A DNA stretch of 64,000 bases from positions 1 through 64,000 of the forward strand of contig NZ_SZQA01000035.1 in the NCBI RefSeq assembly GCF_005233835.1. The letters are read 5' to 3'. Under the pieces are notes generated by a model. That model worked only from the letters and a program-made list of their open reading frames with translations. It ran no database searches and was not told where the DNA came from. This document shows, piece by piece, positions 1 through 64,000 of the stretch. The position numbers and the translations under genes are program-made. Origin of the DNA: Herbidospora galbida. GTDB lineage: Bacteria > Actinomycetota > Actinomycetes > Streptosporangiales > Streptosporangiaceae. Position 1 is the first letter of the stretch, and every line of letters begins with the position of its first letter.

Positions 1-9
1 CGCCGGACC

Positions 10-54
10 GCCGCAGGCGGGCCGGCTTGATTACGTAGAGAAAATCCTCATCCA
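10..54. repeat. Left copy of a 45-bp dispersed repeat
   Basis: This stretch matches 6080-6124 with only a few differences: both contain CCGCAGGCGGGCCG and AAAATCCTCATC in the same order and spacing. The rest of 1-292 holds no gene I can support. A minus-strand frame starting at an ATG at 118 stays open to the window edge, but it has no visible ribosome binding site. Confidence 0.6.
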
Positions 55-292
55 GCAGCCTGTACGCCTGTGCTTCGATGAGCAGGTGGACGAACAGGAT
101 TCGGCCAGAGTCACTCATATGGCCGGCCACGCGAAGCCGTAACGGAAAAGGATCCTTACCACAGGCGACGGGAACGGCCGATACGGCGGTGACGATGCAA
201 CCGAGCCGGATTGCTCGTGCAAGCCCACTGCACCCAAAGCAATCAGGAGAAGCGGGCTCATACGGTCGAGATCGGATCGCTCAAGTGAGGAT

Positions 293-1082
293 CTACTTCA
301 ACGCCTCACGGGTCTGGTCAGCGAGACTGATGGCGGCGAACAGCGTGTTGTCGAGCGTCAGGTGCGCTGCCGGACTGTTGTTGAGCTTGAGCGCGGCCGT
401 GTAGTTGTCCAGTTGGCGAGTTTCCACGCGTCGCGAGGAACGGCCCGGTGTTCTATGTACTCGCGCATCGTGTCGGGATCGCACGTCACCCAGGCTGCCG
501 CGACGTCGACTCCCTTGGCTGCACACCGGTTTGTCAGCCGAGAGAGCCACGCACTGTCATGAAGCTCGGCGACAAGGTTGGCCGAAAGGATCGTCGAGGT
601 GCCGACCGAGATGTGTCGAAGGCCGCATCGATGAGGCACCGATATTCGAGAGGGCGCACCTCGGTGAGATAGAGGTCGCTGTGCCGATCGTGGGGGTCTC
701 CCCCAAGCGTGGTCAGCAGACGTTCGGTGAGGGCCCGGGTCAGGGTGTCCTTGTCGAGCAGCGCCCAACCGGTCACGTCGGCCAGGAACCGCGCGAACTC
801 GGTTCGGCCAGATCCGGAATGTCCGCCGATCAGGATGAGGATCGGCCGCGGACTGGGCTGGCGGTGCCATGCGTCGACAACCCGCCGGCGAAGCATGTCC
901 AGCTCGCCGCCAGATGGGGTGAGCCGGGCCGAGAGCTGGACCAAGGTCTCTTCGATGACCGACGCGGTCTGGGCATCGATCACCGGGTCCGTGGGGCGCG
1001 GGAGAGCGGAGATCGGGCTCTGGTGCGTTTCGCCGGGAAGCGGGAGCCGGAAGCCCAGTGCTGATTCGGTGGCTTGGTCCAT
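293..1082 (-). pseudogene. Frameshifted P-loop AAA-type ATPase/kinase
   Basis: Three overlapping minus-strand frames together give one protein of about 260 residues. The first frame (from 1082) has a P-loop GGHSGSGRTEF followed by LLDKDTLTRALTE, as in zeta-toxin-like or uncharacterised AAA ATPases of actinomycetes. It breaks near 620, continues in a second frame (SANLVAELHDSAWLSRLT, then DPDTMREYIEHR), and breaks again near 410 into a third frame ending SLADQTREALK. Two frameshifts mean no full product unless the sequence has errors. It lies outside the att repeat and looks like a residue of an older integrated element. Substrate unknown. Confidence 0.75.
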
Positions 1083-1144
1083 GAGGCAGTAGGCCCGGCG
1101 ATATCCCGGGCTCGGGTATACGGCGCCGCTCTCATGCGACCAGA

Positions 1145-1366
1145 GCGTCTGGAAGCCCCGAACAGGTCGCGTCGCCTCTCGCGGGACGCCCCTACGACCT
1201 GCGCCACGCTGCGGTGAGCCTCTGGCTCAACGCCGGAGTGGCACCACCCGATGTCGCCGAACGAGCCGGTCACGGAGTCGATGTTCTGCTCAAGGTGTAC
1301 GCGAAATGCATCGACGGCGGCGCCGAATCCGCCAACCGCCGGATCGGTGCGGCATTGACAAGCTGA
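1145..1366 (+). pseudogene. Integrase C-terminal remnant (first of two)
   Basis: The frame ending at the TGA at 1364-1366 encodes about 70 residues: SPEQVASPLAGRPYDLRHA, then the box around VLLKVYAKCIDGG. This is the C-terminal catalytic part of the same integrase family as the intact gene at 12551-13921, with most residues identical. Upstream sequence is unrelated, so the body of the gene was lost. It is followed by its own terminator and by flanking DNA resembling that between the second integrase remnant and the tRNA-Ser gene. I infer an older AICE of the same family at the same tRNA. Confidence 0.85.
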
Positions 1367-1388
1367 CCCGTCGGCAAAGCTCCGCCCC

Positions 1389-1418
1389 GCCCTCGGCCAA
1401 TCGGCCGGGGGCTTTTTC
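1389..1418 (+). terminator. Intrinsic terminator after integrase remnant
   Basis: GCCCTCGGCC, a short AAT loop and CGGCCGGGGGC form a 10-bp stem with one G-U pair, followed by TTTTT. It lies 22 bases after the stop codon of the integrase remnant. Confidence 0.75.
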
Positions 1419-1634
1419 GCGTGATCACTGTCGAGCCGAGTCCTGGGGTGCTCCCGCGCAGGAGCCTCGGATTCGGCCCCGCGACCTGGGAAAACGCCAC
1501 CAAGATCATGTCGCGTATACGTCGCGATCAACGACATGGAGCCGCATTGGACAGCACACGGCTGCACACAGGGAAAATGATCACCAGGTCACCCGACACC
1601 CATAAGGCCAGGTCAGACCACGTTTCCCAAGCTA

Positions 1635-1699
1635 AGCGGAGAGCGTGGGATTCGAACCCACGAGGAACGTCACCGCCCCTAGCGGTTTTCAAGACCGCC
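1635..1699. repeat. attL: Left att copy (3' part of tRNA-Ser)
   Basis: These 65 bases are identical to 16978-17042, the 3' part of the tRNA-Ser(UGA) gene from the anticodon loop to the discriminator base. Beyond 1699 the tRNA 5' half is missing, so this copy cannot give a tRNA. That is the expected product of AICE integration at a tRNA 3' end. Similarity to the right flank continues at a lower level leftward to about 1540. Confidence 0.9.
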
Positions 1700-1897
1700 A
1701 ACAGCTATCAGGGGTTTCCTCTGTGACCTGCGCCTCCTGTCGCACTACCGCCCTCCCATGAAAGATCATCCCGTACATATCACACCGCTCGCACCTACCC
1801 CGGACTACCGGGACTACCCACACGTGCCGAACTTGAGCGGACGTTGCCGGACATGGGGCCGATACCGCCGGTACAGCCAGTGAGAGCACGGTCGGCG

Positions 1898-2230
1898 TCA
1901 GGCCGCCCGATAGGCACCCCGCTCATAAGGCGATACAGACTGCATCCCGTATTTCGTCATCCGCTGATATCCAGACACCGAGTGCGGACGAGGGGACTGG
2001 CGCTTCTCGATTCCGGCCACGGACTCGGGAAACAATTCGGTTTTCCCGAATTCCTCAATAGTGTCCAACCCCTTCGTCCGGCTGATAAGTACGGCGGCCG
2101 CGACGACGGCCGCACCGCCGACAGTTAAGATGATCTTATTGTTCTTCTTGATCCACTTCTTTACGGTCTCGGAGACGGGGGCGGTCTCGCCGACCTTGGA
2201 GGTGGTCTGGTTGTGCATGGGGGCGTTCAT
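1898..2230 (-). CDS. Small single-span membrane protein
   Basis: Hypothetical protein of 110 residues. A hydrophilic N-terminus (MNAPMHNQTTSK) and a basic stretch WIKKNNK precede one hydrophobic segment, IILTVGGAAVVAAAVLIS, at about residues 33-50. A charged C-terminal tail of about 60 residues follows. An in-frame ATG at 2275 would add 15 residues; I prefer 2230 because a weak AAGGGG lies upstream of it. It is the first gene inside the left att copy, downstream of and in the same orientation as the methyltransferase operon. It may be element cargo. No family recognised. Confidence 0.5.
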   Translation of the reverse strand: MNAPMHNQTTSKVGETAPVSETVKKWIKKNNKIILTVGGAAVVAAAVLISRTKGLDTIEEFGKTELFPESVAGIEKRQSPRPHSVSGYQRMTKYGMQSVSPYERGAYRAA

Positions 2231-2401
2231 GCACACAGATCTACCGGACGCACCCCTTAATTGTCGAGAAATCACCCGACATCGCCTAATCGAGCAGAGC
2301 CGGCGCGAGCAAAGGAACCGACTGAAGCGCGAAGACGGCCCTCTCGCAAGGCAGTGGAGACCTAGGACCCGGCTGTGTCGATGTGCCCGAGTTCAGACGT
2401 A

Positions 2402-3499
2402 TTAGAACAGCGACTTCTGCACGGGCCGAAAATCGACACCCGTCGAATCGGCTGCAGCAACATGGGCCATCAAAGTGGCACCAATAATTTCGCCGAGTCT
2501 CACCGGAACGGCATTACCGATCAGCCGGCCCAGAGTACTAAAAGTCGGGGATTCCCCTTCTCTTACAAACTCGTATCGTCGAGGAAACGTCTGGATCATG
2601 GCAGCCTCCCGCAAAGAAATGGCGCGATTCTGTTCAGGATGGCCAAACCGCCCATTTCCATACCCGAAGCACTGAGTAGTCATCGTCGGCGCTGGGGCAT
2701 CCCACTCCATCCGGCCATAAACGCTGGGGTACGTAGATCCCGAGTCTCTTTTATGGCACGCGGCCAGCAGTTCTGGATCCCAGTCTCGCCATGTGCCACC
2801 TGGCTTGGATGCCTTGATGCGTTTCATGTTCAGATCACTCAACGCTGAAGCGACATGCAGAGAATCCGCTTGATCTTGGCTACCCGCCGCCAAGCGAGGA
2901 AGATCCTCAATTGTCTGACGGACTGTACGTTCAGGTCCGAGACTTTCAGGTATGCGTAGGTTCTTGCTTCCCAGTTTTGAAGCTATGAGTACCAGGCGGC
3001 GCCTCGTTTGAGGGATTCCCAGCTTGGAACACTCTACTACGGACCAGCTAATAGCATATCCATCGAGCGAGACCAGAAACTCATCGAATACTTCATGTCG
3101 CGCAAGTTGGGGAACATTTTCCATGGTTACGAGATCCGGCTGCACTTCTCGGATCAGGCGCCCAAAGGAAGACAGCAGTTGCCAATCCATCCCTCTCTTC
3201 TTGCCACGATCACCCTGACTGTATGTAGAAAACGGCTGACACGGAGCACAGCCAGCGAGCAGCGATATCTCATCCTCGGGAAAATAAGGGAGAATGTCTT
3301 CGGCAGAAACTTGGTTAACATCTCGTTCGATAAAAACTGCCGAATTGTTCGCCTCGAAGGGGAAGCGGCAAGCTGGATCGAGGTCAATGCCGGCCCGCAC
3401 GTTAATACCGCTTTGCAAAAGCCCGTGAGTCAAGCCACCCGCACCACAAAATAGATCAACTGCGGATATCCGTGGTGGCGTTTGAAGATCTTCCATCAC
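2402..3499 (-). CDS. DNA (cytosine-5) methyltransferase
   Basis: A 365-residue protein that transfers a methyl group from S-adenosylmethionine to C5 of cytosine in DNA. All main motifs are visible: motif I DLFCGAGG (15-22), motif IV APCQPFS with catalytic Cys87, motif VI ENV (127-129), motif VIII QTRRR (164-168) and motif X GNAVP near residue 330. The spacing between VIII and X allows a small target-recognition domain. The GTG start overlaps the stop of the HEPN gene by 4 bp, so it is the last gene of a three-gene operon. It probably marks self DNA for the two partner genes. The recognition site cannot be read from sequence. Composition is visibly more AT-rich than the chromosome. Confidence 0.93.
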   Translation of the reverse strand: MMEDLQTPPRISAVDLFCGAGGLTHGLLQSGINVRAGIDLDPACRFPFEANNSAVFIERDVNQVSAEDILPYFPEDEISLLAGCAPCQPFSTYSQGDRGKKRGMDWQLLSSFGRLIREVQPDLVTMENVPQLARHEVFDEFLVSLDGYAISWSVVECSKLGIPQTRRRLVLIASKLGSKNLRIPESLGPERTVRQTIEDLPRLAAGSQDQADSLHVASALSDLNMKRIKASKPGGTWRDWDPELLAACHKRDSGSTYPSVYGRMEWDAPAPTMTTQCFGYGNGRFGHPEQNRAISLREAAMIQTFPRRYEFVREGESPTFSTLGRLIGNAVPVRLGEIIGATLMAHVAAADSTGVDFRPVQKSLF

Positions 3500-4245
3500 G
3501 TAGCTCCCTGCGGCCTGTGCTCAGGCTTCAAAAAATCGAAGGACTGGATGTGAGAAACAAAGCATTCTATCACTTCTCGAAGGTAGGATCCAACTGCATT
3601 CGAGGTGATTCGCAGCTCAGATACTCCGATCCCGTCAGCGCAATCAACGAAAGATATGGATCCATGCGCCAGACTGTTCCGGCGCTGTTTTACGAGCTTT
3701 AAAGCGCCGAGGTCGTCTCGCAGGGGGCGTTTAACTTTGGCCCGAACCTTTGCCGAAATGGCGATCTGGCAACCTATACGCTTCCCTATTTTATCTATCG
3801 CCTCATCGTCCCAGTTTCCGCCGCCACCAACTTCTATCTCAAACGAAGCAATCGGTAACTGATTGATAAGGAGATCACACATCTCGACTACTTGCTTAAG
3901 TCGATTTTCCGGCGACAGCTCTACATGCGTTCGCGCCACCGAGCGCACCCATTCCCGTTGCAGCTCAACATTGAGATGTTCGGGCCGCCATTGGCTCCCA
4001 TCTTGAGCAGCAAGAGAGAGTGCGTCGATACACCTCGATACTGTCGCCTCTACAAGGTTGTACAGTTGAAGATAAACACTGGAGTACAGGATCTTCTGCT
4101 GAGAAGCCGTAATAGGATGCGATGAGCCATTTATTCGCGGCACACCCGACTGGGCGGACAGTTCGATCTCACCCAACAGATCGATGTATGTTTCTATCTC
4201 TTCGAATCGTTCGTTAAAGAACGGAAGAAGGCCGCCGGTGGTCAC
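3496..4245 (-). CDS. HEPN-domain protein (MAE_28990-like), putative RNase
   Basis: A 249-residue protein with a mostly helical N-terminus and a C-terminal RRNSLAHG motif, where R189 and H194 form the Rx4H signature of HEPN ribonucleases. The segment LYSSVYLQLYNLVEATVSR (about 53-71) resembles the first HEPN helix, so the two halves probably fold together. It matches what I know of the MAE_28990/MAE_18760 HEPN families, predicted by comparative genomics to act in restriction-like systems beside DUF262 genes. The GTG start overlaps the DUF262 stop by 4 bp, and its stop overlaps the methyltransferase start by 4 bp. Likely a toxin or RNase effector; the family assignment is from memory of motifs, not a search. 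Confidence 0.75.
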   Translation of the reverse strand: MTTGGLLPFFNERFEEIETYIDLLGEIELSAQSGVPRINGSSHPITASQQKILYSSVYLQLYNLVEATVSRCIDALSLAAQDGSQWRPEHLNVELQREWVRSVARTHVELSPENRLKQVVEMCDLLINQLPIASFEIEVGGGGNWDDEAIDKIGKRIGCQIAISAKVRAKVKRPLRDDLGALKLVKQRRNSLAHGSISFVDCADGIGVSELRITSNAVGSYLREVIECFVSHIQSFDFLKPEHRPQGAT

Positions 4246-5312
4246 GATTCGACCAACCGGGAGCGCACGAAATCGATTCGACCCTTAAGGCGCGCCTTCG
4301 CGTTAGCTCCATCAGAGCCAGTTATGTCGGAGAACTCTTGCCCATGTATCCAGCCTGACACGTCGATAAGCTCAGGGCTAAGGGATTCCAATTCCGGACG
4401 ATCGCTAAGAGCCCAAAATGCACCAATGGCGATCGATTCGAATCTGGCTCTAGGAGTTGCCCGGCCATTGCGGGTCTTTGTGAAGCCGTGCGGAAATACC
4501 CTTTTCACAAATGCCATGGTGTCGCTGAACCTCTTACGATAAAAGGTAGCAAGCCTCGGATTATTTGTGAATTCTTCATTCATCTTTTTGACGTAGTCAA
4601 AGATGAAATCGGAAGGGCGATCACGATACCCTTCCAATCCGTCGCCGTAGGCGAAGAATCGAGTCACCAACTCTTCTGGGCCGCGCTCTTTTTCTCGCTT
4701 GTTGCTCATCGGCGCCAGCTTGGCGAAGGTCGGATCCTTGGCGAGGTCTATTACCATCGATATGAACGGACCAGCCAATGCTCCGCGCCGAATTTCGGCG
4801 TTATTCGCGTGCTTGCTTCCGGTGTTGATCCTTTCGAACATATCCAAACGTGCAGCCTCGTCGGCATGCTCATTCAGGACGATACCACGAATCGATCGGT
4901 TCTTAATTTTACGCTGCCGGGATTCGGGTAGATCCGTAAAATAGAAACCGGCCAGCCGTGTAAGCTGATCCAGCTCCCCCAATTGAAGTTCCCCGAATAT
5001 GAACTCTTCGAGCGTTCGAAGTCTTTGAGAGCCATCTACAATTTCCAGTTTTCCATCCGGCATTTCCCAGAAAAAGATAAATGGAATCGGCAGGCCCATG
5101 ATCAGCGACTCGATAAATTTCGACTTGCGCTCTGGCTCCCACGTGAACTCTCGCTGATATGCGGGCACAACATACTCACCGGTGCGCATTTTATTCGCGA
5201 GAATTTCAACCGAATACTCGGTGATATAGAAGTCTATTCGTTTGGCTTGCTCAACGATTTGAGCTTCCGCAGCCTCTTCGTCTTCGACCCCGAGGATCAT
5301 GCCTTGACTCAT
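4242..5312 (-). CDS. DUF262 (ParB/Srx-like) protein
   Basis: A 356-residue protein with the DUF262 signature: VPAYQREFTWEPERKSKF (about 49-66), MGLPIPFIFF, then EIVDGSQRLRTL with the DGxQR motif at about 93-97. DUF262 domains belong to the ParB/sulfiredoxin-fold group, and in GmrSD-type systems couple NTP use to cleavage of modified DNA. The C-terminal DUF1524 HNH nuclease of GmrSD is absent here, so any nuclease function must lie in this protein or its partners. I chose the ATG at 5312 because GGAG lies 6 bases upstream; an ATG at 5324 has no such site. It is the first gene of the operon with HEPN and methyltransferase. Confidence 0.85.
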   Translation of the reverse strand: MSQGMILGVEDEEAAEAQIVEQAKRIDFYITEYSVEILANKMRTGEYVVPAYQREFTWEPERKSKFIESLIMGLPIPFIFFWEMPDGKLEIVDGSQRLRTLEEFIFGELQLGELDQLTRLAGFYFTDLPESRQRKIKNRSIRGIVLNEHADEAARLDMFERINTGSKHANNAEIRRGALAGPFISMVIDLAKDPTFAKLAPMSNKREKERGPEELVTRFFAYGDGLEGYRDRPSDFIFDYVKKMNEEFTNNPRLATFYRKRFSDTMAFVKRVFPHGFTKTRNGRATPRARFESIAIGAFWALSDRPELESLSPELIDVSGWIHGQEFSDITGSDGANAKARLKGRIDFVRSRLVES

Positions 5313-5633
5313 TCCTGGCTCCATCCCGAGGTGGCCAACACTGCGGTTGCAATTGTAGTGATGTTGCGACCAAGTGCACTGACGTGCTGATCATTCCATA
5401 CCATACCTGCGAACGTCGGGCATACGCCCGGGGCAATCTCGTCGAGACGGCCACAGCAGGAAACCCACCCCCGGTCAGCTATGTCCGGTGGAACCAGGCG
5501 CCAGCCACCTGCAGAGACGATGTGATTGCTGAAGGTAGCTAGAACTTGCGCCTAGGTGACACCCTCTTGCGATGGGTCAGCTTCGAGCGGACGATCCTGA
5601 GAGGCGACTCCCTCCCAAGGAAGCGAGCGAATC
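5313..5633. other. Intergenic region upstream of the DUF262 operon
   Basis: No gene is supported here. For the minus-strand operon, a TACAAT hexamer lies about 45-50 bases upstream of the 5312 start and could be a -10 element; no clear -35 is seen. A short hairpin CGGGCATACGCCCG lies near 5417. Confidence 0.4.
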
Positions 5634-5990
5634 GTGATCTCAATGCTGATCTCGATCGCGTTGAACCGCAGGCTGAGCGGCGATCCCCGCTATGTCCGCT
5701 GCGCAGCCTGCGGCCACACGGCAAGCGAACTTGAAGCGCCACTGCTCATCTCAATGCGGTTCACCTTTGTCCAGGGGCAACCCATGGATGGAGATCAGAT
5801 GCCAGCAGTGTGGACGTGCCCCTCCTGCGGTCGCGCCGGCCCATTGGAGGTGGGCGAGTTACTGGCGAACGACACTCTTTTCGGCTGCCGACGAACTTTG
5901 CTCTGCCGATACCGTTGGACGGTCCCGAACAGTGCCTCCACGGTCACCTGCCCCCGCTGCTACACCGGCCAACCTGGCCCCGCCGCCTAA
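5634..5990 (+). CDS. Small zinc-ribbon-like protein
   Basis: A 118-residue hypothetical protein with several paired cysteines: CAACG near residue 23, CPSCG near 62, single cysteines near 84 and 91, and CPRC near 107. This suggests one or two zinc-ribbon folds, possibly for nucleic-acid or protein binding. The GTG at 5634 has GGAAG about 10 bases upstream; an ATG at 5643 is an alternative. It lies between the defence-like operon and the AICE regulators and is transcribed away from the former. No named family recognised. Confidence 0.55.
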   Translation: MISMLISIALNRRLSGDPRYVRCAACGHTASELEAPLLISMRFTFVQGQPMDGDQMPAVWTCPSCGRAGPLEVGELLANDTLFGCRRTLLCRYRWTVPNSASTVTCPRCYTGQPGPAA

Positions 5991-6027
5991 TGCACGCGCT
6001 TGGGGGTCCGACTGACGTCGTATAGCT

Positions 6028-6070
6028 GCGCCGGTCGCGACCGGCCGAAGAGCCGCAGCGCGACCGGCGC
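6028..6070. repeat. 12-bp perfect inverted repeat
   Basis: GCGCCGGTCGCG at 6028-6039 is matched by CGCGACCGGCGC at 6059-6070, with a 19-base loop. There is no T-run on either side. It could terminate the upstream gene or form a structured cis element together with the adjoining 45-bp repeat at 6080-6124. Confidence 0.6.
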
Positions 6071-6079
6071 GGGCGGCAC

Positions 6080-6124
6080 GCCGCAGGCGGGCCGCCTTGA
6101 AGACGTAAGGAAAATCCTCATCGA
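6080..6124. repeat. Right copy of the 45-bp dispersed repeat
   Basis: Near copy of 10-54. On the minus strand a 44-codon frame (6121 down to 5987) runs through the repeat and the adjoining inverted repeat. The corresponding frame at 10-54 is broken by a stop, so I do not call a gene. More likely a conserved cis-acting sequence of this element family. Confidence 0.55.
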
Positions 6125-6157
6125 GCGGACCAAGTGTTCTTGATCAGCTCGACTCGT

Positions 6158-6436
6158 TCAGGCCTCGGGCGGGCTGACAATCGATCCCTTGCCTGGCTTG
6201 GTCGTGATCAGCCCGCGTTCCCGGAGAGCCTCCATGGCCTTCCGCACGGTGACCCGAGCAACGTCGAACTCCTCCTGAAGCTTGACTTCGGAGATGAGCG
6301 TGAGCGGCGGATAGGTCCCGTCCTCGATCCGGCCGGCAACGACGTTGGCTATCTGCTCCCACTTGTAGAGCCTGGGGTCCCACTCGATCACGTGACGACT
6401 GTAGGTATGCCCCCACCTGCGAACATAGAACAGCAT
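6158..6436 (-). CDS. GntR-family DNA-binding regulator
   Basis: A 92-residue protein that is almost only a GntR winged helix-turn-helix. KWEQIANVVAGRIEDGTY is followed by LQEEFDVARVTVRKAMEAL (recognition helix region) and ERGLITTKPGKGSIV (wing). There is no effector-binding domain. It is divergent from 6489-6704 across a 52-base gap with repeated CCTAGG motifs, so it probably represses the divergent pair and itself. Confidence 0.85.
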   Translation of the reverse strand: MLFYVRRWGHTYSRHVIEWDPRLYKWEQIANVVAGRIEDGTYPPLTLISEVKLQEEFDVARVTVRKAMEALRERGLITTKPGKGSIVSPPEA

Positions 6437-6488
6437 GTCCTAGGTACGGCATAGACAGGATAGGACAGGTTGACCTAGGCTCATCTTC
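6437..6488. promoter_or_regulatory. Divergent promoter/operator region
   Basis: The 52-base gap between two divergent genes contains CCTAGGTA (6439-6446) and ACCTAGG (6473-6479). The same core occurs as TACCTAGGTA at 9025-9034 in front of the SCO3933-type gene. Two related GntR regulators lie beside these sites, so a common operator core ACCTAGGT is inferred. Confidence 0.5.
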
Positions 6489-6704
6489 ATGGCGACGCGA
6501 TCGGACATCGACTCTCTCCGGACCGCCTTCCCCAACTGGGTGCTGTTCCGCAGCGACGAAGGCGTCTTCTACGCCACCCGGCGCGGCGTAACCCTGGACT
6601 GGGAGCAACTCGCCGAGGGTCTGATGCAGACCGTCGCAGCCGACACCGCTGACGACTTAGCCAAGACCATCAAGACGCAAGAGTGCCCGGACGGCACCCA
6701 GTGA
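6489..6704 (+). CDS. Small conserved AICE hypothetical protein
   Basis: A 71-residue acidic protein (MATRSDIDSLRTAFPNW, then VFYATRRG and LDWEQLAEGLMQTV). Small proteins of this kind are common next to GntR genes in AICEs; function unknown. Its TGA overlaps the GTG start of the next gene by 4 bp, so the two are translationally coupled. Expression probably depends on the divergent GntR regulator. Confidence 0.7.
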   Translation: MATRSDIDSLRTAFPNWVLFRSDEGVFYATRRGVTLDWEQLAEGLMQTVAADTADDLAKTIKTQECPDGTQ

Positions 6705-6997
6705 CCAGCCTCAAGGCGTTGGACGCCGCAACTCACGGTCCGCATGTGTCGCCACCGCATCCCGAATCCGGGCGTGTGCGTTGGCTCAGTCCCACCAGTC
6801 GCGCCGTCCGCGTGCGCGTTCGCCGGCACACCTGCGAGTGCCAGCCCACTCTCTATGAGCTGTGTCAGTCGGGCGGCCTGATGTTCATCCGCCGCACGCG
6901 AAGAGTCAACCACCCTTCGACGATGGAGACGGACTGGCTTCCCACCCGGGACGCCGAGCAGCTCTGGACCAGGATCCTCACTGGCGAAGTCCGATAA
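6701..6997 (+). CDS. Conserved AICE hypothetical protein
   Basis: A 98-residue hypothetical protein. The C-terminal half, TLYELCQSGGLMFIRRTRR followed by ETDWLPTRDAEQLWTRIL, is the part I recognise as typical of small proteins in actinomycete integrative elements. I chose the GTG at 6701, which overlaps the preceding stop (GTGA), over an upstream frame start at 6683. Forms a two-gene unit with 6489-6704. Function unknown. Confidence 0.7.
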   Translation: MTSLKALDAATHGPHVSPPHPESGRVRWLSPTSRAVRVRVRRHTCECQPTLYELCQSGGLMFIRRTRRVNHPSTMETDWLPTRDAEQLWTRILTGEVR

Positions 6998-7015
6998 GGA
7001 CTCGATCTATTCGCG

Positions 7016-7040
7016 ATATTGGAGGTGATAAAACCAATAT
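7016..7040. promoter_or_regulatory. Inverted repeat, possible operator
   Basis: ATATTGG (7016-7022) and CCAATAT (7034-7040) form a perfect 7-bp inverted repeat with 11 bases between them. It starts 18 bases after the stop at 6997, so it may also act in transcript end formation, though it is AT-rich. Confidence 0.35.
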
Positions 7041-7137
7041 GTCCAGTCGGTGATTCTCCTCATCGACAAATACCGCACTGATTCATAGCGCGCATTCCCG
7101 CAGGCCAGCGAAGGTCATGCGGGCTTAGGCGCTGCCC

Positions 7138-7158
7138 ACTGGCAGTTTTTCTGCCAGT
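7138..7158. promoter_or_regulatory. Perfect inverted repeat upstream of XRE gene
   Basis: ACTGGCAG and CTGCCAGT form an 8-bp perfect inverted repeat around TTTTT, ending 53 bases before the XRE regulator start. The position fits an autoregulatory operator. A hairpin role is possible, but the T-run is in the loop rather than after the stem. Confidence 0.45.
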
Positions 7159-7211
7159 CCCCGCAACGCCCCGACCTATCGTCGAGTCACGACGACAAAG
7201 GAGGGGTGGGC

Positions 7212-8429
7212 ATGACGGCAACCGAACACATGACCACGGGCCAGCGAATCGCACGCGCCCGTTATCGCAACGGCTGGGATCAAGCCACGCTGGCCGAGAA
7301 GATCGGCCGCTCGGTCTCCTGGCTCTCGAAGGTGGAGAACGGACGGCTCCCCCTCGACCGTATGAGCGTCGTCGGCCAGGTCGCCGAAGCGCTGAACGTC
7401 GAGATCGCCGAACTGACCGGCCAGCCCTACCGGCACGACACCGCAGAACTCGACTCCGGTCATTCCGCGATCCCGGGTCTCCGCCTCGCTCTCCAGCACG
7501 CGAGCATGCCGGGTGGTGCAGCCTTGCTCGGCAGTCGCGAACCACGCGACCTTGCCGAACTGGAGGCCAACGTCAAACTGGCCGAACGGCTCCGCCAGGA
7601 CGCCCGGTTCAGCGCCCTCGGCGAAGTGCTTCCCGGCATCATCACCGATCTCCTGATCTCAACGAACGACGAGAGGAACCGCGACAGGGCCGAAGCGCTC
7701 ATGCTGCGTGCCTGCCACATGGCGCGAGTCTCGTCCAACCTGCTCGGACATCACGACCTCGGCTGGACCGCTGTCCAACGCGAACTGGTCGCCGCCCAAC
7801 GGGTCGGCTCCCCCGAACTGGTCGCCGCCGCAGCTTGGGACCTGTGCGGCGTCTGGCTCCACGAAGCCTCCGTGGACGCCGCGAAGAACGCGGCCTTGGC
7901 CGCACTCGATCAGATCGAACCTCACGTCGGCATAGGGGGCGAGACCATCAAGGCGCTGTGGGGCGCCCTCCACCTGCGGGCGGCCGTCGCGCATTCTCGC
8001 CTCTGGCGAGCGGTCGAAGCGGAAAGTCACCTCGCCGAAGCCCGCCGAGTGGCCGTCGACCTGCCGGGGTCCGGCAACGTCTTCCAGACACAGTTCAACC
8101 AGGTCAACACCACGATTCACGCTGTGGAAGTCAGTATGGAGCTCGGTCGTCCACGCGAGGTCATCTCGCGCGCCGAAGACGTCGCCGTCGCAGAGATCGC
8201 CTCGTCAGAACGCCAGGCCCACTACTGGACCTGCGCGGCGGCCGGCTACCTCATGAACCGCAAAGAAAGTGATGCACTAGATGCGTTGCTGCGCGCGGAT
8301 CGCATCGCGCCACAGCACGTCCGCAACCGCCCACTGGTCCGCAACCTCGTGCGTGACCTCCGTGACAGCGGTAAGCACCGTCGCGAACGCGAGGTGTCCC
8401 ACCTCGCCTCGGTGATGCGGCTTGCCTGA
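7212..8429 (+). CDS. XRE-family regulator with TPR-like C-terminus
   Basis: A 405-residue protein. The N-terminal helix-turn-helix (about residues 8-65: GQRIARARYRNGWDQATLAE, then SWLSKVENG) is XRE type. The long helical remainder (LAERLRQDARFSALGEVLPG, repeated Ala-rich helices) resembles the TPR-like sensor part of actinomycete XRE regulators. The ATG at 7212 is chosen because AGGAGG lies 7 bases upstream; a GTG at 7206 is too close to that site. Its place between two GntR genes suggests control of the element. Confidence 0.85.
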   Translation: MTATEHMTTGQRIARARYRNGWDQATLAEKIGRSVSWLSKVENGRLPLDRMSVVGQVAEALNVEIAELTGQPYRHDTAELDSGHSAIPGLRLALQHASMPGGAALLGSREPRDLAELEANVKLAERLRQDARFSALGEVLPGIITDLLISTNDERNRDRAEALMLRACHMARVSSNLLGHHDLGWTAVQRELVAAQRVGSPELVAAAAWDLCGVWLHEASVDAAKNAALAALDQIEPHVGIGGETIKALWGALHLRAAVAHSRLWRAVEAESHLAEARRVAVDLPGSGNVFQTQFNQVNTTIHAVEVSMELGRPREVISRAEDVAVAEIASSERQAHYWTCAAAGYLMNRKESDALDALLRADRIAPQHVRNRPLVRNLVRDLRDSGKHRREREVSHLASVMRLA

Positions 8430-8449
8430 TCGCCTACATGGGGTGATAC

Positions 8450-8596
8450 GTGGCTCTCAACGACATCGAGCGGCAGATCTTGTTGCAGGAACTCGCGGAG
8501 ATCTCGGCGGACCTGTCCGACCTCCAACGGCGCACTGTGGCGATCACTGCTCGGGTTGATCGGTCCGAGTCCGGGCGTCCAGCTCGTCCAGCCTGA
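8450..8596 (+). CDS. Small helical protein (48 aa)
   Basis: A GTG-started frame encodes 48 residues beginning ALNDIERQILLQELAEISAD, a likely coiled coil. It begins 20 bases after the XRE gene, with GGGG 6 bases upstream. Its 3' end overlaps the convergent GntR gene (8544-8930) by about 53 bases. Either a real small AICE gene or a chance frame; codon usage looks coding. Confidence 0.45.
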   Translation: MALNDIERQILLQELAEISADLSDLQRRTVAITARVDRSESGRPARPA

Positions 8597-8930
8597 GACT
8601 CAGTTTGTGCATGTGTTCGCGGATCTCGCGGAGTTGCTCGGAGATGATCGCGAACTCCTCGCTCTGCTGCGCGGCGGGGGCCTGCCGCGCGCCGGTCGCC
8701 TCGGGACGCTCGATCACAAAGCTTCCCGTGCCCTGGCGCGTCTCGATCAGTCCTTCATCGCGCAGCACAGCCAGGGCGTTGCCGATGGTCATCATGGCAA
8801 CGCCGTACTGTTCCGCCAGCTCACGCGCCACGGGGAGTTGCTCCCCTACGGTGTAACGCCCGTGCGCGATCTCACTGCGGATGCTGTCGGCGATCCGCAG
8901 ATAGGGCCGCCGTCGATCCGTACCTGCCAT
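8544..8930 (-). CDS. GntR-family regulator (KorSA-like)
   Basis: A 128-residue protein. The N-terminal GntR winged helix (YLRIADSIRSEIAHGRYTVG, ELAEQYGVAMMTIGNALAVL, RDEGLIETRQGTGSFV) is followed by a C-terminal coiled coil (EQLREIREHMHKLSLRLDEL). In pSAM2-type elements a GntR repressor of this kind controls the transfer/replication promoter. Here it is divergent from the SCO3933-tra-rep-xis-int operon across a gap with palindromes. Confidence 0.87.
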   Translation of the reverse strand: MAGTDRRRPYLRIADSIRSEIAHGRYTVGEQLPVARELAEQYGVAMMTIGNALAVLRDEGLIETRQGTGSFVIERPEATGARQAPAAQQSEEFAIISEQLREIREHMHKLSLRLDELDARTRTDQPEQ

Positions 8931-9073
8931 GGCACCACCGTACAGGTTCTAGACATCTAGGTCTCTGGGCAACTTCTGTCGAGCTCCTTAGGGCGACATC
9001 GCTATATCGGTTTACAGATCTAGTTACCTAGGTATCTTTATATGCAGTACACCAACTCTTCAAGGAGTCTCCA
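8931..9073. promoter_or_regulatory. Divergent control region of transfer/replication operon
   Basis: An AT-richer 143-base gap with TCTAGA (8948-8953), CTAGGT (8957-8962), AGATCT (9016-9021) and the perfect palindrome TACCTAGGTA (9025-9034). AAGGAG lies 9 bases before the downstream gene. Likely operators of the adjacent GntR repressor; the core matches sites at 6437-6488. Confidence 0.55.
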
Positions 9074-9418
9074 GTGCGCAACATCCCCATCCCCGTCGAC
9101 ACGAGCAGGCTCGCCATCACCTGTGTGAAGGCCCCGCAACCGCGCATCCGCGACCGACAGACAGGAGAGATCAAGGTCGACAAGAACGGCCAGACGGTCT
9201 ACGAGATCACGACCTCGACCGAAGACGCCTTCGGCAGGATCGAGCTGGTCAAAATCGCCGTCGCCGGCGAACCGCCCGTCGGCGTCGGTCAGCGAATCTT
9301 CCCCGTCAACCTGGTCGGCTACGTCTGGGAGATCGCCGGACGTTGGGGCATCTCCTACCGCGCCGATTCGATCATCTCGGCGGAGACCGCACAGGTGGGG
9401 GCGAAGTCCCGTGACTGA
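9074..9418 (+). CDS. SCO3933-family regulatory protein
   Basis: A 114-residue protein (start MRNIPIPVDTSRLAITCVK; middle DRQTGEIKVDKNGQTVYE). This matches my memory of the SCO3933-type family found directly upstream of FtsK/TraSA-like genes in AICEs. It is first in the plus-strand operon, overlaps the next gene by 8 bases, and starts at GTG. A role in transfer or its control is inferred from position only. Confidence 0.75.
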   Translation: MRNIPIPVDTSRLAITCVKAPQPRIRDRQTGEIKVDKNGQTVYEITTSTEDAFGRIELVKIAVAGEPPVGVGQRIFPVNLVGYVWEIAGRWGISYRADSIISAETAQVGAKSRD

Positions 9419-10742
9419 CCACCTGGACTGGCTCGCACTGGTGGCCGCTTCGCTGTCCTGGCTGGTGGCCTGGCGGCTCTGTCACCCGCGTTCGTTCTGG
9501 TACGCCCTGGGCTACCCCCTGACCGCCCTCCGCGTCCGTGCGACGTGGCGCAAAGTCGCCCTTGGTTGCGGGCTGACCAAAAAGCGTCAGCGCTTCTGGT
9601 TCACCACCGTCCCCGGGCTGATCGCCTCGACCGGCGTCGTACAGGTCAAGCGACGCTGGCAACGCATCTCCGTCGACACCAAGCCGTGGATGTGGCTACC
9701 ACTGCCCACCCGGCACGGCTGGCGCGTCACCCTGCACCTGCTCGAAGGCCAGATACCCGCCGACTACTCCGAGGCGGCCGAACGCCTGGCGCACTCCTGG
9801 GGCGCGCACGCCGTCCGCGTCTCCTCCGACAAGCCCGGCCGCCTGCGCCTGCACGTCACCATGCGCGACCCGTTGGTCAAGCTCGACAACCTCCCGGCGT
9901 CTCCGGACCTCCTGAAGATCACGGTAGGCGCCCTGGAGACAGGCCGCCCTTGGGTGATCGACTTCCGGACTGTCCCGCACTGGCTCAACGCGGGCGCCAC
10001 CCAATCCGGCAAGTCCAACCTGGCCAACGCTCTCATCGTCGGACTGGCCCCCCAGCCCGTCGCCCTGGTCGGCTTCGACCTCAAGGGCGGAGTCGAGTTC
10101 ACCCCGTACAAATCCCGCTTATCCGCCCTGGCTACCAGTCGCCCCGAGTGCACCGGCCTCCTGGATGACCTGCTCGGCATCATGACCGACCGGATGGACC
10201 TGTGCCGCATGGCCGGCGCCCGCAACATCTGGCAACTCCCGCCCTACATGCGACCGACCCCCATCGTCGTCCTGGTCGACGAGCTCGCCGAGCTCTACCT
10301 GATGGCCGACAAGAGCGAGAAAGACGACATCGCCAAGACCTCCACCGCGCTCCTGCGCGTGGCCCAACTCGGCCGCGCCTTCGGCATCTACCTGTTCTGC
10401 TGCGGCCAGCGCATCGGCTCCGACCTCGGACCCGGCGTCACAGCACTCCGCGCTCAGTGCTCGGGCCGCGTCTGTCACCGCGTCAACGACCCCGAGACCG
10501 CGACCATGACCCTCGGCGACCTCGACCCGGCCGCCCTGGACTCCGCCCGCGCCATCCCGGCCGAAACCCCCGGCGTCGCCATCGTCGCCGGTCAGGACGG
10601 CCAGTGGTACCGCGCCCGCTCCCACTACGTCAGCGAAGCCACGGCCGAACACTCCGCCCAGACCTTCGCCCACCTGACTCCCGCCTGGGAGGACCTCATC
10701 AACCCCAACCCGGTCGCCGACCCGGCGCCCAAAGGAGCCTGA
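9411..10742 (+). CDS. FtsK/SpoIIIE-type DNA translocase (TraSA-like)
   Basis: A 443-residue protein. N-terminal hydrophobic segments (about 8-35) suggest membrane attachment, and the ATPase domain has Walker A GATQSGKS (195-202) and Walker B PIVVLVDELAEL with D290/E291. Length and motifs fit the TraB/TraSA proteins that move double-stranded DNA between mycelia in actinomycete conjugation. The mobile substrate is bound at a clt site, which I could not place. It lies in the operon with the Rep, Xis and Int genes. Confidence 0.9.
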   Translation: MTDHLDWLALVAASLSWLVAWRLCHPRSFWYALGYPLTALRVRATWRKVALGCGLTKKRQRFWFTTVPGLIASTGVVQVKRRWQRISVDTKPWMWLPLPTRHGWRVTLHLLEGQIPADYSEAAERLAHSWGAHAVRVSSDKPGRLRLHVTMRDPLVKLDNLPASPDLLKITVGALETGRPWVIDFRTVPHWLNAGATQSGKSNLANALIVGLAPQPVALVGFDLKGGVEFTPYKSRLSALATSRPECTGLLDDLLGIMTDRMDLCRMAGARNIWQLPPYMRPTPIVVLVDELAELYLMADKSEKDDIAKTSTALLRVAQLGRAFGIYLFCCGQRIGSDLGPGVTALRAQCSGRVCHRVNDPETATMTLGDLDPAALDSARAIPAETPGVAIVAGQDGQWYRARSHYVSEATAEHSAQTFAHLTPAWEDLINPNPVADPAPKGA

Positions 10743-10744
10743 CC

Positions 10745-10906
10745 TTGCGCATTCGCCTCGAAGGCAGCCACGCCGAGATCACGTACGTGGTCATCCGGCT
10801 CCGCCAGATCTTCACCGTCATGTCGGTCACCCGGCCCAGGCCGAACCGCAAGCGGCGCGGCCACTACCGGTCTGACCTGACCCTCATCCCGCGCAAGGTC
10901 CGCTGA
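10745..10906 (+). CDS. Small basic AICE protein
   Basis: A 53-residue basic protein starting at TTG (LRIRLEGSHAEITYVVIRL, ending LIPRKVR), with AAAGGAG 7 bases upstream. Tiny proteins of this type often lie between tra and rep genes in AICEs. Function unknown. It begins 3 bases after the translocase gene. Confidence 0.7.
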   Translation: MRIRLEGSHAEITYVVIRLRQIFTVMSVTRPRPNRKRRGHYRSDLTLIPRKVR

Positions 10907-11004
10907 CCGGCGCGACGCCCCCCGCCTGGCCACACAACCGCCAAGTTCCGCGCCAGGCCGGGGGCCATCCCACACAGATCACCTCTGCTAAGGACGGTCC
11001 CATC

Positions 11005-12366
11005 TTGCCCCACCCCACCGCTTCGCACGCGGTCGCCGGGATCATCGCCCGGCTCGACGACCCTCGATACGCCCGCTGGGCCGCGCAGATCAGGCGCACC
11101 GGCGGATGCCGTCAGCCCATCCACCTCCGGGGCTCCGTCGACCACATCGACGCCGGCACCGGCGAACTCCTCCACCGCTACAGCACCCGCAGCGAACCCG
11201 ACGGCGTCCTGCGCGTGGCGTGCAAGACTCGCCGCGCCTCCCGCTGTCCGGCCTGCGCCGAGACCTACCGCGCCGACACGTACCAACTGATCCGCGCGGG
11301 CCTGGTCGGCGGCAAGGGCGTACCGGCCTCGGTCAGCGCGCATCCGTCCCTGTTCGTCACCCTGACTGCGCCGTCCTTCGGGGCCGTGCACGCGCGCCGA
11401 GAGGCCAACGGACGAGTCCACCCGTGCCGCGCTCGCCGGAAGGCTGCACCCTGTCCGCACGACCGGCTTCTGTCCTGCACCGTCCGCCATGCTCCCGACG
11501 ACCGCCGCCTGGGCGAACCGCTGTGCCCCTCGTGTTACGACTACACCGGGTCGGTCCTGTTCAATGCCACCGCCCCTGAGCTGTGGCGACGCTTCACCGA
11601 AGCCCTTCGCCGGCGACTCGCCAAAACGGGCGGCCTGCCCCTGCGGGAACTTCGTGAGCACCTCATGCTCTCCTTCGCCAAGGTCGCCGAGTACCAGAAA
11701 CGCGGCGTGGTCCACGTGCACGCCGTCATCCGCCTCGACGGTCCGACCGGTCCCGACTCGCCGCCTCCAGACTGGGCAACCGCCGGCATCCTGGCCGACG
11801 CGATCCGGCACGCCGCGAACGCCGTCACGGTCACCGTTCCCATCCCCGGCCAGCCTGGCCGAATCCTCACCTGGGGCGATCCGAGCAAGGGTCTGGACAT
11901 CCGCCCCATCGCCACATCCGACGACCTGACGGAACAGGCCGTCGCCGCGTACATCGCCAAGTACGCCACCAAGGCCGCCGAGTGCGTCGGCACGCTCGAC
12001 CGTCGAGTCGGTGCACTCGACGACCTGTCCGCCCTGCCCGTCCGCGACCACGCCCGGGAGCTCATCGCCGAGTGCCTGCGATTGGGCGCCCTGGATGAAC
12101 TCGCCGACCTCAACCTGATCCGCTGGGCGCATATGCTCGGATTCCGCGGCCACTTCTCCACCAAATCCCGCCGCTACTCCGTCACCATGGGCGCCCTCCG
12201 AGCAGCCCGCGAGGAACATCAACGCGGCGATGAGATCGGTACAGGTCGCATCCCGCTGTTCGACGAAGACACCGCCCTGGTCATCGCTCGCTGGGAGTAC
12301 GCCGGAAAGGGCCTGTCCCTCGGCGAAGCGGTCTTGGCCCGCGCGATCGTCGGGGGCGCCGTATGA
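11005..12366 (+). CDS. Replication initiator (RepSA-like, HUH-type)
   Basis: A 453-residue protein. Paired cysteines CPAC (81-84) and CPSC (174-177) suggest zinc binding. HVH (237-239) in RGVVHVHAVIRLD is the metal-binding histidine motif, and YIAKYATK (Y316, Y320) carries candidate catalytic tyrosines. This layout is that of rolling-circle RepSA proteins of AICEs, which nick and restart replication after excision. The TTG start at 11005 has AAGGACGG 7 bases upstream. Its stop overlaps the xis start (ATGA). Confidence 0.88.
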   Translation: MPHPTASHAVAGIIARLDDPRYARWAAQIRRTGGCRQPIHLRGSVDHIDAGTGELLHRYSTRSEPDGVLRVACKTRRASRCPACAETYRADTYQLIRAGLVGGKGVPASVSAHPSLFVTLTAPSFGAVHARREANGRVHPCRARRKAAPCPHDRLLSCTVRHAPDDRRLGEPLCPSCYDYTGSVLFNATAPELWRRFTEALRRRLAKTGGLPLRELREHLMLSFAKVAEYQKRGVVHVHAVIRLDGPTGPDSPPPDWATAGILADAIRHAANAVTVTVPIPGQPGRILTWGDPSKGLDIRPIATSDDLTEQAVAAYIAKYATKAAECVGTLDRRVGALDDLSALPVRDHARELIAECLRLGALDELADLNLIRWAHMLGFRGHFSTKSRRYSVTMGALRAAREEHQRGDEIGTGRIPLFDEDTALVIARWEYAGKGLSLGEAVLARAIVGGAV

Positions 12367-12554
12367 GGCGGAACGACGAACTCCTGACCGTGCGGCAGAT
12401 CCTCGACGAGCTCGGCGGCGTCTCCCGCCGCACCTTCTACCGCTGGCGCGAACTCGGCCACGCCCCACGCGGCCTGAAGCTGCCCAACGGCGAGATCCGC
12501 GTGTACCGCAGCGAGCTCGCCGCCTGGCTGGACACCCTGCGGGAGGTGTCGTGA
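12363..12554 (+). CDS. xis: Excisionase (Xis-like, MerR-type HTH)
   Basis: A 63-residue protein: LLTVRQILDELGGVSRRTF, YRWRELGHAPRGLKLPNG, YRSELAAWLD. This is the helix-turn-helix_17 fold of small actinomycete excisionases. It overlaps rep by 4 bp and int by 4 bp, the usual AICE order. With the integrase it should direct excision from the tRNA gene. Confidence 0.9.
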   Translation: MRRNDELLTVRQILDELGGVSRRTFYRWRELGHAPRGLKLPNGEIRVYRSELAAWLDTLREVS

Positions 12555-13921
12555 ACCCCTCGTACGACGTCAAGCTGTGGGAGATCAAGCGCAACCAGTC
12601 GAGCAAGACGCCGTCCTACGTCGTGAGGTGGGCGGTCGGCCGCAAAGAGAGGTCACGGACCTTCCGGACGAAGGCCCTGGCCGACAGCTTCCTGTCCGAC
12701 CTCCGTCAGGCGACCAAGCGTGGCGAGGCGTTCGACGTCGACACTGGGTTGCCCGTGTCCATGGTCCAGGCCAAGAAGGCGACGAGCTTCTACGTCTTCG
12801 CGCTGGGATACGTCGACATGAAGTGGCCTCACGCGGCGGCCAAGACTCGCGACAGCATGACCGACGCCCTGAGCACGGTCATCCCGGCTCTCGTCAATGA
12901 GGACGCGACCGGCAAGCCCGAACCGTCCGTGATGCGTCGGGCGCTCCGGCAGTACGTGCTCTCGCCGACAACCCGCGACATTCCCCCACCTCAAGAGATC
13001 AAGGAAGCGCTCACCTGGCTTGAAAAGAACTCCCTGCCGGTCGAGGAACTGGCCAAGCCACGCCTTGTCCGACTGGGCTTGGACGCCCTGACAGTCCGCC
13101 TCGACGGCACCGCCGCCGCGCCCACCACGATCGCCCGAAAGCGTTCGGTCTTCTACAACACCCTTCAGTACGCCGTCGATCTGGAAGAGCTTCCGTCCAA
13201 CCCGATCGACAAGGTCAAGGCGTGGAAGCCTCCGAAGGTCCGGGAGGTCGTCGACCGCCGCGTCGTAGTGAACCCTGGCCAAGCTCGCGAACTGCTGAAC
13301 GCGGTCACCTACGTGGGCCTCGTCAAGCGGGGGCGCCACCTGAAGGGGTTCTTCGCCTGTCTCTACTACGCGGGCCTACGCCCGGCCGAAGCCCTCGCGC
13401 TTCGTATGGGTGACTGCCGCCTGCCCGAATACGATTGGGGCCTTCTCCTCGTCGCCAAGTCCAAGCCCCAGTCCAACAAGCGCTGGACCGACAGCGGCGA
13501 AGGCCACGACGATCGAGGACTCAAGCACCGTGCAGCAGACGAGGGCCGGCCGGTGCCCATCCCTCCCCAACTCGTCACCATCCTCCGGGATCACATCGAA
13601 GAGTTCGGCGTCCACGAAGACGGTCGCCTGTTCCGGACCTCACGCGGCGGGATCATCTCGATAGGCACGTACTGCGAGACCTGGCGGGCCGCTCGCGCCC
13701 TGGCCCTCACGCCCGAACAGGTCGCGTCTCCCATGGCCGCCCGACCCTACGATCTCCGGCACGCCGCCGTCAGTCTGTGGCTCAACGCCGGAGTAGCTCC
13801 ACCCGACGTTGCCGACCGCGCCGGCCACAGCGTCGACGTCCTGTTGAAGGTCTACGCCAAGTGCATCGACGGCGGCGCAGAGGTCGCCAATCGTCGTATC
13901 GGCACGGCTCTGGACGAGTGA
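12551..13921 (+). CDS. int: Tyrosine site-specific integrase
   Basis: A 456-residue recombinase. Catalytic residues by motif: R277 in AGLRPAEAL, R403 in YDLRHA (the usual first histidine is Tyr400), H426 in RAGHSVDV and nucleophile Y435 in VLLKVYAK. The GTG start overlaps xis by 4 bp. It should recombine attP with the 3' part of tRNA-Ser. Unusually it is not next to att: about 3 kb separates it from the tRNA. Two remnants of close relatives lie at 1145-1366 and 16586-16642. Confidence 0.93.
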   Translation: MNPSYDVKLWEIKRNQSSKTPSYVVRWAVGRKERSRTFRTKALADSFLSDLRQATKRGEAFDVDTGLPVSMVQAKKATSFYVFALGYVDMKWPHAAAKTRDSMTDALSTVIPALVNEDATGKPEPSVMRRALRQYVLSPTTRDIPPPQEIKEALTWLEKNSLPVEELAKPRLVRLGLDALTVRLDGTAAAPTTIARKRSVFYNTLQYAVDLEELPSNPIDKVKAWKPPKVREVVDRRVVVNPGQARELLNAVTYVGLVKRGRHLKGFFACLYYAGLRPAEALALRMGDCRLPEYDWGLLLVAKSKPQSNKRWTDSGEGHDDRGLKHRAADEGRPVPIPPQLVTILRDHIEEFGVHEDGRLFRTSRGGIISIGTYCETWRAARALALTPEQVASPMAARPYDLRHAAVSLWLNAGVAPPDVADRAGHSVDVLLKVYAKCIDGGAEVANRRIGTALDE

Positions 13922-13984
13922 CCAGGAGCGCTCAACCGGCCCCGTTGACTTATTCGGTCACGGGGCCCTCGTCATGTCCGGCTC
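13865..13984 (+). repeat. Direct repeat: int 3' end and terminator, copy 1
   Basis: The last 18 codons of int, its terminator and the following GTCATGTCCGGCTC are repeated at 16586-16707 with scattered differences. The two copies flank the orphan gene at 14351-16540. Confidence 0.85.
13938..13967 (+). terminator. Terminator of the integrase operon
   Basis: GGCCCCGT(T)GAC pairs with GTCACGGGGCC, giving an 11-bp stem with one bulged base. There is no long T-run, which is common in high-GC actinomycetes. Confidence 0.65.
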
Positions 13985-14001
13985 TTCAACAAAGCTCAAC
14001 C

Positions 14002-14022
14002 GTGTCAACTCCTGGTTGACAC
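14002..14022. promoter_or_regulatory. Perfect 8-bp palindrome, putative operator
   Basis: GTGTCAAC - TCCTG - GTTGACAC, with AGCT also flanking both sides. It lies about 330 bases before the orphan gene start. The right arm contains TTGACA, a -35-like hexamer, so a regulator bound here could control that promoter. The remaining 14023-14350 has no gene. Confidence 0.5.
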
Positions 14023-14350
14023 AGCTCCGGCTGCTCAGAAATTGGTATAAGCCCGGCCCACACGGCGATTCCGTGATGTACGGTGCGTGGAATCGTGCCC
14101 TTGGCGGGGGCGATGCACCATCCCGGAGATCGCTTCGGGGGCTTCCAGAAGGAAGCCATCTAGTACGCGCATGGCCGGTGACATGAACCGCGCCCGGCGA
14201 TGTGACCAGGTGTGGGGCTTTCGGATCCGTCAAGCGACGCAGCGCGGGCCTTCATGATCCCCGCGTCCCCATTTGGCGTATCACGAGCTAATAGGGGCAG
14301 GGCCCCGGCGACTGCCGGATGGCGCCCAGGATCAGAGAGAGCAGACGGAT

Positions 14351-16540
14351 ATGTCTGTTGATCCCCAGTTCCAGGCACCCCATCTCGGCGGAGGGCATCA
14401 CCCCGACCAGCCGAATACTCACTCCAACGAGCGGTGGGACCCCATCACGCTGAAGGTCGGCGATGAGACGCTGACTGTCAGTAACTTCAGCCACGAACTC
14501 CCTGCTCCGTCAGAAGTTCGCGATCGCACCAAGCTGGTGCGCGCCGGTGAAAACAACCCCTACTGCGCGCTGCCGGAGGACGGCTGGCACGCGCTGGCGC
14601 GGGCGATTGTGCATCCGGCCGCGCTGACAGCGCAGCTTTCGTACCAGTCTGGCACTGGTGGGTCATCGCTCATTGAGGAGCACGTCGGCGGAGCGACCAT
14701 GCGCTCGGGAAACGGCCGCGTCTGGCTGACCGAGATCTTCACGTTGGTGCAGCCACGTATCGGGCAAGATCCCCATGCCGAGTCAGACCCGGAGATCGAG
14801 GGCGAGTTGATCGCCGATGCCGCCCAGGCGATGCTGGTGTACCGGTTTCGCGACCAGAATCATCTTCGTAACTACCTGCGCCAGACGATCATCGCGACCC
14901 GGAATTCCAACAAGCAGTACGACGAGTCCATTCTCAGCCGGCGCATCACTCGGGCGGTCGTCGCGCACATAGCCCGCATCGAATTCTCCGACGGGTCCGA
15001 ATCCTTCTACGTCCTAGTCGTCCGCGACGGAATCACTCGCGTCGTCAGCGCTTGGGGCGCATTGTGCGGGGATCAGGCGACCCCTGAAGAGATCGCCGAT
15101 CGGGCCATTGAGGTCATGCTTTCCGAAAAGCCCGCGCGCCGTGGAGCGGACAAGCCACAGACCCAGCGCATGGCACTCGGCCGGCAGGGTGAACTCGACA
15201 AGTTGCGTGCCTCCTTCATCCGTGGACTGAGCGGCACCACCCCCGCCGAGGAAGCGATCAGAATTGGACAGGCGATCGTCGTACCGGCACAGATCGCCGT
15301 CGGGCTTCAGGTGCACCCCGGTTCTGGGCTGCCTCCCGGCGAGGTCTTTGATGACGCCGTCCGCAGCATCCTCTCCTCGATCCATGTTGAGTTCGGCATG
15401 TGGGATTCGGCCGCACAAAACGCCGAAATCGGCTCCCGCGCGCTCAAGCGGACCATGCTCGACGGTGTCAACGACACCACCGGTATCAATGTCGCCGATG
15501 TATACCGGTTGGCCATCGGCCACTATCCGCCTGAGCAAACGCCCCAGGTCTTTCGCGACCCCAACATCCCCGGCACACCGCTTTGGCGTGCAGTATTCCT
15601 GGTCCACTACCTGACCCGCCCGCCTGTCTTCGCGGTCATGAAGAAGCACGTAAAGACAATCGCGGGCAAGCAGCGGCTGCGCACCAACACCTACGCGGAG
15701 ATCCTCGGCCCTATTACCGACCGACCGTGGCGTCTGGCCAAGAAGCAGACCCTACGGCAGGCACGCAACGCCTGGGGCAATGGAGGCGTGCTCACCAAAG
15801 AGGTCACCGACTCTGATTGGCAGCCGACCCCCTGCTCCGACTTCACCTCGCTGGTCGAACCGGCCGCCTCAGGCAACCTCGACGCCAGGCTTACCTTGGC
15901 CGTCGCCGGTGGTATCGCGCTGATCACCGACAAGTTGCTGACTCGCAGCGTCGGCTCGGCGGTTGATCACACCGTCCCGTTTCGCTCCGATGTCGACGAC
16001 GTCATCGCCATGCTGGCCAGGGCAGAAAACCCCGCCGGCCTGCTCCTACTTGCCCACGCCGCCGACCGGTTCGACGCCGGTCGGGTAGCAGTGAACTCCT
16101 TCACCAACAGTCAGTTGATCAAAGAGGGTGGCGAGGACAACCGCTACACGATGGTCGCCGTCGATCTCGAAGCCGAGGATGGCATCGCCCGCGACGGAGC
16201 AGGCGTACCCCGCCGCCTCGACGAGTGGACAGTCGTCGCGGTGTCCGACCCCAAGCGCGCGGCCCAAGAAGAGGATGGACGTACAAAGGACAACGACACC
16301 GAGCCCAAGTCGGTACTCGATCAAATGGCTGACCACCGGCGCAAACTCCTCGGTACCCTTACCGATGCACAAGAGGCCCTTACCCAGCTCATGCGGCTGA
16401 GCCAAACATCAGACGCCGCAGGTGCCCATCCCCTTGGCTCCTCCCGTGAATGGGCAAAACTCTCGAAGCTCGCCGTCAAGGTTCAATCGACGATCTCCTC
16501 CAATGATCCGAACCCCGACTCTGATGACGATGCGGTTTAG
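14351..16540 (+). CDS. Unrecognised 729-aa protein, AICE cargo
   Basis: I recognise no family. The start at 14351 (MSVDPQFQAPHLGG) is chosen over 14273 because the extra N-terminus looks non-coding and a purine-rich stretch precedes the ATG. Visible features: QAMLVYRFRDQNHLRNYL, then a segment ending YVLVVRDGITRVVSAWGAL, loosely like the DGxTR/DGxxR motif of ParB/Srx- or DGQHR-type proteins. A long alpha/beta middle follows, then a C-terminal helical region and an acidic tail SDDDAV. No membrane segments and no P-loop seen. It sits alone between two copies of the int 3' end. Position as element cargo suggests defence, competition or regulation, but this is inference. Confidence 0.8.
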   Translation: MSVDPQFQAPHLGGGHHPDQPNTHSNERWDPITLKVGDETLTVSNFSHELPAPSEVRDRTKLVRAGENNPYCALPEDGWHALARAIVHPAALTAQLSYQSGTGGSSLIEEHVGGATMRSGNGRVWLTEIFTLVQPRIGQDPHAESDPEIEGELIADAAQAMLVYRFRDQNHLRNYLRQTIIATRNSNKQYDESILSRRITRAVVAHIARIEFSDGSESFYVLVVRDGITRVVSAWGALCGDQATPEEIADRAIEVMLSEKPARRGADKPQTQRMALGRQGELDKLRASFIRGLSGTTPAEEAIRIGQAIVVPAQIAVGLQVHPGSGLPPGEVFDDAVRSILSSIHVEFGMWDSAAQNAEIGSRALKRTMLDGVNDTTGINVADVYRLAIGHYPPEQTPQVFRDPNIPGTPLWRAVFLVHYLTRPPVFAVMKKHVKTIAGKQRLRTNTYAEILGPITDRPWRLAKKQTLRQARNAWGNGGVLTKEVTDSDWQPTPCSDFTSLVEPAASGNLDARLTLAVAGGIALITDKLLTRSVGSAVDHTVPFRSDVDDVIAMLARAENPAGLLLLAHAADRFDAGRVAVNSFTNSQLIKEGGEDNRYTMVAVDLEAEDGIARDGAGVPRRLDEWTVVAVSDPKRAAQEEDGRTKDNDTEPKSVLDQMADHRRKLLGTLTDAQEALTQLMRLSQTSDAAGAHPLGSSREWAKLSKLAVKVQSTISSNDPNPDSDDDAV

Positions 16541-16569
16541 CGTCAGTGTCAGTAAGTAGAACATGCAGA

Positions 16570-16597
16570 ACCACCAAAGATCATTATTGATGGTGGT
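16570..16597 (+). terminator. Hairpin after the orphan gene
   Basis: ACCACC/GGTGGT and ATCA/TGAT pair around a TTAT loop, starting 29 bases after the orphan stop codon. There is no T-run. It overlaps the start of the integrase remnant. Confidence 0.45.
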
Positions 16598-16642
16598 GCC
16601 AAGATCGCCACTCGTCGTATCGGCTCAGCACTGGACGAGTGA
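16586..16642 (+). pseudogene. Integrase C-terminal remnant (second)
   Basis: Only the last 18 codons remain: IDGGAKIATRRIGSALDE and stop, versus IDGGAEVANRRIGTALDE in the intact int. It is followed by a related terminator and by flanking DNA that leads to the tRNA-Ser gene, with similarity to 1430-1634 on the left side. So this is the natural int-att junction of an element, from which int has been cut off. 16708-16977 contains no gene. Confidence 0.85.
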
Positions 16643-16659
16643 TCAGTAACGCCTGATCA

Positions 16660-16690
16660 GGCCCCGTTGACTCCATTCGGTCGCGGGGCC
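16660..16690 (+). terminator. Terminator of second integrase remnant
   Basis: GGCCCCG and CGGGGCC form a 7-bp stem, extended by GAC/GTC with bulges. It corresponds to the hairpin at 13938-13967. Confidence 0.6.
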
Positions 16691-16977
16691 TTCGTCATGT
16701 CCGGCTCGTCCAACACCTTGCTCCGATGGACCTGGGCGAAGCCCTGGGCCGCCGATCGCCCCCAGCCTGACCGGGACATCAGCCACCGCAAGGCGATCGT
16801 AGGGAGATGCGTCTACGGACCTAATGACCTGGCGAAACACCACCAAGATCATCCCGTGAATATCCCGTGATCAACGACATGGAGCCGCCCACGACGGCCC
16901 ACGGTTGCACACATGGGAAATGATCACCAGGCCACCCGACACTCATAAGGCCAGGTCAGACCGCGTTTTCCAAGCTG

Positions 16978-17042
16978 AGCGGAGAGCGTGGGATTCGAAC
17001 CCACGAGGAACGTCACCGCCCCTAGCGGTTTTCAAGACCGCC
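16978..17042. repeat. attR: Right att copy inside tRNA-Ser
   Basis: 65 bases identical to 1635-1699. The core runs from the tRNA 3' end through the T arm, variable arm and anticodon loop, as usual for AICE att sites. Confidence 0.9.
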
Positions 17043-17068
17043 GCCATCGTCCACTAGGCGAGCTCTCC
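16980..17068 (-). tRNA. tRNA-Ser (UGA)
   Basis: 89 bases. Acceptor stem GGAGAG/CTCTCC, T arm GTGGGTTCGAATCCCAC and a long variable arm typical of serine tRNA. The anticodon stem GCGGT/ACCGC carries the loop CTTGAAA, giving anticodon UGA for UCA codons. CCA is not encoded. The gene is intact because the element restores the 3' part on integration. Confidence 0.95.
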
Positions 17069-17148
17069 AGCGCACCCCTGTAAGGCGGTGCCACAAAACG
17101 CAACCCTACTCTCTCCCGCCCCCACCAGAGGACGGGAGAGCCACGCCA

Positions 17149-19161
17149 CTAGATGTGATCCGGAATCTCGGAGTACCGCCGCTCCCCAACCCCCGGCGCC
17201 CCCGCGAACCCGTCCCCCACACAAGCCGCCAGCCGAAGGAACGCCGCCCGAGTAGGCTCCTGCAACCTCTCCAGGTCGATCTCCGCCCCCTCCTCAAGGT
17301 GAGGGTCGTAAGGCACCCGGACCACAGCCCGGCACCGAGCCGCGAAGTGCGCCTCAAGCCGCTTGAGGTCGACAGTCGACTTCGACCGGGGCCGCACGCT
17401 GCACAACACCACGGTCGCCGACCGAACCAGGTCCCCATAGTCGTGCGCCTCAAGCCAGTCCAAGGTCGCCGAAGCAGCCCGAGCCCCGTCGACCGAAGGG
17501 CTGCTCACCAGCACCAGTTGGTCGGCCAGGCCGAGCACACCGGACATCGCCGAGTGCAGCAGCCCGGTCCCGCAGTCGGTGATGCAGATCGAGTAGAAGT
17601 TCTCCAGGACGGCGGAGACCGCCTGGTAGTCCTCGGCGGAGAAGGCTTCGGACACGGAAGGATCCCGGTCGGAGCCGAGGATCTCCAGCCGCGAGGGCGT
17701 CTGCGAGGTGAAGGCCCGGATGTCGACGTACCGCCGGATGTCCCCGCGCTCGTTCAGCAGGTCGCGGATGGTCGCCGACGTCTCGAGTTCGACCTTGTCG
17801 GAGAGCGTTCCACGGTCGGGGTTGGCGTCGACGGCGATCACGCGGTCGCCGCGGACCTGTGCCAGCGTCGCGCCGAGGCCCACCGTGGTGGTCGTCTTGC
17901 CGACGCCGCCCTTGAGGCTGAGCACCGCGACGCGGTGGTGGCCGGCCGAGACGGGGGTGCGGGCCCGTGCGACCAGTTCCTGCCGGCGGCGCACCTCAGG
18001 GGCCTCACCGGGCTTTATCAAGCCGGCCGTCGCCTTGAAGACGACGCGCCGCCAGCCGGTGGCCGGTCCGTCCTTGCGGCCCTTGAGGAGGGTCGCGGGG
18101 TCGAGGCTGTCGGCCGAGGGCTTCGACGAGCGGGGCACCAGGGCCCGCGACGGGGCCGAGAAGGCCGGGGCGGGCAGGTTGTCGGGCTGGCGGCGCCGCG
18201 CCTGGTAGGGCTCGCGCTCCGCGATCTCCCGCGACTCCGAGAGGGGTGGCTGGACTTCTCTCGTGTACGCGTCCAGCGCCTCCCGCGCCGAAGTCCGGAA
18301 GGTCTCTCCGGGGCCGGGGGCGGGTTCGGCCGGCTGGCTGAGGTTCTCCCGCAGGGATCCCCTTAACGGCTCCTCGGCGTCCCGGATGGGGCGGAAGCGG
18401 TCGCCGGGGTCGGTGTCCTCGACGGCCGGGGTCTCCTCGACCTCGGTGCCGGGCCAGGAGAAGCGGCCGGAGTCGTGGTCGGTCAGCGGCTCCGACGGCA
18501 GCTTGAACGGCCCGGAGTCGGAGTCGCTCTCGGGGCGCGCGACCCGGTCGGTGTCGCGGGAGAACCTGAAGCCGCCGGAGTCCGATTCGCTGTCGGTACG
18601 CAGCCCGAAGGTCCCCGGGTCGGTGTCGTTACGCCCGAAGCTCGCCAGATCGGCCACCGTCTCGGGCGAGAACCGGCCCGTCTCGGCGTCGGGCCGGGGG
18701 AAGCGGCCCGAGTCGGCCTGCTCCTCGGACACCGGGACGGCCGGCTCCAGCCAGCCGCGTACCGGCTCGTCGGAGAGGTCGGGCTCGGCCGGTGGCCGCT
18801 CCCCGAACGCCCCCACGTTGTAGGAGTCGGTGTCGACCGGGGAGTCCCCGAACGCCCCTCGCCCGTTACCGAACGGCAGCGGGTCGAGCGTCTCCACCCC
18901 GTTGTCGATCGCGGGCGGCTCGTCGACCGCGGCGACCGCGCGGAAGGGCGCCGGCTCGGCCGGGACCGACCGCCATGGGTCCTTCGGGTATGGCGAAGGC
19001 ACCTCGTCGGTTGGCGTCACCGGCTGCTGGGTCGCAGCCAGGGACGACGCCGTCACCGCGGACACCGCGATGTCGACCTCGTCGGGCATCTCCTTGATCG
19101 CGTCGAGCCAGGCCAGCTGGTCTTCGAGCGAGTGGGGATCCTCACGATCGTGTCGTGCCAC
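17149..19161 (-). CDS. MinD/ParA-like ATPase with long acidic N-terminus
   Basis: A 670-residue protein. Residues 1-390 are low-complexity, acidic and Pro-rich, with recurring DSGRF/SDSGPF/DSGGF-type units. Residues 410-640 form a ParA/MinD domain with deviant Walker A SLKGGVGKTTTT (KGGVGKT at about 417-423), then VDANPDRGTLSDK and DCGTGLLHSAMSG. The layout resembles EspI-like or secretion-linked MinD proteins of actinobacteria, but no ESX genes are nearby. The GTG at 19161 is chosen (GAGGGG 8 bases upstream) over an ATG at 19242. Role in positioning or secretion inferred. Confidence 0.8.
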   Translation of the reverse strand: MARHDREDPHSLEDQLAWLDAIKEMPDEVDIAVSAVTASSLAATQQPVTPTDEVPSPYPKDPWRSVPAEPAPFRAVAAVDEPPAIDNGVETLDPLPFGNGRGAFGDSPVDTDSYNVGAFGERPPAEPDLSDEPVRGWLEPAVPVSEEQADSGRFPRPDAETGRFSPETVADLASFGRNDTDPGTFGLRTDSESDSGGFRFSRDTDRVARPESDSDSGPFKLPSEPLTDHDSGRFSWPGTEVEETPAVEDTDPGDRFRPIRDAEEPLRGSLRENLSQPAEPAPGPGETFRTSAREALDAYTREVQPPLSESREIAEREPYQARRRQPDNLPAPAFSAPSRALVPRSSKPSADSLDPATLLKGRKDGPATGWRRVVFKATAGLIKPGEAPEVRRRQELVARARTPVSAGHHRVAVLSLKGGVGKTTTTVGLGATLAQVRGDRVIAVDANPDRGTLSDKVELETSATIRDLLNERGDIRRYVDIRAFTSQTPSRLEILGSDRDPSVSEAFSAEDYQAVSAVLENFYSICITDCGTGLLHSAMSGVLGLADQLVLVSSPSVDGARAASATLDWLEAHDYGDLVRSATVVLCSVRPRSKSTVDLKRLEAHFAARCRAVVRVPYDPHLEEGAEIDLERLQEPTRAAFLRLAACVGDGFAGAPGVGERRYSEIPDHI

Positions 19162-19276
19162 CGTGTTTCCCCCTCGGGATGGGCTAAAGGGGCAGCAAAC
19201 ACATTGCAGATTAGCGCCCCGTATACAGGCGAACGCGGCCAACCGTCGAGTTGGCTGCTCGGTTACTTTAGGTCAC

Positions 19277-20236
19277 ATGCGTGCGATCGTGATTTCAAGC
19301 CCCGGCGGACCGGACGTTCTGGAGTGGCGCGAGGTGCCGGATCCGGTCCCCGCCCGAGGTGAAGTGGTGATTGAGATCACGGCGTCAGCCGTGAATCGGG
19401 CCGACCTCCTCCAGCGGCAAGGACTCTACCCGCCCCCGCCCGGCGCGTCTGAAATTCCCGGGATGGAATGTTCTGGGGTGATCACCGAGGTCGGCGAGGG
19501 TGTCGACACCCTCACCGTCGGTGACGAAGTCACGGCCCTGCTGGCCGGCGGCGGATATGCCGAAAAGGTGGCAGTTCCGTGGCAGCAGGTGATGCCCGCC
19601 CCCACCTCCCTGGCCGAGTCGGCCGCGCTGCCCGAGGTGGCCTGCACGGTCTGGGCCAACGTCTTCATGGCCGCGCGCCTGCGCAAGGGCGAGACGCTGC
19701 TCGTCCACGGCGGGGCCAGCGGCATCGGGACGATGGCCATCCAGCTCGGCAAGGCCTTCGGCTCGCGGGTGATCGTCACGGCGGGCTCGGAGGCGAAACT
19801 CGAACGATGCCTGGCGCTCGGCGCGGATAGAGGAATCAACTACCGAGAGGAAGATTTTTCCCAAGCGCTGAAGGACGACCGCCCCGACGTGATCCTCGAC
19901 ATCATGGGCGCCAAGTACCTGCAACCCAACGTCGCGGTCCTGGCCCATGGCGGGCGGCTGGCCATCATCGGGATGCAGGGTGGGACGAAGGGCGAACTCG
20001 ACATCGCCGCGCTGCTGCGCAAGCGCGGGACCGTCATGGCCTCGGCCCTGCGCAGCCGCACCCCCGACGAGAAGGGCGCGATCTGCCGGGGCGTCGCCGA
20101 CAGCGTGTGGCCGCTGGTCAGCGCGGGTGCGATCAGCCCGGTCGTCCACGCTGAGATACCGATGGAACACGCTGCGGAGGCCCACCGGATGCTCGAAGCG
20201 GGCGACCACATCGGCAAGATCCTGCTAGTAGGTTGA
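19277..20236 (+). CDS. NAD(P)H:quinone oxidoreductase (zinc-free MDR family)
   Basis: A 319-residue medium-chain reductase. N-terminal GroES-like half (MRAIVISSPGGPDVLEWREV, NRADLLQRQGLYPPPPG), then a Rossmann half with LVHGGASGIGTMAIQLGKAF as the NADPH-binding loop. The end MEHAAEAHRMLEAGDHIGKI is typical of the PIG3/QorB-type quinone reductases. No zinc ligands. It is separated by 5 bases from the bpa gene, so the two may be co-transcribed. Confidence 0.9.
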   Translation: MRAIVISSPGGPDVLEWREVPDPVPARGEVVIEITASAVNRADLLQRQGLYPPPPGASEIPGMECSGVITEVGEGVDTLTVGDEVTALLAGGGYAEKVAVPWQQVMPAPTSLAESAALPEVACTVWANVFMAARLRKGETLLVHGGASGIGTMAIQLGKAFGSRVIVTAGSEAKLERCLALGADRGINYREEDFSQALKDDRPDVILDIMGAKYLQPNVAVLAHGGRLAIIGMQGGTKGELDIAALLRKRGTVMASALRSRTPDEKGAICRGVADSVWPLVSAGAISPVVHAEIPMEHAAEAHRMLEAGDHIGKILLVG

Positions 20237-20241
20237 GAGAC

Positions 20242-20754
20242 ATGAACGCTGACGAGAGCACTCCACACATCGTGGTTCTTCCGGCAGGCGAAGAGGCCCC
20301 GGACGGCGAGGAGCGGTCGGTCGCCGACCTGGTGGAACAGCCCGCGAAGGTGATGCGGATCGGCAGCATGATCCGCCAGCTTCTCGAAGAGGTCCGCGCG
20401 GCCCCGCTCGACGAGGCGAGCCGCAAGCGTCTCATGGAGATCCACCAGAGCTCGATCAAGGAGCTCGAAGACGGCTTGGCCCCCGAACTCGTCGCCGAAC
20501 TCGAGCGTCTCTCGCTCCCGTTCACCGACGCCAACGGCGCCCCGCCCAGCGAGGCCGAACTCCGCGTGGCCCATGCCCAGCTGGTCGGCTGGCTGGAAGG
20601 CCTCTTCCACGGCATCCAGACCACCCTCTTCGCCCAGCAGATGGCGGCCCGCGCCCAGCTGGAGCAGATGCGCCGCGCCCTCCCGGGCGGCTTCTCCCAG
20701 CAGGGCGGCCAGGAAGACCCCGGCCAGCGCGGCGCCTCGGGGCCCTACCTCTAA
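20242..20754 (+). CDS. bpa: Bacterial proteasome activator
   Basis: A 170-residue protein of the DUF2587/Bpa family. The helical core (AKVMRIGSMIRQLLEEVRAA, LFHGIQTTLFAQQMAARAQL) forms the dodecameric ring that opens the 20S proteasome gate without ATP. The C-terminal GPYL is the docking motif (GQYL in mycobacteria). The ATG at 20242 is used. Its presence implies that the organism has a Pup-proteasome system, which is not in this window. Confidence 0.92.
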   Translation: MNADESTPHIVVLPAGEEAPDGEERSVADLVEQPAKVMRIGSMIRQLLEEVRAAPLDEASRKRLMEIHQSSIKELEDGLAPELVAELERLSLPFTDANGAPPSEAELRVAHAQLVGWLEGLFHGIQTTLFAQQMAARAQLEQMRRALPGGFSQQGGQEDPGQRGASGPYL

Positions 20755-20818
20755 AACCGTCGTTCGTGTACGGGCTGGGCGACCCCCACGGCACCCGGCC
20801 CGACCACACGACTCCCTC

Positions 20819-21616
20819 TCAGGCCGCGTAGAGGCGTTCGAGCACCTGGGCGACCCCGTCGTCGTCGTTGGCCGCCGTCACCTGGTCGACCGCCGCCAGC
20901 ACGTCAGGATGGGCGTTCGCCACCGCGTAGGACGTGCCGGCCCAGCCCAGCATCGGAAGATCGTTCGGCATGTCGCCGAACGCCACCGCGTCGGCGGGCG
21001 CGATCCCGCTGCGTTCGGCGAACCGGGCCAGGGCGGTCGCCTTGGTCACCCCCAGCGCGCTCATCTCGATCAACGCCCGCCCACTCGAATGCGTGGGCGT
21101 CACCAGGCCGCCCACCAACGCCACGACCTGCTCGTAGAGATCGTCGGCGTCCATCGTGTGGTGATAGGCGAGCAGCTTCGCGCAGGGCAGCCCCAAGACC
21201 GAGGCCACCGGCGCGCGGCCGTCGCCGAAACGCAGATCCCAGCCGCCCAGGGGAAAGTCGGTCTCGTACGCGTAGCCGTTCTCGTACTCGACCGAAAAGG
21301 CCAGTGAAGGCACGGCGGCCCGCAATAGGGCGACCGTTTCCGCCACCACCTCGGAAGACATCAAGTGGGAGTCGGCGATCGACTCGGTGTGCAGGTCGTA
21401 AAGGAGTGCGCCGTTGGCGCAGATGGCCAGGCCGCGGTGATTGACGACGTGCGAGACGGTCGTCATCCAGCGGGGCGGGCGGGCGGTGACGAAGACCAGG
21501 GTCGCCCCGGAGTCCTCGACGGCGGCGAAGGCGGCGGCGGTGCGGGCCGAGATGGTGCCGTCGGAACGCAGAGCGGTGCCGTCGAGGTCGGTGGCGATGA
21601 GGCGCGGTGGGGCCAT
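20819..21616 (-). CDS. HAD-family hydrolase (Cof type)
   Basis: A 265-residue phosphatase-like protein. HAD motif I is LIATDLDGTAL (nucleophile Asp), motif II VFVTAR, a conserved Lys near 195, and motif IV AFGDMPNDLPML. The central cap domain fits the Cof/type IIB subgroup acting on sugar phosphates or other small phosphoesters; the substrate is unknown. Convergent with bpa across a 64-base gap. Confidence 0.9.
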   Translation of the reverse strand: MAPPRLIATDLDGTALRSDGTISARTAAAFAAVEDSGATLVFVTARPPRWMTTVSHVVNHRGLAICANGALLYDLHTESIADSHLMSSEVVAETVALLRAAVPSLAFSVEYENGYAYETDFPLGGWDLRFGDGRAPVASVLGLPCAKLLAYHHTMDADDLYEQVVALVGGLVTPTHSSGRALIEMSALGVTKATALARFAERSGIAPADAVAFGDMPNDLPMLGWAGTSYAVANAHPDVLAAVDQVTAANDDDGVAQVLERLYAA

Positions 21617-21855
21617 AACAGCTCCCAGTTTGCCCTGTCCCCGAGACTCCCCGGTCAGGGGGATCTCAGGACAAGAATTCTCCCCCGGACTTGGAACACC
21701 GGGGGGCCGTCATAGTGTTAGATGTGAACGCGTTGTATTAGCTGTTCCCGTAGCGAAAACCAGCTTGACTGTTATGAGCCACCCGGGGAGCTGTGCGACA
21801 CACCGGGGCTCACGAGGTGTGTGCCCCAAGATTCACTTCCTTAGGGAGAGCGTTA

Positions 21856-22059
21856 ATGGCTCAGGGAACCGTCAAGTGGTTCAACGCTGAAAAGGGCTTC
21901 GGCTTCATCGCCCCGGACGGCGGCGCGCCGGACGTGTTCGTGCACTTCTCGGCCATCACCGGTTCCGGCTACCGGAACCTGGAAGACGGTCAGCGTGTGG
22001 AGTTCGAGGTCACCGAGGGCCCGAAGGGTCCGCAGGCCTCGCAGGTCCGCGCCCTCTAG
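21856..22059 (+). CDS. cspA: Cold-shock protein
   Basis: A 67-residue single OB-fold protein: [15 protein letters not shown] (RNP1) and DVFVHFSAI (RNP2). It binds single-stranded RNA and DNA. AGGGAGAG lies 7 bases upstream of the ATG. No gene lies between 21617 and 21855, so a long 5' leader, common for csp genes, is plausible. Confidence 0.96.
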
Positions 22060-22074
22060 ACCACTGACAACGGC

Positions 22075-22112
22075 GAAGGCCGGGGCTCTTCGAAAGAAGA
22101 ACCCCGGCCTTC
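22075..22112. terminator. Bidirectional terminator between cspA and serS
   Basis: GAAGGCCGGGG pairs with CCCCGGCCTTC in an 11-bp perfect stem, with further TCTTCG/AAGAAG pairing inside. It serves the convergent genes on both sides. Confidence 0.85.
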
Positions 22113-22118
22113 GTCGTG

Positions 22119-23381
22119 TTATTTGACGGGTTCGAGAACGTCGAGCCCCACAAAGGGCCGCAGCGCCTTGGGAACCACGACCGAACCGTCGGCCTGCTGA
22201 TGGTTCTCGAGAATGGCCACAATCCATCTGGTGGTCGCGAGTGTGCCGTTCAGGGTGGCCACCACGCGGGGCTTGCCGTCTTCGTCGCGGAATCGCACCT
22301 TGAGGCGGCGGGCCTGGAACTCGGTGCAGTTCGACGTCGAGGTGAGTTCGCGGTAGCGGCCCTGGCTGGGGATCCAGCCCTCGCAGTCGAACTTGCGGGC
22401 GGCCGACATGCCGAGGTCGCCGGCGGCGGTGTCGATGACGCGGTAGGGCAGCTCGCACTTGTCGAGCATCTGCTTCTCCCACGCCAGCAGCCGCTGGTGC
22501 TCCTCGGCCGAATCCTCCGGCTTGCAGTAGGAGAACATCTCGACCTTGTCGAACTGGTGCACCCGGATGATGCCGCGGGTGTCCTTCCCGTACGACCCGG
22601 CCTCCCGGCGGAAGCACGACGACCAGCCGGCGTAGCGGTGGGGGAGCTGGGAGCCGTCGAGGATCTCGTCGGCGTGGTAGGCCGCCAGCGGCACCTCGGA
22701 GGTGCCGACCAGGTAGAGGTCGTCTTCGGGCAGCCGGTAGATCTCGCTGTCGTGGGCGATCGTGAAGCCGGTGCCCTGCATCGACTCGGGCTTGACCAGC
22801 ACCGGAGTGATCATCGGGACGAAACCGGCCTCGACGGCCTGCTGCATGGCCATGTTGAGCAGCCCGAGCTGGAGCCGGGCCCCGGCGCCGCGCAGGAAGA
22901 AGAACCGGGAGCCCGAGACCTTCGCGCCCCGCTCCATGTCGATCGCGCCGAGCAGTTCGCCCAGCTCAAGGTGGTCGCGCGGGGTGAAGTCGAACTCCCT
23001 GGGGGTGCCCACGTGGTCGAGGACGACGTAGTCGTCTTCGCCGCCGTGGGGCGCGGCCGGGTCGACGATGTTGGGCACCGACATCAACTCGGCCTCGAGT
23101 GCGGAGCCGAGCTGCTCGGCCTCCGCCTCGGCCGCCTTCACCTGCGCCGCGAGATCCTTCGCCCGGTCGAGCAGCGCCTGCCGCTCGTCACCGGACGCCT
23201 TGGAGACCGACTTGCCCACGTTCTTCTGCTCGGCGCGCAGGGACTCGAAGGAGCCCAGCGCACTGCGACGACGCTCGTCGAGAGAGAGCAGCGTGTCGAC
23301 GACGGTGTCGTCCTCCCCGCGGGCGCGCTGCGAGGCGCGCAGCCGGTCGGGATCTTCGCGTAGGGTTCGCAGGTCAATCAC
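22119..23381 (-). CDS. serS: Seryl-tRNA synthetase
   Basis: A 420-residue class II synthetase charging tRNA-Ser. The N-terminal coiled-coil arm (about 1-105) binds the long variable arm of the tRNA. Class II motif 2 is [14 protein letters not shown] and motif 3 is [20 protein letters not shown] contacts the substrate. The GTG at 23381 ([11 protein letters not shown]) is chosen; the open frame continues upstream into pheA without homology. It lies 10 bases after pheA on the same strand. Confidence 0.97.
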
Positions 23382-23391
23382 GGAGCAAACG

Positions 23392-24318
23392 CTACCGTTG
23401 CACGGCTCCCGCCCGCATGCGACCCAGCCACCCGGCCGCCTCGGCGAAATCGGGGTCGGCCGTGCCGCGCTTGATCTGCGTCGGCACCTTGTCGGCCCGC
23501 GGATAGCTCCCGAGGAAGCGCAGATCGCCCGAAATGCGGTGCAGCCCGGAGATGGCCTCCCCGACCCGCGCCTCGGCGATGTGCCCTTCGCAGTCGAAGT
23601 GGAAGAAGTAGCTGCCGATCCCGTCACCGGTCGGACGCGACTCGATGCGGGTCAGGTTGACGCCGCGTACGGAGAACTCAGAGAGCATCTCCAGCAGCGC
23701 GCCCGCGTGGTCGTCGCGCAGGAAAGCCACCATCGACGAACGGTCGGCGCCGGTCGGCTCGGGCAGCTCACCGGGGGGCGCGACCCGGACGAACCGGGTG
23801 ACCGTGTCGTTGCGGTCGCCGATGTCGGAGGCCAGCTCGGTCAGGTCGTAGATCTCACCCGCGATGGCCGGGCCGATGGCGGCGTCGTAGGGGGACTCGG
23901 GGTTGGCGATCTCCTGGGCCGCGCCGGCGGTCGAGGAGGCGTGGACGACCACGGCCCCCGGGATCTCCCGGTCGATGAAGTCACGGCACTGGGTGTGCGC
24001 GGCGGGGTGGGTGAAGATGCGCTTGATCTGCCGCATCTCGGTGCCCGGACGGGCGAGCAGGGAGAACTCGACGGGGAGCAGCAGTTCGGCGACGATCAGC
24101 AGCGGCTTGCCCCAGGCGAACTCGTCGAGCGTCTGGGCGATGCCGCCTTCGAGCGAGTTCTCGAGGGGCACGACGGCCCCGTCGGCCTCGCCGTTACGGA
24201 CCGCGTCGAGCGCGGCCCTGACGTTGGCGCACGGCAGGCGCTCGGCCTCGGGCGCCAGTTCACGAAGGGCGGCCTCACAGAAGGTGCCCTCGGGGCCCAG
24301 ATAGGCGAGCTTTGACAT
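23392..24318 (-). CDS. pheA: Prephenate dehydratase
   Basis: A 308-residue enzyme converting prephenate to phenylpyruvate in phenylalanine synthesis. The catalytic domain (about 1-185) has [21 protein letters not shown] and the signature NDTVTRF. The C-terminal ACT domain ([29 protein letters not shown]) senses phenylalanine. A monofunctional enzyme, as usual in actinobacteria. Upstream of serS on the same strand. Confidence 0.95.
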
Positions 24319-24358
24319 ACCACCAGGTTAGTCACAGTCGGCCGTGGTGTATGCGCAA

Positions 24359-24411
24359 AAGGAGACACGGACGGCCGAAGGTCGGCCGTGTCTCCGTCAT
24401 GAATCTGCCCA
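24359..24411 (+). repeat. Dispersed hairpin repeat, copy A
   Basis: GGAGACACGG...CCGTGTCTCC hairpin around GGCCGAAGGTCGGCC, followed by GAATCTGCCC. Related copies lie at 32379-32432 and, inverted, 62847-62900. It sits between pheA and the DUF4446 gene and may also act as a terminator. Confidence 0.7.
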
Positions 24412-24425
24412 GAAGACAGGCGACT

Positions 24426-24932
24426 TCAGCGCGCGGAGTTGCTCCAGAGCCCTCCGGCGGGTCGCAGCAGGTCACCGTCGGCCGCCTCGACTTCGGGCCC
24501 CAGCCCGAGCCGCGCGGCCCGCACCGCCTGCTCCTCCTCCGGCGAGAGGGGCTGGAGCCCCTTGCCGCCTCTGAGGGCCCTGACGTAAGTGCGGGTCTCG
24601 GTCCGCCCGTTGATCGAGGTGAGGACGATCCCGTCGCCCAGCCCGTTGATCAGCGCGACCGAGAACGACAGCCGCCCGGTCATCTCCTCCAGGGCGTCGT
24701 AGCGGAAGACGGCGACGTCGCGGATCGCCTTGGTGTCGACGACCCCCTCGACCGCCGCCCGCCTGGCCAGGACGTCGAGGCAGTCGTCGACGGCGGCCCG
24801 CGCGTTGCGCAGCGTGTAGAGGCCGATGGCGACCCCGGTGAACCCGGCGAGCAGCCCGACGATCACGAAAGCGGTAACCAGCACGCGACCGAGCGTAACG
24901 GCGCGGTCACGGTTTCGCCCGGGTTCGGGCAA
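24426..24932 (-). CDS. DUF4446-family membrane protein
   Basis: Up to 168 residues. One N-terminal membrane segment (VLVTAFVIVGLLAGFTGVAI, about 17-36), then the DUF4446 domain with RDVAVFRYDALEEMTGRLSF and GDGIVLTSINGR. Function unknown; widespread in Gram-positives near origin-region genes. The start is uncertain: a TTG at 24932 overlaps the upstream gene by 26 bases, and a GTG at 24884 would cut into the membrane segment. Confidence 0.8.
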   Translation of the reverse strand: MPEPGRNRDRAVTLGRVLVTAFVIVGLLAGFTGVAIGLYTLRNARAAVDDCLDVLARRAAVEGVVDTKAIRDVAVFRYDALEEMTGRLSFSVALINGLGDGIVLTSINGRTETRTYVRALRGGKGLQPLSPEEEQAVRAARLGLGPEVEAADGDLLRPAGGLWSNSAR

Positions 24933-26064
24933 GGATGAACACGAGCGCGACGGCGCCCAGCCCGAACGCGTTCTGCACGATCTTCCCCAGCGTCGGCGAC
25001 AGCACGGGGATCTCCCACATCTTGATGTAGGCCCCCCACCAGGGAATCGGCAGCACGTAATAGACCCAGGTGACCGCCTTCTGCCGGATCTCCGGCAGCG
25101 CCGCCAGCACGACCACGATCCAGGCGAGATGGTGGATCCAGGCCACGGGCGACAGCAGCACGGCCATCAATCCGGTCAGCGCGGTCGCGGTAATGAGGTC
25201 GCCGCCGAGGTAATGGCGGCGGGCGGCGCGGAAGCCGTACCAGCCGATAAAGGCGACGGCGGCGAGCCAGAGCACGGTGGTCAGCGCATCGGGCCAGTAG
25301 AGGCGCAGCAGCATCCCGCGCATCGACTGATTCGTGGTCGCCGTATTGGCCCCGAGCCTTTCCGAATCGAGCAGCGCCCCGAACCAGAAGTCGACCGCGT
25401 CCTGCGGAATCACGAGAAACGGAATGACCGTGAGGAAGGCCGCCGTTCCCGATGCCGTGAGGAACGCTTTCATTTCCTCATTCCGGTACGGCTTCCGCCA
25501 CGCCACCAGCAGCAACAGGATGAGAAACACGCCCGGCGTGAGCTTCACCGCCGTCGCGACGCCGATGAGAATCCCGCGCGGCCACCACGGCCGTTTGACG
25601 ACGACGTCGAACAGGCACAACGCGACGAGGAACAGATCGACCTGACCGAACCTGATCTGGTCGCGGATCGGCATCAGGTAAAGGCACGCGATCGTGACCA
25701 GCGGCAGCCATTTCCGCTGTTCGGGAAAGGCCACCCAGACGACCGCCACGAGCGTCGCGACGATGGCCGCCGTCCAGACCCACTGGAGCACCGGCCACGG
25801 CAACAGCGCGAGCGGCACCGCGAGCATGGCCGCGATCGGCGGATAGGTGAACGGCAGCAACTGCGGCGCCGGCGTGACCACGCCGTAAACGGGCAACCCG
25901 TCGAGAAGCGCCTGCCCGCCGAGCCGGTAGACGTCGAGATCGACGAGCCGCTGGTCATCGGGGTTGGTCAGCCAGTAGTGCACCAGTGGCGCGGCCGCGG
26001 CCACCACCAGCAGCATCCCCGCCAGCGGCCACCAGGTCGTCCGACTCCGCGCAACGCTTCCCAC
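24907..26064 (-). CDS. GT87-type membrane mannosyltransferase
   Basis: A 385-residue polytopic protein with about 10 membrane segments. The first extracytoplasmic loop carries DLDVYRLGGQALLDGLPVYG, and TYPPIAAMLAVPLALL and GVATAVKLTPG follow. This is the DUF2029/GT87 family, polyprenol-phosphomannose-dependent alpha-1,2-mannosyltransferases for lipomannan- or lipoglycan-type polymers in actinobacteria. The GTG at 26064 is chosen; the frame extends upstream without homology. Divergent from 26186 and near another GT of the GT-C class. Confidence 0.82.
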   Translation of the reverse strand: MGSVARSRTTWWPLAGMLLVVAAAAPLVHYWLTNPDDQRLVDLDVYRLGGQALLDGLPVYGVVTPAPQLLPFTYPPIAAMLAVPLALLPWPVLQWVWTAAIVATLVAVVWVAFPEQRKWLPLVTIACLYLMPIRDQIRFGQVDLFLVALCLFDVVVKRPWWPRGILIGVATAVKLTPGVFLILLLLVAWRKPYRNEEMKAFLTASGTAAFLTVIPFLVIPQDAVDFWFGALLDSERLGANTATTNQSMRGMLLRLYWPDALTTVLWLAAVAFIGWYGFRAARRHYLGGDLITATALTGLMAVLLSPVAWIHHLAWIVVVLAALPEIRQKAVTWVYYVLPIPWWGAYIKMWEIPVLSPTLGKIVQNAFGLGAVALVFILARTRAKP

Positions 26065-26185
26065 AGCGAGGCAGGCTACCTTGACATGCCCTCCGGGCCG
26101 GTGCGCGCTTCGGCCCTGGTTTGGGAGCCCGAACCGCTGACCCCCATGCTGGTACCGCGCCGACGGACCCCAGGGAAGGACCTCC

Positions 26186-28333
26186 GTGAACAGACCCTCT
26201 ACCGGTATGTCCGGCCTCGCGGCGACCGGAGTGGCTCGTCGCGAATGCGGCGGCGCCGTTGGAGGAGCGAGCAGGCGCACCTCCACGCGTCGTGTGGTCT
26301 TGGCCCTGCTCATCGCCTTTCTGGCCGGGGTCTTCTGCCTGCCGGGCACCGCGCTCGCGGCCCCTCAGGGGCAGGTGGTGATCATCGGTGTGCCGGGGCT
26401 GGAGTGGGCCGATCTCAGCCCCTCGCGGACGCCGCACCTGTGGCAACTGGCCGGGAGCGCCGCCAAGGCCTCGCTGTCGACCCGTGCGGTGCCGCTCGAA
26501 GGGCGCGGCATCACGTGCCCGGTCGCGGGTTGGCTGACCGTCTCGGCCGGGCAGCGGGCCGCCTCTCCGGGCTGCGCGCCGCCCGTACGGCCCACAGGCA
26601 CCGCCGTGCCCGACTGGCAGGCGCTGGTCGCGCTGCAGCGGGAGTCGTCGTTCCAGGCCCGGATCGGGGCCCTCGGGCAGGCGGTGAAGGACGCCGGTGG
26701 CCGGGTCGCCGCCGTGGGACCGGGTGCCCTGCTGGCCGCATCCGACATTTCCGGAAATGTCACCACCTACGCCGCCACCATCGCCGACCTCGACCCCGCC
26801 GGTCACCAGCTCGTCGTCACCGAAGCTCCGGAGATCTCCGACGCCTGGCTCGCAGCCGGCATGAGCGACCGGGGAAGAGACCAGGCCGTCGCCGCCGCCG
26901 ACGCGACCGTCGGGGCGATCCTCGCCAAGGTCCCGCAAGGGGCCACGATCCTGGTCGGGGGGATCTCCGACGCCCGTCCCGGCGCCCATCTGCACGTCGC
27001 CATGGCCAGTGGGCCCGCGTACGGGAAGGGTCTGCTGACCGCGTCGTCGACCCGTCAGGTCGGCCTGGTCACCATCACCGATCTGACCGCGACCGCCCTG
27101 ACCGCCCTCGGCCTGCCCGTCCCCGACGGCGTCGTGGGCCGTGCCTGGACCTCGACGGCCCAGGCCGCCGATCCGCGGGCCCTGGCCGACGACGATCTTG
27201 CCAGCCAGGTTCTCAGGGACGTGCGCGAGCCGTTCTTCTTCGCTCTGGTGGTGATCCAGGTCCTCTTCTACGCCGTCGCGGCGGTGATCATGCGCCGCCA
27301 GGTCGTCGCCGCCGGGCGGGCCATGATGATCGTCGGCGTGGTCAGCGGAGCGGTGCCCGTCTCGACGTTCCTGGCGCAGCTCGTGCCGTGGTGGAGCGTC
27401 GCGCATCCGATGCCCGCGCTCGTCGGCACGATCCTCGGCTTCGCCCTGCTCATCGCGGGGGTCGCGTTCGCCGGGCCATGGCGGCGCGACGTGCTGGGGC
27501 CGCTGGGCGTCGTGGCGGGGGTGTCGTCGGTCGCGCTGCTGCTCGACGTCATGACGGGCTCGCACCTGCAGGTCAACGCGGTGACCGGCTACGAACCGGT
27601 CACCGGCGGCCGGTTCTACGGCTTCGGCAACATGGCCTTCGCCGTCTACTCGACCGGCACCATCCTGTTCCTGGCCGCCGCCGCGCACTTCATCCGCCGT
27701 CGTGGGCCGGCGTTCGTCTTCTGCGTCCTGTACGGCCTGCTCGCCATCGCCGCCGACGGCTGGCCCTCCTGGGGGGCCGACTTCGGCGGGGTGCCGTCGT
27801 TCGTGCTCGGTTTCGCGGTGTTCCTGCTGCTCCTGGCCGGGCTGCGGGTGTCGGTGGCCCGGCTGGCCCTGATCGCCGTCGGTGGCGCCGCGCTGATCAC
27901 GGCGATCGCGCTGGCCGACTGGTCGCGTCCGGCCGAGCAGCGGACCCACCTGGGCGCATTCGTCCAGCAGGTCATCGACGGCGAGGCCGGCGGGGTGCTG
28001 GCGCGTAAGCTCGGCGCGATGCTCGGCACCTTGGGCAACTGGCCGCTGACCCTGCTCTCGCTGGTCGCGGTGGCGTTCCTGTTCCTCGTGCTGGCCCGGC
28101 CGCGCGAGATGAAGGTAGCCGCGCTGAGCGTGGCCTACGAGCAGGCCCCGGAGCTGCGGGCCGGGTTGATCGGCGCGCTCACGGCGGCGTTCGTAGGGTT
28201 CCTGATCAACGACTCGGGGATCGCGATTCCGGCGATGGCACTGACGGTGGCCGTACCGCTGACACTCGCGGCAGCCGTACGAGCAGAAACACCACCACCC
28301 CCAGCAGCAGCCACGGAACGACCTGAGACCTGA
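26186..28333 (+). CDS. Membrane protein with alkaline-phosphatase-like domain
   Basis: A 715-residue protein. Signal/anchor segment around 36-58 (VVLALLIAFLAGVFCLPG), then an extracytoplasmic domain of about 300 residues (VVIIGVPGLEWADLS, HLHVAMASGPAYGKGLLTAS, TDLTATALTALGLPVPDG) with the look of alkaline phosphatase superfamily sulfatase/phosphodiesterase folds. At least 10 membrane helices follow. Some metal ligands of true phosphatases are not evident. The start is GTG with GGAAGGA upstream. Among envelope GT genes, so a role in cell-surface polymer decoration is inferred. Its 3' end overlaps the convergent GT gene by 128 bases. Confidence 0.75.
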   Translation: MNRPSTGMSGLAATGVARRECGGAVGGASRRTSTRRVVLALLIAFLAGVFCLPGTALAAPQGQVVIIGVPGLEWADLSPSRTPHLWQLAGSAAKASLSTRAVPLEGRGITCPVAGWLTVSAGQRAASPGCAPPVRPTGTAVPDWQALVALQRESSFQARIGALGQAVKDAGGRVAAVGPGALLAASDISGNVTTYAATIADLDPAGHQLVVTEAPEISDAWLAAGMSDRGRDQAVAAADATVGAILAKVPQGATILVGGISDARPGAHLHVAMASGPAYGKGLLTASSTRQVGLVTITDLTATALTALGLPVPDGVVGRAWTSTAQAADPRALADDDLASQVLRDVREPFFFALVVIQVLFYAVAAVIMRRQVVAAGRAMMIVGVVSGAVPVSTFLAQLVPWWSVAHPMPALVGTILGFALLIAGVAFAGPWRRDVLGPLGVVAGVSSVALLLDVMTGSHLQVNAVTGYEPVTGGRFYGFGNMAFAVYSTGTILFLAAAAHFIRRRGPAFVFCVLYGLLAIAADGWPSWGADFGGVPSFVLGFAVFLLLLAGLRVSVARLALIAVGGAALITAIALADWSRPAEQRTHLGAFVQQVIDGEAGGVLARKLGAMLGTLGNWPLTLLSLVAVAFLFLVLARPREMKVAALSVAYEQAPELRAGLIGALTAAFVGFLINDSGIAIPAMALTVAVPLTLAAAVRAETPPPPAAATERPET

Positions 28334-29582
28334 CCACCTCCACCAGCCACTCCGACCCGGCGGGCTGGTCGAACTGCCGCGCCGGCAGATAGGCCAGCGA
28401 CAGCAGCGCGACGCGGGCGACCATGACGTAGTCGAGCCACGACCTCGGCACCAGCGCGAGCAGCGCGAACGCGAGCCCGTCATACCAGGGCAGCGCGTAG
28501 GGCGTGGAGAACAGCCACGCGACGGAGAACGCCACGGCGACCCGCGCTGCGTCGAGCGGCGCCAGCGCCCGCAGCAGCAGCGCGGCCAGCGCGGCGAACA
28601 GGATGAGCGACCCGACCTGAATCCAGACCTTGTACGACCCCTCGCCGATCACCGTCTGCAGCCCGGTCTTGACCACGCTCCACGGCGTCGCGAGCGAGAC
28701 CATCTTGCTGGCGTCGAGCACCTGCCCCAGCGAATGCGGCCCCGCGAGCCAGTAGGCCACCCCGGAGACCGCCAGCGCGGTCGCGGCGACCAGCGCCAAC
28801 CGGCCCAGGTTCCGCCGCAGCTCCCAGGCGACGCCGAGCGCGACCACGCCGACGGTCACCTTGGCCGCGACCCCCAGGCCGAGGAACACGCCCTTGAACC
28901 GGGTGACCAGCGCGGCGACCACGAAGGCGATGGCGAGCGTGTCGGCGTGCATCCCGGCGACCAGGTGGTAGACGACCAGCGGATTGGCCGTCCACAGGAC
29001 CACCCCGCGCGACCCCAGCATCCACGCGACGGCGAGGAAGGCGGCGGCGTTGACGAGCGCCATCACGAACACGGTCAGCCGCACCGAGTCGCCGCCGACG
29101 AGACTCGCGAGCGCCTGCACGCCGGTCGTCACCGGGCCGTAGACGCTCGGCGTGGTGGCCCACTCCTCGACCGCCCCGAGAACGGGGTCGCCGGGGAATC
29201 GGTCAGGCGTGACCGAATAAGGGTCATGCCCCAAAGTCACCAGCCGGCCGTAGGCGGCGTAGTTCAGATGGTCTGACGACCCGATCGGCGGCAGGAAGGC
29301 GAGCAGCACGACGGCGGCGACCCCCAGCCATCGCAACACCCGCAGCGAAGGCGCACCGTAGAGCCCCAGCAGCACCCCGGCCGTCCCCAGCACGACCACC
29401 GCCGCCGCGAGCCCGATTGCCGTCCACCCGGACAGCCCGGCGTCGAAGAAGAAGGGCACCCACCCTGCGCCGGTCAGCCGTGGCTGCAGCGCCGACGGGC
29501 CGAGCAGGGCCGGCAGCACCGTCAGCCCAAGGGCCGCCGCCACACACCCGACGGCCAGCCTCCCCGCAGCCACACGCTCCAC
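28206..29582 (-). CDS. Polyprenol-phosphomannose alpha-1,6-mannosyltransferase (MptB-like)
   Basis: A 458-residue GT-C membrane protein with about 12 helices. The motif GSSDHLNYAAYGRLVTLGHD (about 101-120) has the Asp-containing first loop of MptA/MptB enzymes, and NPLVVYHLVAGMHADTLAI is also characteristic. It should extend an alpha-1,6-mannan backbone of lipomannan-type glycans. The C-terminal tail (RPPSVPSPESRSPSR) lies entirely antisense to the end of 26186-28333. Starts 38 bases downstream of the GT2 gene. Confidence 0.82.
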   Translation of the reverse strand: MERVAAGRLAVGCVAAALGLTVLPALLGPSALQPRLTGAGWVPFFFDAGLSGWTAIGLAAAVVVLGTAGVLLGLYGAPSLRVLRWLGVAAVVLLAFLPPIGSSDHLNYAAYGRLVTLGHDPYSVTPDRFPGDPVLGAVEEWATTPSVYGPVTTGVQALASLVGGDSVRLTVFVMALVNAAAFLAVAWMLGSRGVVLWTANPLVVYHLVAGMHADTLAIAFVVAALVTRFKGVFLGLGVAAKVTVGVVALGVAWELRRNLGRLALVAATALAVSGVAYWLAGPHSLGQVLDASKMVSLATPWSVVKTGLQTVIGEGSYKVWIQVGSLILFAALAALLLRALAPLDAARVAVAFSVAWLFSTPYALPWYDGLAFALLALVPRSWLDYVMVARVALLSLAYLPARQFDQPAGSEWLVEVVRSQVVPWLLLGVVVFLLVRLPRVSAVRPPSVPSPESRSPSR

Positions 29583-29620
29583 GCCGAGAAGCCTAGAGCC
29601 GCACCCTGCGCGTCGACTCC

Positions 29621-30370
29621 CTACGGACGGGTCTGGGGCCGGAGGCCCTCGATCGTCTCCATGGCCTTGACCACCGTCGGTTCCCGGGCCGCCAGCGCCC
29701 GCGACACGTCGCGCAGTTGCTTGGCCCGATGCAGTTGGGCGCGCCAGTCGGTCCCGGTGGCGCGGTGGGCCATCTCGACCTCGACCTCCACGACCCGGAA
29801 CCCCTTCCGGACGAGGTCGATCGTCAACCCGGTCTCCACGCCGAACCCCGCCGCCAGGGGGCGGGCCGCGTCGAAGGCCGCGCGGGTCAGGCAGCGCTGG
29901 CCGTTCAGGGGCTGGGCCGGGTCGAATCCGGTCAGCCGTTTGATGCCGTCGCGGGCGACCCGGACGACGACACCGTGGCCGCCGAGCTTCACCCGGGTGG
30001 CGAAGGTCGCGATGGTCATGTCGGCCACGCCGTCGCGGACCGGTCCGATCAGGGGAGCCGCCGCGGCGGCCGTCTCCCCCAGGTCGGCGTCCAGAAAGAG
30101 CAGGTGGCAGTCTTCGTCGAGCAGCCGCACGGCCTCGGCGCCGCTCTCCATGGCCGCGGCCTTCCCGCGGTTGCGGCTGTGGCGCACGACGCGGGCGCCG
30201 GCGGCCTTCGCCACCCGTCCGGTCTCGTCTGACGAGCCGTCGTCCACCACGAGGACGAGCGAGACGCCGGGCAGGCGGAGGGCGGCGGTGACCGTCGCGG
30301 CTATGCGGTCGCCCTCGTCTTTGGCCGGGATGACGACCGCGGTGTCCGAGCGGGGGGAAAGATTGCTCAT
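29621..30370 (-). CDS. Family 2 glycosyltransferase
   Basis: A 249-residue GT-A enzyme: VVIPAKDEGDRIAATV, LVVDDGSSDET and the metal-binding FLDADLGE. HRATGTDWRAQLHRAKQLRD near the end. The family includes polyprenol-phosphate mannose synthases and glucosyl-3-phosphoglycerate synthases. Given the two downstream GT-C enzymes, I favour a sugar-donor role, without proof. The ATG start overlaps the STAS gene stop by 4 bp. Confidence 0.82.
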   Translation of the reverse strand: MSNLSPRSDTAVVIPAKDEGDRIAATVTAALRLPGVSLVLVVDDGSSDETGRVAKAAGARVVRHSRNRGKAAAMESGAEAVRLLDEDCHLLFLDADLGETAAAAAPLIGPVRDGVADMTIATFATRVKLGGHGVVVRVARDGIKRLTGFDPAQPLNGQRCLTRAAFDAARPLAAGFGVETGLTIDLVRKGFRVVEVEVEMAHRATGTDWRAQLHRAKQLRDVSRALAAREPTVVKAMETIEGLRPQTRP

Positions 30371-30714
30371 CCGGTCGGGTTGGCCAGCTCCGCGGGCACG
30401 CTCTCGTGCACGGTGAACACCGAGTCGAGACCGGTGACCTGCAGGATCTTACGGACCGCTGGACGTGGCGCGGCCACCTCCAGCACGCCGCCGCGTTCCT
30501 TGAGCCGCTTGAGAGCGGACAGCAGCACGTTCATGCCGGTGGAGTCACAGAACTCCACGCCGGACATGTCGATGACGACCCGGTCAAGCGCGGTCTCTTC
30601 GAGCACTCGGGTGAACTCCGACTGCAGGCGAGGCGCGGTATAGAGGTCGATTTCTCCGATTACGGCCATCACAGCGTGACCCGCATGCGATCGAGTCGAG
30701 ACTTTGAGCTCCAC
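30367..30714 (-). CDS. STAS-domain anti-sigma factor antagonist
   Basis: A 115-residue single STAS domain: VMAVIGEIDLYTAPRLQSEF and the phosphorylation site region VVIDMSGVEFCDSTGMNVLL, where the Ser in CDSTG is the likely target of an anti-sigma kinase. It belongs to the SpoIIAA/BldG-type group. The GTG at 30714 (VELKVSTRSHAGH) is the usual start in this family. Translationally coupled to a GT2 gene, an unusual partner. Confidence 0.92.
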   Translation of the reverse strand: MELKVSTRSHAGHAVMAVIGEIDLYTAPRLQSEFTRVLEETALDRVVIDMSGVEFCDSTGMNVLLSALKRLKERGGVLEVAAPRPAVRKILQVTGLDSVFTVHESVPAELANPTG

Positions 30715-30878
30715 AGCGCGCACACTAGCGCCGGTCGGGCGCTGGGTCACGTTCCTCTGGGATTACCGAAGAGTCGTCCGCCCTTTGTCCCCGATTTCGG
30801 TCCCATGTAAACGCAGAGTGCGCGAAGCTTGACGCTATGGAACCGGCTCCCGCCGGAGCCCGAGGAGGAGCGGCGCTC

Positions 30879-31268
30879 ATGAACACGGAACTTCCCGAAG
30901 ATCCACAGAGACGTCGGCTTCGTGAGCGGCTGGAAGTCATCCAGATCCGCACCGACAAGGCGAGTTCATGGCGTGACGCGGTCAGACCTCTGCGGTTCCT
31001 GCTCAACCGTGAGGGCTTCGTACCGATCAAGACCCGGCTCGCCTCGACCGACCTCGACTTCCTGGAAGCCTCCCGAGACGATCTGCTCGCCTTCTCCGAG
31101 CTGTCGCTGCGGTTGATCGATCTCCACCAGCCGCGCGACGCGGGCGGCATCACGAGTGACACGGCCCATCCGATCCTGCGCTGCCGCAGCTGCATGTGGC
31201 GCTGGCCGTGCCCGACGTTCCGGGCGATCACCGAGGCGTTCTCGATCGGTCACGACATGGGTTCGTAG
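30879..31268 (+). CDS. Conserved hypothetical actinobacterial protein
   Basis: A 129-residue protein with basic N-terminal helices (RRRLRERLEVIQIRTDKASS), a middle LASTDLDFLEASRDDLLAFS and a C-terminal Cys-rich segment CRSCMWRWPCPTFRAI that could bind metal. AGGAG lies 8 bases upstream of the ATG at 30879. Its 3' end overlaps the convergent response regulator by 19 bases. Function unknown. Confidence 0.7.
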   Translation: MNTELPEDPQRRRLRERLEVIQIRTDKASSWRDAVRPLRFLLNREGFVPIKTRLASTDLDFLEASRDDLLAFSELSLRLIDLHQPRDAGGITSDTAHPILRCRSCMWRWPCPTFRAITEAFSIGHDMGS

Positions 31269-31891
31269 CGGTAGCCGACGCCCCAAACGGTGATGATGCG
31301 GCCGGGGTCGGTCGGGTCGCGTTCGATCTTCTCCCTCAGTCGGCGCACGTGCACGGTCACCGTCGAGGAGTCGCCGAAGGCCCAGCCCCAGACGCGGTCG
31401 AGCAGGTCGGTGCGGCTGAAGGCCTGGCGCGGGTTGCGCAGCAGGTAGACGAGCAGGTCGAACTCGCGGGCGGTCAGGGTGACCTCCGCGTCGCCCAGGC
31501 GCACGTGGCGGGCGCCGACGTCGACCACGAGGTCGGCGTCGCGCAGCACCCCGGTTCCGGCCGGCACGATCGATCCACGGGCTCTGCGGAGCACCGCGGC
31601 GACCCGCAGGGCCAGCTCGCGGGGGCTGAAGGGCTTGGTGACGTAGTCGTCGGCGTCGGCGTCGAGGTCGACGGCCAGCTCGATGGCCTCGCCGAGGATG
31701 ATCACCGGGACCGGCCAGCGGGCGCGCAGCTCGCGGCCGACGGCGAGCCGGTTCATGTCCAGAATGAGCAGATCGGGCGGGCCGGTGAGCTTCCGGGGAT
31801 CCTGCCGGACCTCGTGGCCGTCGCGTTCGAGATAGCGTGCGACGACCTCGGACACGGCGGGGTCGTCGTCGACCACGAGAATGACGGTCAC
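31250..31891 (-). CDS. OmpR-type response regulator with shortened receiver
   Basis: A 213-residue regulator. The receiver begins VILVVDDDPAVSEVVARYLE and ends DDYVTKPFSPREL, so the acidic pair and the Lys are present. The stretch between LLILDMNRLAVGRELRARW and VPVIILGEAIEL is about 10 residues shorter than in normal receivers and lacks the usual LPGxDG turn after the phospho-Asp. The C-terminal winged helix (LTAREFDLLVYLLRNPRQAF, TVTVHVRRLREKIE, VWGVGYRYE) is normal. The GTG at 31891 is the start. No kinase is adjacent; orphan or atypical signalling is likely. Confidence 0.88.
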   Translation of the reverse strand: MTVILVVDDDPAVSEVVARYLERDGHEVRQDPRKLTGPPDLLILDMNRLAVGRELRARWPVPVIILGEAIELAVDLDADADDYVTKPFSPRELALRVAAVLRRARGSIVPAGTGVLRDADLVVDVGARHVRLGDAEVTLTAREFDLLVYLLRNPRQAFSRTDLLDRVWGWAFGDSSTVTVHVRRLREKIERDPTDPGRIITVWGVGYRYEPMS

Positions 31892-31942
31892 GCCCCAAAG
31901 ACTAGGTCGCACGGCGATCGCCGAACGCGTAGTTTGTTGGCC

Positions 31943-32104
31943 ATGACCCGTACTGTTCTTGCGGTCGTGGGGATCGTCCTGGCCATCTGGCTGGTGACCG
32001 GATTCATCATCCCCGCGCTCTTCGCGACGCTGAAGTTCCTCCTTATCGTCGCGCTGATCGCGGCGGTCGTGGTCGGTGTGATCACGCTGGTGGGCAAGAA
32101 GTAA
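31943..32104 (+). CDS. Small hydrophobic membrane protein
   Basis: A 53-residue protein, almost wholly hydrophobic, with two predicted helices (VLAVVGIVLAIWLVTGFI and LLIVALIAAVVVGVITLV) and the end GKK. It lies 3 bases before the DUF6412-like gene, in the same direction as the YidC-like gene. Function unknown. Confidence 0.75.
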   Translation: MTRTVLAVVGIVLAIWLVTGFIIPALFATLKFLLIVALIAAVVVGVITLVGKK

Positions 32105-32107
32105 CGC

Positions 32108-32341
32108 ATGTTCGTCCAGGCCCTGCTCGGCGCGCTCGCGATGCCCGGTGGCATCGCGCTCTTCGCCGTGCTGGGCCTGCTGCTCGTCGCGTGGGCGCTG
32201 CGGCTGCTGTCCGCAGCGCCACACGTAGCGCACGCGCCGCTCGGCGCGGGCGTCGAAGCCGTTCTCGTACGGCTCCGCCGCCCCAATTCACCAGGCCGCA
32301 CAAGGTCGAGAGCTCCGACAGGAAACCCGGCGCCCCGCTGA
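32108..32341 (+). CDS. DUF6412-like small membrane protein
   Basis: A 77-residue protein: MFVQALLGALAMPGGIALFA and LLLVAWALRLL form membrane segments, and the tail PNSPGRTRSRAPTGNPAP is Arg/Pro-rich. This resembles the DUF6412 proteins that often precede a YidC-like gene in actinomycetes, and one follows here. Assignment is from memory of the family. Confidence 0.65.
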   Translation: MFVQALLGALAMPGGIALFAVLGLLLVAWALRLLSAAPHVAHAPLGAGVEAVLVRLRRPNSPGRTRSRAPTGNPAPR

Positions 32342-32378
32342 TCGCCATTGATCGGCAAGGGCGCCTTCGTCATGCCCG

Positions 32379-32432
32379 AAGCGAGACGCAGACGGCCGAA
32401 GGCCGGCTGTGGCTCGCGCTTTGAATCTGCCT
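32379..32432 (+). repeat. Dispersed hairpin repeat, copy B
   Basis: AAGCGAGACGCAGACGGCC, GAA, GGCCGGCTGTGGCTCGC, then GAATCTGCC. Nearly identical to copy C at 62847-62900 and related to copy A at 24359-24411. It forms an imperfect hairpin just before the YidC-like gene. Confidence 0.8.
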
Positions 32433-32460
32433 CAAAGCTCGACGAGAGGTTTCCTGAATC

Positions 32461-33120
32461 GTGTTCGACTTCATCCTGGGCCCGGCCTACGACGCCACGG
32501 CGGCGCTGGCCGGCCTCGTCGGCGCCGCCCCGGCGATCGTGCTGCTGACCCTGCTGGTCCGACTCGCTCTGCTCCCCCTGGGGATCCGCCAGGCGAAGCT
32601 CCAGCGCATCCGCCAGAGGCTGGCCCCCGACCTGGCGAAGATCCAGAAACGCCATGCCAAAGACCCGGAACGGATGGCCAGGGAGGTCCGGTCCCTCTAC
32701 GCCGGCGCCGGCACCTCGATGTTCGCCGGCGTCGGGACGGGCCTGGCCCAGATCCCGTTCGTGTTCGTGCTGTACAACCTGTTCACCCACCCGGTGATCG
32801 CCGGGCAGCAGAACGTCCTGATGACTCACAGCGCGCTGTCGGTGCCCCTGAGTGAGCACCTGGGGGCGGTCGTCGCCCAGTCCGGGTTGTTCGGCGGGCC
32901 CACCCTGGTGTTCGTCGGCCTCCTCGTGCTCATCGCACTGGTGGCGTGGCAGTCGTCCCGACTTGTGATCAGGACGGCTGAAATGCCCGGAAGCGGGCTG
33001 TTGAAACTGCTCCCTTACGGGACCGTGCTCGCCGCCGCGTTCCTGCCGTTCGCGACCGGCGTCTACCTGCTGATCAGCACCGCATGGACGACGACCGAAC
33101 GGCGACTACTCACCGCTTAG
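32461..33120 (+). CDS. YidC/Oxa1-family membrane insertase-like protein
   Basis: A 219-residue protein of five helices. AAPAIVLLTLLVRLALLPLG with the conserved Arg in the groove, the cytoplasmic coiled hairpin RIRQRLAPDLAKIQKRHAKD, then QIPFVFVLYNLFTH. It is shorter than the main YidC, which in actinomycetes lies beside rnpA and rpmH, so this is probably a second paralogue. The start is GTG. Overlaps the convergent ATPase gene by 4 bases. Confidence 0.82.
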   Translation: MFDFILGPAYDATAALAGLVGAAPAIVLLTLLVRLALLPLGIRQAKLQRIRQRLAPDLAKIQKRHAKDPERMAREVRSLYAGAGTSMFAGVGTGLAQIPFVFVLYNLFTHPVIAGQQNVLMTHSALSVPLSEHLGAVVAQSGLFGGPTLVFVGLLVLIALVAWQSSRLVIRTAEMPGSGLLKLLPYGTVLAAAFLPFATGVYLLISTAWTTTERRLLTA

Positions 33121-33569
33121 ACGACTTCGCGCAGTGCGCTTATTTCGGACTCACCTGACTGCCCATTTCGGGCAGGCTGCGGGGCGTGGACGATGGCCCA
33201 AACAGTCGTCGTCTCGCCCTCGTGGCGTACTCCCCAGCGCTCTGCCAGAAACTCGACGATGCCGAGCCCCCGGCCCCCCAGAGACGAGAGGGTAGGCCTT
33301 CCGGCACGCGGCTCGGTGGTCGCCCCACCGTCGCTCACGGCCACTTCCACATGTCCGTCACCACAGGCCCATGTGACTCTGAGCTGCCCAGACGCGAGGG
33401 GGTGTGCGTGGCGCAGGGCATTGCTCAACAGTTCGCTCATCACCAGGACCGTGTCGTCGACCGCCGCTTCGAAAACCCCGGAAGCGAGCAGGTCGGCGCT
33501 GAGGCGTTGACGCGCCACAGCCACGCTCGACAGAGCGTACGGCAGCATGACGACGCTCGACGCACTCAC
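33117..33569 (-). CDS. Anti-sigma-type ATP-binding protein (HATPase_c_2)
   Basis: A 150-residue GHKL ATPase. N box VMSELLSNALRHA, G1 VSDGG and G2 GGRGLGIVEFLA. Such proteins act as serine kinases on STAS antagonists or as anti-sigma factors; the STAS protein at 30367 is one possible partner in the region. The start is GTG. Upstream is the PAS-GAF kinase on the same strand. Confidence 0.88.
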   Translation of the reverse strand: MSASSVVMLPYALSSVAVARQRLSADLLASGVFEAAVDDTVLVMSELLSNALRHAHPLASGQLRVTWACGDGHVEVAVSDGGATTEPRAGRPTLSSLGGRGLGIVEFLAERWGVRHEGETTTVWAIVHAPQPARNGQSGESEISALREVV

Positions 33570-33705
33570 CTCCCCGTTCTCCCGAACCCCCTGAAGATGG
33601 TCACCCCAGTAAGACCGAAATGCCCCGTTCGCTGACCGTGGAAACCGAGCACTGATTACAGCTTGTGCACATTGGACAATAGGTCAGCTTCGGTGTTACC
33701 CCGGC

Positions 33706-35598
33706 TTACCGCCCCGGTGTGTCGGGTGCGGTGACAAACCCCTCTCTGCGCAGCACGAACTGCATACGTGTACCACCCTCGGGTCGAGGCAGTGCGGCCA
33801 CCTCCCCTCCTTGGGCCCGCGCAAGGCTCCGGACGATGTAGAGACCCAGCCCCACCCCGCCGAACCGGCGGCGGTCGCCGCTCTCGCCCTGGACGAACCG
33901 CTCGAAGACGCGTTCCCGGTCGGACGGGGCGATGCCGATGCCCTCGTCGTCGACCGTGAGGACCACCCGGGACTCCTCCGACCAGGCCGAGACCTGGATG
34001 AGGCCCCCGTCGGGGGAGTACTTGAACGCGTTCTCCAGCAGCTGGTCGAGCAGTATGTCGGTGGCGAGGGCGTCGCCGCGTACAAGGGGAAGATCGTCGG
34101 GGACCCGCACCTCGACACGGTGGCGGTCGGAGAGGACCGGCAGCCCCAAGGTCGCGGCCCGCACGCGTTCGGCCAGGTCGAAGGCCTCGTCGCGGACCGA
34201 CGGCTCGGCGGCCCCGGCGCGGGCGCCGAGCAGGAGGTGGTCGATCAGCCGGCCGAGCGACTTGGCCCGTTCGGCGATCGTGTGGACGTGGGCCCGCCGG
34301 TCGGCGTCGGAGAGCTTGTCCCACCGGTCGGCCAGGGTGCTGGCGAAGCCGGTCACGACGGTGATCGGGGTGCGCAGTTCGTGGCTGGTGGTGGCCAGGA
34401 ACAGGTCCTTGGCCTCCTCCAGCTCCTTGGCGCTGGTGATGTCGCGGAAGTCGGCGACGATCTCGCCGGTCTCGGGGATGGTCGCGCAGAGCACGTCGAG
34501 CCAGCGGCCCGATTCGAGCTGGAAGGTCAGCTTCTCGCCCGGTGCGGGCAGATCGAAGGGCGGCGGCCTGCCGATCACGTCCTCGTAGGCGTAGCCGGTC
34601 AGCTCGGCCGCCTTGGGGTTCCAGCGCATGACGGTGCCGCTCTCGCTGAGCACGGCTATGCCGTCGGCGCTGGCGTCGAAGACCGCGCGTTCGTGGGCCC
34701 GCTGCCGGACCGCGTCCTGGTAGGCCACCGCGTTGCCGACCGCGATCCCGGCGTGGCCGGCGAGCAGTTCGAGCAGTTCGAGCTCGACGTGGCCCGGCTT
34801 GCGCCGGGCGAACAGGGCGTAGAGGGCGCCGTAGGGCCGCCCGCCGACGGCCGCGATGCCGACCGCGATGGTGTGCAGCCCGTCGAGCTGGGCCCAGATG
34901 AGGTCCTGGAGGCCCTCGGGACCGGTTTCTAGGATCACGGGCTTGCCGGTGCGCAGCAGCTTGCCGACCAGGCTGCTGCCCAGGTCTGCGGTGGCGCCCT
35001 TCATGCCCTCGGGCAGGCGGTGGGAGCTGACCAGCCGGAGCTTCTCCCCGTCGATCAGCACGAACCCGCCCGCGTCGGCCCCGGTCAGCTCGGTGAGCGA
35101 GCCCGCGATCCGGTCGAGCACCACGTTCTGGTCGAGTTCGGCGTTGATGTCGCCGACGACGTCGGTGAGGCGGCGGACCAGCTGGGCACGGCGGACCGAC
35201 CGGGCCCGCGCCGCCTCGTTGTCGTCGCGCTGGTGGTAGACGCCGACATAGCCGAGCAACGCGCCCGAGGGCGTGCGCAGCCCGCTGATGTCGGCCTGCA
35301 CCTCGATCAGCGTGCCATCGCGGCGGAACCTGCGGGTTCTCAGCTGTACGGTGCCACCCGTGCGCACCCGTTCGAGCACCGCGTTGTGCTCGGCCGTCAG
35401 CTCCTCGGGCACGAAGGGGGGCCGGCGGCCGAGGATCTCGTCGGCGGGCCAGCCGAACAGCCGCTCGGCGGCCGGGTTCCACGTGACCACCGACAGATCG
35501 CGGTCGAGGGCGACGATGGCATCGGCCGCGCTGGCGACTACCGCCCGCGCGATCCCTTCGTCCTCGTCGTCACGTTTGTCCCAGTGGTCACATTCCAC
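33706..35598 (-). CDS. PAS-GAF-PAS sensor histidine kinase
   Basis: A 630-residue kinase without clear membrane segments. PAS domain at about 15-130 (ADAIVALDRDLSVVTWNPAA), GAF at about 145-290 (LDRIAGSLTELTGADAGGFV), second PAS at about 305-400, then HisKA with TTSHELRTPI as phospho-acceptor His, and HATPase_c with LLENAFKYS, DDEGIGI and GGVGLGLYIV. It may sense a cytoplasmic signal, ligand unknown. No response regulator is next to it; the nearest is the atypical regulator at 31250. Confidence 0.93.
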   Translation of the reverse strand: MECDHWDKRDDEDEGIARAVVASAADAIVALDRDLSVVTWNPAAERLFGWPADEILGRRPPFVPEELTAEHNAVLERVRTGGTVQLRTRRFRRDGTLIEVQADISGLRTPSGALLGYVGVYHQRDDNEAARARSVRRAQLVRRLTDVVGDINAELDQNVVLDRIAGSLTELTGADAGGFVLIDGEKLRLVSSHRLPEGMKGATADLGSSLVGKLLRTGKPVILETGPEGLQDLIWAQLDGLHTIAVGIAAVGGRPYGALYALFARRKPGHVELELLELLAGHAGIAVGNAVAYQDAVRQRAHERAVFDASADGIAVLSESGTVMRWNPKAAELTGYAYEDVIGRPPPFDLPAPGEKLTFQLESGRWLDVLCATIPETGEIVADFRDITSAKELEEAKDLFLATTSHELRTPITVVTGFASTLADRWDKLSDADRRAHVHTIAERAKSLGRLIDHLLLGARAGAAEPSVRDEAFDLAERVRAATLGLPVLSDRHRVEVRVPDDLPLVRGDALATDILLDQLLENAFKYSPDGGLIQVSAWSEESRVVLTVDDEGIGIAPSDRERVFERFVQGESGDRRRFGGVGLGLYIVRSLARAQGGEVAALPRPEGGTRMQFVLRREGFVTAPDTPGR

Positions 35599-35686
35599 GG
35601 ATCCATCGTGCCGCTTTTCCGGTCGTGATCATGGCCTTTTCCCATGCTCCGCTACGCTGCCCTCGAACCCGGGGAAGGGAAGTGCC

Positions 35687-36256
35687 ATGGACGCGTCGGC
35701 CGCATCGGGCGACCTGGAGGCACTGCTCCGGGTCACCTCGCCCACGTACGTAGGGGAATCGGCACCCGACATCGCCTTCGGCACCCACGAGACGCCCGCC
35801 GGGCCGCTCGTGCTGGCCGTGACGGCGCGCGGTGTGATTGCCACCACATTCGACGACGAACACGCGATGTACGCGCGGATCTACCGCGAGGTCGGGTCGT
35901 TCATCGGCCACGACCCCAAGCGCCTCGACCCGCTGAGGCGGGAGATCGACGCCTACTTCGGCGGCCGGCTGCGGACCTTCACCCTCCCGTTCGACCTCCG
36001 ACTTGCGACGGCCTTCGCCCGCAGCGTGCTCCAGATGATCACCTCGGTCCCCTATGGCACGACCACCACCTACGCCGAGGTCGCCGCCCGCATCGGCCGG
36101 CCGCAGGCGCTCCGCGCGGTCGCCAACGCGGTCACCGAGAACCCCGTCTGCCTCCTGGTTCCGTGTCACCGGGTGGTCGAGGGGCCGGGGTCGCCGGGGG
36201 CGTACGCCGGTGGAAAAGCGGCCAAAGAACTGCTGCTGAACATGGAAATCGCTTAG
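35687..36256 (+). CDS. ogt: Methylated-DNA-protein cysteine methyltransferase
   Basis: A 189-residue suicide repair enzyme that takes alkyl groups from O6-alkylguanine onto the Cys of its PCHRVV motif. The DNA-binding part is VPYGTTTTYAEVAARIGRPQ followed by AVANAVTENP. The N-terminal region (about 1-90) is ordinary for Ogt. GGGAAG lies 7 bases upstream of the ATG. Single gene, divergent from the histidine kinase. Confidence 0.93.
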   Translation: MDASAASGDLEALLRVTSPTYVGESAPDIAFGTHETPAGPLVLAVTARGVIATTFDDEHAMYARIYREVGSFIGHDPKRLDPLRREIDAYFGGRLRTFTLPFDLRLATAFARSVLQMITSVPYGTTTTYAEVAARIGRPQALRAVANAVTENPVCLLVPCHRVVEGPGSPGAYAGGKAAKELLLNMEIA

Positions 36257-36352
36257 CGCAACGCGTCTGTCCCCACACGGTAAACCTGGGATCACTCAAT
36301 GTGATAGTAATCTCACGCCGTGCAATCACCAGGTCACTAGTGGGGAGTGGTC

Positions 36353-37120
36353 ATGCTGGGGTTCATCGTCGCCGTGGGGTCGGCGATCGCCGTGGTGGCA
36401 CTGTCGGCGTTCCTGTTCAGAAGGTTCGGCGCCGGGAGTGAAGACTCCGACCCGGGCGGCCCGTCGGTCGGTCACGCCGGGTCGATGTTGTCGGCGCTGT
36501 TCCTGCTGGTCTTCGCCATCGCGATCGTCGTACCGTGGACGACCGCCGACTCGGCCCGGCAGAACACCTACACCGAGAGCCAGTCGGCCGTGGAGGCCTA
36601 TTGGGCCGCCGACGAGCTGCCCGGGCCGGCCGCCGCCCAGGTCCAGGCCGGTCTGCGCGACTACGTCGGCTTCGTGGTCGACCAGGAGTGGCCGCTGATG
36701 GCCGACGGCCGGCTCAGCTCCGAGGGCGCCACCCGCCTGAACACGTTGCGCACCCAGGTGGCGGGTCTGGTGGTCGACGGCGAAGACCAGGAAGACGCCA
36801 AGGCGGCCGTCGTGGACCAGATCTCCCAGCTGAGCTCGTCGCGGCGCCAGCGCGCCGCCGACGCCGGGGCGACGCCGCCGACGATCCTGCTGGTGCTCAC
36901 CGTGGTGACCGGCCTGATAGTGCTGGTCTTCCCGTTCCTGGCCGGGGCCCGGCCCAAGGGGATGGCGCTGCTGCCGATGCTGGCCATGGCGGCGCTGCTG
37001 GGGGTCGGCATCTACATGGCCTTCGACATCATCCACGTGTTCGACGGCGGGCTGGCCGTGAAGCCCGACGCGTTCACCAGTGCGCTGGCCGAGTTCGGCC
37101 GCATATCGGGGTTGAGCTGA
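36353..37120 (+). CDS. DUF4239-family membrane protein
   Basis: A 255-residue protein with four likely membrane helices: 1-20, SMLSALFLLVFAIAIVVPW, ILLVLTVVTGLIVLVFPFLA and LLPMLAMAALLGVGIYMAF. A soluble loop of about 100 residues lies in the middle. This is the bestrophin-like DUF4239 family, function unknown. The ATG at 36353 has GGGGAG 5 bases upstream; a GTG at 36347 is an alternative. Its stop overlaps the start of the next gene (TGATG), so the two are coupled. Confidence 0.8.
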   Translation: MLGFIVAVGSAIAVVALSAFLFRRFGAGSEDSDPGGPSVGHAGSMLSALFLLVFAIAIVVPWTTADSARQNTYTESQSAVEAYWAADELPGPAAAQVQAGLRDYVGFVVDQEWPLMADGRLSSEGATRLNTLRTQVAGLVVDGEDQEDAKAAVVDQISQLSSSRRQRAADAGATPPTILLVLTVVTGLIVLVFPFLAGARPKGMALLPMLAMAALLGVGIYMAFDIIHVFDGGLAVKPDAFTSALAEFGRISGLS

Positions 37121-37785
37121 TGAACAGCCGCATCACCGCCGCCACGCTCGGCTTCCTGATGCTGTCCACCCTGTCGGTGGCCTCGGCCCCGGCCGCGACG
37201 GCCGACGACATCCTCGGGGTGGGCCTCGACGTGGGGCCGGGCGTGGGCGTGTGCGTCCAGGTCGGGGTGATCCTCGACGTCGAGCTCGGGGTCGGCGTCC
37301 TCCAGCAGCCGCCGTGCGACCAGCCGCCGCCACCTCCGCCGCCCCCGCCGCCCCCGGCGGAGGAGGAACCGCCACCACCACCTCCGCCGCCGCCGGCCGA
37401 GGAGGAACCGCCGCCACCGCCGCAGGAGCCGGAGGTGGAACCTCCACCGCCGCCACCTCCACCGGCCGAGGAGGAACCTCCGCCGCCACCTCCGCCGCCA
37501 CCGCCGCCTCCAGTGCAGGAGCCGACGGTGGAGCCGCCGCCGAGGGTGGAGCGCCCGGCCAGGGTCGTTCCGGTACGTCTCCCGAAGCCGGCCCCGACCG
37601 TGAAGAAGCCGTCTCCGCGTCCCAAGCCGACCCCGTCGGCGACGCCGGAACCGAGGGCTCCGAGGGTCGCGGCCGTGGCCACCCCGCCGAAGCGGGACAA
37701 CCCGCTGAAGTCGGTGCTGTTCATGGTCGTGCTGTCGACCGTGATCGCCTCAGCCGCGGCGGTGGCCTTTACCCGCATCAGATAG
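37120..37785 (+). CDS. Pro/Glu-rich surface protein with C-terminal anchor
   Basis: A 221-residue protein. Signal peptide (FLMLSTLSVASAPAATA, cleavage near 28), a short Gly/Val region with VGPGVGVCVQVG, then about 65 residues of alternating polyproline blocks and AEEE units (residues 68-132). A basic Pro/Lys region (KPAPTVKKPSPRPKPTPS) and a final membrane helix FMVVLSTVIASAAAVAF follow, with tail TRIR. There is no LPXTG, so membrane anchoring is more likely than sortase attachment. Probably a wall-spanning spacer protein, coupled to the DUF4239 gene. Confidence 0.75.
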   Translation: MNSRITAATLGFLMLSTLSVASAPAATADDILGVGLDVGPGVGVCVQVGVILDVELGVGVLQQPPCDQPPPPPPPPPPPAEEEPPPPPPPPPAEEEPPPPPQEPEVEPPPPPPPPAEEEPPPPPPPPPPPPVQEPTVEPPPRVERPARVVPVRLPKPAPTVKKPSPRPKPTPSATPEPRAPRVAAVATPPKRDNPLKSVLFMVVLSTVIASAAAVAFTRIR

Positions 37786-39117
37786 CCGTCGCGGCCGAGC
37801 GCCGCGTGAGGCTCCGATCGCCAGCGTGACCAGCGCGGCGACCAGGAACGAGCCGAGCGCGGCGCTCATCCACGGCGCGGGGGTGAACCCGACGGCCTCG
37901 CGCGCCGACGTCCAGATTGCCTCCCACCAGGCGATGTCAGGCAGCGCCCCGAGCATCCACCAGGTGGCGAACCCGAGCAGCCAGGGCACCGTCATCAGCC
38001 ACCGCGACGGCGCGGTGTCGGAGGTGTCCCACCCGCGCGAACCGCCGAGCAGGAAGTAGTCGACCACCAGCACGGCGAACATCGGCACGAACACCGCCCC
38101 GATGATTCCCAGGAACGCCGAGTACGTGTCGGCGCTCACGAAGATCGCCAGCAGCGTGACCAGCACCCCGACGAGGACCGAGAGAATCCGCCGGTCGACC
38201 CTCGGCATCAGGTTCTGCAGCGACATCGTCACCGAGTACACATTCACGAACGACTGGTCGGTCTCGCGCAGCACCAGGATCCCGAAGAAGACCGCGCCGA
38301 GCGACGCGGTGACGAACGGGTCCCACACCTTGTTCGTGTCGTTCCCGACCAGCGCCAGCGCCGCGATCCCCAGCGCCAGGCAGGAGACCTGGGCGATCGT
38401 GTAGCCGCCGACAACCCCGCCGAACGCGGCCCGCGAGCTCCTTGAGAAGCGCGAGAAGTCGGCCGCCAGCGGCACCCACGACACGCTCAGCGCGATGACG
38501 TAGTCGACGGCCGGCGTGAACGCCTCCCACGATCCGGCGCCCAGCGAGGGGCCTCGGGAGATCAGCTCGTACGCGAAATAGACCATTGCGACGACCACGC
38601 CGACGGTGACGTACCGCCGCAGGATCCGGACCGCGCCCAGCGGCTTGATGGTGAGCGCCGTGGTGATCACACCGGCGATGACCACCCAGACCGCGTAGGG
38701 CACGGTGACGCCGAACTGGCCCGCGATGGCCTGGGCGCCCTGGGCGATGACCCAGAGCTCGAAGGCCCCCCAGCCCAGCATCTGGATGATGTTCAGCACG
38801 CTCGGGAGGTAGGAGAGTTTCGCCCCGAAAAGCCCTCTGAGCAGCATCATCGCCGGAGCGCCCGTCTGGGTGCCCGGGATGGCGGACAGGCCGACCATGG
38901 CCGTACCGATGAGACTGCCCACCACGGCGGCCGTCAGGGCCGCGACGAAGCTCAGCGGACGGTCGCCGAGAGGGTTGACGAGTGCGATCGCTCCTGAGAA
39001 CCCGAGCAGTGACACTCCGAGGTTGGCCCACAGGGCACCCTGGTCGAGCAGGCCGAGAGTCTTCGGCGGAGCTTCGTGGAGGGTGAGGGGGGCCTCGGAA
39101 TCGACGACGGCTGTCAT
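37750..39117 (-). CDS. cytX: CytX-type NCS1 permease for a thiamine precursor
   Basis: A 455-residue NCS1 transporter with 12 helices (LLDQGALWANLGVSLLGFSG at the start, VPLAADFSRFSRSS in the middle). The TPP riboswitch in front identifies it as the probable hydroxymethylpyrimidine importer CytX, a known NCS1 subgroup, feeding thiamine synthesis. The ATG at 39117 is preceded by GGGAG, which lies in the 3' end of the riboswitch. The 3' end overlaps the convergent Pro-rich gene by 36 bases. Confidence 0.88.
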   Translation of the reverse strand: MTAVVDSEAPLTLHEAPPKTLGLLDQGALWANLGVSLLGFSGAIALVNPLGDRPLSFVAALTAAVVGSLIGTAMVGLSAIPGTQTGAPAMMLLRGLFGAKLSYLPSVLNIIQMLGWGAFELWVIAQGAQAIAGQFGVTVPYAVWVVIAGVITTALTIKPLGAVRILRRYVTVGVVVAMVYFAYELISRGPSLGAGSWEAFTPAVDYVIALSVSWVPLAADFSRFSRSSRAAFGGVVGGYTIAQVSCLALGIAALALVGNDTNKVWDPFVTASLGAVFFGILVLRETDQSFVNVYSVTMSLQNLMPRVDRRILSVLVGVLVTLLAIFVSADTYSAFLGIIGAVFVPMFAVLVVDYFLLGGSRGWDTSDTAPSRWLMTVPWLLGFATWWMLGALPDIAWWEAIWTSAREAVGFTPAPWMSAALGSFLVAALVTLAIGASRGARPRRLSDAGKGHRRG

Positions 39118-39121
39118 CACA

Positions 39122-39212
39122 CACGCTCCCTACGCCGGCATTACCCGGACAGGTTCATGCGGTCGGCGACGCTGGTCGCCCTCTCAGCCCGGTTACGCCC
39201 GAGCTCCCGCGG
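39122..39212 (-). promoter_or_regulatory. TPP riboswitch (thi box)
   Basis: On the minus strand the conserved GGGCTGAGAGGG is followed by GAACCTGTCCGGGTAATGCC and GGCGTAGGGAG, the hallmark thi-box elements. The last element overlaps the ribosome binding site of cytX, so TPP binding should block translation when thiamine is sufficient. Confidence 0.93.
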
Positions 39213-39479
39213 TTCTTAGGTTGTCCGCGAACCGAGATCAGCCCAGTTCGCCCCCCACATGATGCATCACGGACCCTCCTTCGGCCAGCCCCAGGTACCC
39301 CACTTCGTCATACAACGACCGTCCGTCGACGTACGCAGAAGTACAGCTACATCCGTGGTGGTAGCTGTACTTTCGAGCTGTACGAGAGGCCCAGAGCTGC
39401 ACGCTGACCAGGCAACACACTCCAGGTCGCCTGTGCTCAACGCGAATTGACCCATGTCAGACCCGCCCCCCGCCTTACA

Positions 39480-40000
39480 GGCGCAGCCCCGACTGAGCCG
39501 ATCAGTAAGAACGTCGCTGCGGCGGTGCGTCTGCCGACCGTGCGCAAGCGGCGGAACAGCGCGTGGTCGGTGGACGAAGCCCGCCACCTGCTAGAGAACG
39601 CGCGGGATGAGGACGACCCGCTGTACGCGGTCTACGTCCTGATCCTGGCGCTTGGGCTACGTAAGGGAGAGGTCTTAGGACTCGATTGGAAGTACGTGGA
39701 CCTGGACGCGGGAGAGCTGTACGTCGGCGAACGTCACCTCTCGGCAAGGCTCTGGACCCGACAAAGCTCAACGCCCAATTCGATGCCCGGATCAGGAAAG
39801 CCGGTGTGCGACGCATCACTGTCCACGGCACCAGAGGCACGTGTGCGACTCTCCTCGCAGCCCTGGACGTCCACCCTCGCGTGGCCATGCGAATCCTCCG
39901 CCACAGCAACATCAAGATGACGATGGAGGTCTATACCGATGCCACCGACGAAGCCACCTACGACGCATTGCGCCGACTCGGCGGTGTGTTAGATAGCCCT
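39480..40000 (+). pseudogene. Tyrosine integrase with internal deletion
   Basis: The first frame encodes SVDEARHLLENARDEDDPLY and ALGLRKGEVLGLDW (catalytic Arg region). After about 39735 coding continues in another frame: LDPTKLNAQFDARIRKAGVR, HGTRGTCATLLAALDVHPRV and MRILRHSNIKMTMEVYTDAT with the catalytic Tyr. The middle of the catalytic domain is missing and the N-terminus is absent. Unrelated to the AICE integrase at 12551. No matching att repeat was seen nearby. 39213-39479 holds no gene. Confidence 0.8.
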
Positions 40001-40024
40001 CTTCAGTTCTCTTGGCTGGGGAGG

Positions 40025-40113
40025 TCAAGGAGTCGCCTCGGTGACGGCCGTCCCACTGGGCCCGACCAGTCGGGCGATGTCCTTCAGGGGTACGCCGTCC
40101 TTCTCGGCACGGA
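40025..40113 (-). pseudogene. Fragment of a second integrase C-terminus
   Basis: The minus strand encodes AEKDGVPLKDIARLVGPSGT, AVTEATP and stop, like the end of phage-type tyrosine recombinases (compare the usual LVGHS). The catalytic histidine position reads Pro and the Tyr region is gone. Short, so tentative. Confidence 0.45.
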
Positions 40114-40126
40114 AAACCGGGGGTAG

Positions 40127-40207
40127 CTGTGGGACCCCCACGTGGGCCAGGCCCTGCGTGAGGTCGAAAACGGACACGCGAAAGGCAAGATCGTCATTAC
40201 CGCGTGA
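40127..40207 (+). pseudogene. C-terminal end of a zinc-type oxidoreductase
   Basis: 26 codons, LWDPHVGQALREVENGHAKG, KIVITA and stop: the standard C-terminus of NADPH:quinone reductase/MDR proteins. The rest of the gene is missing and is replaced by integrase debris, so an insertion probably destroyed it. Confidence 0.65.
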
Positions 40208-40223
40208 GCCTATATTGAGACGT

Positions 40224-40625
40224 ATGCCGTTATGGGGAAGACGTCTGCTGGTCGCCCTGGCGATCTACGCCGCCGCGATCAGTTGTTACCTCTGGTCGCC
40301 GTACGGTGACTTCTTCGACGACGGGGTGTTGATCGTGCTGGCGCCACTCGTGCTCGGCATGATCCTCGGCGCCGCCGCGCGACTGCCGAACTGGTGGCCC
40401 GTCGGGTGGGCGGCGTTCCCCGCCGGCGCCTTCCTGCTGTTCGGCCTGTGGGGCTGGCTGGACATCCTCGGCATCGGGTTCCTCCCGGCGCCCATCATGA
40501 TCGCCGTTCCGGCGGCCGGCTACGCGCTCGTGTCGTGGCTCGCCTCACCCGGGTTCGCCTGGCCGAAAGTCGGCGCGGGCGTGCTCGCCCTCGCCACGAT
40601 CGTGCCGGTCTTCCTGAACGCCTAA
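40224..40625 (+). CDS. Small polytopic membrane protein
   Basis: A 133-residue hypothetical protein with four membrane helices (LLVALAIYAAAISCYLW, VLIVLAPLVLGMILGAA, WAAFPAGAFLLFGLWGWL, VGAGVLALATIVPVFL). No family recognised. It starts at ATG 17 bases after the oxidoreductase fragment and is convergent with 40641. Confidence 0.7.
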   Translation: MPLWGRRLLVALAIYAAAISCYLWSPYGDFFDDGVLIVLAPLVLGMILGAAARLPNWWPVGWAAFPAGAFLLFGLWGWLDILGIGFLPAPIMIAVPAAGYALVSWLASPGFAWPKVGAGVLALATIVPVFLNA

Positions 40626-40640
40626 CCGAAGATCAGCGTG

Positions 40641-41147
40641 TCAACGGCGAGTGAGCCGCCACCAGCGGGGGCGCGGTTCACGGAGGCGGGTGGCCTCCCT
40701 CTGGTGCCTGACCGACGCCTTGCGCAGGCGCTGGTCACCTGGCGACTCGTACATCTCCTGCTGGGCCTCTACCGCAAGGTCCAGCAGGGCGATGCGGTAC
40801 GACGGGCGCAGGCCCCTGATCGCGCGGTGCAGGCCCTTGACATCGCCTGCCAGGAGGCAGCGGAAGTAGTTACCGGTGACCGAGTCGGGCGGGAATGCCC
40901 TGGCGGCGTCGCGGAGGCCGGAGACGTCGTTGGCGATGAAGGCCGGGATCATGGCCAGGAGCGGATCGTGGTCCGCTGGGGTGGCGATTCGCCGTTCCCT
41001 GCCCTCGGCCATGGCCTGGAGGTCGTCCGCGAATTCGATCGCGTGGGGGTCGCCGAGCTCCTCTGCGCGGGTGCGGACGGCGGCTAGGTCGGCGGGGTCC
41101 TTGGTCTGGGTGTAGGTGAGGATCAGTGCGGAGATCGTTGGATCCAC
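40641..41147 (-). CDS. Hypothetical helical protein
   Basis: A 168-residue soluble protein (ISALILTYTQTKDPADLAAV, HAIEFADDLQAMAEGRERRI, GNYFRCLLAGDVKGLHRAIR), probably all-helical and repeat-like. The start is GTG. No family recognised and no partner gene. Confidence 0.65.
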   Translation of the reverse strand: MDPTISALILTYTQTKDPADLAAVRTRAEELGDPHAIEFADDLQAMAEGRERRIATPADHDPLLAMIPAFIANDVSGLRDAARAFPPDSVTGNYFRCLLAGDVKGLHRAIRGLRPSYRIALLDLAVEAQQEMYESPGDQRLRKASVRHQREATRLREPRPRWWRLTRR

Positions 41148-41283
41148 ACGGGCAATTCTTGATCAGCGGGCGCCGCTTTGGGTCGCAGTGCCGTCACGAT
41201 CACCAAGGCCGCTGTGCAGCCGCTACCCGTCGCGAGTCTTCCGCTACCTGGCCGCGCTCTTGTAGGTGGTCCGCCGGCGGAGG

Positions 41284-41350
41284 CACTCCCCCTGTCCAAG
41301 CGGCTCTTCCTGGTTGCATGGCGGAAAAGCGGCTTGGACAGGGAGGGGTG
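41284..41350. repeat. Long imperfect inverted repeat
   Basis: CCCTGTCCAAGC (41290-41301) and GCTTGGACAGGG (41332-41343) pair perfectly. Pairing extends outward by about six more bases with one bulge, around a 30-base loop. It lies between two small minus-strand genes and could be a terminator or the ends of a decayed small transposable element. Confidence 0.6.
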
Positions 41351-41384
41351 TGGAATCCCCATTGGGAGGCCGGACGGCGCGCTT

Positions 41385-41732
41385 TCACGACGAGGCCGGC
41401 GGGTTATGCCCTGACCTCTCGCTGATGTCCGTCATTATGCGCCGGGCCACGCTGCTGGACTCCTGCGCCTCGGCACGGTGGCCACAGTCGACGGCAGTGC
41501 CGTCAGCCGTGGTCACCTCGGCGTAGATGTCCCCCTTCTCGACCCATACGGCGATGTGGCCGATCCCGTCCGGTTCCTTCTCATACACGACGATGAGGGC
41601 GCGCTCATCTCCGTCGTAGTCGTTGCGGAACCGGAAGGTCTCGCCGGGTCTCATCCAGCGGTCCTCACCCAGCGGTTCGAGCCAGCAAGCGAGCCAATCG
41701 TCGGAGCTGTTGGTCACATCAATGACAGCCAT
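41385..41732 (-). CDS. Hypothetical soluble protein
   Basis: A 115-residue protein with beta-rich content (VTNSSDDWLACWLEPLGEDR, RPGETFRFRNDYDGDERALI, VYEKEPDGIGHIAVWVEKGD). No family recognised. Single gene. Confidence 0.6.
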   Translation of the reverse strand: MAVIDVTNSSDDWLACWLEPLGEDRWMRPGETFRFRNDYDGDERALIVVYEKEPDGIGHIAVWVEKGDIYAEVTTADGTAVDCGHRAEAQESSSVARRIMTDISERSGHNPPASS

Positions 41733-41984
41733 GTCGCATATCTACCAGCACGAAGATCGCGGTGATCGGGGCCGCCCAGGAGCGCGCCATTGCGGTCAGC
41801 CACACGGCCGACCGTGCGGAGAACGCCGTTCGCAAAGAGGCAGTCGCACCACGACCCCTCCCACGACCAGCCTTGAAGGGCGGATATAAGCGGAATATAG
41901 ATCGCGACGGGAGGCTCAGCCGAAACCTCCGGCGCCATCGCTGACCAGTCAGAAGATGGCAAACCCATCTCGAAGGAGATCCCG

Positions 41985-42338
41985 TTGCGCAAGGTAACCT
42001 CGGCCCTCGCCGTCGCCAGTGCTTTCGGCGTGCTGGCGCTCGCGACGCCCGCCTCCGCCCATGTGACGGTCGCCACCGTGTACGACAACCGGAACATCAA
42101 GGCCGGCTCCGCGTCGGTCAACTCCACGCACACGACGTTCTACGCCTGCGACATGCTCGCCGACAACGTCGGCGTCTACGGCCGTATGAAGCTCTCCAAC
42201 GGCCAGATCCGGGACGTCGCCGACAGCAACGGCAGCGCGGACGGCTGCGGTGTCGGCACCGCGCCCGCCGGCACGACCATCATCCAGATCGAGGCCGTCT
42301 GGCGTGGGGGCAAGACCTCCGGCTGGAAGACCACCTGA
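41985..42338 (+). CDS. Small secreted protein
   Basis: A 117-residue protein with signal peptide SALAVASAFGVLALATPASA and predicted cleavage near 25. The mature part is about 90 residues with two cysteines (YACDMLAD, ADGCGVG) that could form a disulfide. The TTG start has AAGGAG 7 bases upstream. Family unknown; possibly an exported beta-sandwich protein. Confidence 0.75.
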   Translation: MRKVTSALAVASAFGVLALATPASAHVTVATVYDNRNIKAGSASVNSTHTTFYACDMLADNVGVYGRMKLSNGQIRDVADSNGSADGCGVGTAPAGTTIIQIEAVWRGGKTSGWKTT

Positions 42339-42340
42339 CG

Positions 42341-42802
42341 CTAGGGCTCGCCGTGTTCGGTCACCTGACCCGGCGTCCGGGAGCGGGCCAGCGTCGTGAG
42401 CTGGGCCGTGTCCAGGCCGTCGCAGGTGAGCTCGGTCGAGGCGAGCGCGGCGCGGATGACGGGGTCGGCGGATCCGGGCACGGCCACCGTCGCAGTCTGC
42501 ATGGCCGCCCAGTCGCGCAGCTCGTCGAGCTTCGGCTGCGGCAGCTGTGGTGAGTACTGGACGACCAGGGCGTTGTCCCCGACGAGCAGGTGCTCAAGGC
42601 TGCCGCCGTTGGGCACGTCCTGGTCGCCCGGGGCGTAGAACGACCGGTCGGGGTGGCGCCACTCGGTGTCGCCGGACGCGGCCAGGGACGTACGCGGCCC
42701 CGACTCGCAGGTGACCGCCCCCGGCGGAGCATCGGCTGCCGGGGTCCCGCACGCGGCGCACAGCACGAGCGCGACCGCGGCCGGGAGGAGAGAGCGGCGC
42801 AT
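42341..42802 (-). CDS. DUF3105-like lipoprotein
   Basis: A 153-residue lipoprotein: signal peptide with lipobox LCAAC, then GGSLEHLLVGDNALVVQYSP, which resembles the DUF3105 core. The ATG at 42802 is chosen because it gives the signal peptide; the upstream frame is non-coding. Convergent with 41985-42338. Family assignment tentative. Confidence 0.65.
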   Translation of the reverse strand: MRRSLLPAAVALVLCAACGTPAADAPPGAVTCESGPRTSLAASGDTEWRHPDRSFYAPGDQDVPNGGSLEHLLVGDNALVVQYSPQLPQPKLDELRDWAAMQTATVAVPGSADPVIRAALASTELTCDGLDTAQLTTLARSRTPGQVTEHGEP

Positions 42803-42876
42803 CGAATCCACTTCTGATCTTGTCGCCAAGCCGGTGGCCCGGGGTACCCGGGCCACCGGCGGTGAGCCGAAACGGG

Positions 42877-45258
42877 TCAGCTGACCTGCAGGACCGCCGA
42901 GCGCGAGGTGATCACGCCGGTCGGGTCCGTCGCGCGGACGCGGTACTCGGAGCCGGACAGTTCCGGCGTCGCGGTGACCGCGATCGCGAACGAGGTCTGG
43001 CCGGGCACGTCCACGAAGTCGGCCGAGCCCGGAGCCTTGACCTGCCACTGGTAGGTGACGTTCTGGCCTTCGGCGGGGGCCGCGAAGACCGCGTCGTCAC
43101 CCGGCTGGTGGGTGGCCGTCGCCGGCTCGGACAGGAAGCGCAGGATGACGGCGTCGTCGGCGAGCACCTTCATCCACTCGGCGAGTTCCTTCGCGCGCTC
43201 CCGGATCGGGGTGTTGTCGACCCCCGGCAGGTTGGCCTTGACCTCGCGACGGACGACCTTGGCCTCGTCCATGGCCTTGACGTAGTCCCTGACCAGGTAG
43301 GCGTTGTACGAGGCGTCGATCGCGCCGTTCAGCGTGGCGGCCAGGTCGGCCGAGACGGAACCGTCCGCCACACCGGCCGCGACCAGGCCGCGCATCTCGA
43401 TGTGGGTGGAGCAGTTGCCCGAGGACTCGCCGGCGGCCCACTTGATGCCTTCCAGGATGTTCTTCTGGAAGATCGGGTCGGCGGTGTTCTGCCAGTTGTG
43501 CAGCAGCGCCTGGGTGAAGGACCGCCCGCCGTCGTAGTTGGCGCACCACGAGATCGGGTGGTCGGCGCCCTCGATCCGGCCCGCGCTGTTGCCGATGCCG
43601 GACACGTAGGTCGACTCGGTCAGCGTCTGCAGGACATGCACCTTCTCGCGGGGGAGGAAACCCCGCCAGTTGTAGAGCTCGTCCGAGACCGTCATCTTCT
43701 TCTCGAAGTGACGGGTGGCCGGGTGGGTGCCGTCCTCGGTGACCAGTTCGGCCACGAGGCAGCCGCCACAGGTGTTCTGGATGCCGCCGGCGTTGCTGCC
43801 GTGGTTGTCGAACTCGCCGCCGACGAGGTTCTTGTACCAGTCCCAGTTGTGCATCGAGTCGGTGGCGCCGTGAATGGCCACGAAGCCGCCGCCGTTGCGG
43901 ATGTACGTCTGCAGCGCGGCCTGCTCGTTGACGGTGGCACCGGGGGTGGTCGTCGAGGGCCGGTTGGTGACGAACACGTCGTTGCCGACGCTGGAGACGC
44001 CGACCAGGGCGTCGTACTGGGACAGGCGCTCGGCGCTCTCGAACGGGTTGCCCGCGACGGACACCTCGGGGCTGAGGTAGTCGTAGACGTCCACGTCGAA
44101 GGAGTTGGCCCGGCCGAGGTCCTGGATCATCGCCATCGTCAGCGGGATGTGCTCGTGCCGGAAGGCGCCCGGCCGGTTGCCGAACAGCAGGACCTTGAAC
44201 TTGGGCCGGTGGTTGCGCACGGCCTCGCCCGGCGCCCGGAACGGGTAGCGGTCCATGCCCTTGCCCGCGCTCACCGCGACGCCGGTGACGACGTCGGGGT
44301 GGTCGACGCCCTGCAGCTCCTCGACGAGGTAGGCGGCGTCCTTGACCAGCGAGTCCCGCATGTGGCCCGCGGGCGTCACCTTCGCGGCCAGCGCGCCGAA
44401 CTTGACCAGCGCCGACTCGGCGGAGCCGCCTTCGGCCTCGGTCAGCAGCGCCAGCAGCCGGTCGCCGTTGGGCGCGGAGACCTTGCCGGCGGTCACGTAG
44501 CGCTGGACCAGCGCGCGCAGGTCCGCGATGGAGGTGGTGATCTCGAAGGTCAGCGTGTACTTGGCGGCGTTGCCGGCGGAGTCGCCGACGTTGACCGCCC
44601 AGGTGTGCTTGCCGACCGAGAGGGTGGCCAGGTCGAGCGGCATCGGGTAGGTCCAGACGCCGTCGATCCACATGTCCCGCACCGCCGCGCCGCCCGCACC
44701 GGGGGTGGGGTCGGTACGGGTCGGGGTGATGGCGGCGGGCAGCGCGCTGTGCCCGACCTTGCCGTTGGGGATGCCGGGCCAGGCCGCCACCGGCACCTTG
44801 GTGTCGATCTTCACGCTGATCGACCGCGAGGCCGAGGCGTTGCCGGCCGCGTCGACGGCGACGTACGTCACGTTGCCGTTGCGGTCACCGCTGATCACGT
44901 GAGTGGCCGTGCCCCGGGTGCCGTTCTGCACGGCCGGCACGTCGACCGTGGTGCCCGCGACGGTCACCCGGAACAGGGCGACGGCGTCGTCGTCGGTCGC
45001 CGACAGGTTGAGCGTGACGTCGTTACCGGTGAACCAGCCGCCGGGGCCGGTGCTGGTGGAGGTCACGTAGGCGTTGTTGGCCACGCCGTTGTAGTTCAGG
45101 ACGGGGTCCACCGGAGAGAGCGTGGCCACGTCGAGGACGGGCGCGGCTCCGGTCTCGGCGGCGTTGGCGACGCCGGGCGTGCCGACCAGCAAGACAGGCA
45201 CTGCGAGCAGGGCAGTGGTTAACGATCGTCTGGTGGGACGTGGGCGAGAGGACGGCAT
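42877..45258 (-). CDS. Secreted ThuA-domain protein
   Basis: A 793-residue exported protein. Twin-arginine-like N-terminus (RPTRRSLTTALLAVPVLLVG), Ig-like repeats at about 40-230 (TLNLSATDDDAVALFRVTVA), and a ThuA (trehalose-utilisation, glutamine-amidotransferase-like) domain at about 320-570 with VLLFGNRPGAFRHEHIPLTM and GGGFVAIHGATDSM. A helical region and a final Ig-like domain (YQWQVKAPGSADFVDVPGQT) follow. It likely acts on carbohydrate outside the cell; the reaction is not established. AGAGGAG precedes the ATG at 45258. Confidence 0.85.
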   Translation of the reverse strand: MPSSRPRPTRRSLTTALLAVPVLLVGTPGVANAAETGAAPVLDVATLSPVDPVLNYNGVANNAYVTSTSTGPGGWFTGNDVTLNLSATDDDAVALFRVTVAGTTVDVPAVQNGTRGTATHVISGDRNGNVTYVAVDAAGNASASRSISVKIDTKVPVAAWPGIPNGKVGHSALPAAITPTRTDPTPGAGGAAVRDMWIDGVWTYPMPLDLATLSVGKHTWAVNVGDSAGNAAKYTLTFEITTSIADLRALVQRYVTAGKVSAPNGDRLLALLTEAEGGSAESALVKFGALAAKVTPAGHMRDSLVKDAAYLVEELQGVDHPDVVTGVAVSAGKGMDRYPFRAPGEAVRNHRPKFKVLLFGNRPGAFRHEHIPLTMAMIQDLGRANSFDVDVYDYLSPEVSVAGNPFESAERLSQYDALVGVSSVGNDVFVTNRPSTTTPGATVNEQAALQTYIRNGGGFVAIHGATDSMHNWDWYKNLVGGEFDNHGSNAGGIQNTCGGCLVAELVTEDGTHPATRHFEKKMTVSDELYNWRGFLPREKVHVLQTLTESTYVSGIGNSAGRIEGADHPISWCANYDGGRSFTQALLHNWQNTADPIFQKNILEGIKWAAGESSGNCSTHIEMRGLVAAGVADGSVSADLAATLNGAIDASYNAYLVRDYVKAMDEAKVVRREVKANLPGVDNTPIRERAKELAEWMKVLADDAVILRFLSEPATATHQPGDDAVFAAPAEGQNVTYQWQVKAPGSADFVDVPGQTSFAIAVTATPELSGSEYRVRATDPTGVITSRSAVLQVS

Positions 45259-45770
45259 GTCGCTCCTCTTTTCGGGTCGTACAGGAACTCCACCGCGAGT
45301 CTGAGCGCCGACCCAATGCCTAACGCGATGAATGTCGTGAGTGTGAGCTTCGTCCCACAGATTTGTCAACGATCTTACCGACTTGTGATTTTCATCGACG
45401 AAAGTTTCCGCCTAAAAGTTTCGTTCGATCAACCTCCTGTACGCCCGTAAGTTGCGCCCGTCGCGATGCAGAAGTCCGTCCCGGAGTCGCGATCGGCGAC
45501 CCCGTCGCGCTCGCGAGCTCCTCGACGGCGAGCACCCCCTCGGGGCGGGCGGCCGGCCGAGGGGTCGGCACGCCCTCGGGAACGATCACGCCGGACTCGG
45601 CGAGGGTGGCGAACGACACCGACAGCCCATGACGACCGCTCTTTATCTATGAGTCGCCCGTCAGGGCTTTCCGGGCCATTCTTCGTTGAGCCGGAACTCG
45701 ATCTCGATCGCGCATCCTTTCAATTTGGATCCGGCGAGGCGGGCGGATCCGTGAGGACCGGTGAGGACTG
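45259..45770. other. Intergenic region without supported gene
   Basis: About 510 bases. The promoter of the ThuA gene should lie at the left end. A minus-strand frame at 45392-45619 encodes a Pro/Ala-rich 75-residue product, but I see no homology or clear ribosome binding site and leave it uncalled. Confidence 0.5.
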
Positions 45771-46577
45771 GTGGCGAAGCGCGTGAAGCGATTGCTGACC
45801 TGGCTCGGATCCAATGCGGAGGCCCTCATCGCGTTGGTGCTCGCGATAGTGGCCGGCACGCTCGGACTCATCGGGGTGGCCCCGCCCGAACTGGTCGACA
45901 GCGCCACCCTGGCAACGCTCGCCGCGCTTTCACTCGCCGTGCTGCGCGACCGTTGGCGCAACGAATCGGAACCCGATGTCCGGGCCGCCGCACTGGTCGC
46001 GAAGGACGCCTTGCTGGAACTGCCGGAACACATCGCGAGGATCAGCGCCGCGACGACGTGATCAACGCGATGAGATCGTCGCTCGGCGAGGCCTCCTCGA
46101 TCCGAGTGCTGGTGGGAGCCGAGATATCAAGATCACTCGCCGACGCTCACGCGCACGCCGAGGAGTGGTATTCAAGGGGGGAACCGCGATCTCCGTCCGG
46201 GCAGTCGTCATTCCGGAGTGCGTATATCACGCACGGCGCGACGGTCACCGGGACCCCCGGGATGCCCGGCTGTGCGGGCGCTAGCCCGCTAAGCAGCAAT
46301 ATCCGGGGCTGTACATCCGGATCTCACTCTTGTCCACGATGAGCGTTTTCCGATGGGACATGACGCAGGATCGCCTGATAATCACCGAGCGCGGCCCCCA
46401 GTTTCCGGCGATGATGATTCGGAAGGGGCGTTCCTACTACACCTACTGGCGTAACGAACTCCGGGAGAGTTTCGCCCAGGGACACGAGATTCCGCTCCTC
46501 TGTTCGCGCAATTCGACATCGAGTTACCGAAGCAGCATTATGCCCACGACGCGAGGAACCCCTACCAGGTGACCTGA
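45771..46577 (+). pseudogene. Multiply frameshifted membrane-associated gene
   Basis: The first frame gives 96 residues: NAEALIALVLAIVAGTLGLI (membrane) and AALVAKDALLELPEHIARIS, then stop. Coding traces continue in other frames: SLADAHAHAEEWY, then VVFKGGTAISVRAVVIPECV, then MTQDRLIITERGPQFPAMMI and YYTYWRNELRESF. The last frame reads FDIELPKQHYAHDARNPYQV and stops at 46577. At least three frameshifts are needed to join them. I know similar proteins in actinomycetes with an FKGGT segment but no function. Confidence 0.7.
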
Positions 46578-46619
46578 CGCCGTCCGCGCGTCCCTTGGGT
46601 CGCCTCTAGTCTCGTATCG

Positions 46620-47117
46620 ATGAAGATCTCCGTGATTGCGGCGCTGGTCCTGTTCTTCGCCGTGGCGTCCGTTCCCCGGCCGGACGAGCGGGCCCAGATC
46701 CTCGCTTCGGCGTACGCGCTGATCGGCCAGTACCCCTACTCCTGGGGCGGCGGCCACTCTGGGAGCGCGGGCCCGTCGCTGGGCACCTGCAAGGGCTACC
46801 GGGGCGACATCAAGCCCTGCCCGGCCGAACGCACCCACGGCCTCGACTGCTCCGGGCTGGCCCGCTGGGTCTACGAGATCGCCTACGACCACGACGTGCT
46901 GGGCCCCGGCACCACCGACGACCACCTCGGCCGGCTGCGCCGGGCGGCGGTGCCGGCCCCCGGCGACCTGGTCTTCTTCGGCACGGCCAAGCGCACCCAC
47001 CACGTCGGCGTCTACATCGGCGACGGCAAGATGATCAACGCCTTCAAGACCGGGACGATCGTCCGGATCGACCCCGTGAACGCGCTCGACGACCTGCTCG
47101 GCTACTACCGGATGTGA
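46620..47117 (+). CDS. NlpC/P60-family peptidoglycan hydrolase
   Basis: A 165-residue protein with signal peptide (ISVIAALVLFFAVASV) and an NlpC/P60 domain. The catalytic Cys is in GLDCSGLARWVY and the His in HHVGVYIGDG. It should cleave peptide crosslinks of the wall, typically gamma-D-Glu-meso-DAP bonds. There is an unusual insert of about 20 residues between GGGHSG and the catalytic Cys. Single gene. Confidence 0.9.
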   Translation: MKISVIAALVLFFAVASVPRPDERAQILASAYALIGQYPYSWGGGHSGSAGPSLGTCKGYRGDIKPCPAERTHGLDCSGLARWVYEIAYDHDVLGPGTTDDHLGRLRRAAVPAPGDLVFFGTAKRTHHVGVYIGDGKMINAFKTGTIVRIDPVNALDDLLGYYRM

Positions 47118-47133
47118 AACCAGGACAGCAGGG

Positions 47134-47457
47134 TCAGGCCACGTAAGGCGGCTGGCCGCTCTCGCTCTGCATCGGCAGCCCCGACGCCGCCCACGACTGC
47201 ATCCCGCCGCCGACGTTGACGGCCTCCCACCCCACATGGTTCAGCCACGTCGCCGCCTGGGCCGACCGGCCGCCGACCCGGCAGATCACATAGACCGGCT
47301 GACCCTGGGGCACCTCACCCACCCGGTTCTGCAGCTGGCCGAGCGGGATGTGGGTCGCCGAAGGGGCGTGGCCGGCCCGCCACTCGTCGAGTTCACGCAC
47401 GTCAAGCAGGTAAGCGCCCTCAGGCACACCGGTCGGTTGCACGTCCCGCAGAGTCAT
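47134..47457 (-). CDS. Rhodanese-domain sulfurtransferase
   Basis: A 107-residue single rhodanese domain: YLLDVRELDEWRAGHAPSAT and active-site loop CRVGGRS with the sulfur-carrying Cys. The ATG at 47457 (MTLRDVQPTG) is the start. It is 26 bases downstream of the glycosylase gene on the same strand. Acceptor unknown. Confidence 0.92.
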   Translation of the reverse strand: MTLRDVQPTGVPEGAYLLDVRELDEWRAGHAPSATHIPLGQLQNRVGEVPQGQPVYVICRVGGRSAQAATWLNHVGWEAVNVGGGMQSWAASGLPMQSESGQPPYVA

Positions 47458-47483
47458 GCGCCCCAGTGTAGGGACAGCCGGCC

Positions 47484-48362
47484 CTACTTGAGCAGTTTGC
47501 TCATCCGCCGGTCGGCCAGCGGTTTCCCGCCCGTCTGACAGGTGGGGCAGTACTGCAGCGAGGAGTCGGCGAAGGAGACCTCCCGCACCGTGTCGCCGCA
47601 GACCTCGCACTTCTCGCCGGTACGCCCGTGCACCCGCAGCCCGGACTTCTTCTCGGCCTTCAGGTCCTTGGCGGCGATCCCCCGGGCGCGTTCGATCGCC
47701 TCTTTCAGCGTGACGACGATGGCGTCGTACAGAGAGGAGATCTGTTCCGGAGTCAGGGTCGAGGCGACCTTGAACGGCGACATCTTCGCCGCGTGGAGCA
47801 CCTCGTCGGAGTAGGCGTTCCCGATGCCGGCGATGACCTTCTGGTCGCGCAGCAGGCCCTTGATCTGCGTGCGTTTGCCCTCGACGATCGAGGTCAGCGT
47901 CTCGACGGTGAAGGAGGGCGTCAGCGGGTCGGGGCCGAGCGCGGCGATGCCCGGCACGTCGCCGGGCGAGGTCGCGACGTAGACGGCCAGGCGTTTCTGG
48001 GTGCCCGCCTCGGTCAGCTCGAAGCCGGGGGCGACGCCGAGGGGGTCGGGAGCGAAACGTACGCGAAGAGCGAGTGGGCCTTTCCCCGGCCGCACGGGCT
48101 TGGCTCCCGAGAGGTCGTCGCGCCAGCGGAGCCAGCCGCCGCGCGCGAGATGGAAGATGAGGTGGATCCCGTCGCAGTCGAGATCGAGGAACTTCCCGTG
48201 GCGGGCGACCGTCGTCACGGTGAGGCCGCCCAATGCGGTGATCGGCGGCGAAACGGTCTTCAACGCCGAGAACGCCACCACGTCGACGGCCTGCACGACC
48301 TGTCCGACCGCACGTTCCCGCAGGAACTCGGCCAGCGACTCCACCTCGGGCAATTCAGGCAT
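47484..48362 (-). CDS. Fpg/Nei-family DNA glycosylase
   Basis: A 292-residue base-excision repair enzyme. The N-terminal PELPEVE supplies the catalytic Pro/Glu and ARHGKFL contains the conserved Lys. The helix-two-turn-helix lies near GIGNAYSDEVLHAAKMSPF, and the C-terminal zinc finger is CEVC...CPTC. It removes oxidised bases such as 8-oxoguanine. Actinobacteria carry several paralogues; this one is shorter in the zinc finger region than Nei2, so the substrate is left open. Confidence 0.93.
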   Translation of the reverse strand: MPELPEVESLAEFLRERAVGQVVQAVDVVAFSALKTVSPPITALGGLTVTTVARHGKFLDLDCDGIHLIFHLARGGWLRWRDDLSGAKPVRPGKGPLALRVRFAPDPLGVAPGFELTEAGTQKRLAVYVATSPGDVPGIAALGPDPLTPSFTVETLTSIVEGKRTQIKGLLRDQKVIAGIGNAYSDEVLHAAKMSPFKVASTLTPEQISSLYDAIVVTLKEAIERARGIAAKDLKAEKKSGLRVHGRTGEKCEVCGDTVREVSFADSSLQYCPTCQTGGKPLADRRMSKLLK

Positions 48363-48388
48363 ACTTCAGACTACGTAGGGACGGGCAC

Positions 48389-49036
48389 ATGACCAGCATC
48401 ATCGCCGAAGACGTGCTGCTTCTCGGCTACGACGAGCAGAAGGGCCAGCCCACGATCGGCTCCACCGAGCTGAACGCGGGCCTCGCCGGAGCCCTCCTGG
48501 CGGAACTGGCGATCAAGGGCCGGCTCAGCCTGGCCGACAAGAAGGTCGTCGTGACCGACGAGACCCCCGTCGGGGAGCCGGAGCTCGACGCGGCGCTGGC
48601 GCGGATCGCCGCCGAGGCCAAGGTCCGCAAGCCCGAGTGGTGGGTCGACAAGCTGCAGGGCGCCAAGCTGCGCGAGCGGCTGCTGGTCCGGCTCGTCGAG
48701 GGCGGGGTGCTCTCGGAGGAGCGGGGCAAGATCCTCGGCCTGTTCAAGACCGTCAAGTACCCGGAGCTCGACGGCAGCGTCGAGAGGGCCGTCCGGATGC
48801 GGGTGGAGAGCGTGCTGAACGGCGCCGAGCCCGACAAGCGGACCGCGGTGATCATCGGGATCATGCACGCCACCAAGGCCCTGAAGAAGCAGTTCCCCGG
48901 CGCCGACGACGCCCGGGTGAAGGAGATCACCGAGGGCGACTGGGCCGGGGAGGGCGTGAAGGAGGCCATCGCCGCCGTGGAGGCGGCCGTGCTGATGGTG
49001 ATCACCACGGCCGTCATCGTCACGGCGGTGAGCTAG
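48389..49036 (+). CDS. GPP34 (GOLPH3-like) protein
   Basis: A 215-residue all-helical protein of the GPP34 family: EDVLLLGYDEQKGQ, LAGALLAELAIKGRL, KLRERLLVRLVEGGVLSEER and a hydrophobic C-terminal helix VEAAVLMVITTAVIV. Eukaryotic members bind PI4P at the Golgi. Bacterial members are numerous in actinomycetes and their role is unclear. Divergent from the glycosylase and convergent with the LCP gene (4-base overlap). Confidence 0.88.
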   Translation: MTSIIAEDVLLLGYDEQKGQPTIGSTELNAGLAGALLAELAIKGRLSLADKKVVVTDETPVGEPELDAALARIAAEAKVRKPEWWVDKLQGAKLRERLLVRLVEGGVLSEERGKILGLFKTVKYPELDGSVERAVRMRVESVLNGAEPDKRTAVIIGIMHATKALKKQFPGADDARVKEITEGDWAGEGVKEAIAAVEAAVLMVITTAVIVTAVS

Positions 49037-50187
49037 CCCTTCTCGAGCGCGTCCTTCGGCACCGGCTGGTCCGACTCCAGCGCCTCGAAGAGCTTGTTCG
49101 CCCGCGTGGTGTCCCACTTGACGACCGACTGCCCGTCGATGGTGGGCAGCGAGCCGATCGGGACCGCGGTGGTGACCGGGTTGTTCTTCATGGCCAGGCC
49201 CAGCGAGAGCAGGTTGAACGGGCCGGTGCCCGGGTCGACCGCGACCGACTCGGCGGCGCTGTTGGCCAGCGGGACGGCCGTGAACGGGTTGATCAGGGTG
49301 CCGGGGCTGGCGGCCTTCTTGACCACGGCGGAGAAGAACTCGCGCTGCCGCTGGGTGCGGTCGAAGTCGGGGATCGTGCCGGTCTTGCGGGTGCGGACGT
49401 AACCGAGGGCGGTGCCGCCGTCCATGATCTGGCAGCCCTTCTTGATGTTCAGGGCCGCCTTAGGGTCTTTGATCGCCTGCTTGGGGCAGATCTCGACGCC
49501 GCCGACGGCGTCGACGATGCCGACGAAGCCGCCGAAGCCGATCTCCATGTAGTGGTCGACCCGGATGCCGGTGACCTGCTCGACCGTCTGGGTCAGCAGT
49601 TTGGGGCCGCCGAAGGCGTAGGCCGCGTTGAGCTTGCCGTTGCCGTTGCCCGGGATCGGCACGTAGGAGTCACGCGGGAGGCTGACCAGCGTGGGACGGC
49701 CGTCGCCGTCGGGAATGTGCAGCAGCATCATCGTGTCGGTACGCCGCCCGACCGCGGAACCGGTGCGGAGCTTCTTCCGCTCGGCGGCGCTCAGCCCGGC
49801 CCGGCTGTCGGAGCCGACCAGCAGCCAGTCTTGACCCGGGGTCTCGGCCGGACGCCCGTCGTAGTCGGTGAAGGCGTCGACGTTGTTCATCTTCCCCTGG
49901 ACACTGAAGAACAGCGCCACGACCCCGATCAGCACCAGCGACAGGAAGACCGCCACGCCGATGGCGATGTTGCGGCCGATGCGACGCGGCTTGCGCGGGC
50001 CTTCTTGCACCTTTGGCTCGTTCCCACCACTGGGCATCCGGACCGGTGAGGTGCCCTTCCGGGGCTTGCCGTAGACCTTGGAACGGCCTTTGGGTTCGGG
50101 TCCCTTGACTTCCGGCTCGCGAACCGGGTAGGCCGGAGGCTCCAGCGGCCGCCGCACCATTCGCGTCGGCTCGTTGTCCTCAACCAC
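49033..50187 (-). CDS. LytR-CpsA-Psr (LCP) family ligase
   Basis: A 384-residue protein. Cytoplasmic basic Pro-rich N-terminus (1-70), one membrane helix (IAIGVAVFLSLVLIGVVALF), then the LCP domain with DWLLVGSDSRAG, RRTDTMMLLHI, LVSLPRDSYVPIPG and FDRTQRQREF, whose Arg/Asp residues bind polyprenyl pyrophosphate. It attaches wall glycopolymers to peptidoglycan. Near other envelope genes but monocistronic. Confidence 0.93.
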   Translation of the reverse strand: MVEDNEPTRMVRRPLEPPAYPVREPEVKGPEPKGRSKVYGKPRKGTSPVRMPSGGNEPKVQEGPRKPRRIGRNIAIGVAVFLSLVLIGVVALFFSVQGKMNNVDAFTDYDGRPAETPGQDWLLVGSDSRAGLSAAERKKLRTGSAVGRRTDTMMLLHIPDGDGRPTLVSLPRDSYVPIPGNGNGKLNAAYAFGGPKLLTQTVEQVTGIRVDHYMEIGFGGFVGIVDAVGGVEICPKQAIKDPKAALNIKKGCQIMDGGTALGYVRTRKTGTIPDFDRTQRQREFFSAVVKKAASPGTLINPFTAVPLANSAAESVAVDPGTGPFNLLSLGLAMKNNPVTTAVPIGSLPTIDGQSVVKWDTTRANKLFEALESDQPVPKDALEKG

Positions 50188-50393
50188 GTTCCTCTACCCC
50201 CCGCTTGCCGACATCTGACTCTGCCTTGACGGTACGCCGATCCAACCGCCCGGGGCGGGCCCGTTATCAAGGTTTTCCTATGGAAAAGTACACAGATCCG
50301 ATCCGGGAAACATCATCGGCAGCTCGCCCGTTACGGTTGAAGCACCCCTAGTTGAAAGGACCGTCGTGTCCGTTTCGGACCCCTGGAGTACCG

Positions 50394-50411
50394 GCCCGTG
50401 CCTAGGCACGG
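50394..50411. promoter_or_regulatory. 18-bp perfect palindrome in leader of CNNM operon
   Basis: CCCGTGCCTAGGCACGGG lies 20 bases before the ATG of the first CNNM gene. It may be an operator or an RNA hairpin affecting translation. The rest of 50188-50430 contains no gene; Mg-responsive leaders occur before such transporters, but I cannot match a known class. Confidence 0.5.
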
Positions 50412-50430
50412 GTCCACGTGAGGCGATGAG

Positions 50431-51852
50431 ATGACCATCGCCCTCGGCCTCCTCGCCGTCCTGCTCCTCACCTTGGCGACCGGCTTCTTCGTCGCCCAGG
50501 AGTTCGCTTACGTCGCCGCCGACCGCGCGCTGCTGCGCCAGCAGGCCGACACCAATCCAGCCGCCCGCCGGGCCCTCGACGTCACCGGCCGGCTCTCCTT
50601 CATGCTGTCGGGCGCCCAGCTCGGCATCACCGTCACCACCCTGCTGGTCGGCTTCCTCGCCGAACCGGCCATTTCGGTGTCCTTCCGCGGCCCCCTCGAA
50701 GACCTGGGGCTGCCGCCGGGCGCCGTACCCGGGGTGAGTGTCGCGATCGGCGTCGCCATCGCCACGATCATCCAGATGATCCTCGGTGAACTGGCGCCCA
50801 AGAACCTGGGCATCGCCCGGCCCGAGCCGGTCGCGATGTGGCTGTCGCGCCCGACCCTCCTCTACTTGAAGATCTTCGGGCCGCTGATCCGCTTCTTCGA
50901 CGGCTCGGCCACCCGGCTGGTCCGGCTGTTCGGCATCGAGCCCGTCGAGGAACTCGAGCACGGTGCCACGCCCGAGGAGCTGCACCGCATCGTCGACGAC
51001 TCCCGGGATGCCGGCGACCTGCCGCCCCGGCTGGCCGACCTGCTGGAGCGCGCCCTCGACTTCGGCGACCGCACCGCGGAGGACGTCATGGTCCCCCGCC
51101 CCCGCGTGGTCTCACTGCACGCCGACTCCCCGACCTCGGCCCTGGTCGACGCGGTACGCGACCACGGCCACTCCCGCTACCCGGTGCTCGGCAGCGACAC
51201 CGACGACATCGTGGGCGTCGTCGGCCTGCTCGACTACCTGGGCCGCGAGGGCGAGGCGACCATCGCCGGCATCATGCGCACCCCGCTGCTTGTCCCGGCC
51301 ACCCTGCCCGTGCCGGTCCTGCTCTCCCGCATGTCCGGCTGCACCTTCGCGTGCGTCATCGACGAGTACGGCGGCCTCGCGGGCGTCGTCACCATCGAGG
51401 ACCTGGCCGAGGAGCTCGTCGGCGAACTGGTCGACGAGAACGACCCCGAACCCCTTGGCGTCACCGTCAACCCCGACGGCTCCTGGGACGTGCCCGGCAC
51501 GCTGCGCATCGACGAGGTCGAGCGCGCGACCGGCGTCACCCTGCCGGAAGACGACGGCTACGAGACCGTCGGCGGCCTCGTGCTGGCCGATCTGGGCCGC
51601 ATGGCCGAGCCCGGCGACACCGTCACCGTCGCGACCGTCGAGGAGCACGACCTGCTCGACGACGACGAAGGCCCCCGCCACGCGCTGCTGACCGTGCTCG
51701 AAGTCCACCGTCGGGTGCCCCAGATGATCCGCCTCGTCATCGCGGCCCAGGCCGCCGAGGCGGCCGTCGAAGAGCAGGCCCACGAGAACACCGGGCCGCA
51801 GGACTACGCGCCCGAGCTCTTCTCGGCCCTGTTCCAGGGGAGGCCGGTGTGA
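50431..51852 (+). CDS. CNNM/CorC-type transporter, first of tandem pair
   Basis: A 473-residue protein. DUF21/CNNM membrane domain at 1-190 (LSGAQLGITVTTLLVGFLAE, IIQMILGELAPKNLGIARPE), CBS pair at about 215-340 (EDVMVPRPRVVSL, FACVIDEYGGLAGVVTIEDL), and the CorC_HlyC domain at 350-430 (WDVPGTLRIDEVERATGVTL). These proteins export Mg2+ or Co2+ ions or resist them. Its stop overlaps the second gene's GTG start. Confidence 0.92.
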   Translation: MTIALGLLAVLLLTLATGFFVAQEFAYVAADRALLRQQADTNPAARRALDVTGRLSFMLSGAQLGITVTTLLVGFLAEPAISVSFRGPLEDLGLPPGAVPGVSVAIGVAIATIIQMILGELAPKNLGIARPEPVAMWLSRPTLLYLKIFGPLIRFFDGSATRLVRLFGIEPVEELEHGATPEELHRIVDDSRDAGDLPPRLADLLERALDFGDRTAEDVMVPRPRVVSLHADSPTSALVDAVRDHGHSRYPVLGSDTDDIVGVVGLLDYLGREGEATIAGIMRTPLLVPATLPVPVLLSRMSGCTFACVIDEYGGLAGVVTIEDLAEELVGELVDENDPEPLGVTVNPDGSWDVPGTLRIDEVERATGVTLPEDDGYETVGGLVLADLGRMAEPGDTVTVATVEEHDLLDDDEGPRHALLTVLEVHRRVPQMIRLVIAAQAAEAAVEEQAHENTGPQDYAPELFSALFQGRPV

Positions 51853-52847
51853 GCTCCACGATGGCGCTCCTGCTCGGCGTCGTGCTGCTGGCGCTGAACG
51901 GGTTCTTCGTGGCCGCCGAGTTCGCGGTCATCTCGGCCCGCCGCCACCGCCTGGAAGAGGCGGCCACCGGTCCGTTCGCCCGGATCGCCGCCAGGGCCGC
52001 CCTGCGGGGCAGCCGCCAGCTCTCGCTCATGCTCGCCGGCGCCCAGCTCGGCATCACGCTCTGCTCGCTGGGCCTGGGCATGGTGACCGAACCGGCGCTG
52101 CACCACCTGCTCGAACCGGTCCTGTCCGGCCTGCCCGAGAGCGTGGGAACCGCGATCTCGTACGTGCTCGCGCTCGGGATCGTCACCTTCCTGCACATGG
52201 TGGTCGGGGAGATGGCGCCCAAGTCGCTGGCCCTGACCCACCCCGAGCCGGCCGCCCTGGCCCTGGCGCTGCCGTTCCGCGGCTTCGTCTGGCTGGCCCG
52301 CCCGCTGCTGGCCGGCCTGAACGGGCTGACCAACGGCCTGCTGCGCCTGTGCGGCGTACGCCCCCGCGACGAGCTGGCCACGGCGCGCACGCCTCACCAG
52401 CTGGCCGTGCTGGTGGCCGAGTCGGGCCGGATGGGCATGCTCGACCGCGACGAGCACGACCTGCTCACGAGGGCGCTGCGGGTGCAGAACCAGTCAGTCG
52501 AACGGCTGATGACGCCGCTGGCCGACGCGGTCACGATCGCCGCCGACGCCCCGGCCGAACGGGTGCACAAGACCGCGGTGGCCGCCAACCGGCTGCGCAT
52601 GCTGGTGACCTCTCCCGAGGGCGTCAGAGGCGTGCTGCACGTCCGAGACAGCCTGGTCCACCCCGATATGACCCCCGGACAGCTGGCGACGCCCGTACCG
52701 ACCCTCAAGGTCTCGACCCCCATCCCCGACGCGGTGACCGCCCTTCAGGACGCGCGAGCGCAGCTCGGACTGGTGGTCGACGAACGGGGCGAGGTCGTCG
52801 GCGAGATCAGCGTGACATCTCTGATCGGCGAACTACTCACGGTGTGA
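51849..52847 (+). CDS. CNNM-type transporter, second of tandem pair
   Basis: A 332-residue protein with the same membrane domain (VVLLALNGFFVAAEFAVISA, LAGAQLGITLCSLGLGMVTE, VVGEMAPKSLALTHPEPA) and a CBS region (VERLMTPLADAVTI, LGLVVDERGEVVGEISVTSL), but without the CorC_HlyC domain. The GTGA overlap gives tight coupling, so the two probably act as a heterodimer, a common actinobacterial arrangement. 52848-53085 holds no gene. Confidence 0.92.
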   Translation: MSSTMALLLGVVLLALNGFFVAAEFAVISARRHRLEEAATGPFARIAARAALRGSRQLSLMLAGAQLGITLCSLGLGMVTEPALHHLLEPVLSGLPESVGTAISYVLALGIVTFLHMVVGEMAPKSLALTHPEPAALALALPFRGFVWLARPLLAGLNGLTNGLLRLCGVRPRDELATARTPHQLAVLVAESGRMGMLDRDEHDLLTRALRVQNQSVERLMTPLADAVTIAADAPAERVHKTAVAANRLRMLVTSPEGVRGVLHVRDSLVHPDMTPGQLATPVPTLKVSTPIPDAVTALQDARAQLGLVVDERGEVVGEISVTSLIGELLTV

Positions 52848-53085
52848 TCGCCCCTGCCTCCGGCACGGGGGCGCGCCCTCGCGGCCGTCACACGGGTCGC
52901 TCCTGTAACAGGGGGCGGCCCGTATTTCGGGACATTCGGTCTCGCATGACGAGACTTCGGGCAAACTTTTTTCCGCCGAACCCGGGTGCAAGCGGTTTGA
53001 AAGCCGCGGTTCGGAGAATATGGATCAGCGCCGTTCGGATTACGGAGGATCAGCTGTGCCACCAGGGACGTTATGCCCCGCAACG

Positions 53086-53118
53086 AAAAAACCCCGCGGG
53101 CGGAAGGTGATCCTTCCG
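53086..53118 (-). terminator. Terminator of tRNA-Leu
   Basis: On the minus strand CGGAAGG-ATCA-CCTTCCG forms a 7-bp hairpin, followed by a CCCGCGGGG palindrome and six T residues (53086-53091). It lies 22 bases after the tRNA 3' end. Confidence 0.8.
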
Positions 53119-53139
53119 ACCAGCGAGGTCGATTCTCTG

Positions 53140-53222
53140 TGGGCAAGGGGGGAGTTGAACCCCCACGTCCTTTCGGACACACGGACCTGAACCGTGCGCG
53201 TCTGCCATTCCGCCACTTGCCC
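53140..53222 (-). tRNA. tRNA-Leu (CAG)
   Basis: 83 bases. Acceptor GGGCAAG/CTTGCCC, T arm GGGGGTTCAACTCCCCC and a long variable arm typical of leucine tRNA. The anticodon stem CACGG/CCGTG carries the loop TTCAGGT, giving anticodon CAG. CCA is not encoded. Its place before fhaA is usual for actinomycete origin regions. Confidence 0.95.
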
Positions 53223-53330
53223 CTTACGGGTGCGCCTCTTTTCGGCTGCCTGGAAAGGTTAGCACGGATCCGCCAGTGCCACTGAACCCGGATACGATCC
53301 GTGTAGACGATGGAGGAAGGGAGGTACCCG

Positions 53331-54074
53331 GTGGGAGTCCTTCAGCGCTTCGAGCGCAGGCTCGAAGGTTTGGTTGAGGGGGCCTTCGCACGTGCGTTCA
53401 AGTCCGACCTTCAGCCCGTAGAGGTCGCCAGCGCGGTGCAGAGGGAGATGGACGACCGTGCCGCGATCGTCGCTCAGGGCAGAACGCTCGTGCCCAACGA
53501 CTTCGTGGTGGAGCTGTCCACGACCGACAACGAGCGCCTCGAGGTCTATGCCGACAGCATCAGCCACGAGCTCGCCAACCTCGCTCGGGAATACGCCAAG
53601 GAGCAGGGCTACTCGTTCGTCGGACCCGTCCGGGTGCGCTTCGAGATCGCCGAAGACCTAGCGGTCGGACTGTTCCGGATCAGGTCCGGGGTCATCCGCG
53701 GCGCGACGGTCGAGCAAGACGAGATCAGACAGCCGGTCAGCGACGTGCCCGCCGCTCGCAAGAGCAGCGCGTTCGGCGGCCGGCCCCGCCTGCTGGTGTC
53801 CACCCAGGACGACCCGCAGGGCCAGCGGTCCTACGAGCTGACCACACCGGTCACTCTTCTGGGCCGCGGGACCGATTGCGATCTACGGCTGGTGGATCCG
53901 GGCGTATCGCGGCATCATGCCGAGCTACGGGTCGAGGGTCAGCAGGTCGTTCTGGTTGATCTCGGTTCCACGAACGGCACCTTCGTCAACGGGCAGCCGG
54001 TCCGCAGGATCGAGATGCAGGACGGGACGAGGGTGACACTGGGGCGCACGACTCTGGTGTTCAGACGCGATTAA
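53331..54074 (+). CDS. fhaA: FHA-domain protein FhaA
   Basis: A 247-residue protein. The N-terminal DUF3662 domain (GVLQRFERRLEGLVEGAFAR) is linked to a C-terminal FHA domain (LLGRGTDCDLRLVDPGVSRH, LVDLGSTNGTFVNG) that binds phosphothreonine. In mycobacteria FhaA binds PknB-phosphorylated MviN to control peptidoglycan synthesis. The GTG at 53331 has GGGAGG 6 bases upstream. First gene of the fha-pst-pkn operon. Confidence 0.95.
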   Translation: MGVLQRFERRLEGLVEGAFARAFKSDLQPVEVASAVQREMDDRAAIVAQGRTLVPNDFVVELSTTDNERLEVYADSISHELANLAREYAKEQGYSFVGPVRVRFEIAEDLAVGLFRIRSGVIRGATVEQDEIRQPVSDVPAARKSSAFGGRPRLLVSTQDDPQGQRSYELTTPVTLLGRGTDCDLRLVDPGVSRHHAELRVEGQQVVLVDLGSTNGTFVNGQPVRRIEMQDGTRVTLGRTTLVFRRD

Positions 54075-54091
54075 AGGTAGACAAACGGTCC

Positions 54092-54565
54092 ATGTCCGAG
54101 CTCGCGCTGCTGCTGATCAGGCTCGCCTTCCTGGCGGTGCTCTGGTTCTTCGTCATTGCCGCGGTCGGCGTGATCCGGACAGACTTGTTCGGTCCGCGAA
54201 CGGCTCCTTCCGCCAATCCCCGGAAGCTGCCCACGAAACCGGCGAAGAATATTCCTGCCAAGCCCAAGAGGGGGGAGCCACGTCAGATGGTCGTCACAGG
54301 TGGCCCCCTACAAGGGACCATCATCAACCTCACCGAACAGCCGATCACGATTGGCCGGGCCACTGACTCGACGCTCGTCCTGAGCGACGACTACGCGTCC
54401 AGCCGCCATGCCCAGCTCTTCCCCCAGGACGGCCAGTGGATCGTGGAAGATCTCGGCTCGACCAACGGAACCTATCTCGACCGTTCCAAAGTGACCCGCC
54501 CGACGCCGGTGCCTCTCGGGACTCCGATCCGCATCGGCAAGACCGTCATCGAATTGCGCAAATGA
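54092..54565 (+). CDS. fhaB: FHA-domain protein FhaB/FipA
   Basis: A 157-residue protein with one N-terminal membrane helix (LIRLAFLAVLWFFVIAAVGV), a Pro/Lys linker and a C-terminal FHA domain (ITIGRATDSTLVLSDDYASS, IVEDLGSTNGTYLD). Phosphopeptide adaptor of the Ser/Thr kinase system at the membrane. Its stop overlaps the pstP start (ATGA). Confidence 0.94.
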   Translation: MSELALLLIRLAFLAVLWFFVIAAVGVIRTDLFGPRTAPSANPRKLPTKPAKNIPAKPKRGEPRQMVVTGGPLQGTIINLTEQPITIGRATDSTLVLSDDYASSRHAQLFPQDGQWIVEDLGSTNGTYLDRSKVTRPTPVPLGTPIRIGKTVIELRK

Positions 54566-55860
54566 CAACAGCACTCCGATACGCCGCCCGCTCGGACGTC
54601 GGCCTCCTCCGTGAAGGAAACGAGGACTCGGCGTACGCCAGCGGCCGCCTGCTCGCCGTCGCCGACGGCATGGGCGGGCACGCTCACGGTGAGGTGGCCT
54701 CCTCGGTCGCCATCGCCGCACTGTCGTCCCTTGACCGGGACGCCTACGGGAGTGACCTGGTCGGCACGATCGAGGCCGCGGTCCGCGACGCCAACCACCA
54801 GCTCCACATGATGGTGGCCCGCGATCCCAGCCTGAAGGGCATGGGGACCACTCTCACCGCCATGTTGTGGAACGGCACCAGGTTCGCGCTCGTCCACGTG
54901 GGCGACTCGCGGGCCTACCTGCTGCGCAACGGTGAGCTCTACCAGATCACCCACGACCACACACTCGTGCAGTCGCTGGTGGACGACGGCCGCATCACGC
55001 AGGAAGAGGCCGCCAACCACCCGCAACGCTCGATCCTCCTGCGCGCCCTCGACGGCAGCGGCGAGGTCGACCCCGACCTGCAGGACCGGGAAGCCCAGAT
55101 CGGCGACCGCTACCTGCTGTGCTCGGACGGCCTGTCCACCGTCGTCAGCGCCGAGACACTCCATCACACGCTCTCCACCATCGACGATCCGGACGACGTG
55201 GTACGCCAGCTCATCGACCTGGCCAATCGCGGCGGCGGACCTGACAACATCACCTGCGTGGTGGCCGACGTCATCGAGACCGACGACGTGCAGCCGCTCA
55301 GCCACGCGGCGGCGGTGGTCGGGGCGGCCGGTTCCGGGCGCGTCCGTTCGGCGCCGCCCGACACCCCGGCGGGCCGGGCCACGACGGTGACCGCGCCTCA
55401 GCCGGTCATCGTCGACCTCGATCTCGACGACCGACCCGCGCCGGAGGCCCTCGCGGTCTCCGGCCGCCGGGCCGCCCGCAAGCGGCGCACCTGGCCGGTC
55501 GTCACGACGTTACTGGTCGTCGTCGTCGGGGTCCTCGGAGCCGGGGGCTACTTCGGCTACCAGTGGACTCAGAACCAGTTCTACGTGGGCGCCGACAAAG
55601 GCCGCCTGGTGGTGTTCCAGGGGGTCGACGCCGACCTGGGCTTCGTCTCGTTCAAGCACGTCGTCCACACCTCCGACCTGTCGGTCTCGGCTCTCCCACA
55701 GGTGGAACAGGACAAGGTACTGAGCGGGATCATGGTCAACGACGTCGACGCCGGCAAGGCGAAGATCGCCGCGCTCACCGGCGGCACCGAGAGCCCCACG
55801 CCCGACGCGTCTCCCAGCCCGACCGTCAGTCCGGCCGACACCTCGGAATCGCCGTCGTGA
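54562..55860 (+). CDS. pstP: PP2C Ser/Thr protein phosphatase
   Basis: A 432-residue phosphatase that reverses PknA/PknB phosphorylation. The PP2C domain (1-240) has metal-binding motifs VGLLREGNEDS, VADGMGGHAHG, VHVGDSRAYLL, SDGLSTVV and GPDNITCVVADV. One membrane helix (VTTLLVVVVGVLGAGGYFGY, about 313-332) and a small extracellular domain with a Ser/Pro tail follow. Same order as in mycobacteria and streptomycetes. Confidence 0.95.
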   Translation: MTTALRYAARSDVGLLREGNEDSAYASGRLLAVADGMGGHAHGEVASSVAIAALSSLDRDAYGSDLVGTIEAAVRDANHQLHMMVARDPSLKGMGTTLTAMLWNGTRFALVHVGDSRAYLLRNGELYQITHDHTLVQSLVDDGRITQEEAANHPQRSILLRALDGSGEVDPDLQDREAQIGDRYLLCSDGLSTVVSAETLHHTLSTIDDPDDVVRQLIDLANRGGGPDNITCVVADVIETDDVQPLSHAAAVVGAAGSGRVRSAPPDTPAGRATTVTAPQPVIVDLDLDDRPAPEALAVSGRRAARKRRTWPVVTTLLVVVVGVLGAGGYFGYQWTQNQFYVGADKGRLVVFQGVDADLGFVSFKHVVHTSDLSVSALPQVEQDKVLSGIMVNDVDAGKAKIAALTGGTESPTPDASPSPTVSPADTSESPS

Positions 55861-57245
55861 CGACCGCACCCGTGGCGGAGGCGCCGGCCGTCCCGATGAC
55901 CGCGAAGCGGCGGGGCGCCCAGCTCATCATGCTCGCCTTCGCGATCGTCGTCGTGATGGGCGCCTACGCGAGCGTCGGCCTCGGCATCGACGGCCAGATC
56001 CCCTCCGGAACCTTCACCTACGGCCTCGGCCTGGCCGTGCTGATGTTCGCCGCCTACGGCGTGCTGGCGAAATGGGCCCCCTGGGCAGATCCCCTGCTGC
56101 TTCCCCTGGTGACGCTGCTCAACGGGATCGGGCTGGTCTTCATCTACCGGATCGAGCAGACCGGGCAGGCCGGCGCTTCCGCCACCAACCAGCTCATGTG
56201 GACCGCGCTCGGCGTGGTGATGTTCTCCGCGACCCTGATCGTGTTGAAGGACCACCGGACCTTGCAGCGCCTCACCTACACCATGGGCGCCCTCGGCCTC
56301 CTGCTCCTGATCATGCCGCTGCTGCCGGTCATCGGTGAAGACGTCAACGGCGCGAACATCTGGATCAAGATCGGCCCGCTGACCTACCAGCCGGCCGAGA
56401 TGGCCAAGATGGCGCTGGTCATCTTCTTCGCCGGCTACCTGGTCGCCAAGCGCGACGTGCTGGCGCTGGCCGGGCGGCGGCTGTTCTTCATCGACCTCCC
56501 CCGCGTGCGCGACCTCGGGCCGGTGCTCATCACCTGGGGCCTGAGCCTCGGCGTGCTGGTCCTCCAGAAGGACCTCGGCAGCTCCCTGCTGGTCTTCGGC
56601 ACCTTCATCGCGATGCTCTACATCGCCACCCAGCGCACCTCCTGGGTGCTCATCGGCGTGCTGCTGTTCGTGGGTGGCGCGGTGCTGGCCGGGCAGCTCT
56701 TCGGCCACGTACAGGACCGTTTCGAGGTCTGGCTCGACCCCGGCAACCCCGAGTTCTACAGCCGCGAGCTCGGCGGCAGCGAGCAGCTGATGCAGGGTCT
56801 GTTCGCCATGGGCTCGGGCGGCATCCTCGGCACCGGCCTCGGCCAGGGCTTCCCCCGCGAGATCCCGCTGTCGTTCTCCGACTTCATCATCGCCGTCGTC
56901 GGCGAGGAGCTCGGCCTGACCGGGCTGATGGCGATTCTGATGGTGTACGCCCTCATCGTCGAGCGCGGCCTGCGCACCGCCCTGGCCGCCCGCGACCCGT
57001 TCACCAAGCTGCTGGCGGGCGGGCTCTCGTTCCTGCTGGCCTGGCAGGTCTTCATCATCGTCGGCGGCGTGACCAGGCTGATCCCGCTGACGGGTCTGGT
57101 CACCCCGTTCCTGTCCGCAGGCGGTTCGGCCCTGCTGACTAACTGGATCCTTATCGCCCTGCTGGTACGCATGTCGGACGCGGCACGACGCCCGCCGCCC
57201 CAGGCCATCCAGAACGAAGGACTCACCCAGGTGTTCACGCGATGA
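55857..57245 (+). CDS. rodA: SEDS-family glycan polymerase (FtsW/RodA)
   Basis: A 462-residue protein with about 12 helices. IGPLTYQPAEMAKMALVIFF, LQKDLGSSLLVFGTF and AVVGEELGLTGLMAIL are SEDS signatures; the Asp of the last helix loops is catalytic in RodA. It polymerises lipid II with the partner class B PBP encoded next. GTG start overlaps pstP (GTGA), and its stop overlaps pbpA. Confidence 0.93.
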   Translation: MTTAPVAEAPAVPMTAKRRGAQLIMLAFAIVVVMGAYASVGLGIDGQIPSGTFTYGLGLAVLMFAAYGVLAKWAPWADPLLLPLVTLLNGIGLVFIYRIEQTGQAGASATNQLMWTALGVVMFSATLIVLKDHRTLQRLTYTMGALGLLLLIMPLLPVIGEDVNGANIWIKIGPLTYQPAEMAKMALVIFFAGYLVAKRDVLALAGRRLFFIDLPRVRDLGPVLITWGLSLGVLVLQKDLGSSLLVFGTFIAMLYIATQRTSWVLIGVLLFVGGAVLAGQLFGHVQDRFEVWLDPGNPEFYSRELGGSEQLMQGLFAMGSGGILGTGLGQGFPREIPLSFSDFIIAVVGEELGLTGLMAILMVYALIVERGLRTALAARDPFTKLLAGGLSFLLAWQVFIIVGGVTRLIPLTGLVTPFLSAGGSALLTNWILIALLVRMSDAARRPPPQAIQNEGLTQVFTR

Positions 57246-58705
57246 ACGCAACCATCAAGCGCGCCGCCGTCGCCTGCATGGTCATGTTCGCCCTGCTCAT
57301 GATCAACGTGAACTATCTGGGCGCGGTCAAGGCCGGCGAGTACAGCACCGACAACCGCAACAAGCGATCCTTCTACGCCCGCTACGGAGTCGACCGGGGC
57401 TGGATCACCGCCGACAACGGCAAGACCACCCTGGCCAAGACGGTCGACACCGGCGACAAGACGTTCCGCTACGAGCGCGAATACCCCGCCGGCCGCATGT
57501 ACGCCCACGTCCTGGGCTTCTTCGCGCCCGAGAGCGCCCGCGGCATCGAGCTCAACGAGAACAAGCTCCTCAACGGCAGCGACCCCGACCTCGTGGTCGG
57601 CCGGCTGATCGACTTCGTCAGCAAGAAGCCGCCGAAGGGCGCCAGCGTCGACCTGACGCTGGTTCCGGCCGCCCAGAAGGTCGCCTACGACAGGCTGCGC
57701 GCCAGCGGCAAGCGCGGCGCCGTGGTGGCCCTCAACCCGAAGACCGGCGCCGTCCAGGTGATGGTCTCGCTGCCCACCTACGACCCCAACGACCTCGCGG
57801 CCCCCGACAAGGCGAAGGTGGCCGCCGCCTACAACAAGCTGGCCGATGACGACACCGACCCGCTGCTCAACCGGGCGATCGAGAAGACCTACCCGCCGGG
57901 CTCGACCTTCAAGGTGGTCACCGCGGCGGCGTTCCTGGAGGCCGACCGCAGCCGCGACCCCGAGACGACCGTCCCGGCGCCGCAGGTGCTCGACCTGCCC
58001 GACACCACCGCCGGCCTGCCCAACTACGGCGGCGCGGCCTGCGGCAGCGGCGAGGTGACGCTGCGGTTCGCACTGGAGCGCTCGTGCAACACCCCGTTCG
58101 GCCAGATCGGCATGGACCTCGGGTGGGACACGATGCGTTCTGAGTCGGCCAAGTTCGGCATCGGCGAGCCGATCCAGTTCGACCTGCCGACCGCGGGCAC
58201 CACGATCGGCCCCGAGATCGAGACGGCCGCGCTCGCACAGCTCGCCATCGGGCAGCGCGACAACCAGCAGACCCCGCTGCAGATGGCGCAGGTCGCCTCG
58301 GCCATCGCCAACAGCGGCGTGCTGATGCGGCCCACGCTGATCAACAAGATCACCGATCCGGACGGCAGCGTCATCGAGGAGCTGCGGCCCGACCAGATCG
58401 ACGAGGCCATGAGCGGCGAGGTCGCCGACGAGCTCAAGCAGATGATGGTCTCGGTGATCACCAACGGCACCGGCACCGGCGCCCAGATCCCGGGCGTGAC
58501 GGTGGCCGGCAAGACCGGCACCGCCGAGGCGGGCGACGCCCCGGCGCCGCACGCCTGGTTCATCGGCTTCGCGCCGGCCGAAGACCCCCAGACGGCCATC
58601 TGCGTCTTCATCGAGGCCGGCAGCGCCGGCAACGACGCCACCGGCGGTGGCACGGCGGCGCCGCTGGCGCGTGACGTCATGCAGGCGGTGCTCGAAGCCA
58701 AATGA
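57242..58705 (+). CDS. pbpA: Class B penicillin-binding protein PbpA
   Basis: A 487-residue transpeptidase anchored by an N-terminal helix (ACMVMFALLMINVNYLGAV). Active-site motifs: SxxK STFK in YPPGSTFKVV, SxN SCN in ERSCNTPFG, and KTGT in VAGKTGTAE. It crosslinks glycan made by the SEDS partner. Overlaps pknA by 4 bases. Confidence 0.95.
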   Translation: MNATIKRAAVACMVMFALLMINVNYLGAVKAGEYSTDNRNKRSFYARYGVDRGWITADNGKTTLAKTVDTGDKTFRYEREYPAGRMYAHVLGFFAPESARGIELNENKLLNGSDPDLVVGRLIDFVSKKPPKGASVDLTLVPAAQKVAYDRLRASGKRGAVVALNPKTGAVQVMVSLPTYDPNDLAAPDKAKVAAAYNKLADDDTDPLLNRAIEKTYPPGSTFKVVTAAAFLEADRSRDPETTVPAPQVLDLPDTTAGLPNYGGAACGSGEVTLRFALERSCNTPFGQIGMDLGWDTMRSESAKFGIGEPIQFDLPTAGTTIGPEIETAALAQLAIGQRDNQQTPLQMAQVASAIANSGVLMRPTLINKITDPDGSVIEELRPDQIDEAMSGEVADELKQMMVSVITNGTGTGAQIPGVTVAGKTGTAEAGDAPAPHAWFIGFAPAEDPQTAICVFIEAGSAGNDATGGGTAAPLARDVMQAVLEAK

Positions 58706-60048
58706 GCCACGGCCTGCTCGGCAACCGCTACCGTCTGACCTCCCGGATCGCCATCGGCGGGATGGGCGAGGTCTGGCGTGCGACCGACGACCTCCTCCAC
58801 CGGGAGGTCGCGGTCAAGCTGCTGCGCGCCCACGTGGCCGCCGATCCGGCGTTCCGCGACCGGTTCCGGACCGAGGCCCGCATCACCGCCGGGCTGGCCG
58901 ACCCGGGCATCGCCCAGGTCTTCGACTACGGCGAGGAGAACGACCTCGCCTATCTGGTGATGGAGCTGGTGCCGGGAGAGCCGCTGTCGGCGATCCTGGC
59001 GCGCAACGGGAAGCTGAGCGCCGAGGTCACCCTCGACGTCGTCTCGCAGTCGTCACGCGGCCTCCACGCCGCCCACAAGGCGGGCGTCATCCACCGCGAC
59101 GTCAAGCCGGGGAACCTGCTGGTCACCCGCACCGGCCTGATTAAGATCACCGACTTCGGCATCGCCCGCGCCCTCGAGTCGGCCTCGGTCACCGCGACGG
59201 GAACGGTCCTCGGCACCGCCCAGTACGTCAGCCCCGAGCAGGCCTCCGGCCATCAGCTGACCCCCTCGACCGACCTCTACTCGCTGGGCGTGGTGGCCTA
59301 CGAGTGCCTGACCGGCCGGCCGCCCTTCCTGGCCGAGACCCAGGTGGCCGTGGCGCTGCGCCACCTCAACGAGCTGCCGCCGCCGCTGCCCGCCGACGTG
59401 CCCGAGGGGGTGCGGGCCCTGGTGATGGCGCTGCTGTCCAAAGACCCCGCACGGCGTCCCGGCAGCGCCCGCGAGCTGGGCGACCGGGCGATGGTGCTGC
59501 GCGACTCCCTGGCCGGGCCCGAGGAGGCCCCGCTGAGCACCCTCACCGGTCCGAGCGTCGTCATCACCAACCGGGTGGGCGCCCCGCCGTCGGGCGGGCC
59601 CTTGTCGACCAAGCCGCTGCCCCAGAACGGACGCAAGGCGACCGCTCTCGTCGTCGCCGCCGTCGGTGCGGCCGCGGCGGCCGGATTCGGGGCGATTCAG
59701 TTCATGCCGACTTCGAAGGAGCCGGAGACGGTGACCGGGACGTCGCCGGAAGATGGTGGTCAGGTGACGTTCGCGCCGGTCGACCAGCCGAGGCGGACGA
59801 CCCTCACACCCTTGGTGCCGGCCACGCGCCGGCCGCCCTCGGTGCCGTCGGCCCGTCCTATTCCCACGCCGTCGGCTACCGTTGTCAAGACGGCGATCCC
59901 GACCAGGAGCCCCGCGCCGTCGCCGACGACCACGACGACTCCCACCCCGACCCCGACGCCGAGCGAGACTCCGACGCCAAGTGAGACTCCAACAACGCCC
60001 ACACCTTCCCCAAGCGCCACGACCCTCCCGAATGAGGAGACGCCATGA
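58702..60048 (+). CDS. pknA: Ser/Thr protein kinase PknA-like
   Basis: A 448-residue kinase. Glycine loop RIAIGGMGEVWRATD, catalytic loop HRDVKPGNLL, DFGIARAL and an activation loop with SVTATGTVLGTAQYVSPEQA. After residue 300 come one membrane helix (ATALVVAAVGAAAAAGFG) and a short Thr/Pro/Ser-rich external tail with SETPTPSETPTTPTPS. There are no PASTA domains. Upstream of pknB, from which it is separated by 55 bases. Confidence 0.93.
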   Translation: MSHGLLGNRYRLTSRIAIGGMGEVWRATDDLLHREVAVKLLRAHVAADPAFRDRFRTEARITAGLADPGIAQVFDYGEENDLAYLVMELVPGEPLSAILARNGKLSAEVTLDVVSQSSRGLHAAHKAGVIHRDVKPGNLLVTRTGLIKITDFGIARALESASVTATGTVLGTAQYVSPEQASGHQLTPSTDLYSLGVVAYECLTGRPPFLAETQVAVALRHLNELPPPLPADVPEGVRALVMALLSKDPARRPGSARELGDRAMVLRDSLAGPEEAPLSTLTGPSVVITNRVGAPPSGGPLSTKPLPQNGRKATALVVAAVGAAAAAGFGAIQFMPTSKEPETVTGTSPEDGGQVTFAPVDQPRRTTLTPLVPATRRPPSVPSARPIPTPSATVVKTAIPTRSPAPSPTTTTTPTPTPTPSETPTPSETPTTPTPSPSATTLPNEETP

Positions 60049-60103
60049 CGTATGGGGTCGATGATGGACAACGGCGGCACCCCACGATGAACGGCAAGGG
60101 ACT

Positions 60104-62014
<1,911 letters not shown>

Positions 62015-62022
62015 ACGCAGGA

Positions 62023-62059
62023 AGGGTTTCCGCCACTCGGGGGCAATGGCGGAAACCCT
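62023..62059. terminator. Strong hairpin after pknB
   Basis: AGGGTTTCCGCC pairs perfectly with GGCGGAAACCCT, a 12-bp stem. It separates the convergent pknB and trpG genes and probably ends both transcripts. Confidence 0.9.
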
Positions 62060-62090
62060 CACTGTGACTTCGGTTACAGCCCCCGCCGTG

Positions 62091-62663
62091 TTACAGGTTT
62101 CTGAGCCAATTTCCGAGCAATTGTGAGCCATGCTCGGACAGGACCGACTCTGGGTGGAATTGCACCCCTTCCAAGGGCGCTGACCTGTGCCGTAGCCCCA
62201 TGACCACCCCGTCGGGGGTGGTCGCGGTGACGGTCAGCTCCTCGGGCACGCTCTCGGGCGTGACCGCCAGGGAGTGGTAGCGCGTCATGGTCACCGGGCT
62301 GGGCAGCCCCTCGAAGACGCCGTGGCCGTCGTGGGCGATCGGGCTGGTGCGCCCGTGCAGCAGCTCGGGGGCTCGCTTCACCTCGCCGCCATAGGCGACG
62401 GCCAGGGCCTGATGCCCCAGGCAGACGCCCAGATAGGGCACCCGCCGGGCGGCACACCAGTGGACCAGCGGCACGCTGACCCCGGCGTCTTCGGGAGCCC
62501 CGGGCCCTGGGGAGACCAGCACCCCGTCGAATCCGCCGGCGTCGGCGACACCCACCTCGTCTCGGGGCCGTACGTCGCAGTCGGCGCCCAGAACGCGCAG
62601 GTATTGGACGATGGTGTGCACGAAACTGTCATGGTTGTCGACGACCAGGATGTGCACGTCCAC
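62091..62663 (-). CDS. pabA: Glutamine amidotransferase TrpG/PabA
   Basis: A 190-residue class I glutaminase subunit that supplies ammonia for anthranilate or aminodeoxychorismate synthesis. Oxyanion motif VSPGPGAPEDAG, catalytic Cys in GVCLGHQAL, His/Glu in FHPES. In actinomycete origin regions this gene is usually annotated as pabA or trpG; the partner subunit is not here. Last of the operon with sortase and a 51-residue membrane protein. Confidence 0.93.
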   Translation of the reverse strand: MDVHILVVDNHDSFVHTIVQYLRVLGADCDVRPRDEVGVADAGGFDGVLVSPGPGAPEDAGVSVPLVHWCAARRVPYLGVCLGHQALAVAYGGEVKRAPELLHGRTSPIAHDGHGVFEGLPSPVTMTRYHSLAVTPESVPEELTVTATTPDGVVMGLRHRSAPLEGVQFHPESVLSEHGSQLLGNWLRNL

Positions 62664-62673
62664 ACCTTATGGC

Positions 62674-62829
62674 CTACCCCACGGTCACCTCGTCGAGGGC
62701 GATGCGCGGCTCCAGCCAGGGGAAGAGGCCGTACCAGAGGAAGAGGCCGGCCAGGACGAGCAGCAGGAGCGTGCCGACCAGCTTGGCGGCGAGGTTGCCG
62801 GGCAGGTGGCGCCAGACGAAGGCGTACAC
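62674..62829 (-). CDS. Small membrane protein between sortase and pabA
   Basis: A 51-residue protein starting at GTG 62829 with AGGAGA just upstream: VYAFVWRHLPGNLAAKLVG, then the hydrophobic segment TLLLLVLAGLFLWYGLFPW and the tail LEPRIALDEVTVG. The frame ends 10 bases before pabA. Too short for normal gene calling but with a good binding site. Small proteins of this kind occur in this place in other actinomycetes; function unknown. Confidence 0.8.
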   Translation of the reverse strand: MYAFVWRHLPGNLAAKLVGTLLLLVLAGLFLWYGLFPWLEPRIALDEVTVG

Positions 62830-62846
62830 GATCTCTCCTGTCTGTT

Positions 62847-62900
62847 GGGCAGATTCCAGGCGCGAGCCACAGCCGGCCTTCGGCCGTCTGCGGCTCGCTT
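62847..62900 (-). repeat. Dispersed hairpin repeat, copy C
   Basis: On the minus strand GCGAGCCGCAGACGGCC-GAA-GGCCGGCTGTGGCTCGC is followed by GGAATCTGCCCA. It matches copy B (32379-32432) in all but a few bases. It begins at the last bases of the sortase gene and fills the gap to the small membrane gene. Confidence 0.85.
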
Positions 62901-63516
62901 AGATGACGTCGCGTTCCTCGGTCTTGGTCAGGGAGCCGAAGACGATGAGGCGCTGGCGGGCCGAGTATTCGGGGTGGCAGGTCGAGAGGGTGATCACGGC
63001 CTTGTCCGCCTTCTTGCCCGGGTGGCCGGGGACCGGTTCGATCACGTCCACCTCAGTGGGTTCGACGATCTTCGTGCCGGTGACCTCGTAGGTGTAACGG
63101 GCCTCACGGGCGTCGACCACGATGGGGTCGCCCTTCTTGAGCTCGTCGATCCGGTTGAAGGGGGCGGCGTAGGTGGTGCGGTGGCCCGAGACGACGAAGT
63201 TGCCGATCTCGCCCGGCTGGGCCGAGCCCGGATAGTGGCCGGGGCCCTGGCGCAGGTGCTCGTCCTCGACGCCCTCGACGATGGCGTACTTGTAACTTGC
63301 ACCGAGGCGGGGGATCCGGATGAGCGCCACGGCGCCGCCGAGTTCGACCTTTCCCAGGGGCTTGTCGGCCTGCTCGGCCACGAGTTGCCGCTGGAGGATG
63401 CGCTGGTGGCGTTCGGTGTAGGCGCTGGTGCCCCACAGCAGGTAGGCGCAGAAGAGCAGCAACACGACACCCAGGGTGATGCTGAGCTCACCGATGGTCC
63501 GCAGGATCGCCCTCAC
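62899..63516 (-). CDS. srtE: Class E sortase
   Basis: A 205-residue transpeptidase with N-terminal anchor helix (ITLGVVLLLFCAYLLWG). Catalytic His in VVSGHRTTYAAPF, Cys in TLSTCHPEYS and Arg in ARQRLIV. Class E enzymes anchor LAXTG-type surface proteins in high-GC Gram-positives. No such substrate is seen in this window. First gene of the sortase-small protein-pabA operon. Confidence 0.92.
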   Translation of the reverse strand: MRAILRTIGELSITLGVVLLLFCAYLLWGTSAYTERHQRILQRQLVAEQADKPLGKVELGGAVALIRIPRLGASYKYAIVEGVEDEHLRQGPGHYPGSAQPGEIGNFVVSGHRTTYAAPFNRIDELKKGDPIVVDAREARYTYEVTGTKIVEPTEVDVIEPVPGHPGKKADKAVITLSTCHPEYSARQRLIVFGSLTKTEERDVI

Positions 63517-63683
63517 CGCGCCACCGTAGAAGCGGGGGTGCCCGAGATCCCCGATGTTGACCTATTGTTTGCGAGCGCCCGATGGAAAGGGGAATCGCCC
63601 TTCGGGGACGTCGGCGTCTATTCTTAGCGACTACGCTTACTGACAGACCCGCATCGAGCGCGGGTGACCATCAGGAGACTCCC

Positions 63684-63932
63684 GTGCCCAACTCGAAGGT
63701 TCGCAAGAAGGCCGTCTACACCCCGCCGCAGAAGACGACGACGGTCAAGGTGAGCCCCCGCTGGCTGGCGCCGGTTATGGTGGCGTCCTGGATCCTCGGC
63801 ATCGGCTGGATCGCGGCCTATTACATCGTCGGCCGCACGGGCCCCGTGTTCGAGCCCCTCGGCAACTGGAACCTGGCGATCGGGTTCGCCCTGATCATCT
63901 TCGGTGTGGTTCTCTCCACCAAGTGGCGTTAA
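63684..63932 (+). CDS. crgA: Cell-division protein CrgA
   Basis: An 82-residue protein of two membrane helices: the N-terminus is Lys-rich (SKVRKKAVYTPPQ), then WLAPVMVASWILGIGWIAAY and WNLAIGFALIIFGVVLSTKW. CrgA modulates FtsZ ring placement and division in streptomycetes and mycobacteria. The GTG at 63684 has AGGAG 7 bases upstream. Divergent from the sortase operon. Confidence 0.95.
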   Translation: MPNSKVRKKAVYTPPQKTTTVKVSPRWLAPVMVASWILGIGWIAAYYIVGRTGPVFEPLGNWNLAIGFALIIFGVVLSTKWR

Positions 63933-64000
63933 CCTCGCTCACCACGACGGGCTGACGCTTTCCACAGGTTTTTCCACAGCCTGGGGAAGCCTCAGCCCGT

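Follow-up and report, generated by a model that had tools for sequence, protein, structure and literature searches.

The window analysed here is a stretch of 64,000 nucleotides of the Herbidospora galbida genome (contig NZ_SZQA01000035.1, positions 1 to 64,000), and its left part holds a pSAM2-type AICE in a tRNA-Ser(TGA) gene, extending from about 1636 to 17042 (about 15.3 kb). Rep, an FtsK-type Tra, an integrase and an att site in the tRNA 3' end on both sides are found together in this one element. The 3' part of the tRNA recurs at 1636-1699, so that both att sites can be placed, and self-comparison reveals a 217-bp repeat at 1483-1699 and 16826-17042 with 88% identity. The order att-tra-rep-int-att is typical of pSAM2-type AICEs (PMC3218068). 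The features of the locus are as follows.

1157..1353, plus strand: 5'-truncated int 3' end, the right-end relic of another AICE, 79% identical to 13712-13908 in self-comparison
1636..1699, no strand: left attachment site, a copy of the tRNA-Ser 3' part inside the repeat 1483-1699 / 16826-17042
2402..5324, minus strand: left-end cargo operon (Pfam and PADLOC)
2402-3499, minus strand: C5 DNA methylase of the left-end operon
3496-4245, minus strand: HEPN_MAE_28990 gene of the left-end operon
4242-5324, minus strand: GmrSD_N/DUF262 gene of the left-end operon
9411..10742, plus strand: FtsK/SpoIIIE-type transfer gene (Pfam E 2.3e-24)
11005..12366, plus strand: RepSA replication initiator (Pfam PF20199, E 1.3e-161)
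12551..13921, plus strand: tyrosine integrase, int (PHROG integrase E 4.6e-30; Pfam E 2.1e-5, just under the Pfam cut-off)
13865..13991, plus strand: int 3' end and terminator, left copy; the divergence break is here or just before
14080..14350, plus strand: conserved non-coding leader, possibly a structured RNA (69.6% identity to the Streptomyces locus L029; 263 columns, 18 gap columns)
14351..16540, plus strand: cargo gene, 729 aa, with a DGITR motif at residues 226-230 and a possible ParB/Srx-like region near residues 104-342; dN/dS 0.11
16586..16715, plus strand: int 3' end and terminator, right copy (relic), 90% identical to the H. cretacea right copy and 80% to the left copy here
16826..16978, no strand: att-proximal spacer, common to related elements
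16979..17068, minus strand: tRNA-Ser(TGA), with attR at 16979-17042

The int relic at the left belongs to an AICE that stands in tandem, left of attL, and of whose int only the 3' end remains. An element similar to this relic, with a full int, is L094, a second AICE of H. cretacea; the likeness of the two int ends was judged by eye. A weak pPIWI_RE_Y row on the integrase of the present element (E 0.0074, below the cut-off) was judged to be due to chance.

The preliminary description had singled out a repeat flanking a single gene, and this arrangement stands: the last 18 int codons, the stop codon (13919-13921) and the terminator recur, and one 729-codon gene is enclosed. Neither the third int 3' end, at 1157-1353, nor the conserved leader next to the gene appeared in that description of the arrangement. 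Self-comparison aligns 13865-13991 with 16586-16715 over 130 columns at 81.5% identity (E 9.5e-27), and a separate repeat search recovers the same pair, in three pieces. The reading frame between the copies (14273/14351-16540, with an ATG at 14351) is the sole long one there that passes a GC3-based filter. No second int 3' end was detected in any of nine other extended loci at E 1e-3, and the repeat thus seems restricted to the module that carries the 729-aa gene. It seems to mark one old event common to two species, not one that is general for filled slots.

Divergence from the Herbidospora cretacea element

The element of H. cretacea (L028, in genome G001) has the same arrangement of int, cargo gene and int relic. 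In bins of 150 bases the two elements are 89-100% identical over 6.0-13.8 kb, where only three bins fall below 93%, and 72-95% identical from 13.8 kb on. Six backbone ORFs, one of which (6134-6454) may be called on the wrong strand, have dS values of 0-0.05. Within int, dS is 0.10 for codons 1-416 and 0.44 for the last 40 codons, the latter being an estimate from few sites; the cargo gene has a dS of 0.54, and six chromosomal genes to the right of the element range from 0.12 to 0.46. Between the two species the right int relics agree at 90% and the left copies at 84%, while left and right copies within one species are 80-82% identical. The dN/dS of the cargo gene is 0.11 in the comparison with H. 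cretacea and 0.17 in that with Streptomyces cellulosae, and the 729-aa protein is under purifying selection.

The element thus appears to consist of an older cargo module and a young backbone, joined by recombination in the 3' end of int. That the slot was filled by recombination between related AICEs had been proposed from the repeat, and the comparison bears this out: the slot is empty or differently filled in relatives, and cargo and backbone differ in divergence, the change falling within the 3' end of int. Most simply, the age of the cargo module is about that of the species split, and a near-identical younger backbone was joined to it in either lineage. Since the cargo dS exceeds that of all six flanking genes, the two lineages may also have taken up the cargo separately, from diverged donors. 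The mobile-element part of the observation is solid, and the recombination reading is supported by the divergence data. We infer an ancestral module consisting of an int 3' end, the cargo gene, a second int 3' relic and att, which would have been at tRNA-Ser before the two Herbidospora species split; a younger AICE backbone would later have joined it via homologous recombination through its own int 3' end.

The module may instead be what is left of tandem accretion, with the cargo as the left-end gene of a second AICE at the same tRNA, whose backbone and intervening att were deleted, leaving the cargo and an int 3' end. In favour of this, positions 1-1699 of the window contain an int relic together with an att of its own, an att copy lacking the full tRNA occurs in L094 of H. 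cretacea, the left end of the present element also has cargo adjoining att, and tandem AICEs have been published (PMC3218068). However, no att trace is seen at 13991-14351 by self-comparison at E 1e-3, and the mosaic divergence requires later recombination anyway, so that we consider such an origin conceivable but rather unlikely.

The int-att interval as a cargo slot

Integrase matches at E 1e-40 were found in 241 of 338 family genomes. Thirty integrase loci were retrieved, two of which are the present element and that of H. cretacea, and the remaining 28 (integrase identity 61-87%) were surveyed for the interval between int and the tRNA, as had been suggested in the preliminary description. 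The slot is empty in 12 of the 28, with 206-235 nt from the int stop to the tRNA; the distance is 741 and 926 nt in two others, and in 14 there is no tRNA within about 1.5 kb of the int stop. Six of these 14 loci were extended and eight were not, and tRNA-Ser was reached at 1.6-4.7 kb in all six. Since the distance to the tRNA is variable and the interval is filled in some loci, this AICE group has a cargo slot between int and att.

Cargo was examined in four sister slots. The slot of L088, in another genome of the genus, has an LmuB-like gene (E 4.4e-67) and an LmuA-like gene (E 4.4e-16), a Lamassu-type pair according to PADLOC; in Pfam the LmuB-like gene matches AAA_23 only. The L094 slot contains two FHA proteins and a protein kinase, and the slot genes of L089 and L091 have no Pfam match. 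L088 is the one clear case of known defence genes in such a slot. The cargo gene itself is not a fixed backbone gene: among seven genomes of the genus, it is present in this AICE in two, and in a third a 45% relative occurs in another setting.

The cargo protein family, its partners and its fold

The 729-aa protein has no match in Pfam, NCBIfam, PADLOC or PDB sequences. PHROGs gave a single row (E 0.11), and a PDB profile search gave two ribosomal proteins (E 0.31 and 0.97), nothing useful. A clear match to a housekeeping family would have spoken against cargo, and the sequence searches returned no such match. Used as a single query it found matches in 7 of 341 family genomes, its own included. 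One of the seven, in G281 (L007, L016), was taken for chance and dropped from the family, being a weak match inside a 998-aa gene that we take to be glycyl-tRNA synthetase. A profile query found 9 of 345 genomes at order level and 7 of 394 at class level, the own genome included each time, and a contig scan of genomes gave 16 loci of the family. Relatives occur in 3 of 72,556 plasmid records and in none of 50,697 phage records, and none were found in viral contigs by a search sensitive to close relatives only.

Most of these loci include a candidate nuclease gene. In 10 of the 16 the gene immediately upstream is a DUF3800 gene, and in 2 a GIY-YIG-like gene overlaps downstream; the remaining four (L028, L029, L037 and L038) have neither neighbour. 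The DUF3800 model was built from 8 of the 10 genes, and L042, L043 and L008 served for the GIY-YIG model. Of the ten DUF3800 genes, four were compared with Pfam and all four are over the cut-off, and the GIY-YIG matches are below it (E 0.002 to 0.018). Among plasmid relatives, L008 has a GIY-YIG-like gene too, and L009 and L010 have other small genes at that place. DUF3800 was found beside the relative of the cargo gene in G006 and G305, and there is none in the whole window genome or in G001. A DUF3800 relic was sought in the window and not found, and no GIY-YIG-like partner lies within it. DUF3800 proteins are predicted to be RNase H-like and were found beside putative ncRNAs (PMC10910872). 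PADLOC was run on 106 of the 186 neighbour ORFs within 8 kb of 15 relatives, and 106 models matched; the 25 listed each occur in one member and include PD-Lambda-5, a type II methylase, a Cas12f/TnpB-like protein and Csx1. Only neighbour ORFs were scanned, and so no enrichment is claimed.

Two distinct non-coding segments accompany the family. About 270 nt directly upstream of the cargo gene are common to the window, L028 and L029, and single-base gaps in the alignment of the window with L029 make a coding function of this leader unlikely. Between these two, a consensus structure derived from the same alignment, of three sequences in all, keeps 9 two-sided changes and breaks 12 pairs, compared to 0-3 kept when slid. 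Its folding energy is not unusual against shuffles (z -1.4 for the window, with 10 of 100 as good; z -2.0 for L029, with 4 of 100). Rfam, run over 12000-17200 at E up to 1, reported the tRNA and two weak hits on it only. Leader matches in G334, G335, G317 and G063 were inspected and judged to be chance.

A different, two-hairpin element is present between the DUF3800 gene and the cargo-family gene in all ten DUF3800 loci. A model built from those ten, R1, recovers the ten, and no other convincing match came from the 20 sources to which it was applied. One further clear copy (E 8.7e-9) turned up in the 10 carrier genomes, and in the window the element is absent at a meaningful score. With stricter filters, 173 class genomes gave no match at E 1e-4, a result that does not count as evidence of absence. 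Two-sided changes are seen at 5 of 18 pairs, a low count because the MAFFT alignment misplaces hairpin 1 in three rows. When the hairpins are taken singly, 0 to 11 of 300 mononucleotide shuffles reach the observed score. No Rfam family is over its cut-off in the five loci scanned (L030, L031, L034, L035 and L036). A BjrC68 match on the other strand of the L035 element (29.4 bits, cut-off 39, E 0.0015) was judged to be a hairpin effect.

The full AlphaFold model of the cargo protein has a mean pLDDT of 80.7. Structural alignment places four sulfiredoxin entries first (Z 3.6-3.7), with SspE at 3.0 and 2.9 and BrxU at 2.3; unrelated rows on another region, proline utilization A at 3.4 and TFIIB at 2.6-3.0, are within 1 of sulfiredoxin and hence tied with it. 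For a model of residues 100-350 alone (pLDDT 71.8), the top rows are ParB (Z 5.7 over 90 residues at 3.8 A), Noc (4.4) and sulfiredoxin (3.8), with unrelated rows at 2.8 and below and Spo0J at 2.6. All Z values for both models are below 8. At E 0.001 Foldseek found nothing for the full model in PDB or BFVD and nothing for the domain model in PDB. The fold search recommended earlier thus brought sulfiredoxin and ParB/Noc to the top, but with Z never above 5.7 and with Foldseek empty.

The order SI ... DG-x-[TS]-R is kept in 17 of 17 rows of the family alignment and reads DGITR in the window protein. When the family profile is compared with that of eight GmrSD_N proteins, DGxTR falls on DGQQR (E 0.013, probability 3.3%); comparisons with 14 ParB proteins and with DUF3800 gave nothing at the motif position. 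None of nine family members matches the Pfam models of ParB (PF02195 ParB_N), DndB or GmrSD at E 1, and the cargo protein has neither a GmrSD_N Pfam match with a fused HNH (GmrD) domain nor a DGQHR motif or Pfam DndB match, its pentapeptide being DGITR. The faint likeness to ParB/Srx or DGQHR proteins noted at the outset therefore persists weakly, in the structural rows and in the motif register with GmrSD_N, but not in Foldseek, Pfam or the ParB profile comparison. A ParB/Srx-like domain in the cargo protein is possible, and the models are suggestive only. PMC12704722 reports a DndB-like protein that binds ATP and GTP.

Proposed role and comparison with known systems

We propose that an old cargo module sits in the int-att slot of a RepSA-type AICE with a recombined backbone, and that its protein is an NTP switch in an anti-invader system; we give this whole reading a probability of about 0.5. 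The DGxxR motif of a ParB/Srx-like domain might bind an NTP, and members of the family might act as the sensor or switch of a small anti-invader system, with the cutting left to a separate nuclease, DUF3800 or GIY-YIG; these two steps have less support than the history of the module. Neither of the two Herbidospora AICEs has the DUF3800 partner, so that the cargo protein there would act alone, use another nuclease or have reduced function. A defence role of the cargo gene is plausible, with the NTP-binding partner of a nuclease as its likeliest form, judging from the partner genes, the Lamassu-like pair in one sister slot and the weak match of the modelled fold. Position alone assigns the gene no function, because the element has another candidate defence operon.

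The cargo protein could serve the mobile element and not host defence, as a ParB-like DNA-binding switch that governs how the AICE is maintained, entry exclusion, or its own leader. Orphan proteins of the ParB fold frequently go with mobile elements, and some of them are gene regulators (PMC12704722); the conserved leader could be a target. On the other hand, the relatives are mostly outside this AICE: an integrase query in the 16 loci (the match with up to 10 kb on each side) gave a full integrase in L028 and a fragment in L033 only. Moreover, a DUF3800 or GIY-YIG-like gene is adjacent in 12 of 16 relatives, and we think a regulator of this kind unlikely. We extend the same doubt to the protein being itself the effector, a ParB/Srx-fold nuclease or nucleotide-degrading enzyme acting in solitary fashion or by abortive infection. 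Such an effector would fit the persistence of the gene under selection without a DUF3800 partner, and ParB/Srx proteins with nuclease activity are published (PMC4619093 and PMC10853773); yet 12 of 16 relatives keep a separate nuclease-type gene and the cargo protein matches no nuclease family.

A bolder version of the proposed switch, in which we place little faith, makes the family the core of an RNA-containing defence system, with a DGxxR (ParB/Srx-like) NTP switch, a structured RNA and a swappable nuclease of DUF3800 RNase H type or GIY-YIG; in the branch of Herbidospora and S. cellulosae the nuclease gene would have been lost, with a larger structured leader upstream. That no recombination took place, the cargo side evolving faster and the int repeat being an old local duplication, would suit the divergence of the repeat copies (82%) but is very improbable, given that dS and not only dN climbs inside int and that right copies are more alike across species than either is to its own left copy.

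For an unannotated actinobacterial protein family, these results suggest a fold class, show a repeatable partnership with other genes and offer a role that can be tested. The divergence data show a route by which an AICE may acquire resident cargo through its own integrase 3' end, and the int-att interval of these AICEs is a place to look for defence genes.

The DUF262, ParB/Srx-fold proteins GmrSD, SspE and BrxU share the DGxxR motif with the cargo protein, whose model weakly matches SspE and BrxU; they differ in that the cargo protein is without Pfam GmrSD_N or HNH and its relatives have a separate DUF3800 or GIY-YIG-like gene. ParB, Noc and sulfiredoxin are the top three structural rows of the cargo domain model, although at Z of 5.7 or less, without a ParB_N Pfam match and with a negative profile comparison. 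DndB and other DGQHR proteins have a related pentapeptide motif, which in the cargo protein is DGITR and comes without a Pfam match. In common with DUF3800-associated systems and RNAs, 10 of 16 relatives have DUF3800 upstream and a structured intergenic element between the genes, whereas the window is without DUF3800 and scans of 5 of the 10 loci at E 0.5 show no Rfam DUF3800 family. Finally, the present element shares RepSA, an FtsK-type Tra, an integrase and a tRNA 3' end as target with pSAM2-type AICEs, but differs from them in what separates int from att, namely cargo and a second int 3' end.

Left end of the element and its neighbor

The AICE that carries the 729-residue cargo gene between int and att has, at its opposite end, a three-gene operon:

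2402-5324, minus strand: C5 methylase, HEPN_MAE_28990 protein and GmrSD_N/DUF262 protein (Pfam and PADLOC)

PADLOC matched this operon to NsnA (E = 5.2e-56) and PD-T4-2_A (E = 1.4e-27); it is a candidate defense system. Self-comparison of the window also revealed a 48-bp direct repeat (9-56 and 6079-6126, 87.5% identity), with one copy at the contig start and the other to the right of the operon.

Positions 1-1699 are what remains of another AICE's right end. A Herbidospora cretacea locus (L094) holds an element that resembles it and has a full-length integrase; its cargo comprises FHA proteins and a kinase, and an att copy is present without the full tRNA.

Other neighborhoods of the cargo gene and of the two-hairpin element

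Three relatives of the 729-residue gene have other surroundings:

L029:5545-12445, Streptomyces cellulosae: stretch adjoining tRNA-Pro and terminated by the relative
L037:9026-9841: upstream gene of a different kind
L038:5689-6342: upstream gene of a different kind

In the S. cellulosae stretch an integrase-like ORF and a C5 methylase are also present, as is a 277-residue protein for which a Pfam scan gave no match. The L037 and L038 upstream genes resemble each other when compared by eye, and neither has a Pfam match. An additional copy of the two-hairpin element, otherwise found between DUF3800 genes and relatives of the cargo gene, lies in a Streptomyces genome (L155:1501-1600; E = 8.7e-9), flanked by two genes with zero Pfam matches.

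Cargo interval of a sister AICE

In a sister AICE of the same genus (L088, genome G004), the interval from int to tRNA-Ser holds a Lamassu-type pair that is LmuA/LmuB-like.
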